From Mytilus galloprovincialis (Eukaryota; Mollusca; Bivalvia; Mytilida; Mytilidae): a stretch of DNA of 64,000 nt. The stretch is taken from contig NC_134839.1 of assembly GCF_965363235.1 (NCBI RefSeq), forward strand, positions 73,112,910-73,176,909, read 5' to 3'. A model generated the notes under the pieces. It ran no database searches. It was not told the DNA's origin and was given only the letters and a program-made list of their open reading frames with translations. The position numbers were made by a program, and so were the translations under genes. Positions 1 to 64,000 of this stretch are shown here, in pieces. Every line of letters starts with the position of its first letter. Position 1 is the stretch's first letter.

Positions 1-875
1 AAGGCAAATCCTTCAGAAGTTCTTTGTACTTTATTCTAACAACGAACAGTTTTTGATAGGGAATATAAGTAAGGGGGAAAGAAACTAATTTTTTGTTCTT
101 TAAAGGTATTCCCGCTGTTATGTATAAATTTACATCGGAGCACTCTCACTTTTGATAAATAGGTTTCATGCTTAAACAAATATTCTCACAGATATTTACA
201 CAGTGTGGTGGGGTGCTTTTATGTTTAAAATCGTTATATACAGGTTAGACTGTGATTTTAAAAACAAATGTTGATATCTTTTTATAATATTTTCAAAAAA
301 AAACGGTGCGGGAAATGGACATGATTACATTTCCGGATGCGGGAAGCGGGAATATAAAAAAAATAAATATATTCTGTTTTGAAAAAAAATAGGTGCGGGC
401 GGGTCCGTCGAACAAGGAATCAAATTGGTGTGGCCTAGTGAAAAAATATCATATTACACGATATTCGGTGGTGGAATTTTTTTCTCACTTGATATTAAGA
501 CGATATTTAAGTAAAATTTAATTTTCTTTTTCAGTAATCAGCAAATATGATACGTGGTCTTTTTATGACATCACCAGACATCGTTGCTTATTTTATGAAT
601 TCAAAATAAGTAGTCAGATAATAGCTAGCCAGAATATTTGACGTCTTGAATTATTAAGAGAACGGATAATTTGAACTTCCATCTATTTAAGACTCTTGTA
701 TGAAATCTGCTACCATTAAAGTAAAATAAAATCGGTGTGAATAATAATAGGAGTAATGAATGTTCGAAATTTTTTTTATAAGAAGACGCATCATCGGACT
801 AAACGGAAAGTATACAGCAAAAACAATGGATTATTTTCAAATAATTTTGTGAATTAAACATCACTGAGTAATAAC
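1..875. other. Intron of the SLC23-like gene, no exon recognised
   Basis: AT-rich sequence downstream (minus-strand sense) of the exon ending at 876. I looked for the next SLC23 exon (the helices after RMRE) and did not find one, so the intron probably continues past the left edge. No clear repeat boundary is visible. Confidence 0.5.
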
Positions 876-3800
876 CTCTCTCATTCTGGACTGCCACATT
901 TCTGTTACATCTAATTCTGTGTAGTTACCACTAGTACCATTCAGTGTCAAATTTCCCGTTAATGCTACAAGATAAAGGTTCATGTTTACATGTTTATCAT
1001 TCTCATACAATTTATATACTCACTGCCTTATTAAAATTAACATAATTATGGTATGATTGCCAATAAGACAACTATCAAATGAAGTGGATGCAAGCAATTA
1101 TAGACAACCGTACGCCTTCGACATAATGAAAAATCCAAACCGTGCGTATAGTCGCGGCTATAAAAAGTCCCGCAATTACAATATGAAACTATCCAAAAGA
1201 GACAACTAACTGTCTAATTTATAACAAAACAATTGACTAAAAACAAAGATGACAGACATGAACCAACAACAACTTCTTAACTACAGGCTATTGACTTGAG
1301 ATAGACCCATAAAGAATTGTTAAGAAACATGATTGTGAGCGCTCGACCCTCCTCTAACATGGGATAGTGGTGTAACAGCACAACATAAAAATAAAATATA
1401 AACATAGTTGAAAAAGGCTTAACTCATCAGATCGATGGAAAGACATAATCATCAAACTAAAACACAGATAGGACAGGACAGGACGTTCGAGAGTACCGAT
1501 CCATCCTCAATCCCATGACTCATGATCAAATATAAAATACATGCCATAATGCTTTATTTTAGAAATGATACAGAATTCTTATTCAGACGTTCTTCAGTCG
1601 AGGTTTAGTCGATGAAATGTAGAAGACAATTTATTTAAAGTATATGAAAGTTAAGCACATGAAACAATAGCTATGGTAACCGATAGTTTTACAATTAAAG
1701 CTTCTGGCATTGTAAACGTAAAGGTTTATTGTGACGCTGAGATAAAGAACAGCAATTAAATCGCTGTTTGCTTTCTATGTGTTTTTGCTGTGGTACTGAT
1801 TTTGTGTCTGGAATAATTTTGGATACCCCATATCCTTTGTGGGTTTTTTTTATTATGTAGTACACGACATGACAAAACTAACTGATACATTACCATTATG
1901 TATTACGGACTGAGATGGACATTTCCATTTATCTAATGCCATTAAAGCAGTTATTGCAGGAATGAACTTATGGCATCCTCCTTGGATTATTGGAAGTCTG
2001 CAAAAACAAAAACAAAAAAACCTATAGCATGTTCTCTATCAAGAAAGTACCATTATTGTCTGTTAAGCATTATTATTTGTATTTCCTTTTCTGTCCCCAT
2101 TTTGTAATCAGCTAATCGACATAAAAAAAAACCAACAGTGAATCGAGTGCTTAAAAGGATTTTACGCAACCCAATTCAATTTTCACACGGATTTTGAAGT
2201 GCCTTTCTTAAGTTCGAATCTTCTGTAACATTTCTCTATTACCGCTAGAATATTTGTTATCAGGTCGATTGAATCTAGAGCCTTGACATTATATCTCAAC
2301 AATTGTCTAATGTTAAGAATGTAGCATATGCCCTCTTAACTTCTGCAGGTGTATACCATCTCATTCTCACATACATTGTACATAAGACGTACCGATATGA
2401 TATATTTTGAACAGCTTAAAACGAAAATAATATGTGCTTGCTAAACTAACGAAATCATCATGTCCATCATGTTATCTCGACTGTCGTGCAAATGTTATTA
2501 TAATTTAGAATATCTATATACTAGTAAAACGAAATATTTTGGAAAAAGGCTACGTTTTTTTAATCAAACGACACAATATCTATATCTATATACGCAAAAA
2601 AAGATACATGTAAAAGGAATGAAATTTAGAAGCAAAAACTGGCATAAGGGGTCAATTGGCTTATTTTATTGTATTCTATCGTTCTGGTCATTTCTACTGA
2701 CGGATTGATTGATTGGTGTTTAACACCACATTCGATACTATTGTGCTCTTTCGTTGCTGTCAGATTTAATAGAGTTTGACGCCGGTGTACACTGAGAGAA
2801 CCACCGACCTTCGCTAGGAAAACTGACAATCCTAGTCAATTAACATTGGAGTCGAGTCCACCTACCCGTGCGTGATTCGAACTCACAATCTGAGTGTTAC
2901 CAGGCTCGTGCCACTGTAACTCGACTACTTTGACCACTCGTCCATCGAGGCACTGTTTATTATTTAAAGTTTTTCCCTTTTTTTAATACTATAGTCTTAA
3001 ACATAATGATAAAAAGAAGTAAAAATTTGCTAAAAACTTATGTTGCTGGGTGAGTATCTCCAACCTAGATTGCATAAACAACTGTCTTTTACTTTCAAGG
3101 TATAATGTAGATATATATTGGTCTTTTGAATAAATTTAACCTTTTTGCTCTTATTGCTTTGGTTAATTTTTTTTTCTATTTATAAGCATAAAAAACTGTA
3201 TTTTATTAAATGTAACTATGTCCAATTTTTAGAAACAACGACCAGTTTTGTTAACGTTGATGGCTCGAATTCCAGGATACAACTTAAAATTAAGTAAAGA
3301 TGAGCTTTAATCGTATTTCAAATCAAATTTGAAAAAAATTTACTGTGCACAAGTTTGAGTGAAAGCAGTTATTCGAAAGTACAAACAAAAAACACGCGTT
3401 ATTTGAGATTCTAAGTAAATACCAATACATACCTTACACCAAATGTATCTTGAAGAATGGTACAAATACCACACATGAAAAGGAATGTCGACATTATTTG
3501 GGACTTTACCAACTCTAATTCTTCTGCGCATATCTGCTTCCCAACAATTAGTGGTATTGAAATGGTTGAACTTATTGCTAACAAAACTTGCTAAAATGGA
3601 TAAAATGTTAACATATTTAAGAATCTATAATCTCAGTCTCTATTTGTCAATTCTGTAAAAGGCCCAGTAAGAAGATGGTCATTTATCGAAGTAGTTTCCC
3701 TAAGGAGTATGTAATGTTTTCGTTTATATTTTACATTTTACTTTTGTTTATATAATCTTTTCTCATCATAAAAACTTTTGAAATTGAAAGTTATTTTCCA

Positions 3801-6800
3801 GTAATAATAAGTTAAAACGTCGACATATCACTTTTTTGCATTGGCAGCAGCTTATTTTATTCGACTTAGTCTTCATTGTCAAAGGGAAATAACTGGTGTC
3901 AAAAATGTAATAAGGCTATCATACTCAATCATATCGATACTACGCAAATAGACTAAACTTTGCACACAAAAAAACAAATACGACAGAAGACTTTTGTTTA
4001 CTATTGTTACTTTTCCATTTTTGAACGGTGATGCCATTGGCACAACCTTACGGTGATCACATATAACAACTTCTTCTCTTTGTCCGTGATTTCAATGAAC
4101 GTAATTTTTAAACCTTTACAATGAATTCTCCCATAGATACATTATGATTTGGAAGTTTGGGTGTACTTTTAGAAAACTTATTTCAAACGGGATTGAACAT
4201 TCTTATGTTTACGCATTATGTTATTTATTAAGGCCGGTAATTCAAATACGATTCGGGTATGTATCGGAGTACATATCTCCCAATTGATAGGATATTCCCG
4301 TGCTTGCATTTCCTTTCATGATTTCCGTGATAGACCGTTGCTGCTCACAAGGAGGCTATTAAAACCAGTGTTTCAAATGGTGCAGTTGAAAGCATCCCTT
4401 CGTAAATTTTACAGACGACATCACGAGCTGTTTGACCGGTATGGAATTTTTCGTAACTAAAATCCAGCCCTCTTCTTACGAATGTGACCTACACATTTAG
4501 ACTTGTTACCGCGTTTGTACTAACATGAGCAACACGAAGGATGCCACATGTGGAACAGGATATGCGCTTACCCTTCCGGAGCACCTGAGATAACCCCAGG
4601 TTTTTGGTGGGGTCCCGGTTCGTGTTGCTTAGTCTATATTTTTTATGTTGGGTTTTGTTAACTATTGTTTGTCTGTTGGTCTTTTTCTTGTTTTAGCTAT
4701 GCATGGCGTTGCAAGTTTATTTTCGACTTATGAGTTTGAATGCCCCTCTGGTATCTTTCGCCTCTCTTTTATCGATATTTTAAATAAACTTATCTAAAAG
4801 GTAATTAATTCAACACTGCAATTTTATCTTTTATATTGTTTTATTGGTTTTTATTTTAATTTTGGTTACGGTAAATTAAAATCAAACTAAATCACATTTT
4901 CATATTCATGAATTTATTATGCACAACGATAAGGACTATACAACCTGTCGATATCTGTATCTTGGCATTGCACAAGGTCATGTTTTTCTCTGACTTTTTT
5001 CTCTACACTAACTCTGTTGGATGTTGGATGTGTATTGATTGATGTTTTAGTCTTAGATTATTTGTTTAGTTGTTATTGGCTTTGAACTAGCTGTCAATAA
5101 CAGGAAGTACTCTCAGATCTGTATATAGTACTTTAACTTATATGGAGAGTTGTCACATTGGCATTCATACCACATCTTCTGGTATCTATTTAGTGTCTTG
5201 TTTGTAGTGGGAATGTATAAATTCCCTGTTAAGTCGGGTCTGTGTTTTTTCTTTGTATCGATCGGATGAATTAAGCATTTACAACTATTTTTTCTAGTTT
5301 GTTCTTATGTTGTACTGATACAGGTAAAGGGGAGGGGGTTCGCGCGCCGGCAAACTTTCTTAACCCGGTTACATTACGTATGTACCTTCCTCATGTCAGA
5401 AGCCCTGTAATTCAGTGGTCGTTTGTCGCTTTATATCAGATCTATTTTTAGTTAACCGTTTTTTGCATAAATCAGGTCGTATTTTTTGTTTCTTTTGAAT
5501 TATTTTGCATTCCTTTTATAGCTGACAATGCGGTTTAGGCCGTATAGTGACCTTTAGTTGTTAACTTTTACAAATGTATGTCATTATCATGTATCTGGTG
5601 GAGATTTGTCTCGTTGGCAATCATATTTTATACTATGTCAAACTAATGAACCAACTACGTTATACTTTGTCCAATTGTCAATCTCTCGAAATACCCGGGG
5701 CATTGGCTACAAATTCGACAAAACAACAAAGTATGATACATTTATAAACAAGTAATATACTATTTCGCTATTGCAAGTATCAGTTAGTTTAATTTCAATT
5801 CATTAAAATATGCTTAAAGACATCCCTGATATATAATTGACTTGCAAGTGAATAATTCTACTCATTTGAATCCGTATTCATGCACCATATATGGGGAGAT
5901 CGGTGAACATGTGTGTTTAACGTTTAATGTTATTTAGTTGTTCGTTTAAGTATGCTTTAAATCGAGAATGGAAATCTGGGTCAAATCGGTGAACATGAAT
6001 TAGCCATCTAATGACCCTTTCATGTCCTATTTCGGAGACACGCATAGGTGATTCGCATTTAACCTGACCTTGGACAGCTACTTAAAACAATCTTTAGTTT
6101 TATAATAGTATAATGACTTAGCACACTTATATCTAAGGTCAACATCGTATGGCTTTGCTACAGGGACGGTGAATAAAGTTGAATGATAAATAATCATTTC
6201 ATTTCAATGAAGGAACATATTACTCAATTAGATGGACGTTATTCAACGTTTTTGACCTCGTTCAAATTTATTGTACAATGAGAAAATATTTTATTACATG
6301 CTCGTGTGGATGGTTCATATAAAGAGACTTAGACATAAACTTGTCTTTCGTGTATGCGTTTTCCCCCTTTTTCTACTGCTTTGCTGTTGTCTCATATGTT
6401 GTACAATGTTGTAAGAATATATCTAATTGGCAAAGTGCTGATCGTCTGAAGTATTATTGTAGTACTAATCTGTCATTCTAACTCTATTTTGATAATAATA
6501 GTTTGTGCCAAGAATCTTTTATAGCCTTCAAGATTAGTACATACAAAAATTAAGTAAAACTCTTTAAATCAGTGGATGTATTTTAAATGATTTAACCGAG
6601 TTTTGATTTCATTTGCTAATCATTGTAGGTAGTATACACAATGTCATATGCACTTTAAGCCAGATGTGTATCTATTTAAATAATGCACTGAACGAGTTTT
6701 GCGTACTTTTGCATGTAACTAACTGCAGAATATTGTCATTATATGAATCGAAATAGGGAAAACCAAACATTAAAAAATTCAAATAAAAATTCTAGGATTT

Positions 6801-7523
6801 AGCGACTGCTTTCATACACGCATTTTGATGGACGCTTTTAGCTTATTCACATCGCTAAATATGCTAAAATAGTAAAACCAACTTAATATGAGGATTACCA
6901 GTGAGACAAATATCCACCATACCGTAATATAAAACAAAGGTTATTTAAGGTGTAAATTTAAGCTATGTTGTTTATGGTAATTCGTATTGATATAAACATA
7001 CATGTACATGTATAAATAATAGTTATAACATACTAAATTTTGTAAACAAACAACACATTTTCATAAATAATAAAAAAAAATATATAAACAGATCTAGATG
7101 GTCATGATACAGAAATATAAAAATATGATAATGCATATATATAGATACTTTATGTTCGAATCAATACCGTTATCATCGTTTTTTTTTATATGAAATCTCC
7201 TCTATGATAATGTAAATACTTTAAACATGTTAAAAGGAACAAATGTGGCCTTGTGTACAACATGTACAACTTCTTGTAAATATAAATGATAAAAAAAGAA
7301 AAATAAGAAAGTAAAATAAATAGTTTACCTGTAGCCCAAATATAAAACAAAGATAGAAGGCAGGGGTATCCTCAATTCCATAGTCTAATCTTTTCTCGTT
7401 ATTGTGCGAGTTTTCGTTGGTTGCAACTTCGGCTTCCGTTGTATCGTCTGCTTCAAACTCCGTCGGAGAAGAACAACATACATTAACAAATTTATCAGTA
7501 TGATCAGAAGTTTTCATCGCCAT
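876..7523 (-). CDS. SLC23-family nucleobase/ascorbate transporter, first four coding exons (3' part beyond left edge)
   Basis: Members of this family are multi-pass plasma-membrane carriers taking up ascorbate or nucleobases, usually with sodium. Four minus-strand coding exons join in phase: 7329-7523 (ATG at 7523, phase 0), 3433-3590, 1894-1997 and 876-964. Exon 1 gives 65 residues: an acidic N-terminus, then LDYGIEDTPAFYLCFIFGLQ, the family's pre-TM1/TM1 signature. Exon 2 continues QVLLAISSTISIPLIV and ends CTILQDTFGV(R). Exon 3 has LPIIQGGCHKFIPAITAL, the well-known motif before TM3. Exon 4 carries an extracellular loop with possible N-glycosylation sites (NLT, NGT, NYT) and ends MWQSRMRE. 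Acceptors are AG; donors are GT, the last (GTTATT) being weak. The TM1 family motif QH reads QQ here. The core helices and C-terminus must lie left of base 1. Family assignment is firm; substrate is not predictable. Confidence 0.9.
1035..1480 (-). repeat. Dispersed repeat family B, diverged copy in SLC23 intron
   Basis: Starts with 'tatgattgccaataagacaa' and runs through a 'ccgtacgcctt' segment and a 'gcggctataaaaagtccc' segment, the same order of blocks seen at 8315-8490, 52840-53300 and 62570-63035. Strongly diverged. Boundaries are approximate. Confidence 0.6.
2700..2960 (-). mobile_element. tRNA-derived SINE-like element
   Basis: On the minus strand it begins near 2955 with 'gatggacgagtggtcaaagt' (box A-like), followed by 'gtgagttcgaatcacgc' (box B-like, matching GGTTCRANNC loosely), then an unrelated body, and ends in an ATTG-type short tandem tail (ATTGATTGATTGG on the plus strand at 2705-2717). 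This is the head-body-tail layout of a tRNA-derived SINE. A related copy is at 43690-43930. Confidence 0.65.
5040..5650 (+). repeat. Dispersed repeat family B, near full-length
   Basis: Runs from 'ttattggctttgaactagct' through an 'aacccggttacatt' block and a 'cctgtaattcagtggtcgtt' block to 'tcgttggcaatcata'. Same block order as copies at 52540-53300 and around 60465-63035. It lies in the first intron of the SLC23-like gene. I could not identify an encoded protein or terminal repeats. Confidence 0.65.
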
Positions 7524-8314
7524 ATTTTCGTTATTTTGTAAGCATAGACATTCATCAACAATCTATAAATATCTCATGTTTAGAAAAAAAGTGTTATCAA
7601 GGTCAGAACACATATAATCCTGAAGTAGTGGGGCAACATACTTATTTACCTACTGTTTGTATTACTGATCGACTAGTCATATATAGTTTGTAGTGTGAAG
7701 AACTTACATGTCATATCTGATAACTTTGCGCGATTTATTGACATACTATAAGACAGTCTCTATATATGAATCTCAAGGCCATAATGTTCTTGTGCTATCG
7801 AAACCCCGGTCAATTTAAATTATTCTGCGATAAGAGGACGAAATATCAGTTAAACATTTGAATGAAAAATGCGCAAAATGTATGCAATTAATCCGTGTTG
7901 AAGGCCTCACTGTGACCAAAAAATAATTAAAAAATACAAGTAATAAGCGCGACTTTCCTTTGCTTTTTGTGTTTTTTTGCTGTGCATTTACTACTTTTTG
8001 TGTCATGGGTGGATATCCCATATCCTTGGTTTAGCTTTCAATTAAGGTTAATTTTGAGTTGTCTCTGTTAGATGTAGTAGTATATTATACTATATCATAT
8101 TCATATACTGTACATTTCTCTTTACATTTGATTGTTTTCATTTGAAGTGCGTTCTATAGGTGCATATTATAAAGTGTGTTTTTTTCATGCCATTTAACTC
8201 ATAAATAAACATCATAAATACCAGGATAAAGTTTCATATACAAAAGACTCATCAGTTACACTCTAATAAAAACAATTAGACGAAAAGTTTAAAATTAAGG
8301 TCTATTTTAAAAAG

Positions 8315-8490
8315 AAGTTGTGGTATGATTGCCAATGAGACAACTCTCCATAAGAGACCAAAATGACACAGAAATTAACAACTATAGGTCACCATACGGC
8401 CTTCAACAATGAGCAAAGCCCATACCGCAGAGTCAGCTATAAAAGGCTCCGAAATGACAATTTTAAATAATTCAAACGAGAAAACTAACG
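8315..8490 (-). repeat. Dispersed repeat family B, 3' end fragment
   Basis: Contains 'tggtatgattgccaatgaga', a 'caccatacggccttcaacaa' block, 'gagcaaagcccataccgca' and 'agctataaaaggctccgaaa' in the order typical of this family. It directly precedes the copied SLC23 exon fragment. Confidence 0.75.
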
Positions 8491-8496
8491 GCTGGA

Positions 8497-8567
8497 AGAT
8501 GGAAGGCAGGGGTATCCTCAATTCCGTAGTCTAATCTTTTCTCGTTATTATGTGAATTTTCGCTGGT
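8497..8567 (-). pseudogene. 71-bp degraded copy of part of SLC23-like exon 1
   Basis: Bases 8497-8567 match 7351-7421, inside coding exon 1 of the SLC23-like gene, with roughly six to eight mismatches over 71 bp. The copied part covers the conserved LDYGIEDTPAF coding region. The match stops sharply at both ends, and the copy abuts a family-B dispersed repeat ending near 8490. No flanking exon or splice site is preserved. It is a fragment rather than a second gene. Confidence 0.8.
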
Positions 8568-9322
8568 ACTAATATGTTTTAATTTTTTTTTTAATTTTCA
8601 TGCATGTTCAAGACGAGAACTTACTGCTAGGATCTGGGTGAAGGGTGGATAATTGTAAGTGCTATTGGAAAATAAGGTATGCTGAATAGTGACATATATT
8701 TAAACCTTTCAACAGGCTAACTACTTTCTATTATATGCACATATATAAATGATGCATAACAACTGTGCACAATTTCTATAAACTCCTATACAATAGTTTG
8801 TGCGTTTACAAAAGAAATTTTTCAAATTATTGAGCAGAATTTTATCAAAATATAATATGCACATCACCTGTAAAAAAATTTCATATAGCGCAAAACATCT
8901 AAGCAATATTTCAAAAATTTCCCACCTATACTTTTGTCATTTTTTGCGTTACAAAAATTCTGGACTGCCAGACAGACTGACAAACATTCATGATGCAAGT
9001 CAATTCGAAGCACTAAGGTTTTTTCCTAGCATCGATGAGTTTTAAAATGTTTATCAATAATTTTGCTTCGGACGACATATTAACAACTAACTCTTGAAAT
9101 TTAACTTAACATCATCACACCATTCGATTGAAAAAAAATTATCATTCAGCTGCTACACAATATTGTAAGTATATAATATATTTTTTTAAAAGTAAAAGAA
9201 AAGAAAAGGAAGAATCGATCGTCTTGTATACCAGTAAATGTCAAAATATAGAACAAAAACTGTACACAGTTGAAAAGTTGTTTTTTTTACTCAAACTTAT
9301 TAATGTTTAAACACTGTGTTAA

Positions 9323-12300
9323 TCACACTACAGTGGTTTGCGACCTTCGGACATTGCTTCGCTGGGTGATGAGATTTGTCTCCGATGGCCCTTGAACTTG
9401 GATAATGTCATGATAAACTGGATCCTGCATCGATGGATTTTGACTTTCGAAGAGCTTCTTTTCGTCTGTTCTACTATTATTTCTCTGAAAGTCTTCGCAT
9501 CCGATGGATGAGTATTGCTGACCATTTGTACGGTCTTGTGGAAATTCATACTCGTTTTCATTACCCACATGGCTTATACCTTTTCCAACTGTATGGCCTG
9601 GGCAAATGTATACATCTTTTCTTTAAATACAAAACAAATAAGGGAAAACACATTTAGAATAAAGAAATAATTTTAAACACACATTATGTTAGTCTCTTAT
9701 AAATGAAGATGTAAACACTATCAGAAATTGTCTTCTTAATCACTTCCTTAGAAGAATCAATTTTACAAATTTATGCTATCTCACAAACAGAACAAAGCGT
9801 TTGCCATCTGGTTTGCGCATAATTTATTGTTCAGATAATTGGGCTGTATTAAATAAGAGTTGCATTCTTTTTACCAGAATTAAACTATTCATACTTAAAA
9901 CCCAAATATTATACAGATATATTATTGGGTATAAAAGATAAATATTTGTAAAAAAACAATTGAGAGGACAAGGTTGCAAAGATATCATTTCAAAGCAACT
10001 TGAAACATTATTTTATGAACATTTATGCGATATGTACGTCTATAAAACGAGATACTTTTGGGAAATCTATTCTTTTTCTGACCTTTGTTTGTCTTGTATG
10101 TTTTTTTCAGTTTTAGTTCTTTTATATGTTTTGGAGTTAGTTTAGTGTGACGTCCATTTTCACTGAACTAGTACACATCTTTGTTTAGGGGTCAGCTGAA
10201 GTCCGCTATCGCTGTGTTGAAGACCCATTGAAGGCCTTGTGCTATTTTCTACTATTTGGTCGGGTAAACGTTTTTTGTCTGAGACTCTCTTTGACACATT
10301 CCTCATTTCCATTCTCAATTTTATCTAATAGTTATAGAAATAGGTAAATGTAAGGATACCAAAGATTTTTAAAAACGTTAATTTAACAAATTATAATCAA
10401 TAAAAATAAAACAAGTATTTATAGTTCCTAACTTAATATACTAAAGTACCTTCGTATGATGTGAATGAGCAGCGTCATTATTTTTACAGAAATAACTAAA
10501 GTTGTCACTGCAATTACTAACACACCTGAAAAGGGTATATATTAAGTGTCACATATTACATGTATAACAATAATTCACAACCGCAGTTATTACCGATCGG
10601 GGCGTTTTGCATTCGCGCAAAATTGTGTATTTATTTGAGAAAAAGAAAAAATATTACATTTGTATCAATGTATAGTCAATACAAGTACATGTAATTAGAA
10701 GGTGAAGTGTTTCGCATATTACTACAATAACCTAACATATCCTTTCGTCCTACCTGCTCTGTATTTGGGGTTGAGGGAAATGGGGGTTCGAACAGGGCAA
10801 AAATTTTGAAGTTTTAATATTTATTTAACAAGCTAGTTTAAAATAACTAAAATCATGGTAAAATAATTCTTTGTTAACTGATTGAGAATACACTTTGACG
10901 TTATATTCAATATGCAAGTCCATTTTTAGCTCACGTGGCCCGAAGGGCCATGTGAGCTTTTCTCATCACTTTGCGTCCGGCGTCCGGCGTCGTTCGTCGT
11001 CGTTGTCGTATTCGTCCGTCGTCGTTAACTTTTGCAAAAATCTTCTCCTAGCTCTGAATTTAACCAAACTTGACCACAATCATTATTGGGGTAGCTAGTT
11101 TAATAAAATGTGTCCGGTGACCCGGCCAACCAACCAAGATGGCCGCCATGGCTAAAAAAAAGAACATAGGCGGTAAAATGTAGATTTTGCTTGCATGTAT
11201 CTCTGTTTATCAGGTCGAGATCTATCTGCTCTGAAATTTTCATAAGAATTGGAGAACCCGTTGTTGGGTTGCTGCCCCTAAATTGGTAATTTCAAGGAAA
11301 TTATGCCGTATTTGGTTATTATCTTGAATATTATCATAGATAGAGATAAACTGTTAAAAGCAATGATGTTCAGCAAAGTAAGTCAAATGATCAAAATAGT
11401 CAATTGATCCCTTAAGGAGTTATTGCCCTTAATAGTATTTTTTTAACAATTTTTCGTAAATTTTTGTAATCTTTCACAAAAATCTTCTGCTCTGATATTA
11501 CTAATGCAAATTTAACCAAACTTGTCCACAATTGTCATTAGGGTATGTGGTTTAAAAATGTGTCCGTTGACCCGACCTGCCAACCAAGATGGCCGCAATG
11601 GATAAAAATAGAACATAGGGGTAAAATATAGATTCTGGCTTATTACTCTGAAACCAAAGCATTTAGAGAAAATCTGACATTGGTTAAAATTGTTAATCAA
11701 GTCAAGATCTATCTGCCCTGAAATTTTCAGATGAATCGGACAACCGGTTGTTGGGTTGCTACCCCTTAATTTGTAATTTTAAGGAAAGGAGTAGGTCCGG
11801 TAAGGACCCATTTTGGCCTCAAATTTCAGGTTCATCTGACGAAAGATTTTGACCACTTTTTAAACACTTAAATGTCTATTTCATTTGATTAAATTAGTTG
11901 ATGTGAAAGATTTTAACTGATTTTGTCATTAAAAGCGATCCGATTCAAGCTGAAATATGAAAAATCTACTAAATATGCAGAAAAATGTCACTTTTCAGAC
12001 GGTTTTTGTCAAAAATGAAAGTGGCCGCATCCGTGTTCATCCTCAACCTTTAAATATGTTATGTATTATCATAAAATACAACTTGCGTTTCAATATTAAG
12101 GATGAACACGAATGCGGCCACTTCCGTTTTACAGGAAAACCGTATAAAATTTAACTAAAATGCAAGAATTGGGAAGATTTCAGTAATTTAGCATGACTTA
12201 ATGGTGCTAGTTCCCGATATATATGCATAATATTGTCAAAAACAGCCCATATTTATGTAGCAGAAGTATTCTACTGTCCAATAAATAACCAAAAGTTTAC

Positions 12301-14371
12301 ATTTTAACAATTTTGTAAAACTGCTATATTTTGGGGCTAAAAAGGGGTCTTACTGGACCTACTCCTTTTACCGTTTTTGGTTATTATCTTAAATGTTATT
12401 ATAGATAGAGATAAACTGTAAACAGCAATAATGTTCAGCAAAGTAAGATCTACAAATAAGTCAAATGACCAAAATGGTCAGTTGATCCCTTTAGGAGTTA
12501 TTGCCCTTTATAGTCAATTTTACCATTTTTTCTTAAATTTTTGTAATCTTCTCCTCTGAAACCACTAAGACAAAATGTAACCAAACTTGTCCACAGTCAT
12601 CATAAGAGTATCATGTTTAAAAAATGTGTTCGATGACCCTGCCAGTGAAAACCAAGATGACAAGCATGGCTAAAAATGGTACATAGGGTAAAGTGTAGTT
12701 TTTGGTTTATATCTCTGAAACTGAAGCATTTAGAGCAAATCTGACTGGTGGCAAAAACGTTCATCAGATTTAGATATATCTGTCCTGAAATTTTCAGGCA
12801 AATCCGACAACCAGTGTTGGGTTGCTGCCCCTCAGTTAGTAATTTTATGGAAATTTTACAGTTTTTTGCTATTATCTTAGATATTATTGTAGTACCTTAT
12901 GATATCTTATACTATAAATTATGATTTTATCCTTATTTCACATGATTTCCAAAGCATCAGTAAATACAGATGAGCGACACATTTAGAGCCTCTAGTTTTC
13001 TTAAAATGTCCTGTACCAAGTCAGCAATGTGGCAGTTTTTATCAAATAGTTCGTTTTTAATGTATGTAACATTGGCGTTTATTTATGTACCACTTTAGTA
13101 TTTATGTTGGTTTCCTCTTATAGTTGATGTGTTTCCCTCGGTTTTAGTTTGTAACCCGGATTTGTTTCCTCTCAATCGATATATGACTTTTGAAAAGAGG
13201 AATACTACTGTTGCCTTTATTTGACGGAGTATTCGTAGACTGCATTCTTATATATTGCGACTGTTTTTCCTTTACATGTTTCTTACGGTTATCATCTAAA
13301 ATAGATCTGATCTTACATGCGCGTTTCCAAATAAAAAGGTTGGTAATTTAATGTTTTAGTTTTGTCAAACGACCAGCCAAATCCATTTGCATGGAACAGC
13401 CTTGATATTGAACTAAACGGATAATTAGTCAGCTGTCTCATTGAAAGACTGACTTGTATGTTTTGAAAGCAACAGTAAAAGTTTTTCTCCTCTAATATGC
13501 GTCGCGGAACATATTGACTATATACCTTTTGTTCCTCTCTTGATAAGCTTTCGATTGAGGTATAATATATATCTGTAATTAGGGGCTGAAGGGTCATAGC
13601 AGTCTATTCCATTATTCAAAATATCCATTTCATTATTCAAAATTGGCTGTTTCTTAATTTGCACGCGTAATTCGATATTTAAGTCCTTCGTTACTCCTCT
13701 AGTATGCGTTGCGGAACATATTGACTATATACCTTTTGTTCCTCTCTTGTTAAGCTTTCGATTGAGGTATAATATATATCTGTAATTAGGAGCTGAAGGG
13801 TCATAGAAGTCCATTTCATTATTCAAAATATCAATTTCGTTATTCAAAATTCGCTATTTCCTAATTTGCACGCGTAATTCGATATTTAAGTCCTTCGTTA
13901 CTCCTCTAATATGCGTTGCGGAACATATTGACTATATACCTTTTGTTCCTCTCTTGATAAGCTTTCGATTGAGGTATAATACATATCTGTAATTAGGGGC
14001 TGAAGGGTAAACCCTCTTATGGGCATTGCGAATCAGGATATAGCTATAGTGTCACAGTCATTTTTTTTTTTATATTAATTTCACTATTCGCCGCTTCAAT
14101 TTGAATAATGAAACATAAACTATTTCATTATTCATTATTCAATTTTTAATATTGAATAGTGAACTATTTCATTATTCATTATTGAATAATGAATAATGAA
14201 CTATGAATAATGGACGTACTTCGGCGCGGTTTTGATTATAGTAGTTTTTAATTTACGATGTACACTGCAATACGAAACATGTCAATAGTACCTACCTATA
14301 ACTAAAGCAGAAATCACCTCAGGATTTTCAACGCCCATATTCATACGTATTGTATATCGTTGTCAGTCTAG
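9323..14371 (-). CDS. Gene A: small single-pass membrane protein, transmembrane and tail exons of the WSC/CTLD receptor type
   Basis: Three exons join in phase to give 140 residues: 14296-14371 (ATG at 14344, upstream part UTR with an in-frame stop before the ATG), 10450-10525 and 9323-9620. The protein starts MNMGVENPEVISALVIG, then a hydrophobic stretch VLVIAVTTLVISVKIMTLL containing one lysine, then a 98-residue polar tail. The transmembrane exon is 76 nt with phases 1 and 2, exactly as in genes C and D, so it is a relative of their 3' parts, but no CTLD or WSC exon belongs to it. Tail tyrosines include YSSI and DPVYHDI. The C-terminus SQTTVV fits a class I PDZ ligand. A short ectodomain, charged helix and tyrosine tail resemble an adaptor; that role is inference. 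It could instead be a decayed receptor or supply alternative 3' exons to gene B. Confidence 0.6.
10928..12994 (+). mobile_element. CCCGAAGGGCC-ended dispersed element, long copy with about three internal units
   Basis: Left end 'agctcacgtggcccgaaggg' forms a short hairpin; right end 'gagcgacacatttagagcct' matches, in reverse complement, the start of the copy at 34392. Internal units repeat: the block with 'ccaagatggcc' occurs near 11130 and 11585, and a diverged version near 12650, each followed by 'gaaattttca' and 'gttgggttgctgcc' blocks. No protein is evident. It lies in the intron between gene A's first coding exon and its transmembrane exon. Class unassigned; non-autonomous DNA element is likely. 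Confidence 0.75.
11788..12365. mobile_element. Nested MITE with GGAGTAGGTCC inverted ends
   Basis: Begins 'ggagtaggtccggtaaggac' and ends with the inverse of the same motif ('ggtcttactggacctactcc'), about 578 bp, inserted into one unit of the surrounding element; flanking host sequence resumes with the normal unit ('aaggaaa' then 'ttttaccgttttt'). Inside, 12017-12043 and 12098-12125 form a near-perfect 26-bp inverted pair around a short loop. No coding potential. Confidence 0.7.
13010..13200 (+). repeat. Dispersed repeat fragment ('tgtaccaagtcagcaatgtg')
   Basis: Fragment with 'gtaccaagtcagcaatgtgg', a 'ttggtttcctcttatag' block and 'atatgacttttgaaa'. Shares its first block with family D copies at 32825-33090 and 54480-54690, then diverges from them. 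No coding content. Confidence 0.45.
13487..14010 (+). repeat. Three tandem copies of a 205-bp unit
   Basis: The block starting 'ctcctctaatatgcg' recurs at about 13488, 13695 and 13900, spacing near 205 bp, with only a few percent difference. Each unit contains 'gaacatattgactatatacc' and 'ttcgattgaggtataata'. The third copy is truncated. 205 is not a multiple of 3, so the array is not a coding repeat, although one unit reads open for about 94 codons on the minus strand. Confidence 0.8.
14080..14215. repeat. AT-rich self-complementary tract (ATTCATTATTC)
   Basis: Repeated 'attattcattatt' and its complement 'aataatgaataatga' lie next to each other, so the tract can fold on itself. Just left (minus-strand downstream) of gene A's first coding exon. 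Confidence 0.6.
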
Positions 14372-15216
14372 CTGTAAAACATCTAGAAGGTAAAAGAAAT
14401 ACTTTAAAAGAAGAGAGAGACATACAATGTATTTAGTTTCAAGCTTCATCTGATGATTTCGTTTATTCATTTTTCTTTCCAAAAAACGAAATTTTAATCT
14501 TTTGCAAAAGAAAAACTATGTGTGTTGACAACGTCCTTTCATAAGATTTGCAAACGACAAAGCGCTGACTTTGAGCGTCTTACAACAAATAGAGAGTTTT
14601 ACAAAAACATATCTGTGCTTTGGAGTTACAGTTGTAAAAATACGGCGGACGATACCAAATAAACTCATCATAGATGTCAAGATGAAAATGTTGTTCATCG
14701 GACGCGCTTTCCATCTTCAAAAAAACGCTTGAATCCAAGAAAATTAAAAAGGCCAAAAAAAAAAGTACGAAGTTGAAGAGTGTTGATCAAAAGAGACAAT
14801 CAAAATCAACAGGTTAAAGAGGAACTGACAATAAAATGGAAAGACGAAAATCGACGAAAGGACAAACAACCCAGGTATGAATGCTGTATACAAAAACAAC
14901 ATAGACTTTGCTCGTCATCGCTAACATGTAATATATAGAAGAAGGTTATCTCTTATTTTGAAGATAACAATTGGCCTGTTTCATGTCAATACAGAAAATG
15001 AACTCTGATTTTCCTACGGGAGTCAAAAACATTCCCAAATTGAGTTCAGACTTTTCGTTTTTAAATAAGGTCTCTTTATATTTGAGATATATTGTATGCA
15101 TTTGTCTATCATGTGTTCTTTTGTTTAAGTTGTGGTTGTTTTTCTTAGGAATTGGTTAGCTTTTGTTTGTCTGGTCTGGGTGTTTGCTTCATGGGTTTTT
15201 CATAGGTGGAGGATTT

Positions 15217-15680
15217 TTATGCCCCACCTACGATAGTAGAGGGGCATTATGTTTGCTGGTCTGTGGCTCCGTTCGTTCGTTCGTTCGTTCATCCGTCCGT
15301 TCGTCTGTGCGTCCGTTCAGGTTAAAGTTTTTGGTCAAGGTAGTTTTTGATGAAGCTGACGTCCAATCAACTTGAAACTTAGTACACTTGTTGCTTATGA
15401 CATGATCTTTCTAATTTTAAAGCCAAATTAGACTTTGACCCCAATTTCACGGTCCGCTTAAAATAGAAAATGAAATTGGGAGTTTCAGGTTAAAGTTTTG
15501 GTCAAGGTAGTTTTTGATGAAATTGAAGTCCAATCAACTTGAAACTTAGTACATATGTTACCTATGGTATAATCTTCCGAATTTTAATGCCAAATTAGAT
15601 TATTACACCATATCACGGTCCATCGAACATGGAAAACGATAGTGCGAGTGGGGCATCCGTATACTTTGGACACATTCTTG
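15217..15680 (+). mobile_element. GGGGCAT-bordered dispersed repeat with TTCG run
   Basis: Starts 'tttatgccccacctacgata' and ends near 'gtggggcatccgtatacttt'. Near the start is a (TTCG)n/(CCGT)n simple run at 15268-15320. Internally a block with 'ggtcaaggtagtttttgatg' occurs twice (about 15333 and 15502), so it contains a short tandem duplication. A second copy lies inverted at 55140-55650. Confidence 0.75.
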
Positions 15681-16284
15681 TTTTTTGTGTTTTGTATTTT
15701 GTTTTTAAAACTTTTATATGATTTCACATTAAGCTGGTTCTCGGCTGACTACTGTATAATACAAGCGGAATCCAGTTTAATATTGCATGCCTATTAGCCT
15801 AATAATAATATGATACTTGATTTTTAGTCATTGCTCTGTCAGAGGTGCTGAACTTTTTTTTAATTCTTATATTTATACCACATTTAATTGAAACTTCAGT
15901 TAAACGGTTGTTACTTTTCTAAACAGATCAAAATATTTTTTTTAGACAGAACACCTTTTCGTCAATGAATATACTAGGTACATGTACACTATGTAAATAT
16001 GTACAACTGTAATTTGTATGGTTTTGTTTTACTCTTGGTGCGTTTTAAGTCAGTTCACTTAGACAAAAAGGTTTGGGAATAAATAATTGAGAAAAAATTA
16101 TTGCTACATTTATATGTTTGGCTTTTCCAAACAAAATATTCTGAAAGTTTCCTCGTGCAAAATTTTACAAAACTGTTTCAGACAAAATGAGTGTTTTAAT
16201 CAAGATTTGTAAAATGTTCTATTTGATCTGACGCCAAGAAACAACTTGAAGGTAAATAATGGAGATCTTACATAGTACCGTACA

Positions 16285-16460
16285 ACACAAGGAAAATTCA
16301 AAACGGAAAGTCCCTAATCACATGGTAAATTATAAGCGCAAGCACCTCAAACGAATGGATAACAACGGTCATACTCCTAAACTGCAACAGGCATTTTCTT
16401 ATGTAGAAAATGATGGAATAAACCTGTGTTAAAAGTGTATCCTTCCGATATACTGAAGGA
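16285..16460 (-). repeat. Dispersed repeat family D fragment
   Basis: Minus-strand copy of the family seen on the plus strand at 32825-33090: 'aacgaatggataacaacggt' and 'ggcattttcttatgtagaaa' are present. No coding content beyond chance frames. Confidence 0.6.
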
Positions 16461-17274
16461 ATATTTTGATGTGAATAATGAGAAATGAATTGCAAAGGCG
16501 GTGTAACATGATACAACTTAATTCAAGCACACAGTTTAGACAAAGTGTTCTGTAACAGTGCTACAAATGTCTATAAATGAGTTTTGTCGAAAAAAATTGA
16601 TTCTTGTAAACTTTGTTCTTGTTTATAAGCTGACAAATTCAAAGATATTTTGTATGTATTCTAGTCGATAATAATTTACCTGATTGTTTTTACATATATT
16701 AAGCTCATCCACATGACAAATGAGGAAATATTAATTTATAACGGATATGATACGTGACATTGCTCTAGGAATTTCCTCTCGAATAAAATCATTTTAAAAG
16801 TGGCAAAATTATTTTTGAATCCTCTTAAAAGTTTTATCTATTGGATGTGCATGTTTATATATGTATGTGTGCATGTCTTTACCACAAAGTAGATTGTTGC
16901 GACAAATTCAAAAACTAAATCACGGCATAAATCACGCAAACTAATTCACGCAAATAAATTGGTCCATGAACTATAAATCTTTAACCCGAGGTTTATCAGC
17001 AAATAATGCTCTCAATTTTAAACGATCTGTCGATTCGCACGTAGCGTTAATATTACGGACAACCATTTATGATATTTTAAGATTGTAACGATAGCATTTG
17101 GATTAAACGATACATTCCTCATTAACTACCTTTTTAAAAAAATCTTAATTTCGGAATTTTATTTGAAGGCCAACAAATACATTCAATCTTTGTGTAAGCT
17201 ATTTATTGCGTCACTACATGAAGAGAGTTGAGAGTTTCCACTGAACATGAGGTTTGTATTTGATCAAAGGCAGA

Positions 17275-20200
17275 CTACTCTAATTTACGTATTGTTACAA
17301 TAGGTTTGAAATTGCTTTTCTCTAAGACTTGTTCGTCTGAGTTTGGTTTGAATGTACTAATTCTCTGTAATGTTCTAGGATTGTTGCCTTGTGATGTTTC
17401 TGCTTTGTCAAATAACGATTTAATACTATGGCCTGCTCCGTAATGCTGCGACATAAACCTCAGGTTTTCGAAAGGTTGATTTTCCATTGGCCGATGCCTA
17501 AAACTAACACTCGCAAATTCTGGCGTACTGATATTCTGTCGCCCTTTTATGTTCCTTTTGTTACTGCTACTGGAGGCTGAAGTAAGTCCATCATTCGAGT
17601 CTTCTCGTTTTGTTACATCGTACCGAGTAAAGGAAAGATTCCTAGACATTTTTTTCATCTCTGTAGATAATCGTCTCGCAAGACTTTTTCTGTCTTTTCT
17701 TTCTCTTTTTATTCGTTGTTCCTGTGCCACCATATCAGCGGAATATCTATCATATTCAGATACTTCAACTATTTCAAAATCCTTTTCTTCTGGAATATGT
17801 TTCGCTTTCCTGTGAAAAGAAAGTTAAATACTAGTATACCTTAAGTCAAGTTAAGGAAATGTAATTGAAATCATTATTTCCGAAATTCATTATGATTGTC
17901 CGACTTGAAGACATTGCGGTAACATCAATAACTGCGTTTTTCACCTCTGATTTTATTAGTTTGTCTGGTCATTGCTTTTCTCTTATGAATTATTTACCAT
18001 TTTGTTATTCCGAGGTCTTGGTTGGATAGTTATCTCGTAGGCAATCAGATACCACCTTCGATTTGAAAATGAATGAAAAGTTATTCTCTAATAAATGACC
18101 TTTGTAATTGAAGTAAGCCTTTCTAATTTAACCTTCACCCGTACAGTTCAGACATTGAGACATCCAGAGTGAAGTTAATGCATTGGAAGCTTCAGGGATG
18201 TGGCTAGAATGAAACTTTGAAAAAGACAGGACAGGAGTTTTGGGTTTAAAAAAGGCATGGTGAGCAACTTTGAAAATAAATAAATTTAATTTAATAGAAC
18301 ACAAACCAGGACCGAATAGAGTGAAAAATAAAAAGGCAGGACAGAGATAATAACTTTAAAAAAAAATGCAGGACGCAATTTGTCATCCTAGCCACCCCTC
18401 CCCATAAAAATCAAATGGTAACTCCCTTATCGTCATTTTGGTCTCTGGTAGTCATTTTTATTTTGATAAAACTATAGAATTATAAATCAAATCGTTTAAT
18501 GATAAAAATAAAAAGATTATAGTGAAATGTTTTTAGGAGGAGTAGTGTCCATTACGGACAACAGAACAAGGATGTAAACACATACATCAAATATAGTCAA
18601 CAGAAATACAAATGGACGGTGAGACATTGTACATGTAAGAGGCTTAATAGTGATCTATAATCCTTTCCGTGTGGCATTGGGTAATCATATGTGTATTGAA
18701 TTATATAGTTGTCTTAAAAACGCATAGTTTTGAATTACCCACATTTCCACAATCTTTTGAAAATTACTTTCTTATTGGGTACTTTTTGTTCAACAAAGCT
18801 GTTCCTTGTAATTATATATTAGGTTTAGATAAATAAATTATTTTCTTTTATCTGTTGTAAACTTTGTTAGCTTTTTCTGTTTGTAAAAAAAACTAATGTT
18901 CTTTGAAATGAATAACAATACGATTTACTGTTCGGCTCTTTTTAATAAAATTTTTAAATCAAAGAAAAAAATGAAAATCTTATGTTGTGATAACGCTCTG
19001 AGGATCTTCAAGGGACACAAGATACGAGACATATAAATCATTAGTGAAAGGAAAATAATGAATTCGTTTTTAGCAGCCAGTATGGTTTAATTTTTTTTTT
19101 TAAAATCTAAGAAACATTGATAATGAATTATTCACTTGCAAGTTAATAATTCTTCCTCATTCAATCCGTATTCATGTGACAAATTTAACCCCTTAGCTAG
19201 AGGATTTACGCATGAATTATGCGTGTTTAGTTATTTAAAGGAAACATTGAAAATTAAACAAAGGTCAATTATTTGATTGAATGATTCGATCCAGAATAAC
19301 ATATTCTAATACAAATATAAACGATGTTTAACATTTATTTTTAACCTATGATACGATATTAAACAGACCTAGAAAAATTAAATTGCTCGAGTTCGCTATG
19401 TATTTATATCCATGTGTATGTATATATCGCTTAATATGACAAGAGGCAGTCTTCGGGATGAACTCGATAGTTAATGAGATGACTCTAGACTAAAATACAT
19501 TATTTAAAATAATATTATCAATCCCATACCTTCTCAGTTATAATCCTGGTACCTTTGATAACTATGCGTTAACAAGACTTTGTATTATATTGATATACGT
19601 TTAGTATGGTATTAATTAATTATGAAAATATGAGTCAAATCGGTCGATTTTGACAGCAAATGCTTAATTAATGTAAAAATGTATCTTTTTTAAAATTTTA
19701 AGCAGATATTTACGATGACCCATCCCTATACAAAACCATCTACAGAATAAAATACGTACCTGTTTTTCTTAATTACACAGAATGAGACAACGAATATGAT
19801 AAGAACAGTACCGACAAATCCGAGAATAGTAAACATTAGCCAGTCTGTAAATATAATCAAATCATTCTTATATTCTATCTTTATGTGTTCATATAACATT
19901 ATTATCATATTGTATATGTATGTGTATGTATGACCGACTATTTTCTTGTGCATTCACATTGTTGTATGGTTCTATGTATAAGGGTCAGCACTATTTGCCT
20001 TGTCTTTTTGACACATCATAATTACATCACTCATTATTTCTGAAACAGTTTTGTAAAATTTTGCACAAGGAAACTTTTAGAATCTTTGTTTTGAAAGCCG
20101 AATATGACGTTTCGTCCCCGAGGGTATCACCAGCCCAGTAGTCAGCACTTCAGTGCTGACATGAATATCAATTATCTTCATACATTTCCTGTTACAAAAC

Positions 20201-23200
20201 TTTGAATTTATTCGAAAAACTAAGGATTTTCTTATCCCCGAAATGGATCACTTTAGCCGTATTAGGCACAACTTTTTAGAATTTTGGGTTCTCAATGCCC
20301 TTCATCTTTGTACTTGTTTGGCTCTATTTTGATCTGATCGTCACTAATGAGTCTTAATGCCAGCCCATAATTAACTTGATTTATTTTAGATTTGTTTTTT
20401 CTCTTATATATTTCTTAACCTTCTTAGGTAACGACCTACTTCAAAAAGAGTGGGGTATCATTTTTTTCCAAGCAGATTTCCTATTTTTCTAATAGATTAC
20501 AATGTTAAATTTAAAATAAATATGATTATTGATAGCGTGAAATTTGTGAAATAATCTCACTTAGACAAAAAACATTTACCCCCCCCTTTTCTTGAAAGTT
20601 AAATGGTTGTTCCCGAAAGCGCTATTTATTTGTCTTCCTTTATATTGAAGTAATAAAAATACCTAAAGAAGCGATCTTCATTTGCAGAGGATCAGTTGTT
20701 AGTAACTGTGAGAAAGTAGTTGCCTCGAAAGTATTTCCATTGTCCTCTTCAGTTGTAAATTGGTTGGAAAATGTTGCTGCTTTGTCTCCCGTCGTAGTAA
20801 CTTGTTTGATAGTCGACAATATGGTTGGTATTACAGATGGTATAACATTATGTTGTGTAGTTGTGACTAGTTCCGTTGTTTCCTCTGATTCTGTATATTT
20901 TGTAATTATTTGGTTGCTTTCAGATGTCGTCGCACCTGTCTTTTCGGAAACAGTTATGTCAGTTGTTGAGTGTGTTGTCTGCTCCTGAACAGTTGTGACT
21001 TGATACTGTGTTTTGTGGTTACAAACATTGTTAGTACCTTCAGTCGGCACTAGAATAGAAATGACGTTTTGGTAAAGCTCGACGTTGGCTAACTTAACGT
21101 GTTTGATGCAAGATCTCTATAGGAAACATTTCATTGTTTTTATATATAATTCTTTAAAAACCCTCAGACAAAGAAGACTCTAAATTGTACTGACAGCTCT
21201 AAGGCTATTTGAAAATTATATTTAAATTATTGATTGAAATAGAAATATCTAATCGCAACAACTCATGCATTTATACTTTGATGAGAAGGGAAAGCTCAAA
21301 TCAAAGCAATACAAAATTGCATATAAAAATGCATTAACATGGGTTCATGTATTCTTTTTTTTCTAACCAAAAGTCTATCAATGTTTATGGTAAATAAAGG
21401 CTAATAACACTTTTTTCCAATTAGTTAATTCCTAAAATTGTAAAGACAATCATTGCTGAAACGTATACAATATTTATGAAAACGTTTTATGTCATTATTT
21501 CAGTTAAAAACAAGTGCATGCATGATATAAAGCCCCTTTTAGTTTCTTATATAATAATGTAACAAGCATGCCTTTTTATATAGATTACTTTACTGTCAGT
21601 ATTGGTTTTGGTCATTGTAGGGAGCTAAACGGTCAATTTACATGTGCCTATAATTGATTACATATTTGTCATTTGTTCTCTTTTGTAAAGTTGTCATAAG
21701 GAATCATACCACTTCTCTTTTTTTATATAGTCAGTGAAAGACAATCTTGATTAATTTTCTAGAGCTTCGATAACAAGGAATATCTAACCTATTTTAAAGA
21801 GAATCGATTCGCTTAAAATAATGTTTTTCAGCACCCAAACGTTTCATTGCACGACGTTAGGAGTTTTAATGCTACCTATTCATACTCTCAAACCTTTTTA
21901 CGATTAAAATGAATTTGTAATACAAAAAATATAAAATAAAAGTTTCTGATGTAGTCATTCATAAATGCTAAAGATTGTGTTCGCTCATATAATTCTGAGT
22001 TGTCAAAATGTTGAATTTATAACTTTGTTACTATTGTTTTAGGAATAATTTTTTGCAATATAAGCTTTTGAAAATACTGTGGATTCATTTATTTTCGTGG
22101 ATACCAATTTTCGTGGATTAAGAAAAACTTGCATATTCGTGGGTATTTAATTTCGTGGTTTTGCTGAAGTCTGCATACAAACCTATAGAAAAATTATCAT
22201 TCGTTGAATATTTAATTTCGTGGTTTGACTGTGCCCACGAAATCCACGAAAATTGGTATCCAACGAATAATAATGAATCCACAGTATACAAAAGATTAGA
22301 GTTTTGCTTTTGAAAAACATTATACCAAAATACAATGCAAGACAAACTGAGGGTCGACAGGTAATAAGTTTGTACTTATACTTCTAACATGGCCATGTAA
22401 TATAACATATTGGTAACTCATACCTTTGCATATAAAGGACAAACTGGTGTCACAGCCATCTGGACGAAGAGCGTAATATACGGAACTACTATAATGTAAA
22501 GATTGACAATTTCCTCCAGACATCGAATTGACTGTAATAGGTACATAAAGTATTAACCAATTATAAAATTAGATTACAACAGATATGGATGCACGAAACA
22601 AACAACAATTTTGTTAATTCGTGACCTTTTATTACTGACTATGCGGGGTGGATTTTTGTTCATTATGAAATTCCCCTTACGGTCATCTAGTTGTTCACTT
22701 CTATATGTCAGTTTGTCTCTGGTGGATAGTTGTCTCATAGGCAATCATACCACATATTCTTAGTTTTATATTAATCTAAAGTGTCGCCCTGACATCAGCT
22801 AATTCATCATTGGTATTTTATTTTCTGTAATTCAATGATTGAAATCCAATTTTATTGGATATAGGCATATGTGGTATGAGTGCCAATGAGACAACTTTCC
22901 ATCCATGTAATAATTTATAAAGTAAACCGTTATAGTTCAAGGTACGGCCTTCAATACGGAGCTTTTAAAATTGGCTCACACCGCAAGCTATAAAGGGCCC
23001 CAAATATTACTAGTGTAAAGACACTCAAACGCGAAAAACAACAGTCTAATCTATATAAAAAACGAAAATACAAGAAACATTTGTGAACCACATAAACAGA
23101 CGACAACCACTGAACATCAGATTCCTGACTTAGGACATGTGCAAACAATTACAGCGGGATTTAACGTTTTTAAACCTTTTCCCTTTTCTGATAATAGTAC

Positions 23201-26200
23201 AACATCACAACATAGAAAGACACACTATAACATATCAATTGGAATGGCTTAAATGTTTACTTTGTTCTTTTAGTTTATAAACCATCATGAATCGACCAAC
23301 TTGATAGCATCGTTAACCATACTATATGACTTTGTTTAAAGTGTAATACCACTATTGATTTCCCCTATTAGTCTTTGTGTTAAATTTGGCACTTTTCCAA
23401 AAAACGTGCAGAATTTTTCATTGTTTCAAATAAAGAAATACTTGGAATGAGTAAAGATTATCCTGTACTACAATAGACAACATTTCAATCCAAACTTCGA
23501 AAAATAAATAAAGACCAAGTAACATACATGCCTCAGTGGGAATTGTATGTAGGGTATGCAGATCCTGTTTCCAAAGACGTACCAATGTGTTGCTCATGGC
23601 AATAAATAATGCATTGAAAAGTCGTTAGTGATCATAAGCTGCATTTGGTGAAGTCGCAAAATCAATTAAATGAGACAGAGATTCTACACAGATATTTAAT
23701 AGCAGTGAATCAATTGATGATTGCGTTTGTAAAACTTTCGAATGGAGTTCTTTGACGTTACCATTAGGGAACCTTAGTTCATATCGGTTCCTCAAAGTGA
23801 CAGCTTTATTATCAAGGAAATGATACTACATAGAAGTGAAATTTGAAAGATTACACTATCTCTTTTGTCAAAAATTATATTCAATCGAACCTCTTCGTCA
23901 ATTCTTGGATGTAAGTCAATGTATGAAGCAAACATAGCTGTAATATGGCTTTTATTTTTCAAGTTTAATGGGATAGAAGTGTTCAATATATATCTAGACG
24001 TACATAATAAGATTAAAATTTGATGTGACGGCATGGGTACTTTTAAAAATTATCATCCTTTACTACAAACAAAAACAGCTGATCTACAAAATACACCATC
24101 TACTTGCCAGTATACATAATGTACAGTGTTACAACTCTAGATTAAGCCGACGAGGGAAGTCAGTTATTGACTAACGAAAACTTAATTGTTAAGAACCACT
24201 AGTCGGTCGAGTGGTCTAGAGAGCACGTTTGATACAGTCAATGCGGAATTGCTACGATATCACAGAAGCACAGATCAAATCTCGCTAGGAAAATAACAAA
24301 CATTTGCAGTAGAAATGTTTACAGATATGAGATTGTTGGGCTTTATCTGAGACGAAGTATAGTTATGTATATATATATATATGTCGTGTACAAGTTGAAA
24401 TTTTGTACATGTTATAATTTGTACATTGCTAAAATACAAGTTATAACATGTACAAAAGTACCTCGTACTGGTACTGGGTCGATGCAACTGCTGGTGGACG
24501 TTTCGTACCCCAAGGTATCACCAGCCCAGTATTCAGCACTTCGGTGTTGACATGAATATCAATTATGTGGTCATTTTTATAAATGTCCTGTTTACAAAAC
24601 TTTTAATTTTTCGAAAAACTAAGGATTTTCTTGTCCCAGGAATAGATTACCTTAGCCGTATTTGGCACAACTTTTTTGAATTGTGCATCCCCAATGATCT
24701 TCAACTTTGTACTTGTTTGGCTTTATAACTATTCTGATATAAGCGTCACTGATGAGTCTTATGTAAACGAAACGCGCGTCTGACGTACTAAATTATAATC
24801 CTGGTACTTTTGATAACTATTTATAACATGTACAAAATATTGCTTAAAAATGCATTTAACCAGTACAAAATCTGAAAATAATAATAAAGCCTGCTTACAC
24901 TGGCGATGCACAAAACCGTGCTCTCATGTCAATGATAGTTTACGCACTATCTCTCTCACACTCATATCACTCATTGGGAATCCAGACACAATTAAAATTG
25001 CATTTGCCAAAAGTTGAAGCTGGTTTCTACTCAAGTATCCCTTTATTTGTTCATCTTAAGATGTAATTTTATAGCCGCCATGTTCATTCACATTCATTAC
25101 TACCTCTTTTATGTTTCTTTCATTGTAGCTGCGACGTAAGAAACATATCCGATATCATTTATATAACAGATATTCCATAACGGTTAACCAACTCGTGATG
25201 GCGTCCGTACAATTTACGAAGTGATGATTTCAGATTCCCAATGCTTCACTGTTGGAGAGCTGAAAAGGGTCTTCAGTATCAGTATTATTGGATACAGAAC
25301 TTGCTTCAAATATTGCTTCTAAGTCGTCTTTTGTTTGAATACCAGGCGAGAATACCGAGTAATGTTTATTGACTACATGTGTTTTTTTAAAGCCTTTTAA
25401 ATTTAGTTATTATAAAAACTATTTATCTGGTCACCACATGTATCAAAAAGGAAACACAAACACATTAATGGACAATGACAAATAAATGATGAAAATACTA
25501 TTCAGGGTAATGACATGTGTTGTAATAATAGAAACATATTTTTACTTTCAAATTTTGTACAAGTTACAACCATTTTTAAGCAATATTTTGTACATTTTAT
25601 AACATGTATGAGGTACTTTTGTGCATGTTATAACTTGTTTTTTTTGCATTGCACAAATTATAACATGTACAAAATTGAACAAAATCTGCAACTTGTACAC
25701 GACATATATACTGCAAATACAAAATGTGATTTAATATTCAATAAACAAAATAAACGTGTATTTGTTTAATTTTATAGTTGTCTAATTGGAAATCATTCCA
25801 CATGCCCCGACTTTTATATTTATGGTATATTACTTTTTTTAAACAACCTTACCTACTCTATATGTGTCCATACTTCGGAATCCTCCACAGGTCTCTGCGC
25901 TGTTTCCTTGACAAACGTTGGAACATTCAGTGTTTGAATTAAAGGTTGTTGTGGATGAAAAGCACATACATGTCTTGCCCTAGAAAATTAATGCAAAGTC
26001 TAATTCAAAATAATTTCAAACTGGATAAATAAAATTATTATTACATAACCGGCGATATTGACGCTCACTGTTGGTAGTTTTTATTCCCCGAGGATTTCTC
26101 AGTAGTCAGTACTTCTGTGTTGACATCCATTATTATTGATATGGTCATGATTATAGTTAAACTGTTCACAAAACCTTGAAATACTCTGGCTTTCCAGGAA

Positions 26201-29200
26201 TACATTACCTTAGCTGTATAAGCATGACCTTTGGGGATGTTTGGTCCTCCGTGCTCTTCAACTTCGTACTTTATTTTGCCTTTTAAACTTTTTTAATTCA
26301 CTGATGATAGGTTTTTTTGTAGACTAAACGCGCATCTGCCGCAAATACAAAATTTCAATCATGGTATCTATTGTGAGTTTTTCACATGCAAACACCAATA
26401 TGTCAATCTAATAAATACAGTAATTTTTATTAGCTTTAAGTGAGTCTTCGCTTGCTAACTTTTTGTCTTCGTTATCAAACAATGCAGTTATATAGTTACA
26501 CATGATTTTATGCATCACTGCTAAAGCAATTATACAAACTTTTTAACTGTAGAAGACTCTATATAGTTCTTTACATCATTAGTTCTTTTGGGATATATTT
26601 GTCTCCTGGCAATCTTGCCATATCTCCTTATGTGTAAATGGGGGGAATTATGACATATCTAAACTCGTTATGTGAAGAAGGACGTCTGTTGCCATCGTAA
26701 AATGGAAGAAACAAATATTTTTATATTCATTACACTAAATAATCTAGTATACCTGTACTCCGAATAAAGAATATACACGACAGAACTCGAGGCATTCAAC
26801 CATCTGATTGTTATCTATCTTTGATTTGATGGACAATGCTAACTTGTCTTCTTTACAACCTATGAATGAAAAAGTAAACAGAAAGTATTACATAAATAAA
26901 TTTGTAATCGGCAAGCTGAAATAGGCTTATATTAAAACAAACAAATAACAAAAAAAAAACCGAACTCCCGGAAATTCCCAAATCAAAAGACAAAATCAAA
27001 ACCTCAAACACATTCAACGAATGGATAACAATTGTCATACAACCATTAGCCTTTCAAAAAGGGCTATAGTCGACTCTTAGCTGAGGACAATGGAAAGTGC
27101 TCTCGCTTTGTAGATTAATTCATTCACTAGAATAGCCACGTGCATCAATCAACAATTTTTACCACACACGTGAGGTCACACGTTTTGAAGTAGTATATAT
27201 CGTTTAACGTTGTTGTTTACGAAACTCCAGAAGATTCGGATATTTATAGATAAAAGTTACCTGTGTATCAATATATTATGACCAGGCAAAATCTAATTGC
27301 TAAAATAGAGAGGACAAATCCGATACTCTACGGGATTGAAGGACATTTACTAGGTTTGGATTGTCCTAACCAATCAATAAACTTTGATTATTCACGTCTC
27401 GTAATATCTTGCAATCAGGTAGCAAGAAAGATCCACGCACTAACTGTCTATCGTTCAATTCTTAATCTCGACTCCTAGGAGTCGATAATTATCGATTTTT
27501 CGAATGTAGAAAAGTTTTGATAAACCTGGTGTTATAGTTAGCTAAACCTCTAACTTGTATGACAGTCGGCATAAAATTCCATAATATTGACAACGACGTT
27601 ATGAGAACATAACAAACATACATAATACATGTACAAATGATAGAAATAAGGATACAGCCGTCAACTTTGTGTTATAATCTTAATCTCTATAAAAACAAAC
27701 AAATATGTCAACAATGAAACACAAAAAGGCATATAGACAAAGCACACTACATGACGCAAATATGAAAAATAAGAATAAAATATTACCATAATAGCACAAC
27801 TACAATTGGCAGATGTATAAGTACAAGCCATGCCAAATGGATACTACCAAAAAAAGAACTTTCTGCTCAGACACAAATGACGTTTTACAAGTCTGAGTAG
27901 CAGCTGCAAGCTCTTGAATATCGAATAAGTTGGGAAATGTAAAGAAGTTGGTATATCACTACTATTAAGGTGGGGGAAATTGATAGTTTTGAAATTTTAT
28001 CGTCGTGTTTGTCATAGAATATGCTATTGAGATGACCGCTAATGTTAAATTCGAGGTTCATGTAGAAAAAAAAGACAGAAAAAGCCGTCACGGTGTCTTT
28101 TATCTTTTTAATTTCAAGTTCTAGGGAATACTTTAATATGGAATCCAATTATAATAATTGTTAATGGAAAGAACATCATCAATATATCTAAATATGAAAG
28201 ATAGACAAGAAGAGGCGAACAGTTCGTTCCCGTATTCGATGGGCTTCTTAATGGAAATCTTTAGAAATTACCTGTAGGTCGGTATATCATCAATTTCATA
28301 AAACATTTGTTGTGTTTTGTGGTCTGTATCTTTCGGCTCTCTTTTATCCTGATTGGTAGATTATAGATATTGAAACCTGGACATTTTTTTCTTTTATCTT
28401 TTCGAGTATGTATGTGTGTTTTTGATATTTATAAATATAATAAGATGCGATATGATTACAAAATGAGATTACTCATTTTAAAGAAAAACCAAACAGCAAT
28501 GATGTGAATTACTGACAGACAATGTTCGTTCTTCAGCAGTTCAAAAAAACAATATCGTATAGTAAGCTGTAAAAAGACACTGGATAGCAAAATGAAAAAC
28601 TAACGGATCGCTTAAAATAAGAACATTTGATATGCAATATTGTGCATAATATATAAATTGTTTAAGACAAAAGTTACACAAATGTTGAAATAAATCAAGC
28701 CTACCTAGATATTCTGGCCACGGTTTTCCTAGCCATATTTTGGTATTTTGTATACTACATGATGTTATGAAGTTCAGGAGTTCTGGTCCATAAAGCAGTA
28801 AGTTACCAGTGAGAACGTGTGTACAATAATCAGAAGCCTTGTTCCAGCTTCTACTCTCATGTATGAAATACAGAGTCCCGGTACAACCTGGATAATTAAG
28901 ATTAATTTAATCAATTTCAGTAAGATTTTATAAACAGATGCGGATTTAGAAAAAAACATGTGCGCTAAACATTTTGACATATTTCTTGTTCATGTACATA
29001 TCATACAGTAATTTAGTCCTATAATATCTGAACTCGGGGGCATTATTTTCTATTTCCATTTCCTTTAACTGATTTTGCTCCTTTTTTTTTTGTTTTATTA
29101 TTATCAACAATGTACATCAGACAAAACATAAAAAAATGAAAATATCAGCATGAAAACGTTAAATAGTGAATATATAATGCGAAGGCATATACTAAAGGAC

Positions 29201-29742
29201 TAACCGTAATTACATGTATGTCTCTCTTTAATTTGTACTTTTGATTAATAAAATTTAAAAAAAAGAAAGAAAGAAAAAGATTGAAAATGAGAAGCTTGGA
29301 TTTTCCATCCAGCAAATGTTTTAGTTTTCAAAAATAATTAAGTAAATTCTTGAAATATATTATTACAATGTTCAATAGTAATAAACTGACACAAATTATA
29401 ATTTTAAATCTTGTTAATTCATGACTACAAATGCATTTATTTTTATTTCCATCAACGCAAGGCATGCAATTGTACACCAGGTTCTATTCCAAATTTGTTT
29501 TCTATGAACGTTTCCGTATTGAAGGTTATTACAATTTGTTCCCAAAAACTACTCAATGTACGCAATCTGTCAACTTGTACAAGGAACGATGCTTCGATCC
29601 CTAAAAGATGTTTGAATAGACGGAACAGAATTCCAGATAGTGTAAATAATTATTTTTCGAATTCGTGAAAAAACAAAAACAAATACATACAAAAATACTC
29701 ACCCGTTGTTAGAATTAAATAAAAAACTACAAATTTATACAT
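17275..29742 (-). CDS. Gene B: membrane receptor with WSC domain between two CTLD halves, mucin-like stalk and 177-residue tail (523 aa)
   Basis: Eight exons join without a phase conflict: 29703-29742 (signal), 28705-28887, 26753-26859, 25853-25979, 22424-22531, 20663-21049, 19760-19844, 17275-17809. Signal sequence MYKFVVFYLILTT. Exon 2 is a CTLD front half: GTLYFIHESRSWNKASDYC and KIWLG. Exons 3-4 form a WSC domain with all eight cysteines (ECLEFC, CMC, NVCQGNSAETCGG). Exon 5 is a CTLD back half: NCQSLHY and CDTSLSFICK. Exon 6 gives 129 Thr/Ser-rich residues, a probable O-glycosylated stalk. Exon 7 is the transmembrane helix (WLMFTILGFVGTVLIIFVVS then IKKN). Exon 8 is the tail: EVSEYDRYS, a basic Ser-rich part (SLARRLSTEMKKMSRNLS), no catalytic domain. 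WSC and CTLD domains bind carbohydrate in other proteins, so a cell-surface recognition role is likely. No transcript evidence; the 5' UTR is unknown. Confidence 0.82.
17810..19759. other. Gene B last intron
   Basis: AT-rich intron. A short family-B end ('ggatagttatctcgtaggca') lies near 18024, and a short family-C end ('ataatcctggtacctttgat') near 19541. Nothing else recognised. Confidence 0.45.
20095..20365 (+). repeat. Dispersed repeat family C, partial copy
   Basis: Begins 'ttcgtccccgagggtatcac' and 'cagcccagtagtcagcactt', continues with 'aaaaactaaggattttctta', ends 'cactaatgagtctta'. Lies in gene B's intron between stalk and transmembrane exons. Confidence 0.75.
22075..22286. mobile_element. 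212-bp MITE, TACTGTGGATTCATT inverted ends
   Basis: Left end 'tactgtggattcatttattt' and right end 'aataatgaatccacagta' are inverted copies; an inner block 'ccaattttcgtggatt' is also inverted near the right end, so almost the whole element folds into a hairpin. TA flanks both sides (CTGTGG inside TA), suggesting Tc1/mariner-type target choice. No coding content. Lies in gene B's intron just left of its CTLD back-half exon. Confidence 0.8.
22640..23160. repeat. Two family-B pieces, opposite orientation
   Basis: 22640-22770 on the plus strand ends 'tcataggcaatcataccaca'; 22865-23160 on the minus strand starts 'tatgtggtatgagtgccaat' and has 'ggtacggccttcaatacgga' and 'aagctataaagggccccaaa'. The second is a distinct subfamily also seen at 49030-49320 and 30120-30530. 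Confidence 0.6.
24195..24300 (+). mobile_element. SINE-like fragment
   Basis: 'gtcggtcgagtggtctagag' resembles a tRNA box A region, and 'agatcaaatctcgct' a weak box B about 65 bp later. No clear body or tail. Low certainty. Confidence 0.35.
24380..25712. mobile_element. Foldback element with TTGTACATGTTATAA arms and nested family-C copy
   Basis: The left arm (24380-24468, 'gtcgtgtacaagttgaaatt', 'ttgtacatgttataatttgt') is repeated inverted at the right end (25610-25712, 'aacttgtacacgacatatat'). Additional copies of the palindromic core 'ttataacatgtacaaa' lie near 24821 and 25660. A family-C copy (24470-24832) sits just inside the left arm. No coding content. Confidence 0.65.
24470..24832 (+). 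repeat. Dispersed repeat family C, full-length nested copy
   Basis: Runs from 'actgggtcgatgcaactgct' through 'aaggtatcaccagcccagta', 'cgaaacgcgcgtctgacgta', to 'aatcctggtacttttgataa'. Full block order of the family. Nested in the foldback element 24380-25712. Confidence 0.8.
25853..26859 (-). other. WSC module of gene B (two exons)
   Basis: Exons 26753-26859 (107 nt) and 25853-25979 (127 nt). The module enters in phase 1 and leaves in phase 1, with an internal phase-0 intron after FGVQ. The eight cysteines have the spacing expected of the WSC carbohydrate-binding family (C-x19-C-x3-C, then CxC, C-x3-C, then TCGG). It is a self-contained cassette between the CTLD-half exons 28705-28887 and 22424-22531. 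Confidence 0.85.
26075..26385 (+). repeat. Dispersed repeat family C copy
   Basis: Degraded copy: 'ttccccgaggatttctcagt', 'aatacattaccttagctgta', 'agactaaacgcgcatctgcc', ending 'tcatggtatctatt'. Located in the intron that splits gene B's WSC domain. Confidence 0.7.
26935..27610 (-). repeat. Family D copy split by a roughly 460-bp insertion
   Basis: The right-hand block ('cattcaacgaatggataaca', near 27007) and the next block ('ataaacctggtgttatagtt', 27519 onward) are adjacent in intact copies such as 32825-33090, but here are separated by about 460 bp (roughly 27042-27510). The insert has 'agtcgactct' near its left end and 'aggagtcgataa' near its right end, a weak inverted pair. Insert identity unknown. 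Confidence 0.5.
27611..28704. other. Gene B intron between CTLD front-half and WSC exons
   Basis: AT-rich; I see no exon encoding a second CTLD half here, which supports the nested WSC reading. A minus-strand open frame at 27885-28148 resembles no family I know. Confidence 0.4.
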
Positions 29743-30119
29743 TTGTATACCTATCCATAAGATTCATGTCATGTTGATATTTTGTTGATGACAATTTATC
29801 TAACACGGATGCTGTATAAAATCGCGGATTACGATAATCTCTGAATAACCAAGACGGAACTCTCTACTGATCTTTACATGTAAACATCTTTGTTAAAATA
29901 TACTGACCTACTTTTAAAAACGCAACACTAGATCAGTCTGCTTTATTTTCATTTTCGAATAGGAAATTTTAGTAAATTAAATGTATAAACATAAATTTCA
30001 TGAATTATTTAATTTTCTTTAAAAAGTTAGCAGTTCAACAGTTTTACAGATGACGTCATTTTTAAAGTTCAAATTATGTGGTATGCACTGAAAGCCTGGT
30101 AACAGGTCTTACCTTTATT

Positions 30120-30530
30120 AGTGGATGTGTCACAGTCGAAGGCAATGACTAATTGCAACCAACACCTAAATGATTGTCAAAAAGGTCAACCACTTCCGTT
30201 TGGCATGTTTTGATATCTGTTTTGTACCTTCTGATTTTGCCCCTGTCCATGCATTACAGTGTGTTATAGGAGTTAAGTGGCTTTAGCTCTAGTAATTTTT
30301 GGGGCCCTTTATATCTTGCTGTTCGGTGTGAGCCACGGCTCCGTGTTGAAGACCAAACTTTGACCTATAATGGTTTACTTTTAAAAATTGTGACTATTCG
30401 GTCGTACTTATGAAGGATATTTGTGGATCTATTTAATAATGTGCATGTATATATATCTGTCTCAAGTCAGAAGCATGGAATTCAGTTATTGTTGTATTGT
30501 CTGTCATATTTGTTTTTCGTTTATTTTATT
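30120..30530 (+). repeat. Dispersed repeat family B, subfamily 2
   Basis: Contains 'ccctttatatcttgctgttc', 'gtgagccacggctccgtgtt' and 'cagaagcatggaattcagtt', the reverse of the subfamily at 22865-23160. Boundaries approximate. Confidence 0.55.
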
Positions 30531-30861
30531 GTTTTTGGTCATTAATCATTAATCGCCGTTGGGTTTATTAATTAAAATCTTCACATTTTACCATAATTGA
30601 GATGGGGCCATTTTACTATTCGTTGTTTAAGGTCGAACGGTGACATAAATATATATATATGTTACCTCTTTTGGATGAATGTCGCAGTGGCAATCAAGGA
30701 AAGATTTGTCCGTTGGTTCTGACTTTTCTGTACAAAATCAGCTTCATTAAACAAATAGCACTCAGCTGACATTGACAAACATATTTTAAAATGTCTCATA
30801 ATGATTGTGAAAGGTCTGCTCTAATATGTCAATAACTAGTTAATTTGATGCGAATAAATGA

Positions 30862-31620
30862 ACTTATCATAGATACCAGGATTGAAATTTTATATATACG
30901 CCAGACGCGCGTTCGTCTACAAAAAACTCATCAGTGACGCTCGAATTAAAAAATGTTAAAAAGGCCAAATAAAGTAAGAAGTTGAAGAGCATTGAGGACC
31001 AAACGTTCCCTTAAGTGTTGCGAAATGCAACTAAGGTAATGTATTCCTGAGATAGAAAAGCCTTAGTATTTCAAAAATCGAACGTTTTGTTAACAGTTAA
31101 TTTGAAATTACGAACATATCAATGATAAGTCAAGTCAACACAGAAGTGCTGACTACTGGGCTCTGCTGATACCCTCGGGGAATTAAAACTCCACCAACAG
31201 TGCCATCGCCCCAGTGGTTGTAAATAAACTCATCATAAATACCTGGATACAATTTTATATTTACAATAGACGCGCGTTCCTCTACAAAAGACTCATCAGT
31301 GACGCTCGAATCCAAAAATGTTAAAAAGGCCAAATAAAGTAAGAAGTTGAAGAGCATTGAGGACCAAACTTTCCTTTAAGTGTTGCCAAATGCAACTAAG
31401 GTAATGTATTCCTGAGGTAAAAAAGTCATAGTATTTCAAACATCCAACGTTTTGTTAACAGATAATCTATTATAATTACGAACATATCAATGATAACTCA
31501 AGTCAACACAGAATTACTGACTACTGGGCTGGTGATACTCTCGGGGAATGAAAACTCCACCAGCAGTGGCATCGACCCAGTGGTTGTAAATAGACTCATC
31601 ATAGATACCAGGATTGAAAA
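30862..31620 (-). repeat. Two head-to-tail family-C copies
   Basis: Each unit begins 'catcatagataccaggatt' or a close variant (30867, 31229), continues with 'gccagacgcgcgttcgtcta'-type sequence and 'agtaagaagttgaagagcat', and ends with 'ggtgatac(c)ctcggggaa' and 'gcatcg(a)cccagtggttgt'. Unit length about 370 bp. A third start of the motif closes the array near 31600. Both copies are close to one another, suggesting recent tandem duplication. Confidence 0.8.
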
Positions 31621-31987
31621 TTTTATATGAATAAAGTAAGGTTCTGTACATGGACAAACAATTGAGAACGAAGAAATAAAATGAACTTAAACTGTTTGCA
31701 TACACATTCTTTGTATACTATCAGGTCAGTTTATTTCACGTTTTTACCATTCATTTGTCTTGTATTTGTCTTGGGTCTAAGCCCCATATTTGACAATTAA
31801 GCTTCTGTAAAAATCAGTCGTTATAATGTATGATTTTAAAATAGTTACAATCGTAAACCTTTCATTCTGAAACAAAAATGGTACAATTCAAACATTAAAT
31901 ATCACACGTTTTTGATTATCAGATAGGGAGATAATAATGATATGTAACTTGGATGGAGAGTTGTCTCAGTGACACTCATATATGAGT

Positions 31988-32340
31988 TTATTTGCAACCA
32001 CTGGGTCGATGACACTGCTGGTGGAGATTTATTTCCCCGAGGGTATCACCAGCCCAGTAGTCAGCACTTCTGTGTTGACTTTAGTTATCATCGATATGTT
32101 CATAATTATAAATTAACTGTTAACAAAACTTTGAATTTTTGAAAAAAACTAAGGCTTTTCAGGAAAAGATTACCTTAGCTGTATTTGGTAAAACTTTTAG
32201 GAATTTTTGGTCCTCAATGCTCTTCAACTTCTTACTTTATTTGGCCTTTTAAACATTTTTGGATTCGATCGTCATCATGTAGACGAAACACGCGTCTGGC
32301 GTAAATATAAAATTTTGATCCTGGTATCTATGATGATTTT
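31988..32340 (+). repeat. Family C copy, inverted relative to its neighbours
   Basis: Runs from 'ttgcaaccactgggtcgatg' to 'tcctggtatctatgatgatt'. With the two copies at 30862-31620 it forms a large inverted arrangement with a roughly 370-bp spacer. Confidence 0.8.
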
Positions 32341-32541
32341 AGTTTAATCACATCTTATATCTATATCTTCTTATGAATAGTAAAGAACCTGTTAGTAAAT
32401 TTTATTACACATATAAGATACAAACACCAAGGAAAATATAACCAATGAAAGAATAAAACAAATATATCGATAAAAGCTGTCCAACCAATGCGTTAGTATT
32501 TTAGAATACACCAATTATGATAATGTTTGATTCATTTTTAG

Positions 32542-35500
32542 GATCATTACACTCCATAGTTAATGCCGAATGCCCTCTTGGATGGTTTCATTATGATGGT
32601 CCCTGCCTTCTTTTCAGCACAAATACTATGAACTGGTACAATGCAAATGTAAATCGTATGAACATATGAAAATATACCTTAATGAAAATACCAAAAATGT
32701 ATTTTTTTACGAAGATACCATTACTAGACAGTTCAAACACATTGGTCACAATAGTTTACAATGCAATATTTACAACAAACCTTCCTTAAGTTCACAAATT
32801 TTGACATTATGAACAAACTAAGGATCCGACTCTATTAGGCAATGTTGTTCACGCATCGTTGTCAATATAATAGAACTTGATGCGACTGACATAGAAGTGA
32901 GAGGTTTAGCTAGCTATAAAACAAGGTTCAATTAACCATTTTTTGCATAAGAAAATGTCTGTACCAAGTCAGGAATGTGAAAGTTGTTATCCATTCGTTT
33001 GATGTGTATGAGCTTTTGATTTTGCCATTTGATTAGGGACTTTCCGTTTTGAATTTTCCTCAGAGTTCAGTATTTTTGTGGTTTTACTTTTGACTTCAAT
33101 AGAGTTGGCTATTGCTTGGGTCTTATTTGTTCATAAAGCTCTTCAACTGTACCGTTTCTTTTACATTATTGGCTTTCAAATATTTGGCTAATGGCGTTCC
33201 TGGTGAAAGTAAATAAAAAATCGCTTTTGACGCATTACATTTATAACGTTTTGTTTTCCTATTTTATCCATATAATTGTATACTTAAGTTTTAATTATCT
33301 TTGAAAGGTAAAACATATAATACATTACATTTGTGATTAATATCCACACCTTATTATTGTACGACTTATATTATGCATACAGGGGTGGTGTCGAGCACAT
33401 AATGCTAGACTTGTTGAAGTGGCTTCGGTGGGATTGATGGCATACTTACGTCAGACAGCAAAATCTTGTGGTCATGGTATAGTATTTATACTTTACAATT
33501 ACATTTGTCTTGAAAAAATGTATGTGATCGGTAAATATAAGGGAAACATTTAGTGAATTAAATTTAGACAATCGTGTAATACAGTTGTGTAACAGTCATT
33601 CATGCATGAGAACAAACTATAAAAACAATTAAAATTATGGTGGCCGGTTAAGGCAATTTCGTGTTTTTGCCTTTCATATTCTATAGGACGAAGACGAAAA
33701 CGCGAAAAGGCGAAATATTTTTTCTTTCTGTTTTCGCTTTTTTGACTTCGCGTTTTCGCGATTTTGTGATTTCGCGAACAGTCGAAAACTATTTCGCTTT
33801 TTCGCCTTTTCGACTTTACGATATCGCTTTTCGCGTTTTCGCCCTATAGAATATGAAAGGCGAAAACTTGAAATGGCCTTAACCGGCCACCATATATAAT
33901 ACTTATTCAAAAGCATGTATCAGATTTTTAAAACGAAAACACACAAAGACACGGAGTACAGATCTGATAGAACACGCATGGAACAGAAACCTTGTTCAAA
34001 GCTAAAAAAAAACAAACTAATAAAATATCACTTGTCTAAGGTAGAAATATCAATCAGTACACACCAAACATCCTATGGATTCAGTGTATATACGTAATTG
34101 GTAGTCAGAGATAGAAAACAAACTGTGTATGTCTATATATTGACTGAAATATATATACCAGAAAAAAATAAGTGATAAGGCTACGCTTTATAACATTATA
34201 TCAAGTCACATACTAGTATTTAGAATATTGAATATGAAATCCAATGATAAAAATTTAAACATATGAGAAATGATCACTAATAACTTTCAAATAAGATGAT
34301 AAAGAGATGTCAAAATTTATAAAAATCTTGTTTTAATTATCTTGAATATAAAACTATACTATTTAATATACTGATGACAACAAAATGTAAACTAGAGGCT
34401 CTAAAGAGCCTGTGTCGCTCACCTTGGTCTATGTGAAATTAAACAATGGACACAGATGGATTCATGACAAAATTGTGTTTTGGTGATGGTGATGTGTTTG
34501 TAGATCTTACTTTACTAAACATTCTTGCTGGTTACAATTATCTCTATCTATAACAGTACTTTCTGTGGAAAATGTTATTGAAAATCTTCAAATTTTAAGA
34601 AAATTGTTAAAAATTGACTATGAAGGGCAATAACTCCTTAGGGGGTCAATTGACTATTTTGGTCATTCTGACTTATTTTTAGTTCTTAATTTGCTGTACA
34701 TTGTTGCTGTTTACAGTTTATCTCTATCTATAATAATATTCAAGATAATAACAAAAAAACAGTAAAATTTCCTCAAAATTACCAATTCAGGGGCAGCAAC
34801 CTAACAACCAATTATCCGATTCATCTGAAAATTCCAGGGCAGATAGATCGTGACCTGATCAACAATTTTACTTCCTGTCAGATTTGCTCTAAATGCTTTG
34901 GTTTTTGAGTTATAAGCCAAAAACTGCATTTTACCCCTATGTTCTATTTTTAGCCAGGCAGCCATCTTGTTTGGTTGGCCGGGTCACCGGACATATTTTT
35001 TAAACTAGATACCCCAATGATGATTGTGGCTAAGTTTGGTTGAATTTGGCCCAGTAGTTTCAGGGGAGAAGATTTTTGTAAAAGTTAACGCCGGACGACG
35101 GACGCAGGACGACGACGGACGCCGGACGCCGGACGCCAAGTGATGGGAAAAGCTCACTTGGCCCTTCGGGCCAGGTGAGCTAAAAATGGGAATGGTAAAT
35201 CTATCCCCCAAAAAAGCCAACTAACTGAAAATAAAAAGAAGATTTGTTTTTAACTTATTATCAGTCTTTAACACTTAAAGTATAACAATGAGGTAGCCAT
35301 AATGAAAAATTATTTATAACTATGAAATAGCACGTCTGAATAAATTAGTTTTCATGTTTTACTTGAAACCGCTCATGTATAACACTATAATTCAACAATT
35401 ATGTTAACTTTGCTTTGTAAATCACTTGTCAAATCATTCCACAGAACGTCGGCTGCTTTGTCGAAACTTCCTTCCACATACGTTTTAGGTCTAACATTTG

Positions 35501-36282
35501 AACGCGGTATAATATCTGAATGATGGTAGCGGGGAGTCTATACAGCAATTCGTTTCATAGTTCGAACGAGATACATATATTTTGGAGAAGACGTTACTAA
35601 GTTGAAAATCCATTTGTCTCTTTTTGGAACAATAAAATATGTTTAAACTATATATTTAAATCCAATATTCGCTAGGCAGATTCTGTATTAATCGATCAGG
35701 ATGAACGGCAGGAATGTTGATTCAATAAGAAAAACACGATATATTGGATAGGGGAAAATATTTTGCTCTGCAACATGTTACATACGGACCCCTCTTAGAA
35801 TTGTTATAATGATAGAAATATTACTGATCATTTGATAAATATTGCATGATAACAAAAATGAAGCCATGTCCGTACAAAAAGTTTAGATTAGTACTCGGTT
35901 GGACCAAACAGTCTATCGATTTCTGATGATTTTGTCGTGCATATAAACAAAATATGTTGAAATATATTGAAATGAATTTTGCGATATGTTGAATGGATTA
36001 TCATTGGTTGAATGAATAATTATTGATTATTTAGATTATTGGTTAGGAGGAAGTGATGAAGTGGTCGAAGGGTTATGGCAATGGTCAAGTACTGGGAAAA
36101 AAATCACGGTGTCCGATTGGGACCCTGGGCAACCGGATAATTTAAAAAACGGTCAAAATTGCCTCCGTATCTGGAACCAAGGAAATTATCACTCGGATGA
36201 CGGATCTTGTGACCATCTATTTCGTTATATATGTGAAGCAGAGTATGTTATGTACATTCAAAAGTGTTTATTTATTTTTTAG
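32542..36282 (+). CDS. C-type lectin (CTLD, QPD motif), first exon not found
   Basis: Three plus-strand exons join in phase: 32542-32648, 33383-33476 and 36035-36242. Product: SLHSIVNAECPLGWFHYDG (the SIVNA/EC junction looks like a signal-cleavage site), then NWYNANGWCRAHNARLVEV, SCGHGDYWLGGSD, WQWSSTGKK, DWDPGQPDN, QNCLRIW and CDHLFRYICEAE. This is one complete CTLD with a QPD motif, usually linked to galactose-type binding. Two calcium-site positions differ from the norm: the residue usually Glu before the first loop cysteine is Gln (GQNC), and WND is replaced by HSDD, so calcium-dependent sugar binding is uncertain. The third exon either uses the strong donor GTATGT at 36243 or reads on to a stop at 36280-36282. 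Likely secreted; the signal exon must lie upstream. It is transcribed against the receptor genes around it. Confidence 0.82.
32825..33090 (+). repeat. Dispersed repeat family D copy
   Basis: Contains 'tgacatagaagtgagaggtt', 'tgtaccaagtcaggaatgtg' and 'gattagggactttccgtttt'. Lies in the first visible intron of the plus-strand lectin. Confidence 0.75.
33638..33892. mobile_element. 255-bp TA-flanked MITE with TTCGCG-rich core
   Basis: Ends are 'tggtggccggttaaggcaat' and its inverse, 'atggccttaaccggccacca', each bordered by TA. The inner 'ttcatattctatagg' is also inverted near the right end. The core is a degenerate run of 'tttcgc'/'gcgaaa' units such as 'ttcgcgttttcgc'. Hairpin-forming, no coding content. 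Lies in the lectin intron 33477-36034. Confidence 0.82.
34392..35185 (-). mobile_element. CCCGAAGGGCC-ended dispersed element, short copy
   Basis: Begins 'ctagaggctctaaagagcct' and ends 'tggcccttcgggccaggtga', with GGACGACG-type repeats next to the right end. Same family as 10928-12994 but with a single internal unit. Lies in the lectin intron. Confidence 0.8.
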
Positions 36283-39200
36283 CTGTTGACGGTCGATTAT
36301 CAATATGTTCATATTTGACTTCTCTTCACAATCTTCTACAATTTGTCTATAAACAGAAATTTACCCTTTTAATAAAATGGTCTTTCGATATCAATACAGA
36401 TAAACCTTGATGAAATCGTACCTGTATTAGTCCTTTAAAATAACATTTAAGCAACTAAACTAGGAAATATTAACTTAAAAAATATTCAAAAGAAATGCAT
36501 ATTTGTATGTTCTTTATATAATGCTCGATCGATTCGCAATTCAGTATAGATCATAACATTTTTTTTTTTAAACCACTGCCTTGTACAGTGTTTTTGCATG
36601 TACAGATAGTGATTTAAATGCACGTTAGATATCACTCCCAGTCTGTATTAGTTTGATAAAAAAAGTGCCACTTCTTCTTTTAAAAAAAACGTCAAAACAA
36701 ATTTGTAAGGAGAGCCAATGTATACCAACACATCATTTTTAATGAATAATCCGAATAAATTCCGGTTACACTAAATCATTAATCAGACGAGGTTGATTCA
36801 ATATTTACCATGTTCAAGTTGATAAAATATTCGGGCTAATTAGAAGAGTTCACAAACCTTGAAACGAATTTGTATATAATTCTTCAAATTCCAGTATACA
36901 TTTTATGAATATAATATTGTACATCTGTAACATGCCATCAAACACACAGATTATCGGCTTGAAAAGTAACCTAACAATTCATGGTTTGAAACATATATAT
37001 ATCGAGTTTATTTAAAATGAATAATTTGTTTCCAATATTTCTGTTCTCTTTTTGCATATTTCAAATAGAATTAGATGTAAATTCATAATTACAGATTTAT
37101 CCTCTGATTGAATTAGCGGCAAACAAATTATTATTAAGACATATTTAGCAAATGATTAATTCATTTTTTAAAAGCTATATGTGCTTTTGGGGCTACTGTC
37201 TTAATAAATTTGCAACTACACCGATCAGTCTTAATTTTATTCTGTAATCGTCAACGGTAAATTACGAATTTGAAATATAGGTCTGAACTAGCGTGTCCAT
37301 TTTCGCTCGACGCTCGGTAACTCTATCTACTATCAGGGGCGGATTTAGGCGGGGGCGTGGCGGGCGTGCGCCCCCCTTAAAATTTGCAAAGCATGGGTTG
37401 ACTTCAACATATTTAATTATCAGAAGAGACCATTCAATCTTTTTTAACATTCAAAGTATATAAAACAGTCAGTTTAACAGAATTAACGTGATTACTAATC
37501 AAATGACCTACGCTTTTTTAAAGTTCTATAAATAACTTCAAAGGAAGGTGTCAAACGCGGAGCTGCGTTTGATGACAAATATAATAGGTTTTTAGCAGTT
37601 AAAGTAAAAACATGTTACATTGTATTTGCGGTTTTTATAATAAATTTGTTTGATAATCGAAGTTCCAAAACATCCCTTACTCACTTTCACAATTTCATCA
37701 TGACACGGTCAAGAAAACAGTGAGATTCTTTTATAATATCCGTAATGAAAGATAGAAATACTGTTTCAAGCGAAAGGTTAGTTTATTAATTTGTTTCTCT
37801 GTGTCTATATGTATTATTTATTTCTCACTTGCAACCTAAATATTTAGCCGAATTCTGTACCGTATTACTGTATGCTTGGGATCCCAAGAAAATAAATATA
37901 ACTGCGTAAATGCATCTCATTCTGATTTTAGTTGTTTGTGGCGAACACAGTGAAGTCTGGCACGACCTCCGAAAATCAAAAATGTAAAAAACAGATAGTA
38001 TGAAAGGACAATTAAAAATCGCTGATAAAAGTAGAAATTTTCGTTTGAAAAATATATTGGTCAGGTGAGCAATTGTGATCTGTCTCGTCTCACATTCCGT
38101 CCGTCTGTCCGACCGTCTATCTGTAGATTGTTGTCAGGTGTGGATTAAGGCAGTTTCAGCTTGAAACTTTAATTTCTCGCTAATTTTACCACATAATAGT
38201 TCGAGTTATCTACATTTCACCCCTTTAGAAGAATATTTCAATAGTTTTACCTAAAGAAACCTCAAAAAAATTTTCGCCTCGCTCCGCTCGGCGAAAATAA
38301 AACTTTGCGCCCCCCCTAACTGGAAATCCTGGATCCGCCCCTGACTAGGGTCAACACTCGTCTATACAATCCACTAAGCTCAACTCGATATCAATCTTAA
38401 TTGCACCAATTTCCGAATTCCCAAATTTAACTTATAAATTATGTTCTAAAACATTTTTTTTCAGATTCCCTGTAGGACCCGTTGGATGAAAATCTCCGAA
38501 CATTTGATCATCATAATAGTTTTCAAATATAATCATGATATAAAAAAAAATAGTATTTAAGAAATTGTTATTTTCTTCTACATGATTGGTAGTTATAGGC
38601 CATTGTCAATTTTAGGGTGCGATAATAGATCATATAAAAGCCCCACCCATGTTAAGTCTGTTAATTTCCCGACCGTGCAAGGACTGTATAGCCAGTCAAG
38701 GTCGTTAAAAACTTCCATTTGCCTGTAAAACAGTTGTGCTTTGTTACAGATTATCATACATTTGTATTTGTGAATCGATAATTGATTTATACATGATACA
38801 TCGGGGTGATTGTCTTCTCGTTTGATTTTTTTTAATTCTATTTGACGATTTTCGTTCTTAATTTTTGGCTGTTTTTTTCGTCCGTTGCGAGAACTTGAAA
38901 TTTGTTTCTAATTCTAGAAATGGGCGTATAAGTAACCTTTTCCTTATATCTCAATTATTTTCTAAAATGTGATATAGTATGCGAATGTTTTTTTAATGAC
39001 CAGATAACGATAGAGAACGATGGTTGGTCCTCTTTTCAGAATTTAAAATATGTTAAATAACTTGCGATTGGCCTGGAATTATGTTGAGGTACCCTGTAAT
39101 AACATGGCCGTGGGGTTTATATCTACACGTCGAAACTTCTCAGTTTTATGTTGAAAAAAATAATGTTCGATACTCACGTCTGATATAACTGACGTAGTCG

Positions 39201-39811
39201 TATAATAATTTTACTGGTTGTTTCAAAGTATATGTATACGAAATAATGAGTGGTTGTGTGTTAAATGTATTAAGATAGGAGAGGGGTTTATATGTTTGAA
39301 CTGTAGAATAATTGAAAAGCTAGGAAACTGGTGAAACAGCACAATAATAGAAACAAATATATGTAAAAGATAATCATTAAAAAAAGTTTTGTAGGGATGC
39401 AATGTTAACATTTCTTAAAACATTTACGTGTTTTCCTATCATAACTTTTCCTGCAATTCTAAGTTTAAGCGTTCCCTATTAAAATATTCCCAGAAGCATG
39501 TGTTGTACAAACACGAAAGCGTTGCACCATATATATTATATATTACTTGTTCATATAATAAGCACTTTAATCCCAAAATTCATCAGAAATTATGTAAATG
39601 CACAAATTAAAAAAGGATACAATATGTGACATATAAAATGAAATGAAAATTACAAATGTGTTAAAAAAACTAAAAAGTATCTGCAAATTGATAGCACTTT
39701 ACGTATTTATGTGTTCATCACTGAAAATGGAAAAGTAGAGCGACATAATGTGTCAGGTGAATATTCAATTCTTTTCAATATAAAATTTTACTATTTATTT
39801 ACAGAAACTAT
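36283..39811. other. Intergenic between the plus-strand lectin and gene C
   Basis: Apart from the foldback element 37334-38343, I see no repeat of known family and no conserved exon. A last lectin exon could lie here if the donor at 36243 is used. The minus-strand AATAAA at 39794-39799, just past gene C's stop, is a candidate polyadenylation signal. Confidence 0.45.
37334..38343. mobile_element. 1.0-kb foldback element with CAGGGGCGGAT ends
   Basis: Left end 'caggggcggatttaggcggg' and right end 'ctggatccgcccctg' are inverted copies; just inside, 'gcgccccccttaaaa' on the left pairs roughly with the complement of 'gcgccccccctaac' on the right only in composition. A palindromic 'cgcctcgctccgctcggcg' lies near the right end. 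No protein recognised. Flanks 'ctactat' and 'actagg' may hold a short target duplication. Confidence 0.6.
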
Positions 39812-42800
39812 TTAATACAAGTCGTCATCTAAAGACCCGTGCCTTTTTTGGTTGTTTCGAAACATCTTATTCTGCGATAAATCATTTTGAACGTGTTGAT
39901 TGGTATTATTGGTCATGCTATTGGTACGGTTTGTTTCTCCAGGTTTACGCAGTCCTACATAGGAACCATCTACATTTCCGTTCTGAAACCTTCGAGCATG
40001 TCGGAAATTATGATTTTCCTCCACGTTATTATTTGAATTTGATGGCTGATAAACTTCATCATAAGCTGGTTCCGGGACATGATTATCACTGTTGCTTGAC
40101 TTCCGGTTGTCCTTATTGTTCTTGTGAACAGCCGTATAGACAGGTTCTCTAGAAGGTTGTCTGTCAAGATCGACACCATCGCCTCCAAAAGCCACAATTG
40201 GTACAGGGTCACGAATCCCCAAGTCAACATTGTGGTAACCCGGTTGTTCTCTGAAACCGTTTATAAAGTCGTCATTGTTATCATGGTGTGTCATGTGAAT
40301 TTGGAGTCTATCTTCTTTTTGTCGTCTTTTCTTCCTTGAAGTACAACAAAGTGTATTTATATTAAAAACTTAATATTCTGCAATGTGCACGTAATTTGAT
40401 TTACCTAAAAAGTTAATTTTGTGTTTCATTTTTCATCCAAAACCAAAGCTGTAACGAAAATAAATGTCATTTGTTTGTTTGGTTGTGTGGTTTTTTTTTA
40501 TTGGTAGATGTAGTTTAGTTGTGTCATTGGCGTATTTTGCTACAGCTCCTTTTGTTCATGATATACTGTTACATGTATCATGGCTATTAGATACTATAAT
40601 GTATAATCATGATTTAAATCGAAGGGAATGAGGATGTGCGGCGATCATTTAGCAACGAAACAACAAATTCATCAGAACAGCAAACAATACACTTTCCTAC
40701 GAATAAGAAATTGTATTTGTCCTTAATTCGTGCATATATAGCTCATTAAGCATTAGATATTGTAAATAATGAGCAACATTAAAGATTGAAGCTTTCTCTT
40801 GTCAAAAGGCTTACATATTACTTAATAAACATTGATCCTGTAACCTTGCTCGGGTTATCTTGTTCGTAATTATATGCACACAATGTTTATAACGTCTGTA
40901 ATCTACTCTTGTTATATTACACAATGCTTACCTTAACTTATAGAACACAACAGCGAGGACAATTACAATGGCCAGAAATATGCATAACATTATAGCTATG
41001 ATAACACCTGAAAAATATCTTACTTCATGTACAACAATATACTATGATATTAAATCATTCTGTACATATTTGACATATTACAAAATATACTAGCATTTTA
41101 AAAATTATATCAAGTCTTAGATGCATGGTTTTTTTATTAGATGTTATTGGCTTTGAACTACAAAAATGTAGCTGTCAGTAACTTTTTGTTGTTCGGATGT
41201 ATAAGTACCCGAAAACGTCCACTCTGTGTTTTTGTTAGATGTATATTTCTATTTGTATTCATCTGATGAGTTAAGCCTTTTATAGCTGACTATGCAATAT
41301 GGGCCTTGTTGATTGTTGAAGTCCTTATGGTGACCAATAGCTGTCCTTTGGTCTCTTGTGAAGAGTTGTCTCATTGGCAAGCATACACCATCTTCTTTTT
41401 AAAATATAGCAATTCATATCAGCTTCCGCCAAAAAACTTCTAACGTATGTTTTTTTTTCATTTGAATCTAGCTAGTATTAGAAAAATGGCTATAGTCCTT
41501 AAAATATTGGTTCATAAAGTGCAAGGAGACTCCTATTTTTAACAAAAGAGGTTTTATATATATAAGAGTAGGCGCAATTGTACTATATATTTTTTGGGCG
41601 AAAGTGGTATCAAAACTAATGTCATAACTTGTTCAAGTAGTAAATAGTGTGCAAGCTTCTTTTGTTTTGGCAAAAATGAGACAAACACGTGACTTAACTT
41701 AAATAGTTTTTGTTATGTATATAAATCTGGAGTACTGTTCAAAACCATACAATCTAGCAACTGGGCATACCTAGACTTGGACCACTGTTAGCAACTAAAC
41801 TTTTAGTCTCAATATCTGCTACATTTGAGGAGGAATCGGGTATGTCCGTGGTCATACTGGACCCACTGCATTCTGTTCCCAATGTGTCGCCGACTATAAT
41901 AAATATATGATATTTTAAACGTATAACAAGTTTACAAATGCGAAAACTTACGTGTAATGTAACAATTGTTTGTAAAGATAAGCCTTCTTTTTCAAGGACA
42001 GGTGCTTTATTGTATTGCCCACCCTCTGGTTACATACAAACGCAACTTGCCTTTGTATTGCTGATACAGGAATAGGTGGTACACGGTGAGTTACATAATG
42101 TACCTTCTACTTATTTCACTAAGAACTTTTATTCATGTGATCATATTTTTAACTACAGAACTTTAAATTGACATCAACTGGACATTTTTTTTTATTTCAA
42201 AGTCATCATTCCAAATGGGCTTTATTTATCATTATTTTTTTTTTATTCATACTAAACTTATATCTCACATACTAAAAAGGACCTACACAAATCAGTTGAT
42301 AGAATAATGCTATGAACTAATAAAAACTCATAATCAACTTAGTTCTGTAAAAATATATTTGTAAGACCTTGGCAAATGAAGTTCCTTTTAATATTACAAT
42401 CTCCATTCAGCATTTTAAATGTATTAGCACCAAAGGCAAAGTACTGGCATTCAAACTGTGGTAAAGTAGACACTGAAACAGAAAAAAATCAAAATAGAGC
42501 ATTATACTAGTACTGTACATATTCATCATGTATAAAACAGTTAAACATCGCCATATTGCGGTTATAACCAACGAGTACGGTTCAAGAGAATATTTTTTCT
42601 GTATAATTGATGAATACTTCCGATGGTTGTTTTTTTCTGTATAATTGATGAATACTTCCGATGGTTGTTTTTTCTGTATAATTGATGAATACTTCCGATG
42701 GTTATTATTTCTGTATAATTGATGAATACTTCCGATGGTTGTTTTCTCTGTATAATTGATGAACACTTCCGATGGTTGTTTTTTCTGTATAATTGATGAA

Positions 42801-45800
42801 TACTTCCGATGGTTGTTATTTCTGTATAATTGATGAATACTTCCGATGGTTGTTTTTTCTGTATAATTGATGAATACTTCCGATGGTTGTTATTTCTGTA
42901 AAATTGATGAATACTTCCGATGGTTGTTTTTTTCTGTATAATAATTGATGAATACTTCCGATGGTTGTTATTTCTGTATAATTGATGAATACTTCCGATG
43001 GTTGTTATTTCTGTATAATTGATGAATACTTCCGATGGTTGTTTTTTTCTGTATAATTGATGAATACTTCCGATGGTTGTTATGTCTGTATAATTGATGA
43101 ATACTTCCGATGGTTGTTATTTCTGTATAATTGATGATTACTTCAGATGGTTTTCTATATAATTGATGAATACTTCCGATGGTTGTTTTTCTGTATAATT
43201 GATGAATACTTTCGATGGTTGTTTTTTTCTGTATAATTGATGAATACTTCCGATGAATACTTCCGATGGTTGGTTTTTCTGTATAATTGATGAATACTTC
43301 CGATGGTTGTTTTTTCTGTATAATTGATTAATACTTCCGATGAATATTATACTTCCGATGGTTGGTTTTTCTGTATAATTGATGAATACTTCCAATGGTT
43401 GTTTTTTCTGTATAATTGATGAATACTTCCGATGAATACTTCCGATGGTTGGTCTTTCTGTATAATTGATGAATACTTCCGATGGTTGGTTTTTCTAATC
43501 CTCAGTTTTTATGGACTTCCCCCTTTTAAAATTTACTTTAGAATTCAAAATTTTTGTTGTACTTTATTTATGTCGTTCAAGTTGTCAAAAATAGATCGTA
43601 TTGAAAGATATTTTCAATTTGTCACAAACAAAATGCATTCACCAGTGTTAGTCACGTTTCGAGTGATAGATAACAAAAGATTATAGTGTGTAAGGGGTCT
43701 TGGTGGTCGAGCGGTCAGTCTAAGAGGTCGTACTATTGTAACACTAGCATGTCAACTCTGAGGTTGTGAGTTCGAATCCGGCACGTGACAAGTGCATTTG
43801 ACTGCAATCTTAGTTCCTACCGAAGGTTAACGTTGGTTTTTCTCTCCGGCTTCCTCCACTAAAAAAACTGACCGCTCAGAAAAAGCACAATAGTGCTCAA
43901 AATGGCATTAATCACCAATCGACCAATCAAGTATGTGTGCTTTAAAAGAGTTCACTTAAATAGATAGACAGGTTATATAATTGTACTTTTAAACCCTCTG
44001 TCAATATTTGGATGTCAAAAATACCATTAGAATTTTAAAACTTATCCATGCCAAGTAGTATTAAATGTAGATTGTTAAATTCAAAACTATGGAACGCCAT
44101 GACTGTCTTCTGATGTTGATTGTTTAATATGTTCGGTGCTTTATGCATTATGTTAAAGTAGTATGTATATTATGTTCAGTAGATATCCTATTATGTTCAG
44201 TAGTTATTACATTATGTTCAGTAGTTTTTACATTATATTCGGTGCTTTGGTTATTATGTTCAGTAGTTTCATTATTATATGCAGTGGTATTTAAATTATG
44301 TTCGGTACTTCTGACGTTATATTCAGTACATTTTTCATTATGTTCAGTACTTTCGACATTATGTTCAGTAGATTCAATATTATTTGCAGTACATTATGTA
44401 ATATCTTCAGTAGTCCCGCTTTCTTTATATTCAGTACATTATTCATCATGTTCAGTAAAAGCATCTGTATTATATCCGGTTCGTTCAACTTTATGTTCAG
44501 TGGTTTTATCATAATGATGATGTAGTAAAAGTCGGGAAGTCAATAACGGAAATTGTCGGAAAAAAACGAAGGCGGATATTTTTGACGGACGTTTTATTCA
44601 TGAACACCGTTACGTGATTGAATTAAAATGGAAGAAATGGAAGCAGTTTTAAATCGGTGTGGTTTACGTTCCCAAGTTGGCATTTTTCACAAGAAAAAAA
44701 TAACTCCTGACTCATTTTGTAAGTTGTCGCTACAAGATGTCGCATATTTAGGTAGGATTGACAGGAGAAAAATAATGGAATTAAGAATAGCTTGTGTTCA
44801 TTTCAGCAGCAATATTTTGAATGAGCAATAACAAGTTTTTCATTCCCAAAGGAGCACTGGAATCCCTGCTTGAAATCGATTTAACTGTTTTAAAAATATT
44901 CCCTGTAAACTACCCCCCCCCCCCCCCAACCCCCTTTTTTTGGTGCTCTCTATTTTCAACCCTCGAATTAAGCTTTCCAATCTAATTAAAATTAAAACCT
45001 TGCTTTCTAACCAATCTGTCCATGCACCGGACCGGCAACTTTCTTTATTTAATACGAAAATCTAAAGTGCCGTTATACACATGCATGTTGTTTGCTTGGA
45101 GTATACGCCCGCAAAGAAAGAAATAGCCTAAGTCAGAAGGCACAAATAAGAAAAAGAAAGTTTTATGGCAAAGGGTGCCGGGGTACATCTCTTTTTTCAA
45201 AATATACATGAAATATTTGCCACTGCCCATTTTTGTTCTATGAATTCTAATTCTGAGTTTTCTATCTGTTACATGCCAAGAAATCCGAGCAAAAAATTCC
45301 GGTCGACCTCCTACACACCCATTAGTATTTAATTAAAGATTTGATTTCATTCAACAAATTAATTTAGGACCTCCATGTACGTGTCATTTAGAACACAGCT
45401 ATATACCGAATGGTCAATATTAATCTTCCATGTAATTTGCTCTATGTGATGTTTGCAGAATTTCAACGGAGGTAATTTCTTGGCATGATCAATTGTGTGT
45501 TTACCCTCCCCTTTTCTCCTTTGATATAAAGCGATCCAATGAATAACAAAATAAAAAGAGACAATTACGCAAAAGACTTCTATTTTTTTACCGGTTAAAG
45601 GTGATGGGTGCTTTGCGGCTCCTCATTTCTTACCCATGAAAACTTAAAATCTTTTGTATTCCCCTTTAAATTTAAGCCAATTAAGAAAAATTATCCCAAT
45701 TCTACAGTAATCCGAAAAAATTAAAGGCGACAATAAAAATACATGTAAATCTGGTAAGTAATCAAAATGTTTCTGTGTATTTGGTTTTGGTTTGTTCTTG

Positions 45801-48800
45801 AAAATACCACTTAAGGCCAGTGTCTTGCCTGAATAAGAGAAGCTTGCTAGTGAAGACGTGCCCTTACTCTAAGATCGATTATGAATAATAAGAATTCATG
45901 AACCTCAAGAAATCTGACGTACCCATAATTGACAATCCTGACACGAAATTATCAATTAACATTTATCCGTTTCAGATCCGTTCATCATCCATTTTATCCG
46001 TTATACGTCCGGTAGAAGTCCGTTTCACATTCGTTCAACATCAATTTTATCCGTTAAACCACAAGCAAATGCCACCAAAGGGCAGTGTCTGGACTGAATT
46101 AAAGCTGCTTGATTGTGAAGACGTGCCCTTACTCTAAGATCGATTATGAATATTAAGAATTCATGAATCTTAAGAAAGGCTAATTGGCATTTCAGACGCG
46201 AAATTTTCAATTGGCATTTATCCGTTTAAGATCGGTTCATCATCCGTTTAATCCGTTATACGTCCAATAGAAGTCCGTTTCACATTCGTTCAACATCCGT
46301 TTTATCCGTTAGACGTCCGTTAGAAGTCCGTTGGTGAATTTATCTGCCAGACTTCAAACGGATGTATAACGGACACGTTACGAATACAAAACGGAAGTGA
46401 AACGGACGAGTACCGTACAAAACAGACGCCTACCGGACGTTCAACGGACATTTCATCCAAAGGACGTCAGTTCAAAGTTTTGAACATGCTCAAAATTTTC
46501 CACCAGACAGAACGGACGTCGACGGATTAAGGGCATACGATACAGTTTTGATCCTGTATTTACAAGTTGATGAAAATTTGCATATAGGCTATTTTAAACC
46601 TGATCAAATCAAATATGTTAAAAAAAATATACCTTCATGTGCTACTTTTTGAGTAAATTGGGGTTCAAATTTCAGATATTTCCTTAAAATACGGATGCGT
46701 GGACATATTTTTCCTTTCGATAGAAATACATAACTTTTTTGTTTTAAAAGATAAACACGATCTGTTTTTTGTTAAATTATTTGTAATTTGTGTGTTATAT
46801 AAATATTGCATAAATTTGTACATTTTATTTTTACAAATAACTCAAATTTATCAAATGATCATGAATGTAGGTAAAAACCGTAATTTTTGGATGTATATTT
46901 ATCAAATTTTAAAAAATTGCACTATTTACGTTTTCGTGAAAATTGGTACACATAATCTTCTTCCGTAATCAAACCAAATGTCATTTTAAAAAAGGGGGGT
47001 CCATGAACTCGTTTTCAAGTTAAATCAGTTTGAATGCTAAAAAATAGCTGAAAAATGCATCTTTTCCCGATAAGTCACCGTTTGACGTCGCGAAAATAAC
47101 AATTTACGTTAGCAACGTCATTACCTCCCCTGTAACTGTATCGTATGCCCTTAAACGTACGCTAAACTGACATGCAACGGATATGGACGGACGTCTAGCG
47201 GACATGAACGGATTGAAAAAAGTTATCCGTTAGGCATTTGTTCGAGCTATCTTGGTCAAAGTATTGCTGCTGAAATGAACACAAGCTATTCTTAATTCCA
47301 TTATTTTTCTCCTGTCGTTCATACATGTACCTAAATATGCGAAATCTTGTAGCGACAACTTACAAATAAAGTCAGGAGTTATTTTTCCTGGTGAAAAATG
47401 CCAACTTGGAAACGTAAACCACACCGATTTAAAACTGGTTCCATTTCTTTCATTTTCATTTTATCATGTAAAGGTGTTCATGAATTAAACGTCCGTCAAA
47501 AATATCCGCGTTCGTTTTTTTTTCCGACAATTTCCGTTATTGACTTCCCGACTTTTACTTCATCATCATAATGATACAACCACTTTTACTACATCATCAT
47601 AATGATACAACCACTGAACATAAAGTTGAACGAACCGAATATAATACAGATGTCTTTACTGAACATATTAATGAAAATTATAATCTACTGAATATAAAGA
47701 AAGCGGGACTGCTGAAGGTATTACATGATGTACTGCAAATAATATTGAATCTACTGAACATAATGTCGAAAGTACTGAACATAATGAAAAATGTACTGAA
47801 TATAACGTCAGAAGTACCGAACATAATTAAAATACCACTGCATATAATAATGAAACTACTGAACATAATAACTAAAGCACCGAATATAATGTAAAAACTA
47901 CTAAACATAATGTAATAACTACTGAACATAATGTAATAACTACTGAACATAATGTAATAACTACTGAACATAATAGGATATCTACTGAACATAATATACA
48001 TACTACTGAACATAATGCATAAAGTACCAAACATATTAAACAATCAACATCAGAAGATAGTCATGGCGTTCCATACAAAACATTTCAGCTGATGTGGGTA
48101 TAAGTAGCACTGACAGACTTGAACTATCCCTTTTCGTTAGTCTGTGTGCGGTGTTGTGGACTTTAGAGGAATTTTGTACTTTAACGATGCCACAAGTCTT
48201 ATCCAGTTTGTTTCGAAATAAAAACGTTTTTGCATTAAACTAGATAAGCAAACATGTGTGATAGTTTAAGAGTGCAGACCTTTCTACAACCGTTGGATAC
48301 ATATAATGTGTACACTTTTAAAAATTGTGACTTGGATGGAATGTTGTCTCATTGCCACTCTTACCACATCTTCTTATATCTATGTATTCACATTTCATTT
48401 CAGTCATTTTCTAAACAAATATGATCAAATTAAAAGTCAATTGGAGATACATTAACTTGTTTTAACACAAAAACATGAATTCAGTAAAACCGGTTTATTG
48501 TAATCTCAAACTTCCCTTAAAACTATCGCTCCATCTTAATCAGTAGATATACATCAAAATCACGAATGTCTTACCATTCTTACGTACCATTGAACCAATC
48601 GACGTAAATATACATGCATCTTAAGAGTTCATCATCATTTGAAGATTTGTTTTATCCTTTTGTAATCTTAGTGGTTTTCTTTTAGTTGTACCCGTGCTGT
48701 ACCTAATAAAAGCGCTATAGAACATTTAAAGATCTTTCATCCTATTGACTGTAAGTGAAACTATAGGGTTTGGGACATTGGCATATTTCTTCTTTTATAC

Positions 48801-51800
48801 TTTATGGATTAACTTTTAACATATTAGTACATTGTATTTATCTTATTTAGTACCTTGTCTGTACACAGTCATATGATTGACACCACATTTTTCCTCTGAA
48901 TTTCCAGGACAATCTACAGCATCACAGTTATCTGCAGGCATGCCATTAACTAGATGATTATAGCAGTAGCACTTGTTTACCTAAAAATAGAAGAAGAAAA
49001 AATGTTTTACCGACTTTTCACCAACTTCTGTATTTGGTGAATTGGTATAAGAAGCTGTTTAAGTGCCAACGAGACAACTCACTATCCACGTCACAATTTG
49101 TAAAAGAAAACCATTTATATAAAGGTCTAAGTACGGTCTTCATCACGAGCCTTAATTCAGACCGAGCAGCATGCTATTATAAATAGCCCCTAAATGACTA
49201 CACGTGTAAAACCATTCAAACAGGGAAACAAACGGTAATCAATATAAAAAACGAGAAACACTTATGAACCACATCAACAAACGACAACTACTGAATATCA
49301 GGTTCCTGACTTAGAATGGTTTGAGAATTAAGTTTTTATTTGCATCAAATTCAGATGTAGTAAATCTACTTAAGAAATACAGACAATAAGCAAGATATCT
49401 AACAAAATTTCTAATGCACAAAGTGTTTGCTCGAATATGTTGTTGAAATCGTCATAGATCATTAAATAATAAGTCAGTCATCTAACAGCGAGAAATGAGC
49501 GTTGCCTTTGAAAAATAATAAAACTTTTTAATGTATTCGCGTTATTTGAAGATAGATATGAAATAACACATTCTGCAAATTTTTTAATAAACTTTAAAAT
49601 AAAAGGAAAATTTATTAAAGTGAACATTCAAATGATATTCCCCATATAAACCTGATGCAAAGTACTAGTAATTAAATTAGGTAACTACTCTTGGCTGTTT
49701 CTTCATAATTATATTACTGTCAATTTAAGAGAAATGCGAACGATACATGTACCAGAGGGACATTCAAACTCACAAATCCAATAAAAAAACCGATAACGCC
49801 ATTCCAAAAAAAAAAAAGAAAAAGACAAACAGACAAATAATAGCACACAAGACACAACATAGAAAACTAAAGACTTAAGCATCACTAACCCCGCCAAAAC
49901 TGGGGGTGATCATAGGTGCTCCGGAAGGATTATCAGATCATTTTCCACACGTGAAACCCGTCGTGTTGCTCATGTTACATGTATTACAAACCCGGTAAAT
50001 AGTCTAATAGAGTAGGTCATATTCGTGAAAAGGGAAGGGGATTGTTGTTACGACATAAGGAACATATTTGATATAAAATGATGCAATTTTATACTTTTTT
50101 GCGATGTATACGTGCAGTCTATTCGTTTGTACTTATTTGGTATAGTCAAAATTCCTTGAAACATCAAGAATCAAAGCTTCTTTTACAAAGTGCAATCTAT
50201 AGATAGATACCTGAACACCAATGAAGTCAAACGACTTATCTGAACAGAATGAAACACAGTTTGCTAAATGGTTGTTTGTCATTACTGTTTCCTTTGCTGC
50301 TGCTTTCACAAGAAAACAACCTGTAATATAAACAAGTATTCATGAAAACATACTGTCCTATAAACAATCAATCAACAAAACCATCTACAATCAACAAAAC
50401 GACACAAATAAAATTGAGAAAGGAAATGGGGAATGTGTCAAAGCGACAACAACCCGACCATAGAGCAGACAACAGCCGAAGGCCACCAATGGGTCTTCAA
50501 TGTAGCGAGAATTCCCGCACCCGTAGGTGTCCTTCAGCTGGTCCCTAAAATATGTATACTAGTACAGTGATAATGGACGTCATACTAAACTCCGAATTAT
50601 ACACAAGAAACTAAAATTAAAAATCATACAAGACGAACAAAGGCCAGATCGAGGCTCCTGACTTGGGACAGGCGCAAAATTGCGGCGGGGTTAAACAAGC
50701 ATGAAACCGTTCAAAATCTTTAGTCTAAAGATTACAATTAAAGTTAATCATAAGATGATATATTATCGTTTTGAAAAATATTTCGGCACAACAATAGATC
50801 TTGGTTGGTGTCAAATCTTTTTTTCAAAAATGAAACAATACAATCTGAAAATTTCTATAATCATCTTCCAACAAATCTTAATTGTCAGGGTAACTAGGAA
50901 TGCTATATATATGCATGGTGAAACTTAAGTAATATTACCAATTCAAAATTTAACTTAAGAATCTTCGAGGTACTTCTTGATTTCAAAAGTAGATGTGGTT
51001 ACTATTTTAAATATTAATAAGTCGTAAATACGATAAAGCTTTAGTACTAAACTTTAAAATTTCGAAATATAACTGCATATTCAGAATCTCTAGCTTTCAT
51101 AAGTAGTTGTACAGTTGTGAAGTTATTTTATGATAAGTTATTAGTAATATATATTGTCAAAACAGAAAAATTCTACCTACCATAGTTTTGAGACCATGGT
51201 TTATTAGTCAGGACTTCAGTGACAGAACAGAATCTAGCAGCATTTATAAATTCAGTGCCATAACTAAGCAGGACTCCACTTATACTTTCACAGTACAATT
51301 CTGCATCGTTTTTAGTTTCTTTTAGGTGGAATACTTTGATTGTACCAAACGTTCCTGGGAAAAAATCATATATACCCTTATTCAAATATGAAAAAAAACA
51401 GAGATTATTTTAGGGTTTATGTAAATGAGTCAGCAACATACCGACACAACCGATCAAGAGACATCTATAAGTCAGCACAGTCTCCAACCATAGAAAGGTT
51501 TTACACATTATATCAAGCTGCAAATCATCTTAAATTGATATAGAATTCAAAGAGAAACTATCAAAGATCGGTAATCAACTCAAAATACTCAAATGAATCC
51601 AGGATTGGTAGGAAACCAGCTTGAAATAACAAGTTAACAAAAGTTGTTTAGGGCATTATAAGACATGTAACTCTGAGGTCCCGTACTTGGTATCGGTTCA
51701 TTACTGTAACAATGTTAGATAGTTTTATTAGAACCCAACCATCCACCTTTTAAAATCAATATTTACACTGTCATATGACTGTTTACCATTAACAGTAATG

Positions 51801-53625
51801 TTATCTCAAACTCATGGATGACCTTCAATTGAACTATTAAATTGTTATTTGACTGTTCACATAAATGTTGTGAAAAATATTAATATTGAATATAATTAAG
51901 TAGAAATATTAAAATAAGGTAACAATGAAATGTTCGTGTATTTTCATGCATTGTTTTTAAGCTATATCTAAATATACTGATTTAAAACATAGATATATTT
52001 CTACTATATACATGGATATATTCCTGTGGGCATCTTTTATTAACAGATGTTTAATTTTATGAGCAGAATATGATTATAGACGTATGGTAAGAACAGCAAA
52101 ATATTTCTCATGATTAAAACTGCCTTGAAGGCTCTACAATATTTGTGTTTATTCTCTGGCTATACTGGTGTCATGCATTCATTTGACCATGTTGTTGATA
52201 TAAAGTCTGAACTGCAAACTAACAAACCCTCTGCATAAGAATTTTCCTAACAAACATATCATATTTGCAATACAGAGAAACATGCTTTACATATATGATT
52301 AATCTCCAGTTTAACAACAACAAAAACCAGCTAAAACTATCTCAAATGTACAAAGTAAACAATATTTCATCGTCATGTATTATTTAATTTCTCTATAAAA
52401 CGGTAAATATCATGGTTTCTCGTTGTTCATTCAGTTTTTCATGGTTATTTGCATCATCATCATCATTTGGTCTCTCTCTATTTAGTTGATAGTTGTCTCA
52501 ATACCTGTTATAGCACATCTGCTTATTTTTTTGTACTGTTAAGTCCGATACCTATATATTATGTTTACTAATCATGTCGCTTTTCAGACGTCTGTTATAT
52601 GTGCAAGTGTATTTAGTATTGCTTTGAAGATTATGCAATTGAGTTACAACAAAAGAACAGGATAACATTAATTTTGCTTGCTTTGCCTTAAGAGTCTCCG
52701 GATAAGAGGACCTTTTCATTAGTGTTTTTCAAAGACTTTTTCTTTATAAAAACGATACAAATTAGCAAAGCTATATACCTTATTACACTAATATATATGT
52801 TCATCTATATCATGTTTATGTACGCAAAATGAATATACATAAATGTATAAGTACCCGGCCACTTCCACTTGGTATTTTTTCCATCTGATGATTTAAGCCT
52901 TTCTCAACTGGTTTTTATAGTTCGTTAGTATGTTGTACTGTTATACATTGTACCAGGTTAGGGAGGTTGGGGTTCCGCTAACATGTTTAAACCCGCCACA
53001 TTATTTATGTATGTGCCTGTCCAAAATCAGGAGCCTGTAATTCAGTGGTTATCGCTTGTTTATGTGTTACATATTTGTTTTTCGTTAATTTTTTTTACAT
53101 AAATAAGGCCGTTAGTTTTCTCGTTTGAATTGTTTTACATTGTCTTATCGGGGCCTTTTCATAGCTGACTATGCGGTATGGGCTTTGCTCATTGTTAAAG
53201 GCCGTACGGTGACCTAAAGATGTTAATTGAGGTGTCAATTTGGTCTCTTGTGGAGAGTTGTCGCTTTGGAAAACATACCACATATTCTTTTTTATATTTA
53301 CATTGTGTAACAAGGCTTTTTAATAGAGTTTCTGTATAATGATGACATCATAGACATATGATGATGATATATGTAGCCCCATAATTATGTTTTAATAAAT
53401 GGCAAATATTTTAGAAACCACACTACTTAGTGTAAATAACGATGTTATATATACATACATGTATAATTAATAAAATATTTTTTTATCCTTTGTTACCTCC
53501 TGGTTTGAACGTTTAAAAATTATGGTTACTATGCACGATTGGATCTTTAAAAGATATATATTCAATATAAAGCGAATTAACTTACCCCTTGTAAGACAGC
53601 ATAATAATATCACAATTTTCAACAT
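39812..53625 (-). CDS. Gene C: membrane receptor with WSC domain between two CTLD halves and tyrosine-motif tail (425 aa)
   Basis: Eight exons join in phase: 53586-53625 (signal), 51181-51354, 50211-50320, 48854-48980, 42368-42472, 41771-41893, 40932-41007, 39812-40334. Signal MLKIVILLCCLTRG (an in-frame ATG 15 codons upstream is possible). The CTLD front half is degenerate: GTIKVFHL, DAELYC, no WxxA. The WSC domain has eight cysteines (NCVSFC, CYC, NCDAVDCPGNSEEKCG). CTLD back half: ECQYF and CNIKRNFIC. Short 41-residue Ser/Thr stalk with one Cys. Helix VIIAIMLCIFLAIVIVLAVV then FYKL and a basic KKRRQK. The 173-residue tail holds EPVYTAV, EPAYDEVY and SYVGL and ends DDDLY, possible SH2-docking tyrosines. 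The intron 42473-48853 contains a minisatellite and a 4-kb giant inverted repeat. One donor (GTCTTA after the CTLD back half) is weak. Same architecture as genes B and D. Confidence 0.82.
41130..41400 (+). repeat. Dispersed repeat family B copy
   Basis: From 'gttattggctttgaactaca' to 'tcattggcaagcatacacca', with an internal deletion compared with 5040-5650. In gene C's intron between transmembrane and stalk exons. Confidence 0.7.
42590..43495 (+). repeat. Minisatellite, about 23 copies of a 36-38-bp unit
   Basis: Unit approximately 'tgtataattgatgaatactt' followed by 'ccgatggttgttttttc'; I count about 23 units. Variation is mostly in the T-run length and a GTTATT/GTTTTT switch. In the last third three units carry an extra 'cgatgaatacttc' or similar partial duplication, an emerging higher-order form. 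Most units show almost no other change, pointing to recent expansion. It ends about 120 bp before gene C's CTLD back-half exon (42368-42472) in transcript sense. Confidence 0.95.
43690..43930 (+). mobile_element. tRNA-derived SINE-like element
   Basis: Head with 'ggtggtcgagcggtcagtct' (box A-like) and 'ggttgtgagttcgaatccgg' (box B), then body 'ttctctccggcttcctccac', ending 'attaatcaccaatcgaccaa'. Not a functional tRNA: the acceptor ends do not pair. Related to the copy at 2700-2960. It sits between the minisatellite and the giant inverted repeat. Confidence 0.75.
44160..44515. repeat. Degenerate 21-bp tandem repeat, left arm
   Basis: About 15 units of the form 'ttatgttcagtagtNNNNaca' in phase of 21 bp, so each unit is 7 codons and both strands stay largely open. 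On the minus strand the units read TEHN-type heptapeptides; on the plus strand LCSVVxx. Confidence 0.8.
44628..44831 (+). CDS. Short SAM-like open frame in the giant inverted repeat, left arm
   Basis: 67 codons: starts MEEMEAVLNRCGLRSQVGIF, then KITPDSFCKLSLQDVAYLG and DRRKIMELRIACVHF. The pattern (a short helix, 'L..F....I....L..L....L..LG..D...I..LR') resembles a SAM-type helical bundle; similar N-terminal segments occur in proteins of invertebrate transposons, as I recall. The right arm (47256-47462, minus strand) carries a related but divergent version. It ends in a stop soon after the helical region, so if it was once part of a transposase, that part is missing. Expression unlikely. Confidence 0.4.
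   Translation: MEEMEAVLNRCGLRSQVGIFHKKKITPDSFCKLSLQDVAYLGRIDRRKIMELRIACVHFSSNILNEQ
45815..46330 (+). repeat. Two-copy tandem duplication (about 265 bp) rich in TCCGTT
   Basis: The block with 'gtgaagacgtgcccttactc' and 'aagatcgattatgaat' occurs at about 45852 and 46117, each followed by runs of 'catccgttt', 'ccgttatacgtcc' and 'agaagtccgtttcacattcg'. After 46330 the inverse motif (AACGGA) takes over until about 46460. Confidence 0.8.
46531..47150. mobile_element. 620-bp piggyBac-like MITE flanked by TTAA
   Basis: Ends 'gggcatacgatacagtt' and its inverse 'aactgtatcgtatgccc', each bordered by TTAA (46527-46530 and 47151-47154), the target site of piggyBac-type transposons. No transposase; contents AT-rich. 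Inserted in the loop of the giant inverted repeat, hence younger than it. Confidence 0.85.
47620..48025. repeat. Degenerate 21-bp tandem repeat, right arm
   Basis: Inverted copy of the array at 44160-44515, with units 'actactgaacataatgtaat' on the plus strand reading TTEHNVI. Several neighbouring units (47890-47960) are nearly identical, so the array has expanded differently in the two arms. Confidence 0.8.
48854..50320 (-). other. WSC module of gene C (two exons)
   Basis: Exons 50211-50320 (110 nt) and 48854-48980 (127 nt), phases 1-0-1 as in gene B. Eight cysteines conserved; the usual TCGG is KCGV here. The second exon has exactly the same length as in genes B and D. Confidence 0.83.
49030..49320 (-). 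repeat. Dispersed repeat family B, subfamily 2
   Basis: Contains 'aagtgccaacgagacaactc', 'aggtctaagtacggtcttca' and 'tatcaggttcctgacttaga'. In the intron splitting gene C's WSC domain. Confidence 0.6.
50420..50700 (-). repeat. Dispersed repeat with 'caaagcgacaacaacccgac'
   Basis: Runs from 'gaaatggggaatgtgtcaaa' through 'caccaatgggtcttcaatgt' to 'cttgggacaggcgcaaaatt'. A repeat type I recall from mussel genomes; its right end shares the 'cctgacttgggaca' block with family B. In gene C's intron between CTLD front half and WSC. Confidence 0.5.
52840..53300 (+). repeat. Dispersed repeat family B, near full-length
   Basis: 'aagtacccggccacttccac', 'accaggttagggaggttggg', 'gtttaaacccgccacattat', 'gactatgcggtatgggcttt', ending 'ggaaaacataccacatattc'. 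Lies in gene C's first intron. Confidence 0.8.
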
Positions 53626-54479
53626 AGTTTCTGTTCTAACGTCAGAAACTTTTTCAAAAGAACACACACTTTGAGATAATCATAATAAAACCACAACAAT
53701 ACGATTTTAGGAGAGATGAAAACGGTTACATTTTTCGTTAGGTTATAAAATAAATGAATGCAAAAATCAGTGATGATTGTCTTGAGGCAATTCCGTATAA
53801 AACGTTGTGTTATTCACGAACTACTCCTTTCTAACGAAATGGCTGATAAAATCAGATATTATATGAAGTTACTTTAAATTTATTTATTTTTGATGAATAT
53901 TGTCCGTGACTGTTGGCAAGATGACATATGTACATTAAAACCGCAAATCAAGCTATATATGATACATTTTTAAAAATGTGTTTTTTAACAAGTTAAATGT
54001 GAATGAACAGGTATAATTATGTGTTATGATATTTGAATTTCCCGAAAGTGTATAAAAATTCAAAATTCACAAAGAAAATAATGGGGACCCCACTCATTTC
54101 CGAGAAAATGTGTGATTCAAAGTGTAGCAATTGTGTCTCAGGGTAAAAAAGAATGACCAGTCTTTGGCTACTTGTTATTTAGCATACAACATTTTTGGTA
54201 AAAGATCACTGTCAGGACAACCAACAAATTCAAGATATAGCGGCGGGTAGACCCTCTAGATTGTGCTCAGTTAAAACGAGTGTCTCTACAGTAAAAGAAA
54301 AAATAATATTGGTTGATGTACTTATCTTGTGTGCATTTTGAAATAATAATACAATTTCTTTTGGTGTAGGTTGTATTTAAGCTTCTGCCATCCGTTGGTG
54401 TCCGTCCGTCCGTCCGTCCGTAGTAAACTTTTTCAAAATGTATTCTACTATTCTATTGTAAATATAACGGAATTTGATT

Positions 54480-54690
54480 AGACTGTCGTACAAAGTAAGA
54501 GGTTTAATTCACCATTTTCTACATTTGAAAATGCCTGTACCAAGTCAGGAATATGAGAGTTCTTGTACATTAGTTTTTAATGTGTTTTGTCATTTAATTT
54601 TGCCATGTGATTAGGGACTTTCCGATTTGATTTTCCTCCGAGTTCAGTATTTTTGTGATTTTTCTTTCTACTCTGAAACCACAGGACATA
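54480..54690 (+). repeat. Dispersed repeat family D copy
   Basis: 'tgcctgtaccaagtcaggaa', 'tgtgattagggactttccga', 'cgagttcagtatttttgtga'. Upstream (transcript sense) of gene C. Confidence 0.7.
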
Positions 54691-55139
54691 ATTTTACCTA
54701 AATATTCCTAAGGGAATCTATTTTAGAAATTATATCGGGAATTTGGTCCATCTTTAAACATTATCGCTGTTGCTGAAAATAGCACATAAGGAAACAATGC
54801 CGTTTATTGACAAAATCTCAATTATAGTGAAAAGAACAAAGCTGTCGGAGAAGAACTGATTAGCAAATGTTTATATGAGAAAACTTTTGAAAAAAAAAGA
54901 ATTAGCCAACATTGCATAACTGAATATTGTCCTTAAATAAAGATTCATTTTACCGATTTTTATAAGTTTGCTATTTGATAGGTTTAAACTGTAAACAGCC
55001 AAAATGTTCACCAATACAGTATTTACAAAACGTGCCACTAAAAACGATTTTATAAATAAGCAAACACAATTGATTGAAAGAATATCAAAAGTCATTAAAG
55101 ATGTGTCCAAAGTACATAGATGCCGCACTTGCTCTATCA

Positions 55140-55650
55140 TTTTCTATGTTCAGTAGACAGTAAAATTGGGGTCAACACTCTAATTTTGAGTTAGAAAGAT
55201 CTTATCATAGGAAACATGTGCACTAAGTTTCAAGTTTGTTGGAATTTTTGAATTTTTGAATCCGCCAAAATATTCCATATAATACCTTTTTGAATGAAAA
55301 CCTGCGAAAATAACCCGCTATACGGTACTTTGCCCAAAAATTTAACCTGAAGCGGGCATTAATATTTGCAATGTTCAGTGGACCGTGAAATTGGGGTTAA
55401 AGCTCTAATTTGACAATAAATTTAGAAAGGTCATTTAAAAGTGAAGATGTGTATTAAGTTTCAATTTGATTGGACTGCAACTTCTTCAAAAACAACCTTG
55501 ACCAACAGCTTTAACCTTAAGCGGGACAGACGAACGAACGTTGAACGAATGAATGAACGAACGAACGAACGGACGGACGGACAAAGGAACGAACTGATGC
55601 ACAGACCGGAACACAATAATACTAGGCGGGGCATACAAATAAATATCAAA
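55140..55650 (-). mobile_element. GGGGCAT-bordered dispersed repeat, inverted copy
   Basis: Same family as 15217-15680: 'gtgaaattggggttaaagct', the (GAAC)n/(GGAC)n run at about 55530-55582 and 'aggcggggcatacaaata' near the right end. Contains two internal units, one starting near 55150 and one near 55370. Confidence 0.75.
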
Positions 55651-57770
55651 ACGGCTAATTTTCTTTTGCAGATAGTCAGGAACAGGTAGAAGGCGCCATT
55701 TTGGTAGGCGGTCATCTTGGTTTGCGTGAGTTGCTTGGATTAGTTTTTTTTTTTCTATTTTGATGTTTTCTTTACAGCTGTTTGAACTCCACAACGACTG
55801 CTTTCAGGACAGGTATGATCAGCTGAGCAGGCCGCTAACCTCGACAATGTGTTGCTGGTTGATGAATCATTGATTCAGAAGGAGATGACTGCAAATTGAA
55901 AAAAAATACGATACACATAGCCGGCACATAGCCTTCGGACATCTGGACATCATGTGACACTCACCGATCCACAATAGGTTTCAGACTATCGCTAACGCGG
56001 GTTTATTGTACGGGAGCCTCAAAAACTGTTTTGTCGTTGACACATCTGAGTAGCGTAACTTGGTACAGCTAACAGATAATCAGTAGCTGATCCAGTACGT
56101 TCTTTTGGGTTTTAAAGCTACAGAAACCTCAAATCTTCTATGATAGCTGTTCCGTCATATTAACAGAATCCTTAACTTCCACAGTCAGGGATCTATCTCG
56201 TTGACGCGTACTTGCATCAAATGGGGAAGGGGGTGATCGTCGTTTCGATACAATCTGGATCAAACCAATGAAATTGGTATTTTATTCTTTCCCAAACTTG
56301 AAGCATTCAATAACAAGAGCGACGAGTTATGTGTCGTTTAAGTAGGGTGATTGTCTCTGGACAGTTAACTTGATTTAAAAGCCATACGATTGGGTTTGTT
56401 GTTTTATCATTGATCATGCCACATCATACACGTACCTGTCTGTATTATGCAAGATATGCTTTCCGTTGAACTACCTACTTTTCGTTTGCTTTATTTTCTC
56501 CATGACAAAAGTGTATACGTGTAACATGTAGTTAGTAATTAAGTAAGCAAGTAAATTTTACTATAGTGACATAATTATGTAATAACAGTTAAACAAAATA
56601 CAAACATATTAAAGAAATAATCAAATAAATCCGACCCATTTGGTCTATAAGCTGATAACTCACTTGTAATTCATAAAACGTATTTCTCTTATGGATTTCA
56701 AACAACATAATTAAAATTATTAATCTTAATTCAAAATAACTCAATTCAATTCATAATCTAAAATAAAGAAAATATGAAATAAATTAAAAGACTAAAGTCA
56801 ATGTCGAGTTCAATAAATAATAAATTAATAATTATATTTTATTATAAAGAATTGGAAATATATTGACTACTAGTATGCAGTAAGTCGCAACAATTTGCTA
56901 TTTTTAAAATATAATTTACTTATCTCACATAAGACTCTTCAACGAATCGGATTTAACGAACATCATCTTACCTCCTATACATTTCTAGAAATATGATTGG
57001 TTAAAGCAACCGCGTGGCGACCGTGTATATGGTATATGAGGTAAGTAGACGGGTCTTATTTCAACACACGGTTAGTACATATACGTAGTACTGTTATGTC
57101 CTTTTATAAAAATAACACTATGTTCAGGAGAAATCTGAAGTGTTTCAGCAGAAGAAGAAATGTATGATGAATGGTTGACATAAATTCATAAAACACATTT
57201 AAAGTTAACAAGTTATTACCATTGACATTGTTTTCTGTATAGACAAATGGAAGTAGGTTTTTAATTTTAAAGACTTGATCACTTTGATAAGCCACTACTT
57301 TAAAATAATAAAAAAAAAAAAACAAAAACAAAATCATGTTAAGATACAATGTATTCGGGAAGGCGAATTCGTTATATACGCTGTGTGCTAGTGATATAAT
57401 ACGATATATATGGGGTCAGTAAATTCAATATTGGGATTCGAGCTTCGCTCTTACTCCATATGTAATTAACTAATCCCATATGTATTGTATTATAACATCA
57501 GCAAACTATGTAACAAATAGTATCAATATGTATCATATTCAAATTATTTAGTGAACCGAAACAGTCAAAAGCTTTTAATGATAGGTCCCATACAAGTTCC
57601 AAGTTTGCTTTATTTTGTAAGCTATGCGATACACATGCGTATTATGTTTATGTTAAACTGTGCAATACATCATTTCAGTAGTTTGGATAATGAAATATGT
57701 TGATATCAGTGACATTTTCAGTCTTATGGTTGGAATCGTGGTGAAACACTTTCAGGTGGACACTGACGCA

Positions 57771-60700
57771 CTACAGAACAACTTTCCTGAAAGAAAATAA
57801 AAACAAAAATCAGTTTTACTAATGCAACTATATAAGATGGGACAAAGACAGAATACATTGTACTTGTCTATCTACATTTTCACAAATATATGTACATTGG
57901 AATAGTCTAGTATAAAGTACTTCGTGTAGACTTAAGAAGAATTGGTAGAATATTTTGCTACATTTTGGATGGTAGATGACGTCCTTTCATTAAGCAATAA
58001 AATCAAATTAATGACAATGTCACAGCAGAACACATCTTTAATATTGAAAAAAAAAAACAGATGTTCTACCGATCTTTCCCCTCATTTAGAAATTGACAGA
58101 GAGATTGATATGAGAACTAAATTAAATCTTAACAAAAACAAGAATGTATTATTTTTGTTTTACCATTGTTTTATAATTTCTATGTATCGCTAGACAGCAG
58201 CACCTGTATGTGCAGTATACATTTCCTGGTTAATGCGCAATTATGTAGCGGACGTGTTGCTTACAAGTAGATTATAGAACAAAGGGTTCTTATTGGTAAA
58301 CTTGATATCATCTTTTCCAAAGTTTTATGAATGGCTTCATGACTTAGTTGACCGTTATGGAATATTAAAGTGTTTTTTTTAATAATCTCACTGAATGCAA
58401 CATTAGGACAACACGTCAATTGCAAGGTTGTGCTATAAAGAAGGATTTGGCTATTTTCTTTTATTATGTAGCCCATCAACTGTTTCGAATTTATACATCC
58501 TTGACTTTCAAATATTCGACTAATCGGACTTTGAGCAGTCCTGATAAATTAATAACGTGTTTAAGTGTTTTCTTTTTGTTTATATTTTGTAATTGTCAAC
58601 TTTTAAATGGATCTGAAACTGCTGATCTTTTAAAAACATATTTTAATTTCACCTCAAGGATTTTTGGGAGGAGCTTGTTTGCTCAAATGTTGTTTTCTAT
58701 TGCGCTGGTATGTTTGTGGACCATTAATTTTTCTGTAAGGGACAAAAGTCATGATTCCTTGTCCTATAGCTGAATTACTTTTAAAATGATGACAATCAAT
58801 CAAAGCGCCATCAAGGGAAATGCTTATGACATGGACGTACTCGTATGTGAAACAAAATGATCAATAACTTGGAAATATACATGTTCAAAAGTATAAAAAT
58901 TTCTCGATATTTCATCCCATTTTTTTTTAAAAGAAATTACATTCAATATAATTTCATTGATATATATGTTATTATTCAGTTCTTTACTATTGATATCTTT
59001 CAATTCTATATACATTGTATCTGATCGAGAAAAAAAAATATATGCATATTCAATTAACAGTTTCATAAGATTAATCTACTATTGGATTCAGCGGTATGTC
59101 AGTAAATGTACCGTTTATAGATATCAAATACAAGGTACTAGTGATAAATGTATATGTTTCTTCTTTGATTAAGAGTGTGAGTTCCGGTAAAGACAATAAT
59201 CTCTTACTGAAGACCGTACATTGTTGACGTTTTTTTCAGAATACAATATGGTTTCGATAGTGAAATACTGCGATTTATTGTTTTATAATTAAGCGTTTTT
59301 TTATGAGGAAAAAGTTTTAGGAAACCAACTGGAAATATTTCATTCAACGTGTATGTATAACATCATATACGTGCCTGGATTTTATATTTGACTTTTAACA
59401 TTTAGTGAATGTCCAAGCATAGCTATACCGACAATAGTTGTACTCACCTCATTCTAAAACATATGATTACCAATACAATAACTACTACTACCAACACTAC
59501 CAGACTAATGCCAAGGATTAGAGCTGAAATTAAAATGTATGCATAATTATTACGGGGAATAAGATTCGAATTAGACAAAACAATACACTGTTATATGATT
59601 TTGTTTTGCTTCAATCATTTTTGAAAGCTCATCAAAGAAATAGTAATTCAGTATTATACCCAAGTCATCATTTTCTGTATAAAAAAAAAACCAAACAACT
59701 ACACGATAGTTCACTAATTTTTCAAGCGTTCACCTATTGGAACTCGGTGAAACTATTTGACCGCTGCGCGTCATCATATTTCTCGGAATAAAAGGATCAA
59801 GTTACAATGTTACAATGCCTTCGGACTTACAGACATGAACGAGTAGATTTTAAGTTATCTTTTTATTATGTTCTAAAAAGTTGGAGTATTAATTCTTCTT
59901 AATATAATAGTTTGCATCAGTAATATAAGGCATATGTTTATTCCGTAAATTATATGTGACAGGTCATTTCTTCTTGCTTATCTGCGACGATCTGGTATTG
60001 AGATGTTTCAACCGCCGAGAAGATAGTTACTTTGTTTTCACCATTTAAATATTTTTTTACTTTATTTTTTACCTAGATTTGAGCTACTTGCTGTACTTAG
60101 ACCCTCAGTCGAAGCCTTTACTATTGAGCTTGTTTGAACTGTTGGGTATGTAGAAGTTTCACCAACACATTCAATCAATTCCTTGCCATCATCTGTAATA
60201 AAACAAATAGCGATCATGTTATGCTTTATGTTCATGTCTATAATGTGAGAAATGGCGCTATGGGAGGTCTATTTAACCATCGATTGGTTTAATAAAAAAT
60301 GTGATATTGCTTAAGATTTTAAATGTGTCTTTTGATCAAAGGAGTCGTGTATATATTAACATTATGTTTGCTTATGGGTAAAATCGGAAAGTGTGTTTGT
60401 AAATTTCCCAGAGATTCTTTCAGTAAGACGTATGAAATATACTTATATTTAGATGCATAAAGTTTTTATAAGTTATAATTGGCTTTGAACTAGCTGACAG
60501 TTAACTGCGAGTACTCTCAGATCTGTACCTATACACCTCGCCAAAAGTTAAGCAACACCTAAATGTTTGTGCTTCTAATTTTTGTTTTACAATTAAATTT
60601 TGAAACTGCTTAGTTTCCATATATTTTGTTAATCTATTGTTAATCGACTGGTAAAAATTCAGGTCCGAGTTTCATTCCTAGGAACATTAAAAAACGGGTT

Positions 60701-63700
60701 TTCGAAAGCTACATACACGTTTTCGCTTCCAAGTTGAGTTCAATGAAATGTAACTGTTAATCGCAGACTAAGTTGTGCCAATTTACGTGCTTGAAGACCA
60801 GTCAAAAGATCATTGCTGACTCGTAGGCATCGTCAGGCTCGACATCAGTGGTCACGTGATCACCGCAATTGAACTTTAAGACAATGGCGTCAAGTTCATT
60901 GGTCTGACGAGTGCAGATTCCTCCTACATCATATTGATGGGCACATGCGCGTATGGCGTCCTCGGGATACAGCATACAAGAAACATCACATCCATGTTAC
61001 TACAGCGTTTGGTTGTGGGTGTTTGACAGTTTGGGGATGCGTTGTCATTCGACTGAAAAATTGACCTTTATGGTCTGTATGGGACTATAACGGGTTAAAA
61101 TTATCGCGATAAAATCATCCAAGATATCGTTGTGTTACATTTTGACAATAACAATCTTACAACTTGACCGATATTCATGGACGATAATGCTAGACCACAC
61201 AGAGAACGCATTGTATCCGAAAATGTACGTCAGGAGGCAATTTACACGATTCCTTCATAGGCGGATCCAGGGGGGCCCTGGGGGGGGGCCCGGGCCCCCC
61301 TTTCGTGGGAAAAATTTGGTTGCTTATATAGGGAATCACTGAAGCATGACTGGAGAGGGCCCCCCCCTTTTAGGTCAGTCAGGGGGCCCCTTAGGAAAAG
61401 TTCTGGATCCGCCACTGTCCTTGGCCACCCATACCACCGGATATGGTTTCCATTTAGCATGTTTGAGATGATATTGCTCGAAAACTCAACAACAGGGTTT
61501 CAGCTAGTAAGAATTTACAGGAATTAAGAGCAGCCTTGATTGATGAATAGCAAAGAATTTCTGTTAAGGAGGCTCGCGGGTATAAGATTTTCAGAAAGAA
61601 AAAAAAACTTTAATTTTTCATTACAAATTTTATTTATTACCTTTAGTAGTTGTTATTTTATCACATGGCACAAAAATCATTCCAAAAAAATAAATTTGTG
61701 CTGGCCCCAGGTGACTTTTAAAATATAGATATCATTGAAAAAGCTCCAAATTATCTCCCTTTGGTGCAAAAATGCCATTTTTTGGCTTTCAAATTAAAAT
61801 ATCTTTTTTAACTCATCTATGACCTATATTTTTTATTGTTGTTTTCAAATAAGCTGTACATAAACTAAATAATTGTAAAATCTAAGCGATTTCAGTAATT
61901 AAGTTCTTTTTTTATTTCGATATTACCGCTATTTCTCCTATTAGTTCAACCGAAAAAAAGGACATTAACAAAAATGTATACTTCTTTCAAAGGCAGATTG
62001 TGAGCGTAAATGAACGGTGACCCCTTTTTTAATTTCATTTTTCTATTAAGTATAAGATAAAGTTCATTTATTGAAAAATATAGAGAAATCCTATATTAAA
62101 TTAAAAAAAAATGATTTAGACCCGTGAGCCCCCTTAAAACATTACGACACTTAGTTCAAAGCACGAGAAGACGTGTGGCTGAATTTTTCCGGAAGCGTTG
62201 AGGATACAATCGCTACTGACCTAAATTGTACTTTAATTTATTCACAAATTGTCACTCTCGAGTTTTGAAAGTTTTGAAAATAAAAGTGTGTATAGTGCAG
62301 AGCAAACTTTATGAATACTTCATTTAAGGTTGAAACTTTTTCTTGTATTTTATTTTGCCATTTTACAACCATTTTCCCAAAATGAAATGTAGTCATAAGT
62401 TCAATCATGAAAACAATCCAAACTTTCACTTTTCAATTAACATTCTATATGTTTTCTTATAAAAACACAAATTCAGTTCATTGTATCAATAATTCAATTA
62501 TTTATGAATTCAGTCAAAAACGATTCTGGAAAATTATTAGGTGCTGCTTAACTTTTGGCGAGGTGTATATAATTGTCTTTTTGTGGTTGGGATGTACAAG
62601 TACCCAGCCACGTCCACTTATATTTTTGTCCATCTGATGAGTTAAGCCTTTTTCAACTGATTTTATAGTTCGTTCTTATGTTGTATTGTTATAGCACTGT
62701 CCCATGTTAGGGGAGGGTTGGGATTCCGGTAACATGTTTAACCCCGCCACATTATGTGTGTGTCTGTCCCACGTCAGGACCCTGTAATTAAGTGGTTTTC
62801 GTTTGTTTATGTGTTACACATTTGTTTTTCGTTCATTTTTTTTTACATAAATTAAGCCGTTAGTATTCTCGTTTGAATTGTTTTACATTGTCATTTCGAA
62901 GCCTTTTATAGCTGACTATGCGGTATGGGCTTTGCTCATTATGGAAGACCGTACAATGACAAAGTTGTTAACTGCTGTGTCATGTTGGTCTCTTGTGGGG
63001 ATTTTTCTCGTTGGCAATCATACCACATCTTCTTTTTTTGATATTTATAATTCATTGCAAATTTAATTACAATGTAATTGGCAAATCTATGTAGCAATGT
63101 GTTGTTGCTTGTAAATTTTCTAAAACCTGTGTTCTTATCAAGTATTTCTGTACTGAAGTCGGTAGTACATAGTAAAGTTTTTTTGATGGACAATTATGGT
63201 AATCGAAGTGCTGCGATCACTTAAAACTGTTCCATTCGTCGGCGACATTCGAATTATAAATAAAGTCACAATTCCGATACACCTTCTTCAACTATAAACG
63301 AATACTATGTCAAAGTAATAAATTGATGAAATCTATTTATCCTGTTTTGAAATGACTGATAAAATGCTTATTATATCGAAGTTATAGCTCACCTTCTTTA
63401 CAAACGAAACCCCTGTTGATGTTGCAATCTCCATTCATTAAATCAAATTTATTTTGATCAAATTTAACGTATTGACAATCTGATTTGGGTAACAATTTTT
63501 CTGAAAAATAATTTAACAAATTAATAATATACCAAGATCAAAGTTCACAAGCCGACAAAAGTCAAACTTGGACATTTACGCAGAAGCCCACAAAGGCCTG
63601 CATATAAGTGTATCTTAAGATTTCCTTTCCTCTGTTGAAGGTAGTACGCTTAAGAATCAGGGTAAAAAACTAAGAGATAAATATATAATAAAACTTTGCC

Positions 63701-63999
63701 ATTTACGCAGAAGCCCTCAAAGGCCTGCTTATTAGTGTATCTTACGATTTCCTTTTCCTCTGTTGAAGGTAGTACGCTTAAGAATTACATTTAAAAGAAT
63801 TTAGAGACAAACGACATGAATGAAATGAGTTCTAAACGGGAGTTTCATGTGTTAAACTAAAGTGTGGCTTACCTTTTCTGTACACGATCATATGGCTTAT
63901 ACCACATTGTTCAAAGCTATTTCCAGGACAATTAACGGCATCACAATTTGCAGGAACACCAATTCCAGATAGGGATTCATAACACAGGCACATGTCTGC
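57771..63999 (-). CDS. Gene D: WSC/CTLD receptor, 3' part (5' exons beyond right edge), apparently almost tail-less
   Basis: Exons: 63873-63999 (second half of WSC; 64000 would be the last base of the acceptor AG), 63393-63500 (CTLD back half), 60073-60192 (stalk), 59448-59523 (transmembrane), and probably 57771-57786. WSC part: CLCYESLSGIG, NCDAVNCPGNSFEQCG, MIVYRK. CTLD back half: KSDCQYVKF, CNINRGFVCKE. The stalk has about 40 residues, with one Cys near its start as in gene C. Helix LILGISLVVLVVVVIVLVII then CFRM. The exon lengths 127 and 76 equal those of gene C, its closest relative here. The only in-phase acceptor I find downstream adds RKVVL and a stop, a four- to five-residue tail, against 173-177 residues in B and C. 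A longer tail exon could have been missed. Signal, CTLD front half and first WSC exon should lie right of 64000. Confidence 0.7.
57787..59447. other. Gene D last intron
   Basis: No alternative tail exon in the required phase was found. A plus-strand tract at about 58480-58560 ('tccttgactttcaaatattc') resembles common mussel repeat sequence. Open frames around 58261-58479 (minus) and 58824-59066 (minus) match nothing I know. Confidence 0.4.
60534..62565 (+). mobile_element. Decayed Tc1/mariner-type transposon, about 2.0 kb, TA target site
   Basis: Terminal inverted repeats 'cacctcgccaaaagttaagc' and inverse, each flanked by TA (60532-60533 and 62566-62567). Transposase traces on the plus strand at about 60780-61255: SDESRFLL-like, HMRVWRP, then FMDDNARPHRERIV, the DNA-x-PH block of Tc1 transposases. 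The frame is interrupted many times and the 3' part is replaced by AT-rich sequence, so it cannot be autonomous. It carries a nested GC-rich repeat at 61259-61413. Longer than a normal Tc1 (about 1.6 kb), because of that insertion and others. Confidence 0.85.
61259..61413. mobile_element. GC-rich 155-bp foldback repeat nested in the Tc1-like element
   Basis: Ends 'ggcggatccag' and 'ctggatccgcc' are perfect inverses. Long G- and C-runs inside ('ggggggggcccgggcccccc', 'agggccccccccttttaggt'). Such elements are frequent in bivalve DNA, as I recall. It shares the GCGGATCCAGG-type end with 37334-38343. Confidence 0.8.
63873..63999 (-). other. WSC module of gene D, second exon
   Basis: 127-nt exon, phase 0 to 1, identical in length to the matching exons of genes B and C. 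Five of the eight WSC cysteines are here (CLC, NC, NC, QC). The first exon would be past the right edge. Confidence 0.78.
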
Positions 64000-64000
64000 C

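Follow-up and report, generated by a model that had tools for sequence, protein, structure and literature searches.

The window, a stretch of 64,000 nucleotides of Mytilus galloprovincialis DNA, carries on its minus strand a gene, here called gene B, that on splicing encodes a protein of 523 amino acids. Exon 1 (29703..29742) supplies the start codon and the signal peptide MYKFVVFYLILTTG, as judged by eye, and ends in phase 1. It is followed by the front half of a C-type lectin domain (CTLD), running from WNKASDYC to KIWLGKPWPEYL (28705..28887, 183 nt, phase 1-1), by two WSC exons (26753..26859, 107 nt, phase 1-0, and 25853..25979, 127 nt, phase 0-1) and by the back half of the CTLD (NCQSL...GCD...FICK; 22424..22531, 108 nt, phase 1-1), all four of these head exons having AG...GT borders. 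The WSC domain is therefore a phase 1-1, two-exon cassette set between two CTLD halves. Beyond the head come a Thr-rich stalk with Ser or Thr at 43 of its 129 residues (20663..21049), a transmembrane (TM) exon recognised by eye from its hydrophobic stretch (19760..19844) and a cytoplasmic tail of 178 residues (17275..17809), 172 of which are identical in M. trossulus. The order, phases and coordinates of these exons in the first-pass annotation are exact, and its 523-residue product is reproduced when a further phase 1-1 candidate at 29478-29600 is omitted; this exon was rejected as coding, being skipped in the M. trossulus protein P0003.

Besides gene B, the window has a second copy, gene C, and part of a third, gene D, on the same strand. 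Gene C consists of a signal exon encoding MLKIVILLCCLTRG (53586..53625; compare P0006 and P0007), a CTLD front half (51181..51354), WSC exons 1 (50211..50320) and 2 (48854..48980), a CTLD back half (42368..42472), a stalk with Ser or Thr at 14 of 41 residues (41771..41893), a TM exon, also judged by eye from a hydrophobic stretch (40932..41007), and a cytoplasmic tail with the tyrosine motifs YHNV, VYTAV, AYDEVY and YVGL (39812..40334). WSC exon 2 (63873..63999) and the CTLD back half (63393..63500) of gene D are inside the window, and in extended coordinates its front half (65164-65337) and WSC exon 1 (64451-64560) lie past the window end; a stalk and TM segment are likely to follow.

In the genome as a whole, B, C, D, E, F, G and I each have all four head exons. 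These seven copies are spread over three places on two contigs and agree in exon order, in phases and in head exon lengths, which are 0, 2, 1 and 0 modulo 3. When splice sites in D, E, F, G and I were scored in all phases, the chosen site ranked best, ties being taken as agreement, for 19 of 20 acceptors and for all 20 donors. The models of D to I cover the head exons, and a stalk, TM segment and tail are presumably present there too. Three other loci are outside the count of seven: in H no WSC exon 1 could be recognised, the front half of J is broken by a stop and no back half was found for it, and the single 10-kb stretch of c3 that was covered shows only a WSC exon. Among the copies in this genome none was seen without WSC; locus I, on C11, was considered as such a copy and rejected, as it has both WSC exons and is nested too. 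Gene B is one of a mussel gene family and no single oddity. The first-pass annotation is silent on the nest in gene C, on the partial gene D at the window end and on the five further copies D, E, F, G and I.

Database proteins from other mussels share these arrangements. The gene B chain is also found in two proteins of M. edulis and one of M. trossulus; the last, P0003 (LOC134705064), has the same chain throughout and begins MYKFVVFYLFLTTG, its signal peptide differing by one residue, and the M. edulis proteins P0001 and P0002 match from the CTLD front onward. The order of gene C is common to proteins of M. trossulus and M. californianus, and P0006 is 96% identical to gene C across the whole query. 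Protein database searches that required shared 5-residue words returned only Mytilus matches; the profile search among them missed P0006 and P0007 though both are in its own query alignment, so these results do not establish absence from other organisms.

With introns of 1.8 and 3.3 kb, and with database models that may be predictions, the chain could be a gene-model artefact, in which exons of neighbouring genes are wrongly joined or the exon that would complete the CTLD has gone unseen. However, seven genes at three loci show this order of four exons with identical phases. Furthermore, none of the 13 phase 1-1 candidate exons in these two introns of gene B (2 + 11; 22-75 residues, a passable acceptor required, all inspected) is CTLD-like, in keeping with the earlier statement that the intervening introns contain no second CTLD half. 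Without the acceptor filter there were 39 candidates (11 + 28), and the 3 with both W and C, to which inspection was limited, were not CTLD-like. As controls, the scan with a donor threshold recovered the back and front of B and missed the back of C, and without it the back and front of C were recovered. The artefact reading is close to refuted.

The joined WSC exons of gene B score 36 bits on the Pfam WSC profile (cut-off 27.8), and its joined CTLD halves reach 19.0 bits on Lectin_C (cut-off 22.6). Among the other copies scored for WSC, it is over cut-off in C, G and I, is just short of it at 27.3 bits in F and gives no match in E. All eight WSC cysteines are invariant in the seven genes, and 4 of the 7 cysteine spacings in B equal those of yeast Wsc1, taking the Wsc1 positions from the available text of PMC9024836. 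The same text gives the strand order as beta1-beta5-beta3-beta4-beta2, with the first strand beside the last, and the ends of the WSC domain should therefore lie close together, as nesting needs. No Pfam domain other than WSC is above cut-off, and one exon is a hydrophobic TM exon. Both B and C are type I membrane proteins with a single pass, and most likely they are receptors.

The identity of the split host domain comes mainly from profile comparisons. A profile of eight joined heads with the WSC cut out, including the joined halves of H, gave 97 matches in the PDB at E<=10, and among the 60 listed 59 are by our reading CTLD or CTLD-like, the remaining one being an antibody light chain; the 59 include intimin, a chain labelled TNFalpha and 1wk1, which we take to be CTLD or CTLD-like. 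Several matches cross the join in one stretch; with echicetin A, for example, 9-97 of the profile aligns to 17-126 (E=1e-4). A profile of joined B and C alone matched only CTLDs (24/24), as did the B and C fronts at E<=10 (15/15). The back half alone was weak, with CTLDs making up 5 of 14 matches and the rest, including the best, unrelated, and a search with the single sequence of joined B had three unrelated repeat proteins at its top. The back exons of B, C and D were also scored on an HMM of the CTLD C-terminus built from six sequences, lithostathine being left out because its choice had depended on the profile. Of 5000 shuffles, 4, 2 and 1 respectively reached the real score, or 14, 28 and 18 with the cysteines fixed, and some outscored the real backs, at up to 19.5 bits; for three WSC exons, the negative control, 2584-4226 of 5000 reached the real score.

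The Lectin_C cut-off was reached by no tested sequence. Among the joined heads H scored 19.9 bits, D, E, G and I 13-15 bits, and C and F gave no match, nor did intact B, C and five orthologues. The weak matches cover profile positions 2 to 45-55 for the fronts of B, G, H and I and 68 or 75 to 106 for the backs of D and E, leaving out the middle part. Likewise, the eight-head profile skips about 20 chain residues directly after WIGL and resumes at KPW, just before the WSC, so the junction does lie in the WIGL-to-long-loop region, as first annotated. Between WLG and NC a canonical CTLD at 36 kb in the window has 36 residues, against 14 host residues and about 78 of WSC in gene B. The front halves share the pattern W/Y..A..YC..(G)G.LL, with a W-x-G strand in B, F, G, I and H, and the back halves C...C...F/Y-I/V/L-C; C and D are without the WIGL tryptophan. 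The four CTLD cysteines C22, C148, C166 and C174 (A7 numbering) are invariant in all seven genes and follow the usual pattern (helix-1 C with the last C; NC with C), the pairing being predicted from sequence. By these sequence comparisons the joined halves are divergent CTLD homologues. As the joined heads match CTLDs and the residues after WIGL are missing, we conclude that a complete WSC sits where a CTLD, here a divergent one, has its loop region. We put at roughly two in three the probability that the head of B and C is one such domain and that the proteins belong to a receptor family.

The WSC might instead be the sole working domain, flanked by CTLD-derived remnants or cysteine-rich spacers that do not form a single fold. 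The Lectin_C scores and the loss of WIGL in C and D are consistent with this, as is the stronger conservation of WSC between B and M. coruscus P0005 (72/78, compared with 48/61 for the front and 30/36 for the back) and between C and M. californianus (66/79, compared with 26/35 for the back). AlphaFold models of full-length orthologues of B and C from six-sequence alignments had mean pLDDT of only 28.7 and 34.2, too low to judge the fold. Against M. trossulus, however, front and back are conserved to the same degree as WSC, both in B (54/61, 33/36 and 70/78) and in C (54/58, 34/35 and 74/79), and the four CTLD cysteines are unchanged over seven diverged paralogues. We consider remnants unlikely. 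The cysteine count does not force pairing across the two halves, since the front has one more cysteine, C57, and the stalk another, which permit other pairings.

The nested head could also be one splice form. Taken together, the WSC exons amount to 234 nt in B and 237 nt in C; each total is divisible by 3, each pair begins and ends in phase 1, and skipping the pair would give a WSC-less CTLD with WSC as an optional loop. Six of the seven retrieved Mytilus proteins have the front half, though, and all six contain WSC; the other, P0004, merely begins at the end of WSC. Optional use of the cassette seems very improbable.

If the head is indeed one CTLD carrying a WSC, most of the loop that normally links strand beta2 (WIGL) to the NC strand would be replaced by a complete eight-cysteine WSC (PAN/Apple-like). 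The classical long-range disulfide, from C35 of the front to the last cysteine, C187, would close the two halves into one scaffold, with the WSC projecting from its ligand-binding edge, a rigid 'domain-as-loop'. The Ser/Thr-rich stalk would raise the head above the cell, and a ligand at the surface, perhaps a microbial or self glycan or protein, may cause a signal to pass to the conserved tail, in gene C a tail with several tyrosine motifs. What we infer from sequence is that the halves share one fold, how the cysteines pair, that the proteins act as receptors and what type of ligand they meet. The earlier description as a compound carbohydrate-recognition head is unproven, as the sugar motif EPN/QPD is absent from all eight heads. 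WND is absent from them too, and also from the canonical CTLD at 36 kb, although that domain does have QPD.

In the literature searched, no description was found of a WSC nested in a CTLD as a compound head. The heads resemble CTLD proteins (PF00059) in their front and back residue patterns and in their best profile matches, but in them WSC replaces most of the loop, EPN/QPD is absent and the scores are under the Pfam cut-off. With yeast Wsc1 and vertebrate Kremen they share a complete eight-cysteine WSC, Kremen-1 being the best PDB match of the whole head (E 4.8e-4). Wsc1 has a similar layout of WSC, Ser/Thr stalk, one TM segment and tail, and we know of no CTLD around the WSC of either protein. 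Kremen has the order kringle-WSC-CUB, whereas Pfam gave no kringle or CUB match in B, C and five orthologues. Human PKD1 combines a C-type lectin domain with a WSC domain (PMC1934368, PMC9672506), and both are reported to bind Wnts (PMC9672506). In polycystin-1 and the sea urchin REJ proteins these are separate domains of a very large multi-pass protein, nesting being unmentioned in the available text, whereas the mussel protein is a 523-residue single-pass protein with WSC inside the CTLD, one TM exon and no PKD repeat over the Pfam cut-off. A bivalve survey lists WSC among the domains combined with CTL domains, and its available text does not mention nesting such as that of the mussel heads (PMC10140915). 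Six of the seven Mytilus proteins are labelled WSC and none CTLD, so their CTLD would probably escape a survey based on Pfam.

Few recognition scaffolds are used by animals as widely as the CTLD, whose variability is generally placed in its loops. The earlier proposal that WSC was inserted by exon shuffling in place of the loop stands as to the phase 1-1 cassette in the loop region; the insertion and its direction are inferred, since no copy without WSC was seen. The odds seem even that an ancient cassette event swapped the variable loop for WSC, leaving the CTLD as a display frame, and that duplication of the compound head then gave rise to a family of diverging receptors in which the shared head design is joined to different tails, counted here as seven copies with four head exons and three further partial loci. 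The nesting also accounts for the bare 'WSC domain' label that these proteins carry in databases, since a split host domain escapes domain scans. If the reading is true, the use of a whole second recognition domain as a loop would be a further route to receptor diversity.

Gene B, on the minus strand of the window (C2:73112910-73176909 of the 1.385 Gb assembly, C2 being contig NC_134839.1), encodes a WSC domain nested between two halves of a C-type-lectin-like domain (CTLD), and re-reading of its exons and splice sites found the coordinates and phases in the first-pass annotation to be exact. The signal exon (29703-29742; signal peptide assigned by eye) is followed by the CTLD front exon (28705-28887), the two WSC exons, WSC1 and WSC2 (26753-26859 and 25853-25979), the CTLD back exon (22424-22531), a stalk exon (20663-21049; Ser/Thr at 43/129 positions), a transmembrane (TM) exon (19760-19844; by eye) and a tail exon (17275-17809). 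Every intron is GT-AG and the spliced product has 523 residues. A protein database search with this product returned five proteins (P0001-P0005), an M. edulis protein matching with 99% identity over 98% of the length. P0001 and P0002 (M. edulis) and P0003 (M. trossulus LOC134705064) share the gene B order of front, WSC, back, stalk, TM and tail; P0003 also carries the signal peptide, changed at a single residue, and the tail is identical at 172/178 positions in M. trossulus. P0004 (M. californianus) begins at the WSC end. The head of P0005 (M. coruscus) is preceded by what looks like the gene C tail, so the order of gene C then B is kept in that species. WSC is the sole label on P0001-P0003 and P0005, and P0004 is unlabelled. 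Between the signal and front exons of gene B lies an open phase 1-1 candidate (29478-29600, minus strand), possibly an unused or alternative exon, which is skipped in P0003.

Gene C has the same architecture within the same window: signal (53586-53625), front (51181-51354), WSC (50211-50320 and 48854-48980) and back (42368-42472) exons, then stalk (Ser/Thr 14/41), TM and a tail ending at 39812. Across the full query length, its protein shares 96% identity with P0006 (M. trossulus LOC134707071) and 87% with P0007 (M. californianus LOC127730352). The heads of B and C are just 25-34% identical per part (front 21/61, WSC 26/78, back 9/36), and the WSC nest is therefore probably older than the B/C duplication. 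One head family is paired with different tails: that of C, 170/174 identical in M. trossulus, contains YHNV, VYTAV, AYDEVY and YVGL, whereas that of B has four tyrosines and no such set. Repeated E-P-x-Y-x-x-V motifs accompany YHNV in the gene C tail (39812-40334, minus strand), and stretches of RRLS and RNLS are present in that of gene B. Within its long intron, gene C holds two T-E-H-N type repeat copies in opposite orientation, at 44151-44393 (minus) and about 47687-48055 (plus), the latter containing stops.

The heads were used to search the same genome, and flanks and other loci were then read; this added five copies in which the four head exons are all present: D, with the last two of these at the window end, E adjoining it, F and G (C2:69.10-69.13 Mb) and I (C11:20.0 Mb). 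These were counted on head exons; beyond the head, D likely has a stalk and TM. All seven genes, B and C included, have the order front, WSC1, WSC2, back, with exon lengths modulo 3 of 0, 2, 1, 0, and retain the eight WSC cysteines. Splice sites were searched with fixed phases and again with all phases scored, where the chosen site came top in 39/40 cases, ties counting as agreement; the exception was the WSC2 acceptor of G. Three loci are partial: H has front, WSC2 and back, WSC1 being looked for and not found; J (L037-L038; C2:83106060, plus strand), possibly a pseudogene, has a front with an in-frame stop, then WSC1 and WSC2, a back again being sought without success; and c3 has a WSC exon. 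No WSC-less copy was seen among the named loci read. Scoring 150 of 370 candidates gave 129 WSC exon matches at E<=0.001, a lower bound for this genome, and many of these lie near one another on C3, C5, C9 and C13, which suggests a wide expansion of WSC in this mussel.

The proposal that the two halves make one CTLD held for homology, as judged from joined heads (front plus back with the WSC cut out). The B+C joined profile matched only CTLD proteins in the PDB (24/24 at E<=10, best 1.2e-4), some of which we take to be CTLDs from their names. The eight-head profile gave 97 matches, and 59 of the best 60 were CTLD or CTLD-like, presumably including intimin, 1wk1 and a TNFalpha-labelled chain that aligns like tetranectin; the best value, 2e-6, is summed over domains, and single-domain matches from 1e-4 span both halves. 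The front alone found CTLDs in 15/15 matches. The back alone did so in 5/14, with unrelated proteins scoring best, and was therefore tested separately with a small HMM built from six CTLD C-terminal pieces. The backs of B, C and D scored 10.2, 9.8 and 11.3 bits, equalled by 4, 2 and 1 of 5000 shuffles (14, 28 and 18 with cysteines held), and three WSC exons used as controls did no better than their own shuffles. Single joined heads all fell below the Lectin_C Pfam cut-off of 22.6 (B 19.0 bits, H 19.9, D, E, G and I 13-15, C and F no match); the weak matches cover profile positions 2 to 45-55 in the fronts of B, G, H and I and 68 or 75 to 106 in the backs of D and E, the segment between being missing from the heads. 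The missed cut-off leaves room for the CTLD parts being remnants, as do the failure of both AlphaFold models and the lower conservation of these parts. Compared with M. coruscus, gene B is better conserved in the WSC (72/78) than in the front (48/61) or back (30/36); compared with M. californianus, gene C is least conserved in the back (26/35). As read from sequence, the architecture and CTLD homology are established, and a common fold and its disulfides are inferred. C57 in the gene B front is an extra cysteine, invariant in all seven paralogues and absent in H, with no canonical CTLD partner; B, C and D have a stalk cysteine.

A canonical QPD-type CTLD exon (DWDPGQPDN...NCLRIW...FRYICE; about 36035-36242, plus strand) lies between B and C on the opposite strand, its best PDB match being mincle (E 3.2e-7). 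Its WLG-to-NC spacing is 36 residues; in gene B, 7 host residues flank the WSC at each end. By this measure gene B has lost about 22 host residues, among them the stretch carrying EPN/QPD in CTLDs that bind sugar, and gained about 78 from the WSC. EPN/QPD and WND motifs are absent from 8/8 heads; the canonical CTLD has QPD without WND. The eight-head profile omits about 20 PDB-chain residues directly after WIGL and picks up at KPW, a few residues ahead of the WSC, so the exact insertion point on the CTLD fold is uncertain by some residues. The WSC of yeast Wsc1 is described as a PAN/Apple fold whose first strand adjoins its last and which shows no obvious pocket for glycans or metals (parts of PMC9024836). 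By analogy, the adjoining strands would make the nested position sterically easy, and the lack of an apparent pocket means that sugar binding should not be assumed.

The earlier remark knew of no described family with this nesting, and none appeared among the open-licence PMC matches listed for WSC with C-type lectin, mollusc or mussel, and CTLD insertions. Passages of PMC10140915 place WSC in bivalve CTL-domain proteins and do not mention nesting, polycystin-1 domains are described in parts of PMC1934368 and PMC9672506, and a main-text term search of a domain-insertion survey (PMC13114784) found neither CTLD nor WSC named. A mussel transcriptome table, as excerpted from PMC4581086, includes 'WSC domain-containing protein 2', which may belong to the nested family. 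Given its absence from the matches listed, the nest is a new arrangement of known domains, not a new type of system. B and C have the predicted build of a surface receptor, with signal peptide, compound head, stalk, one TM and conserved tail; such a receptor would signal, and its head may bind a microbial or self surface ligand, chiefly via the WSC.
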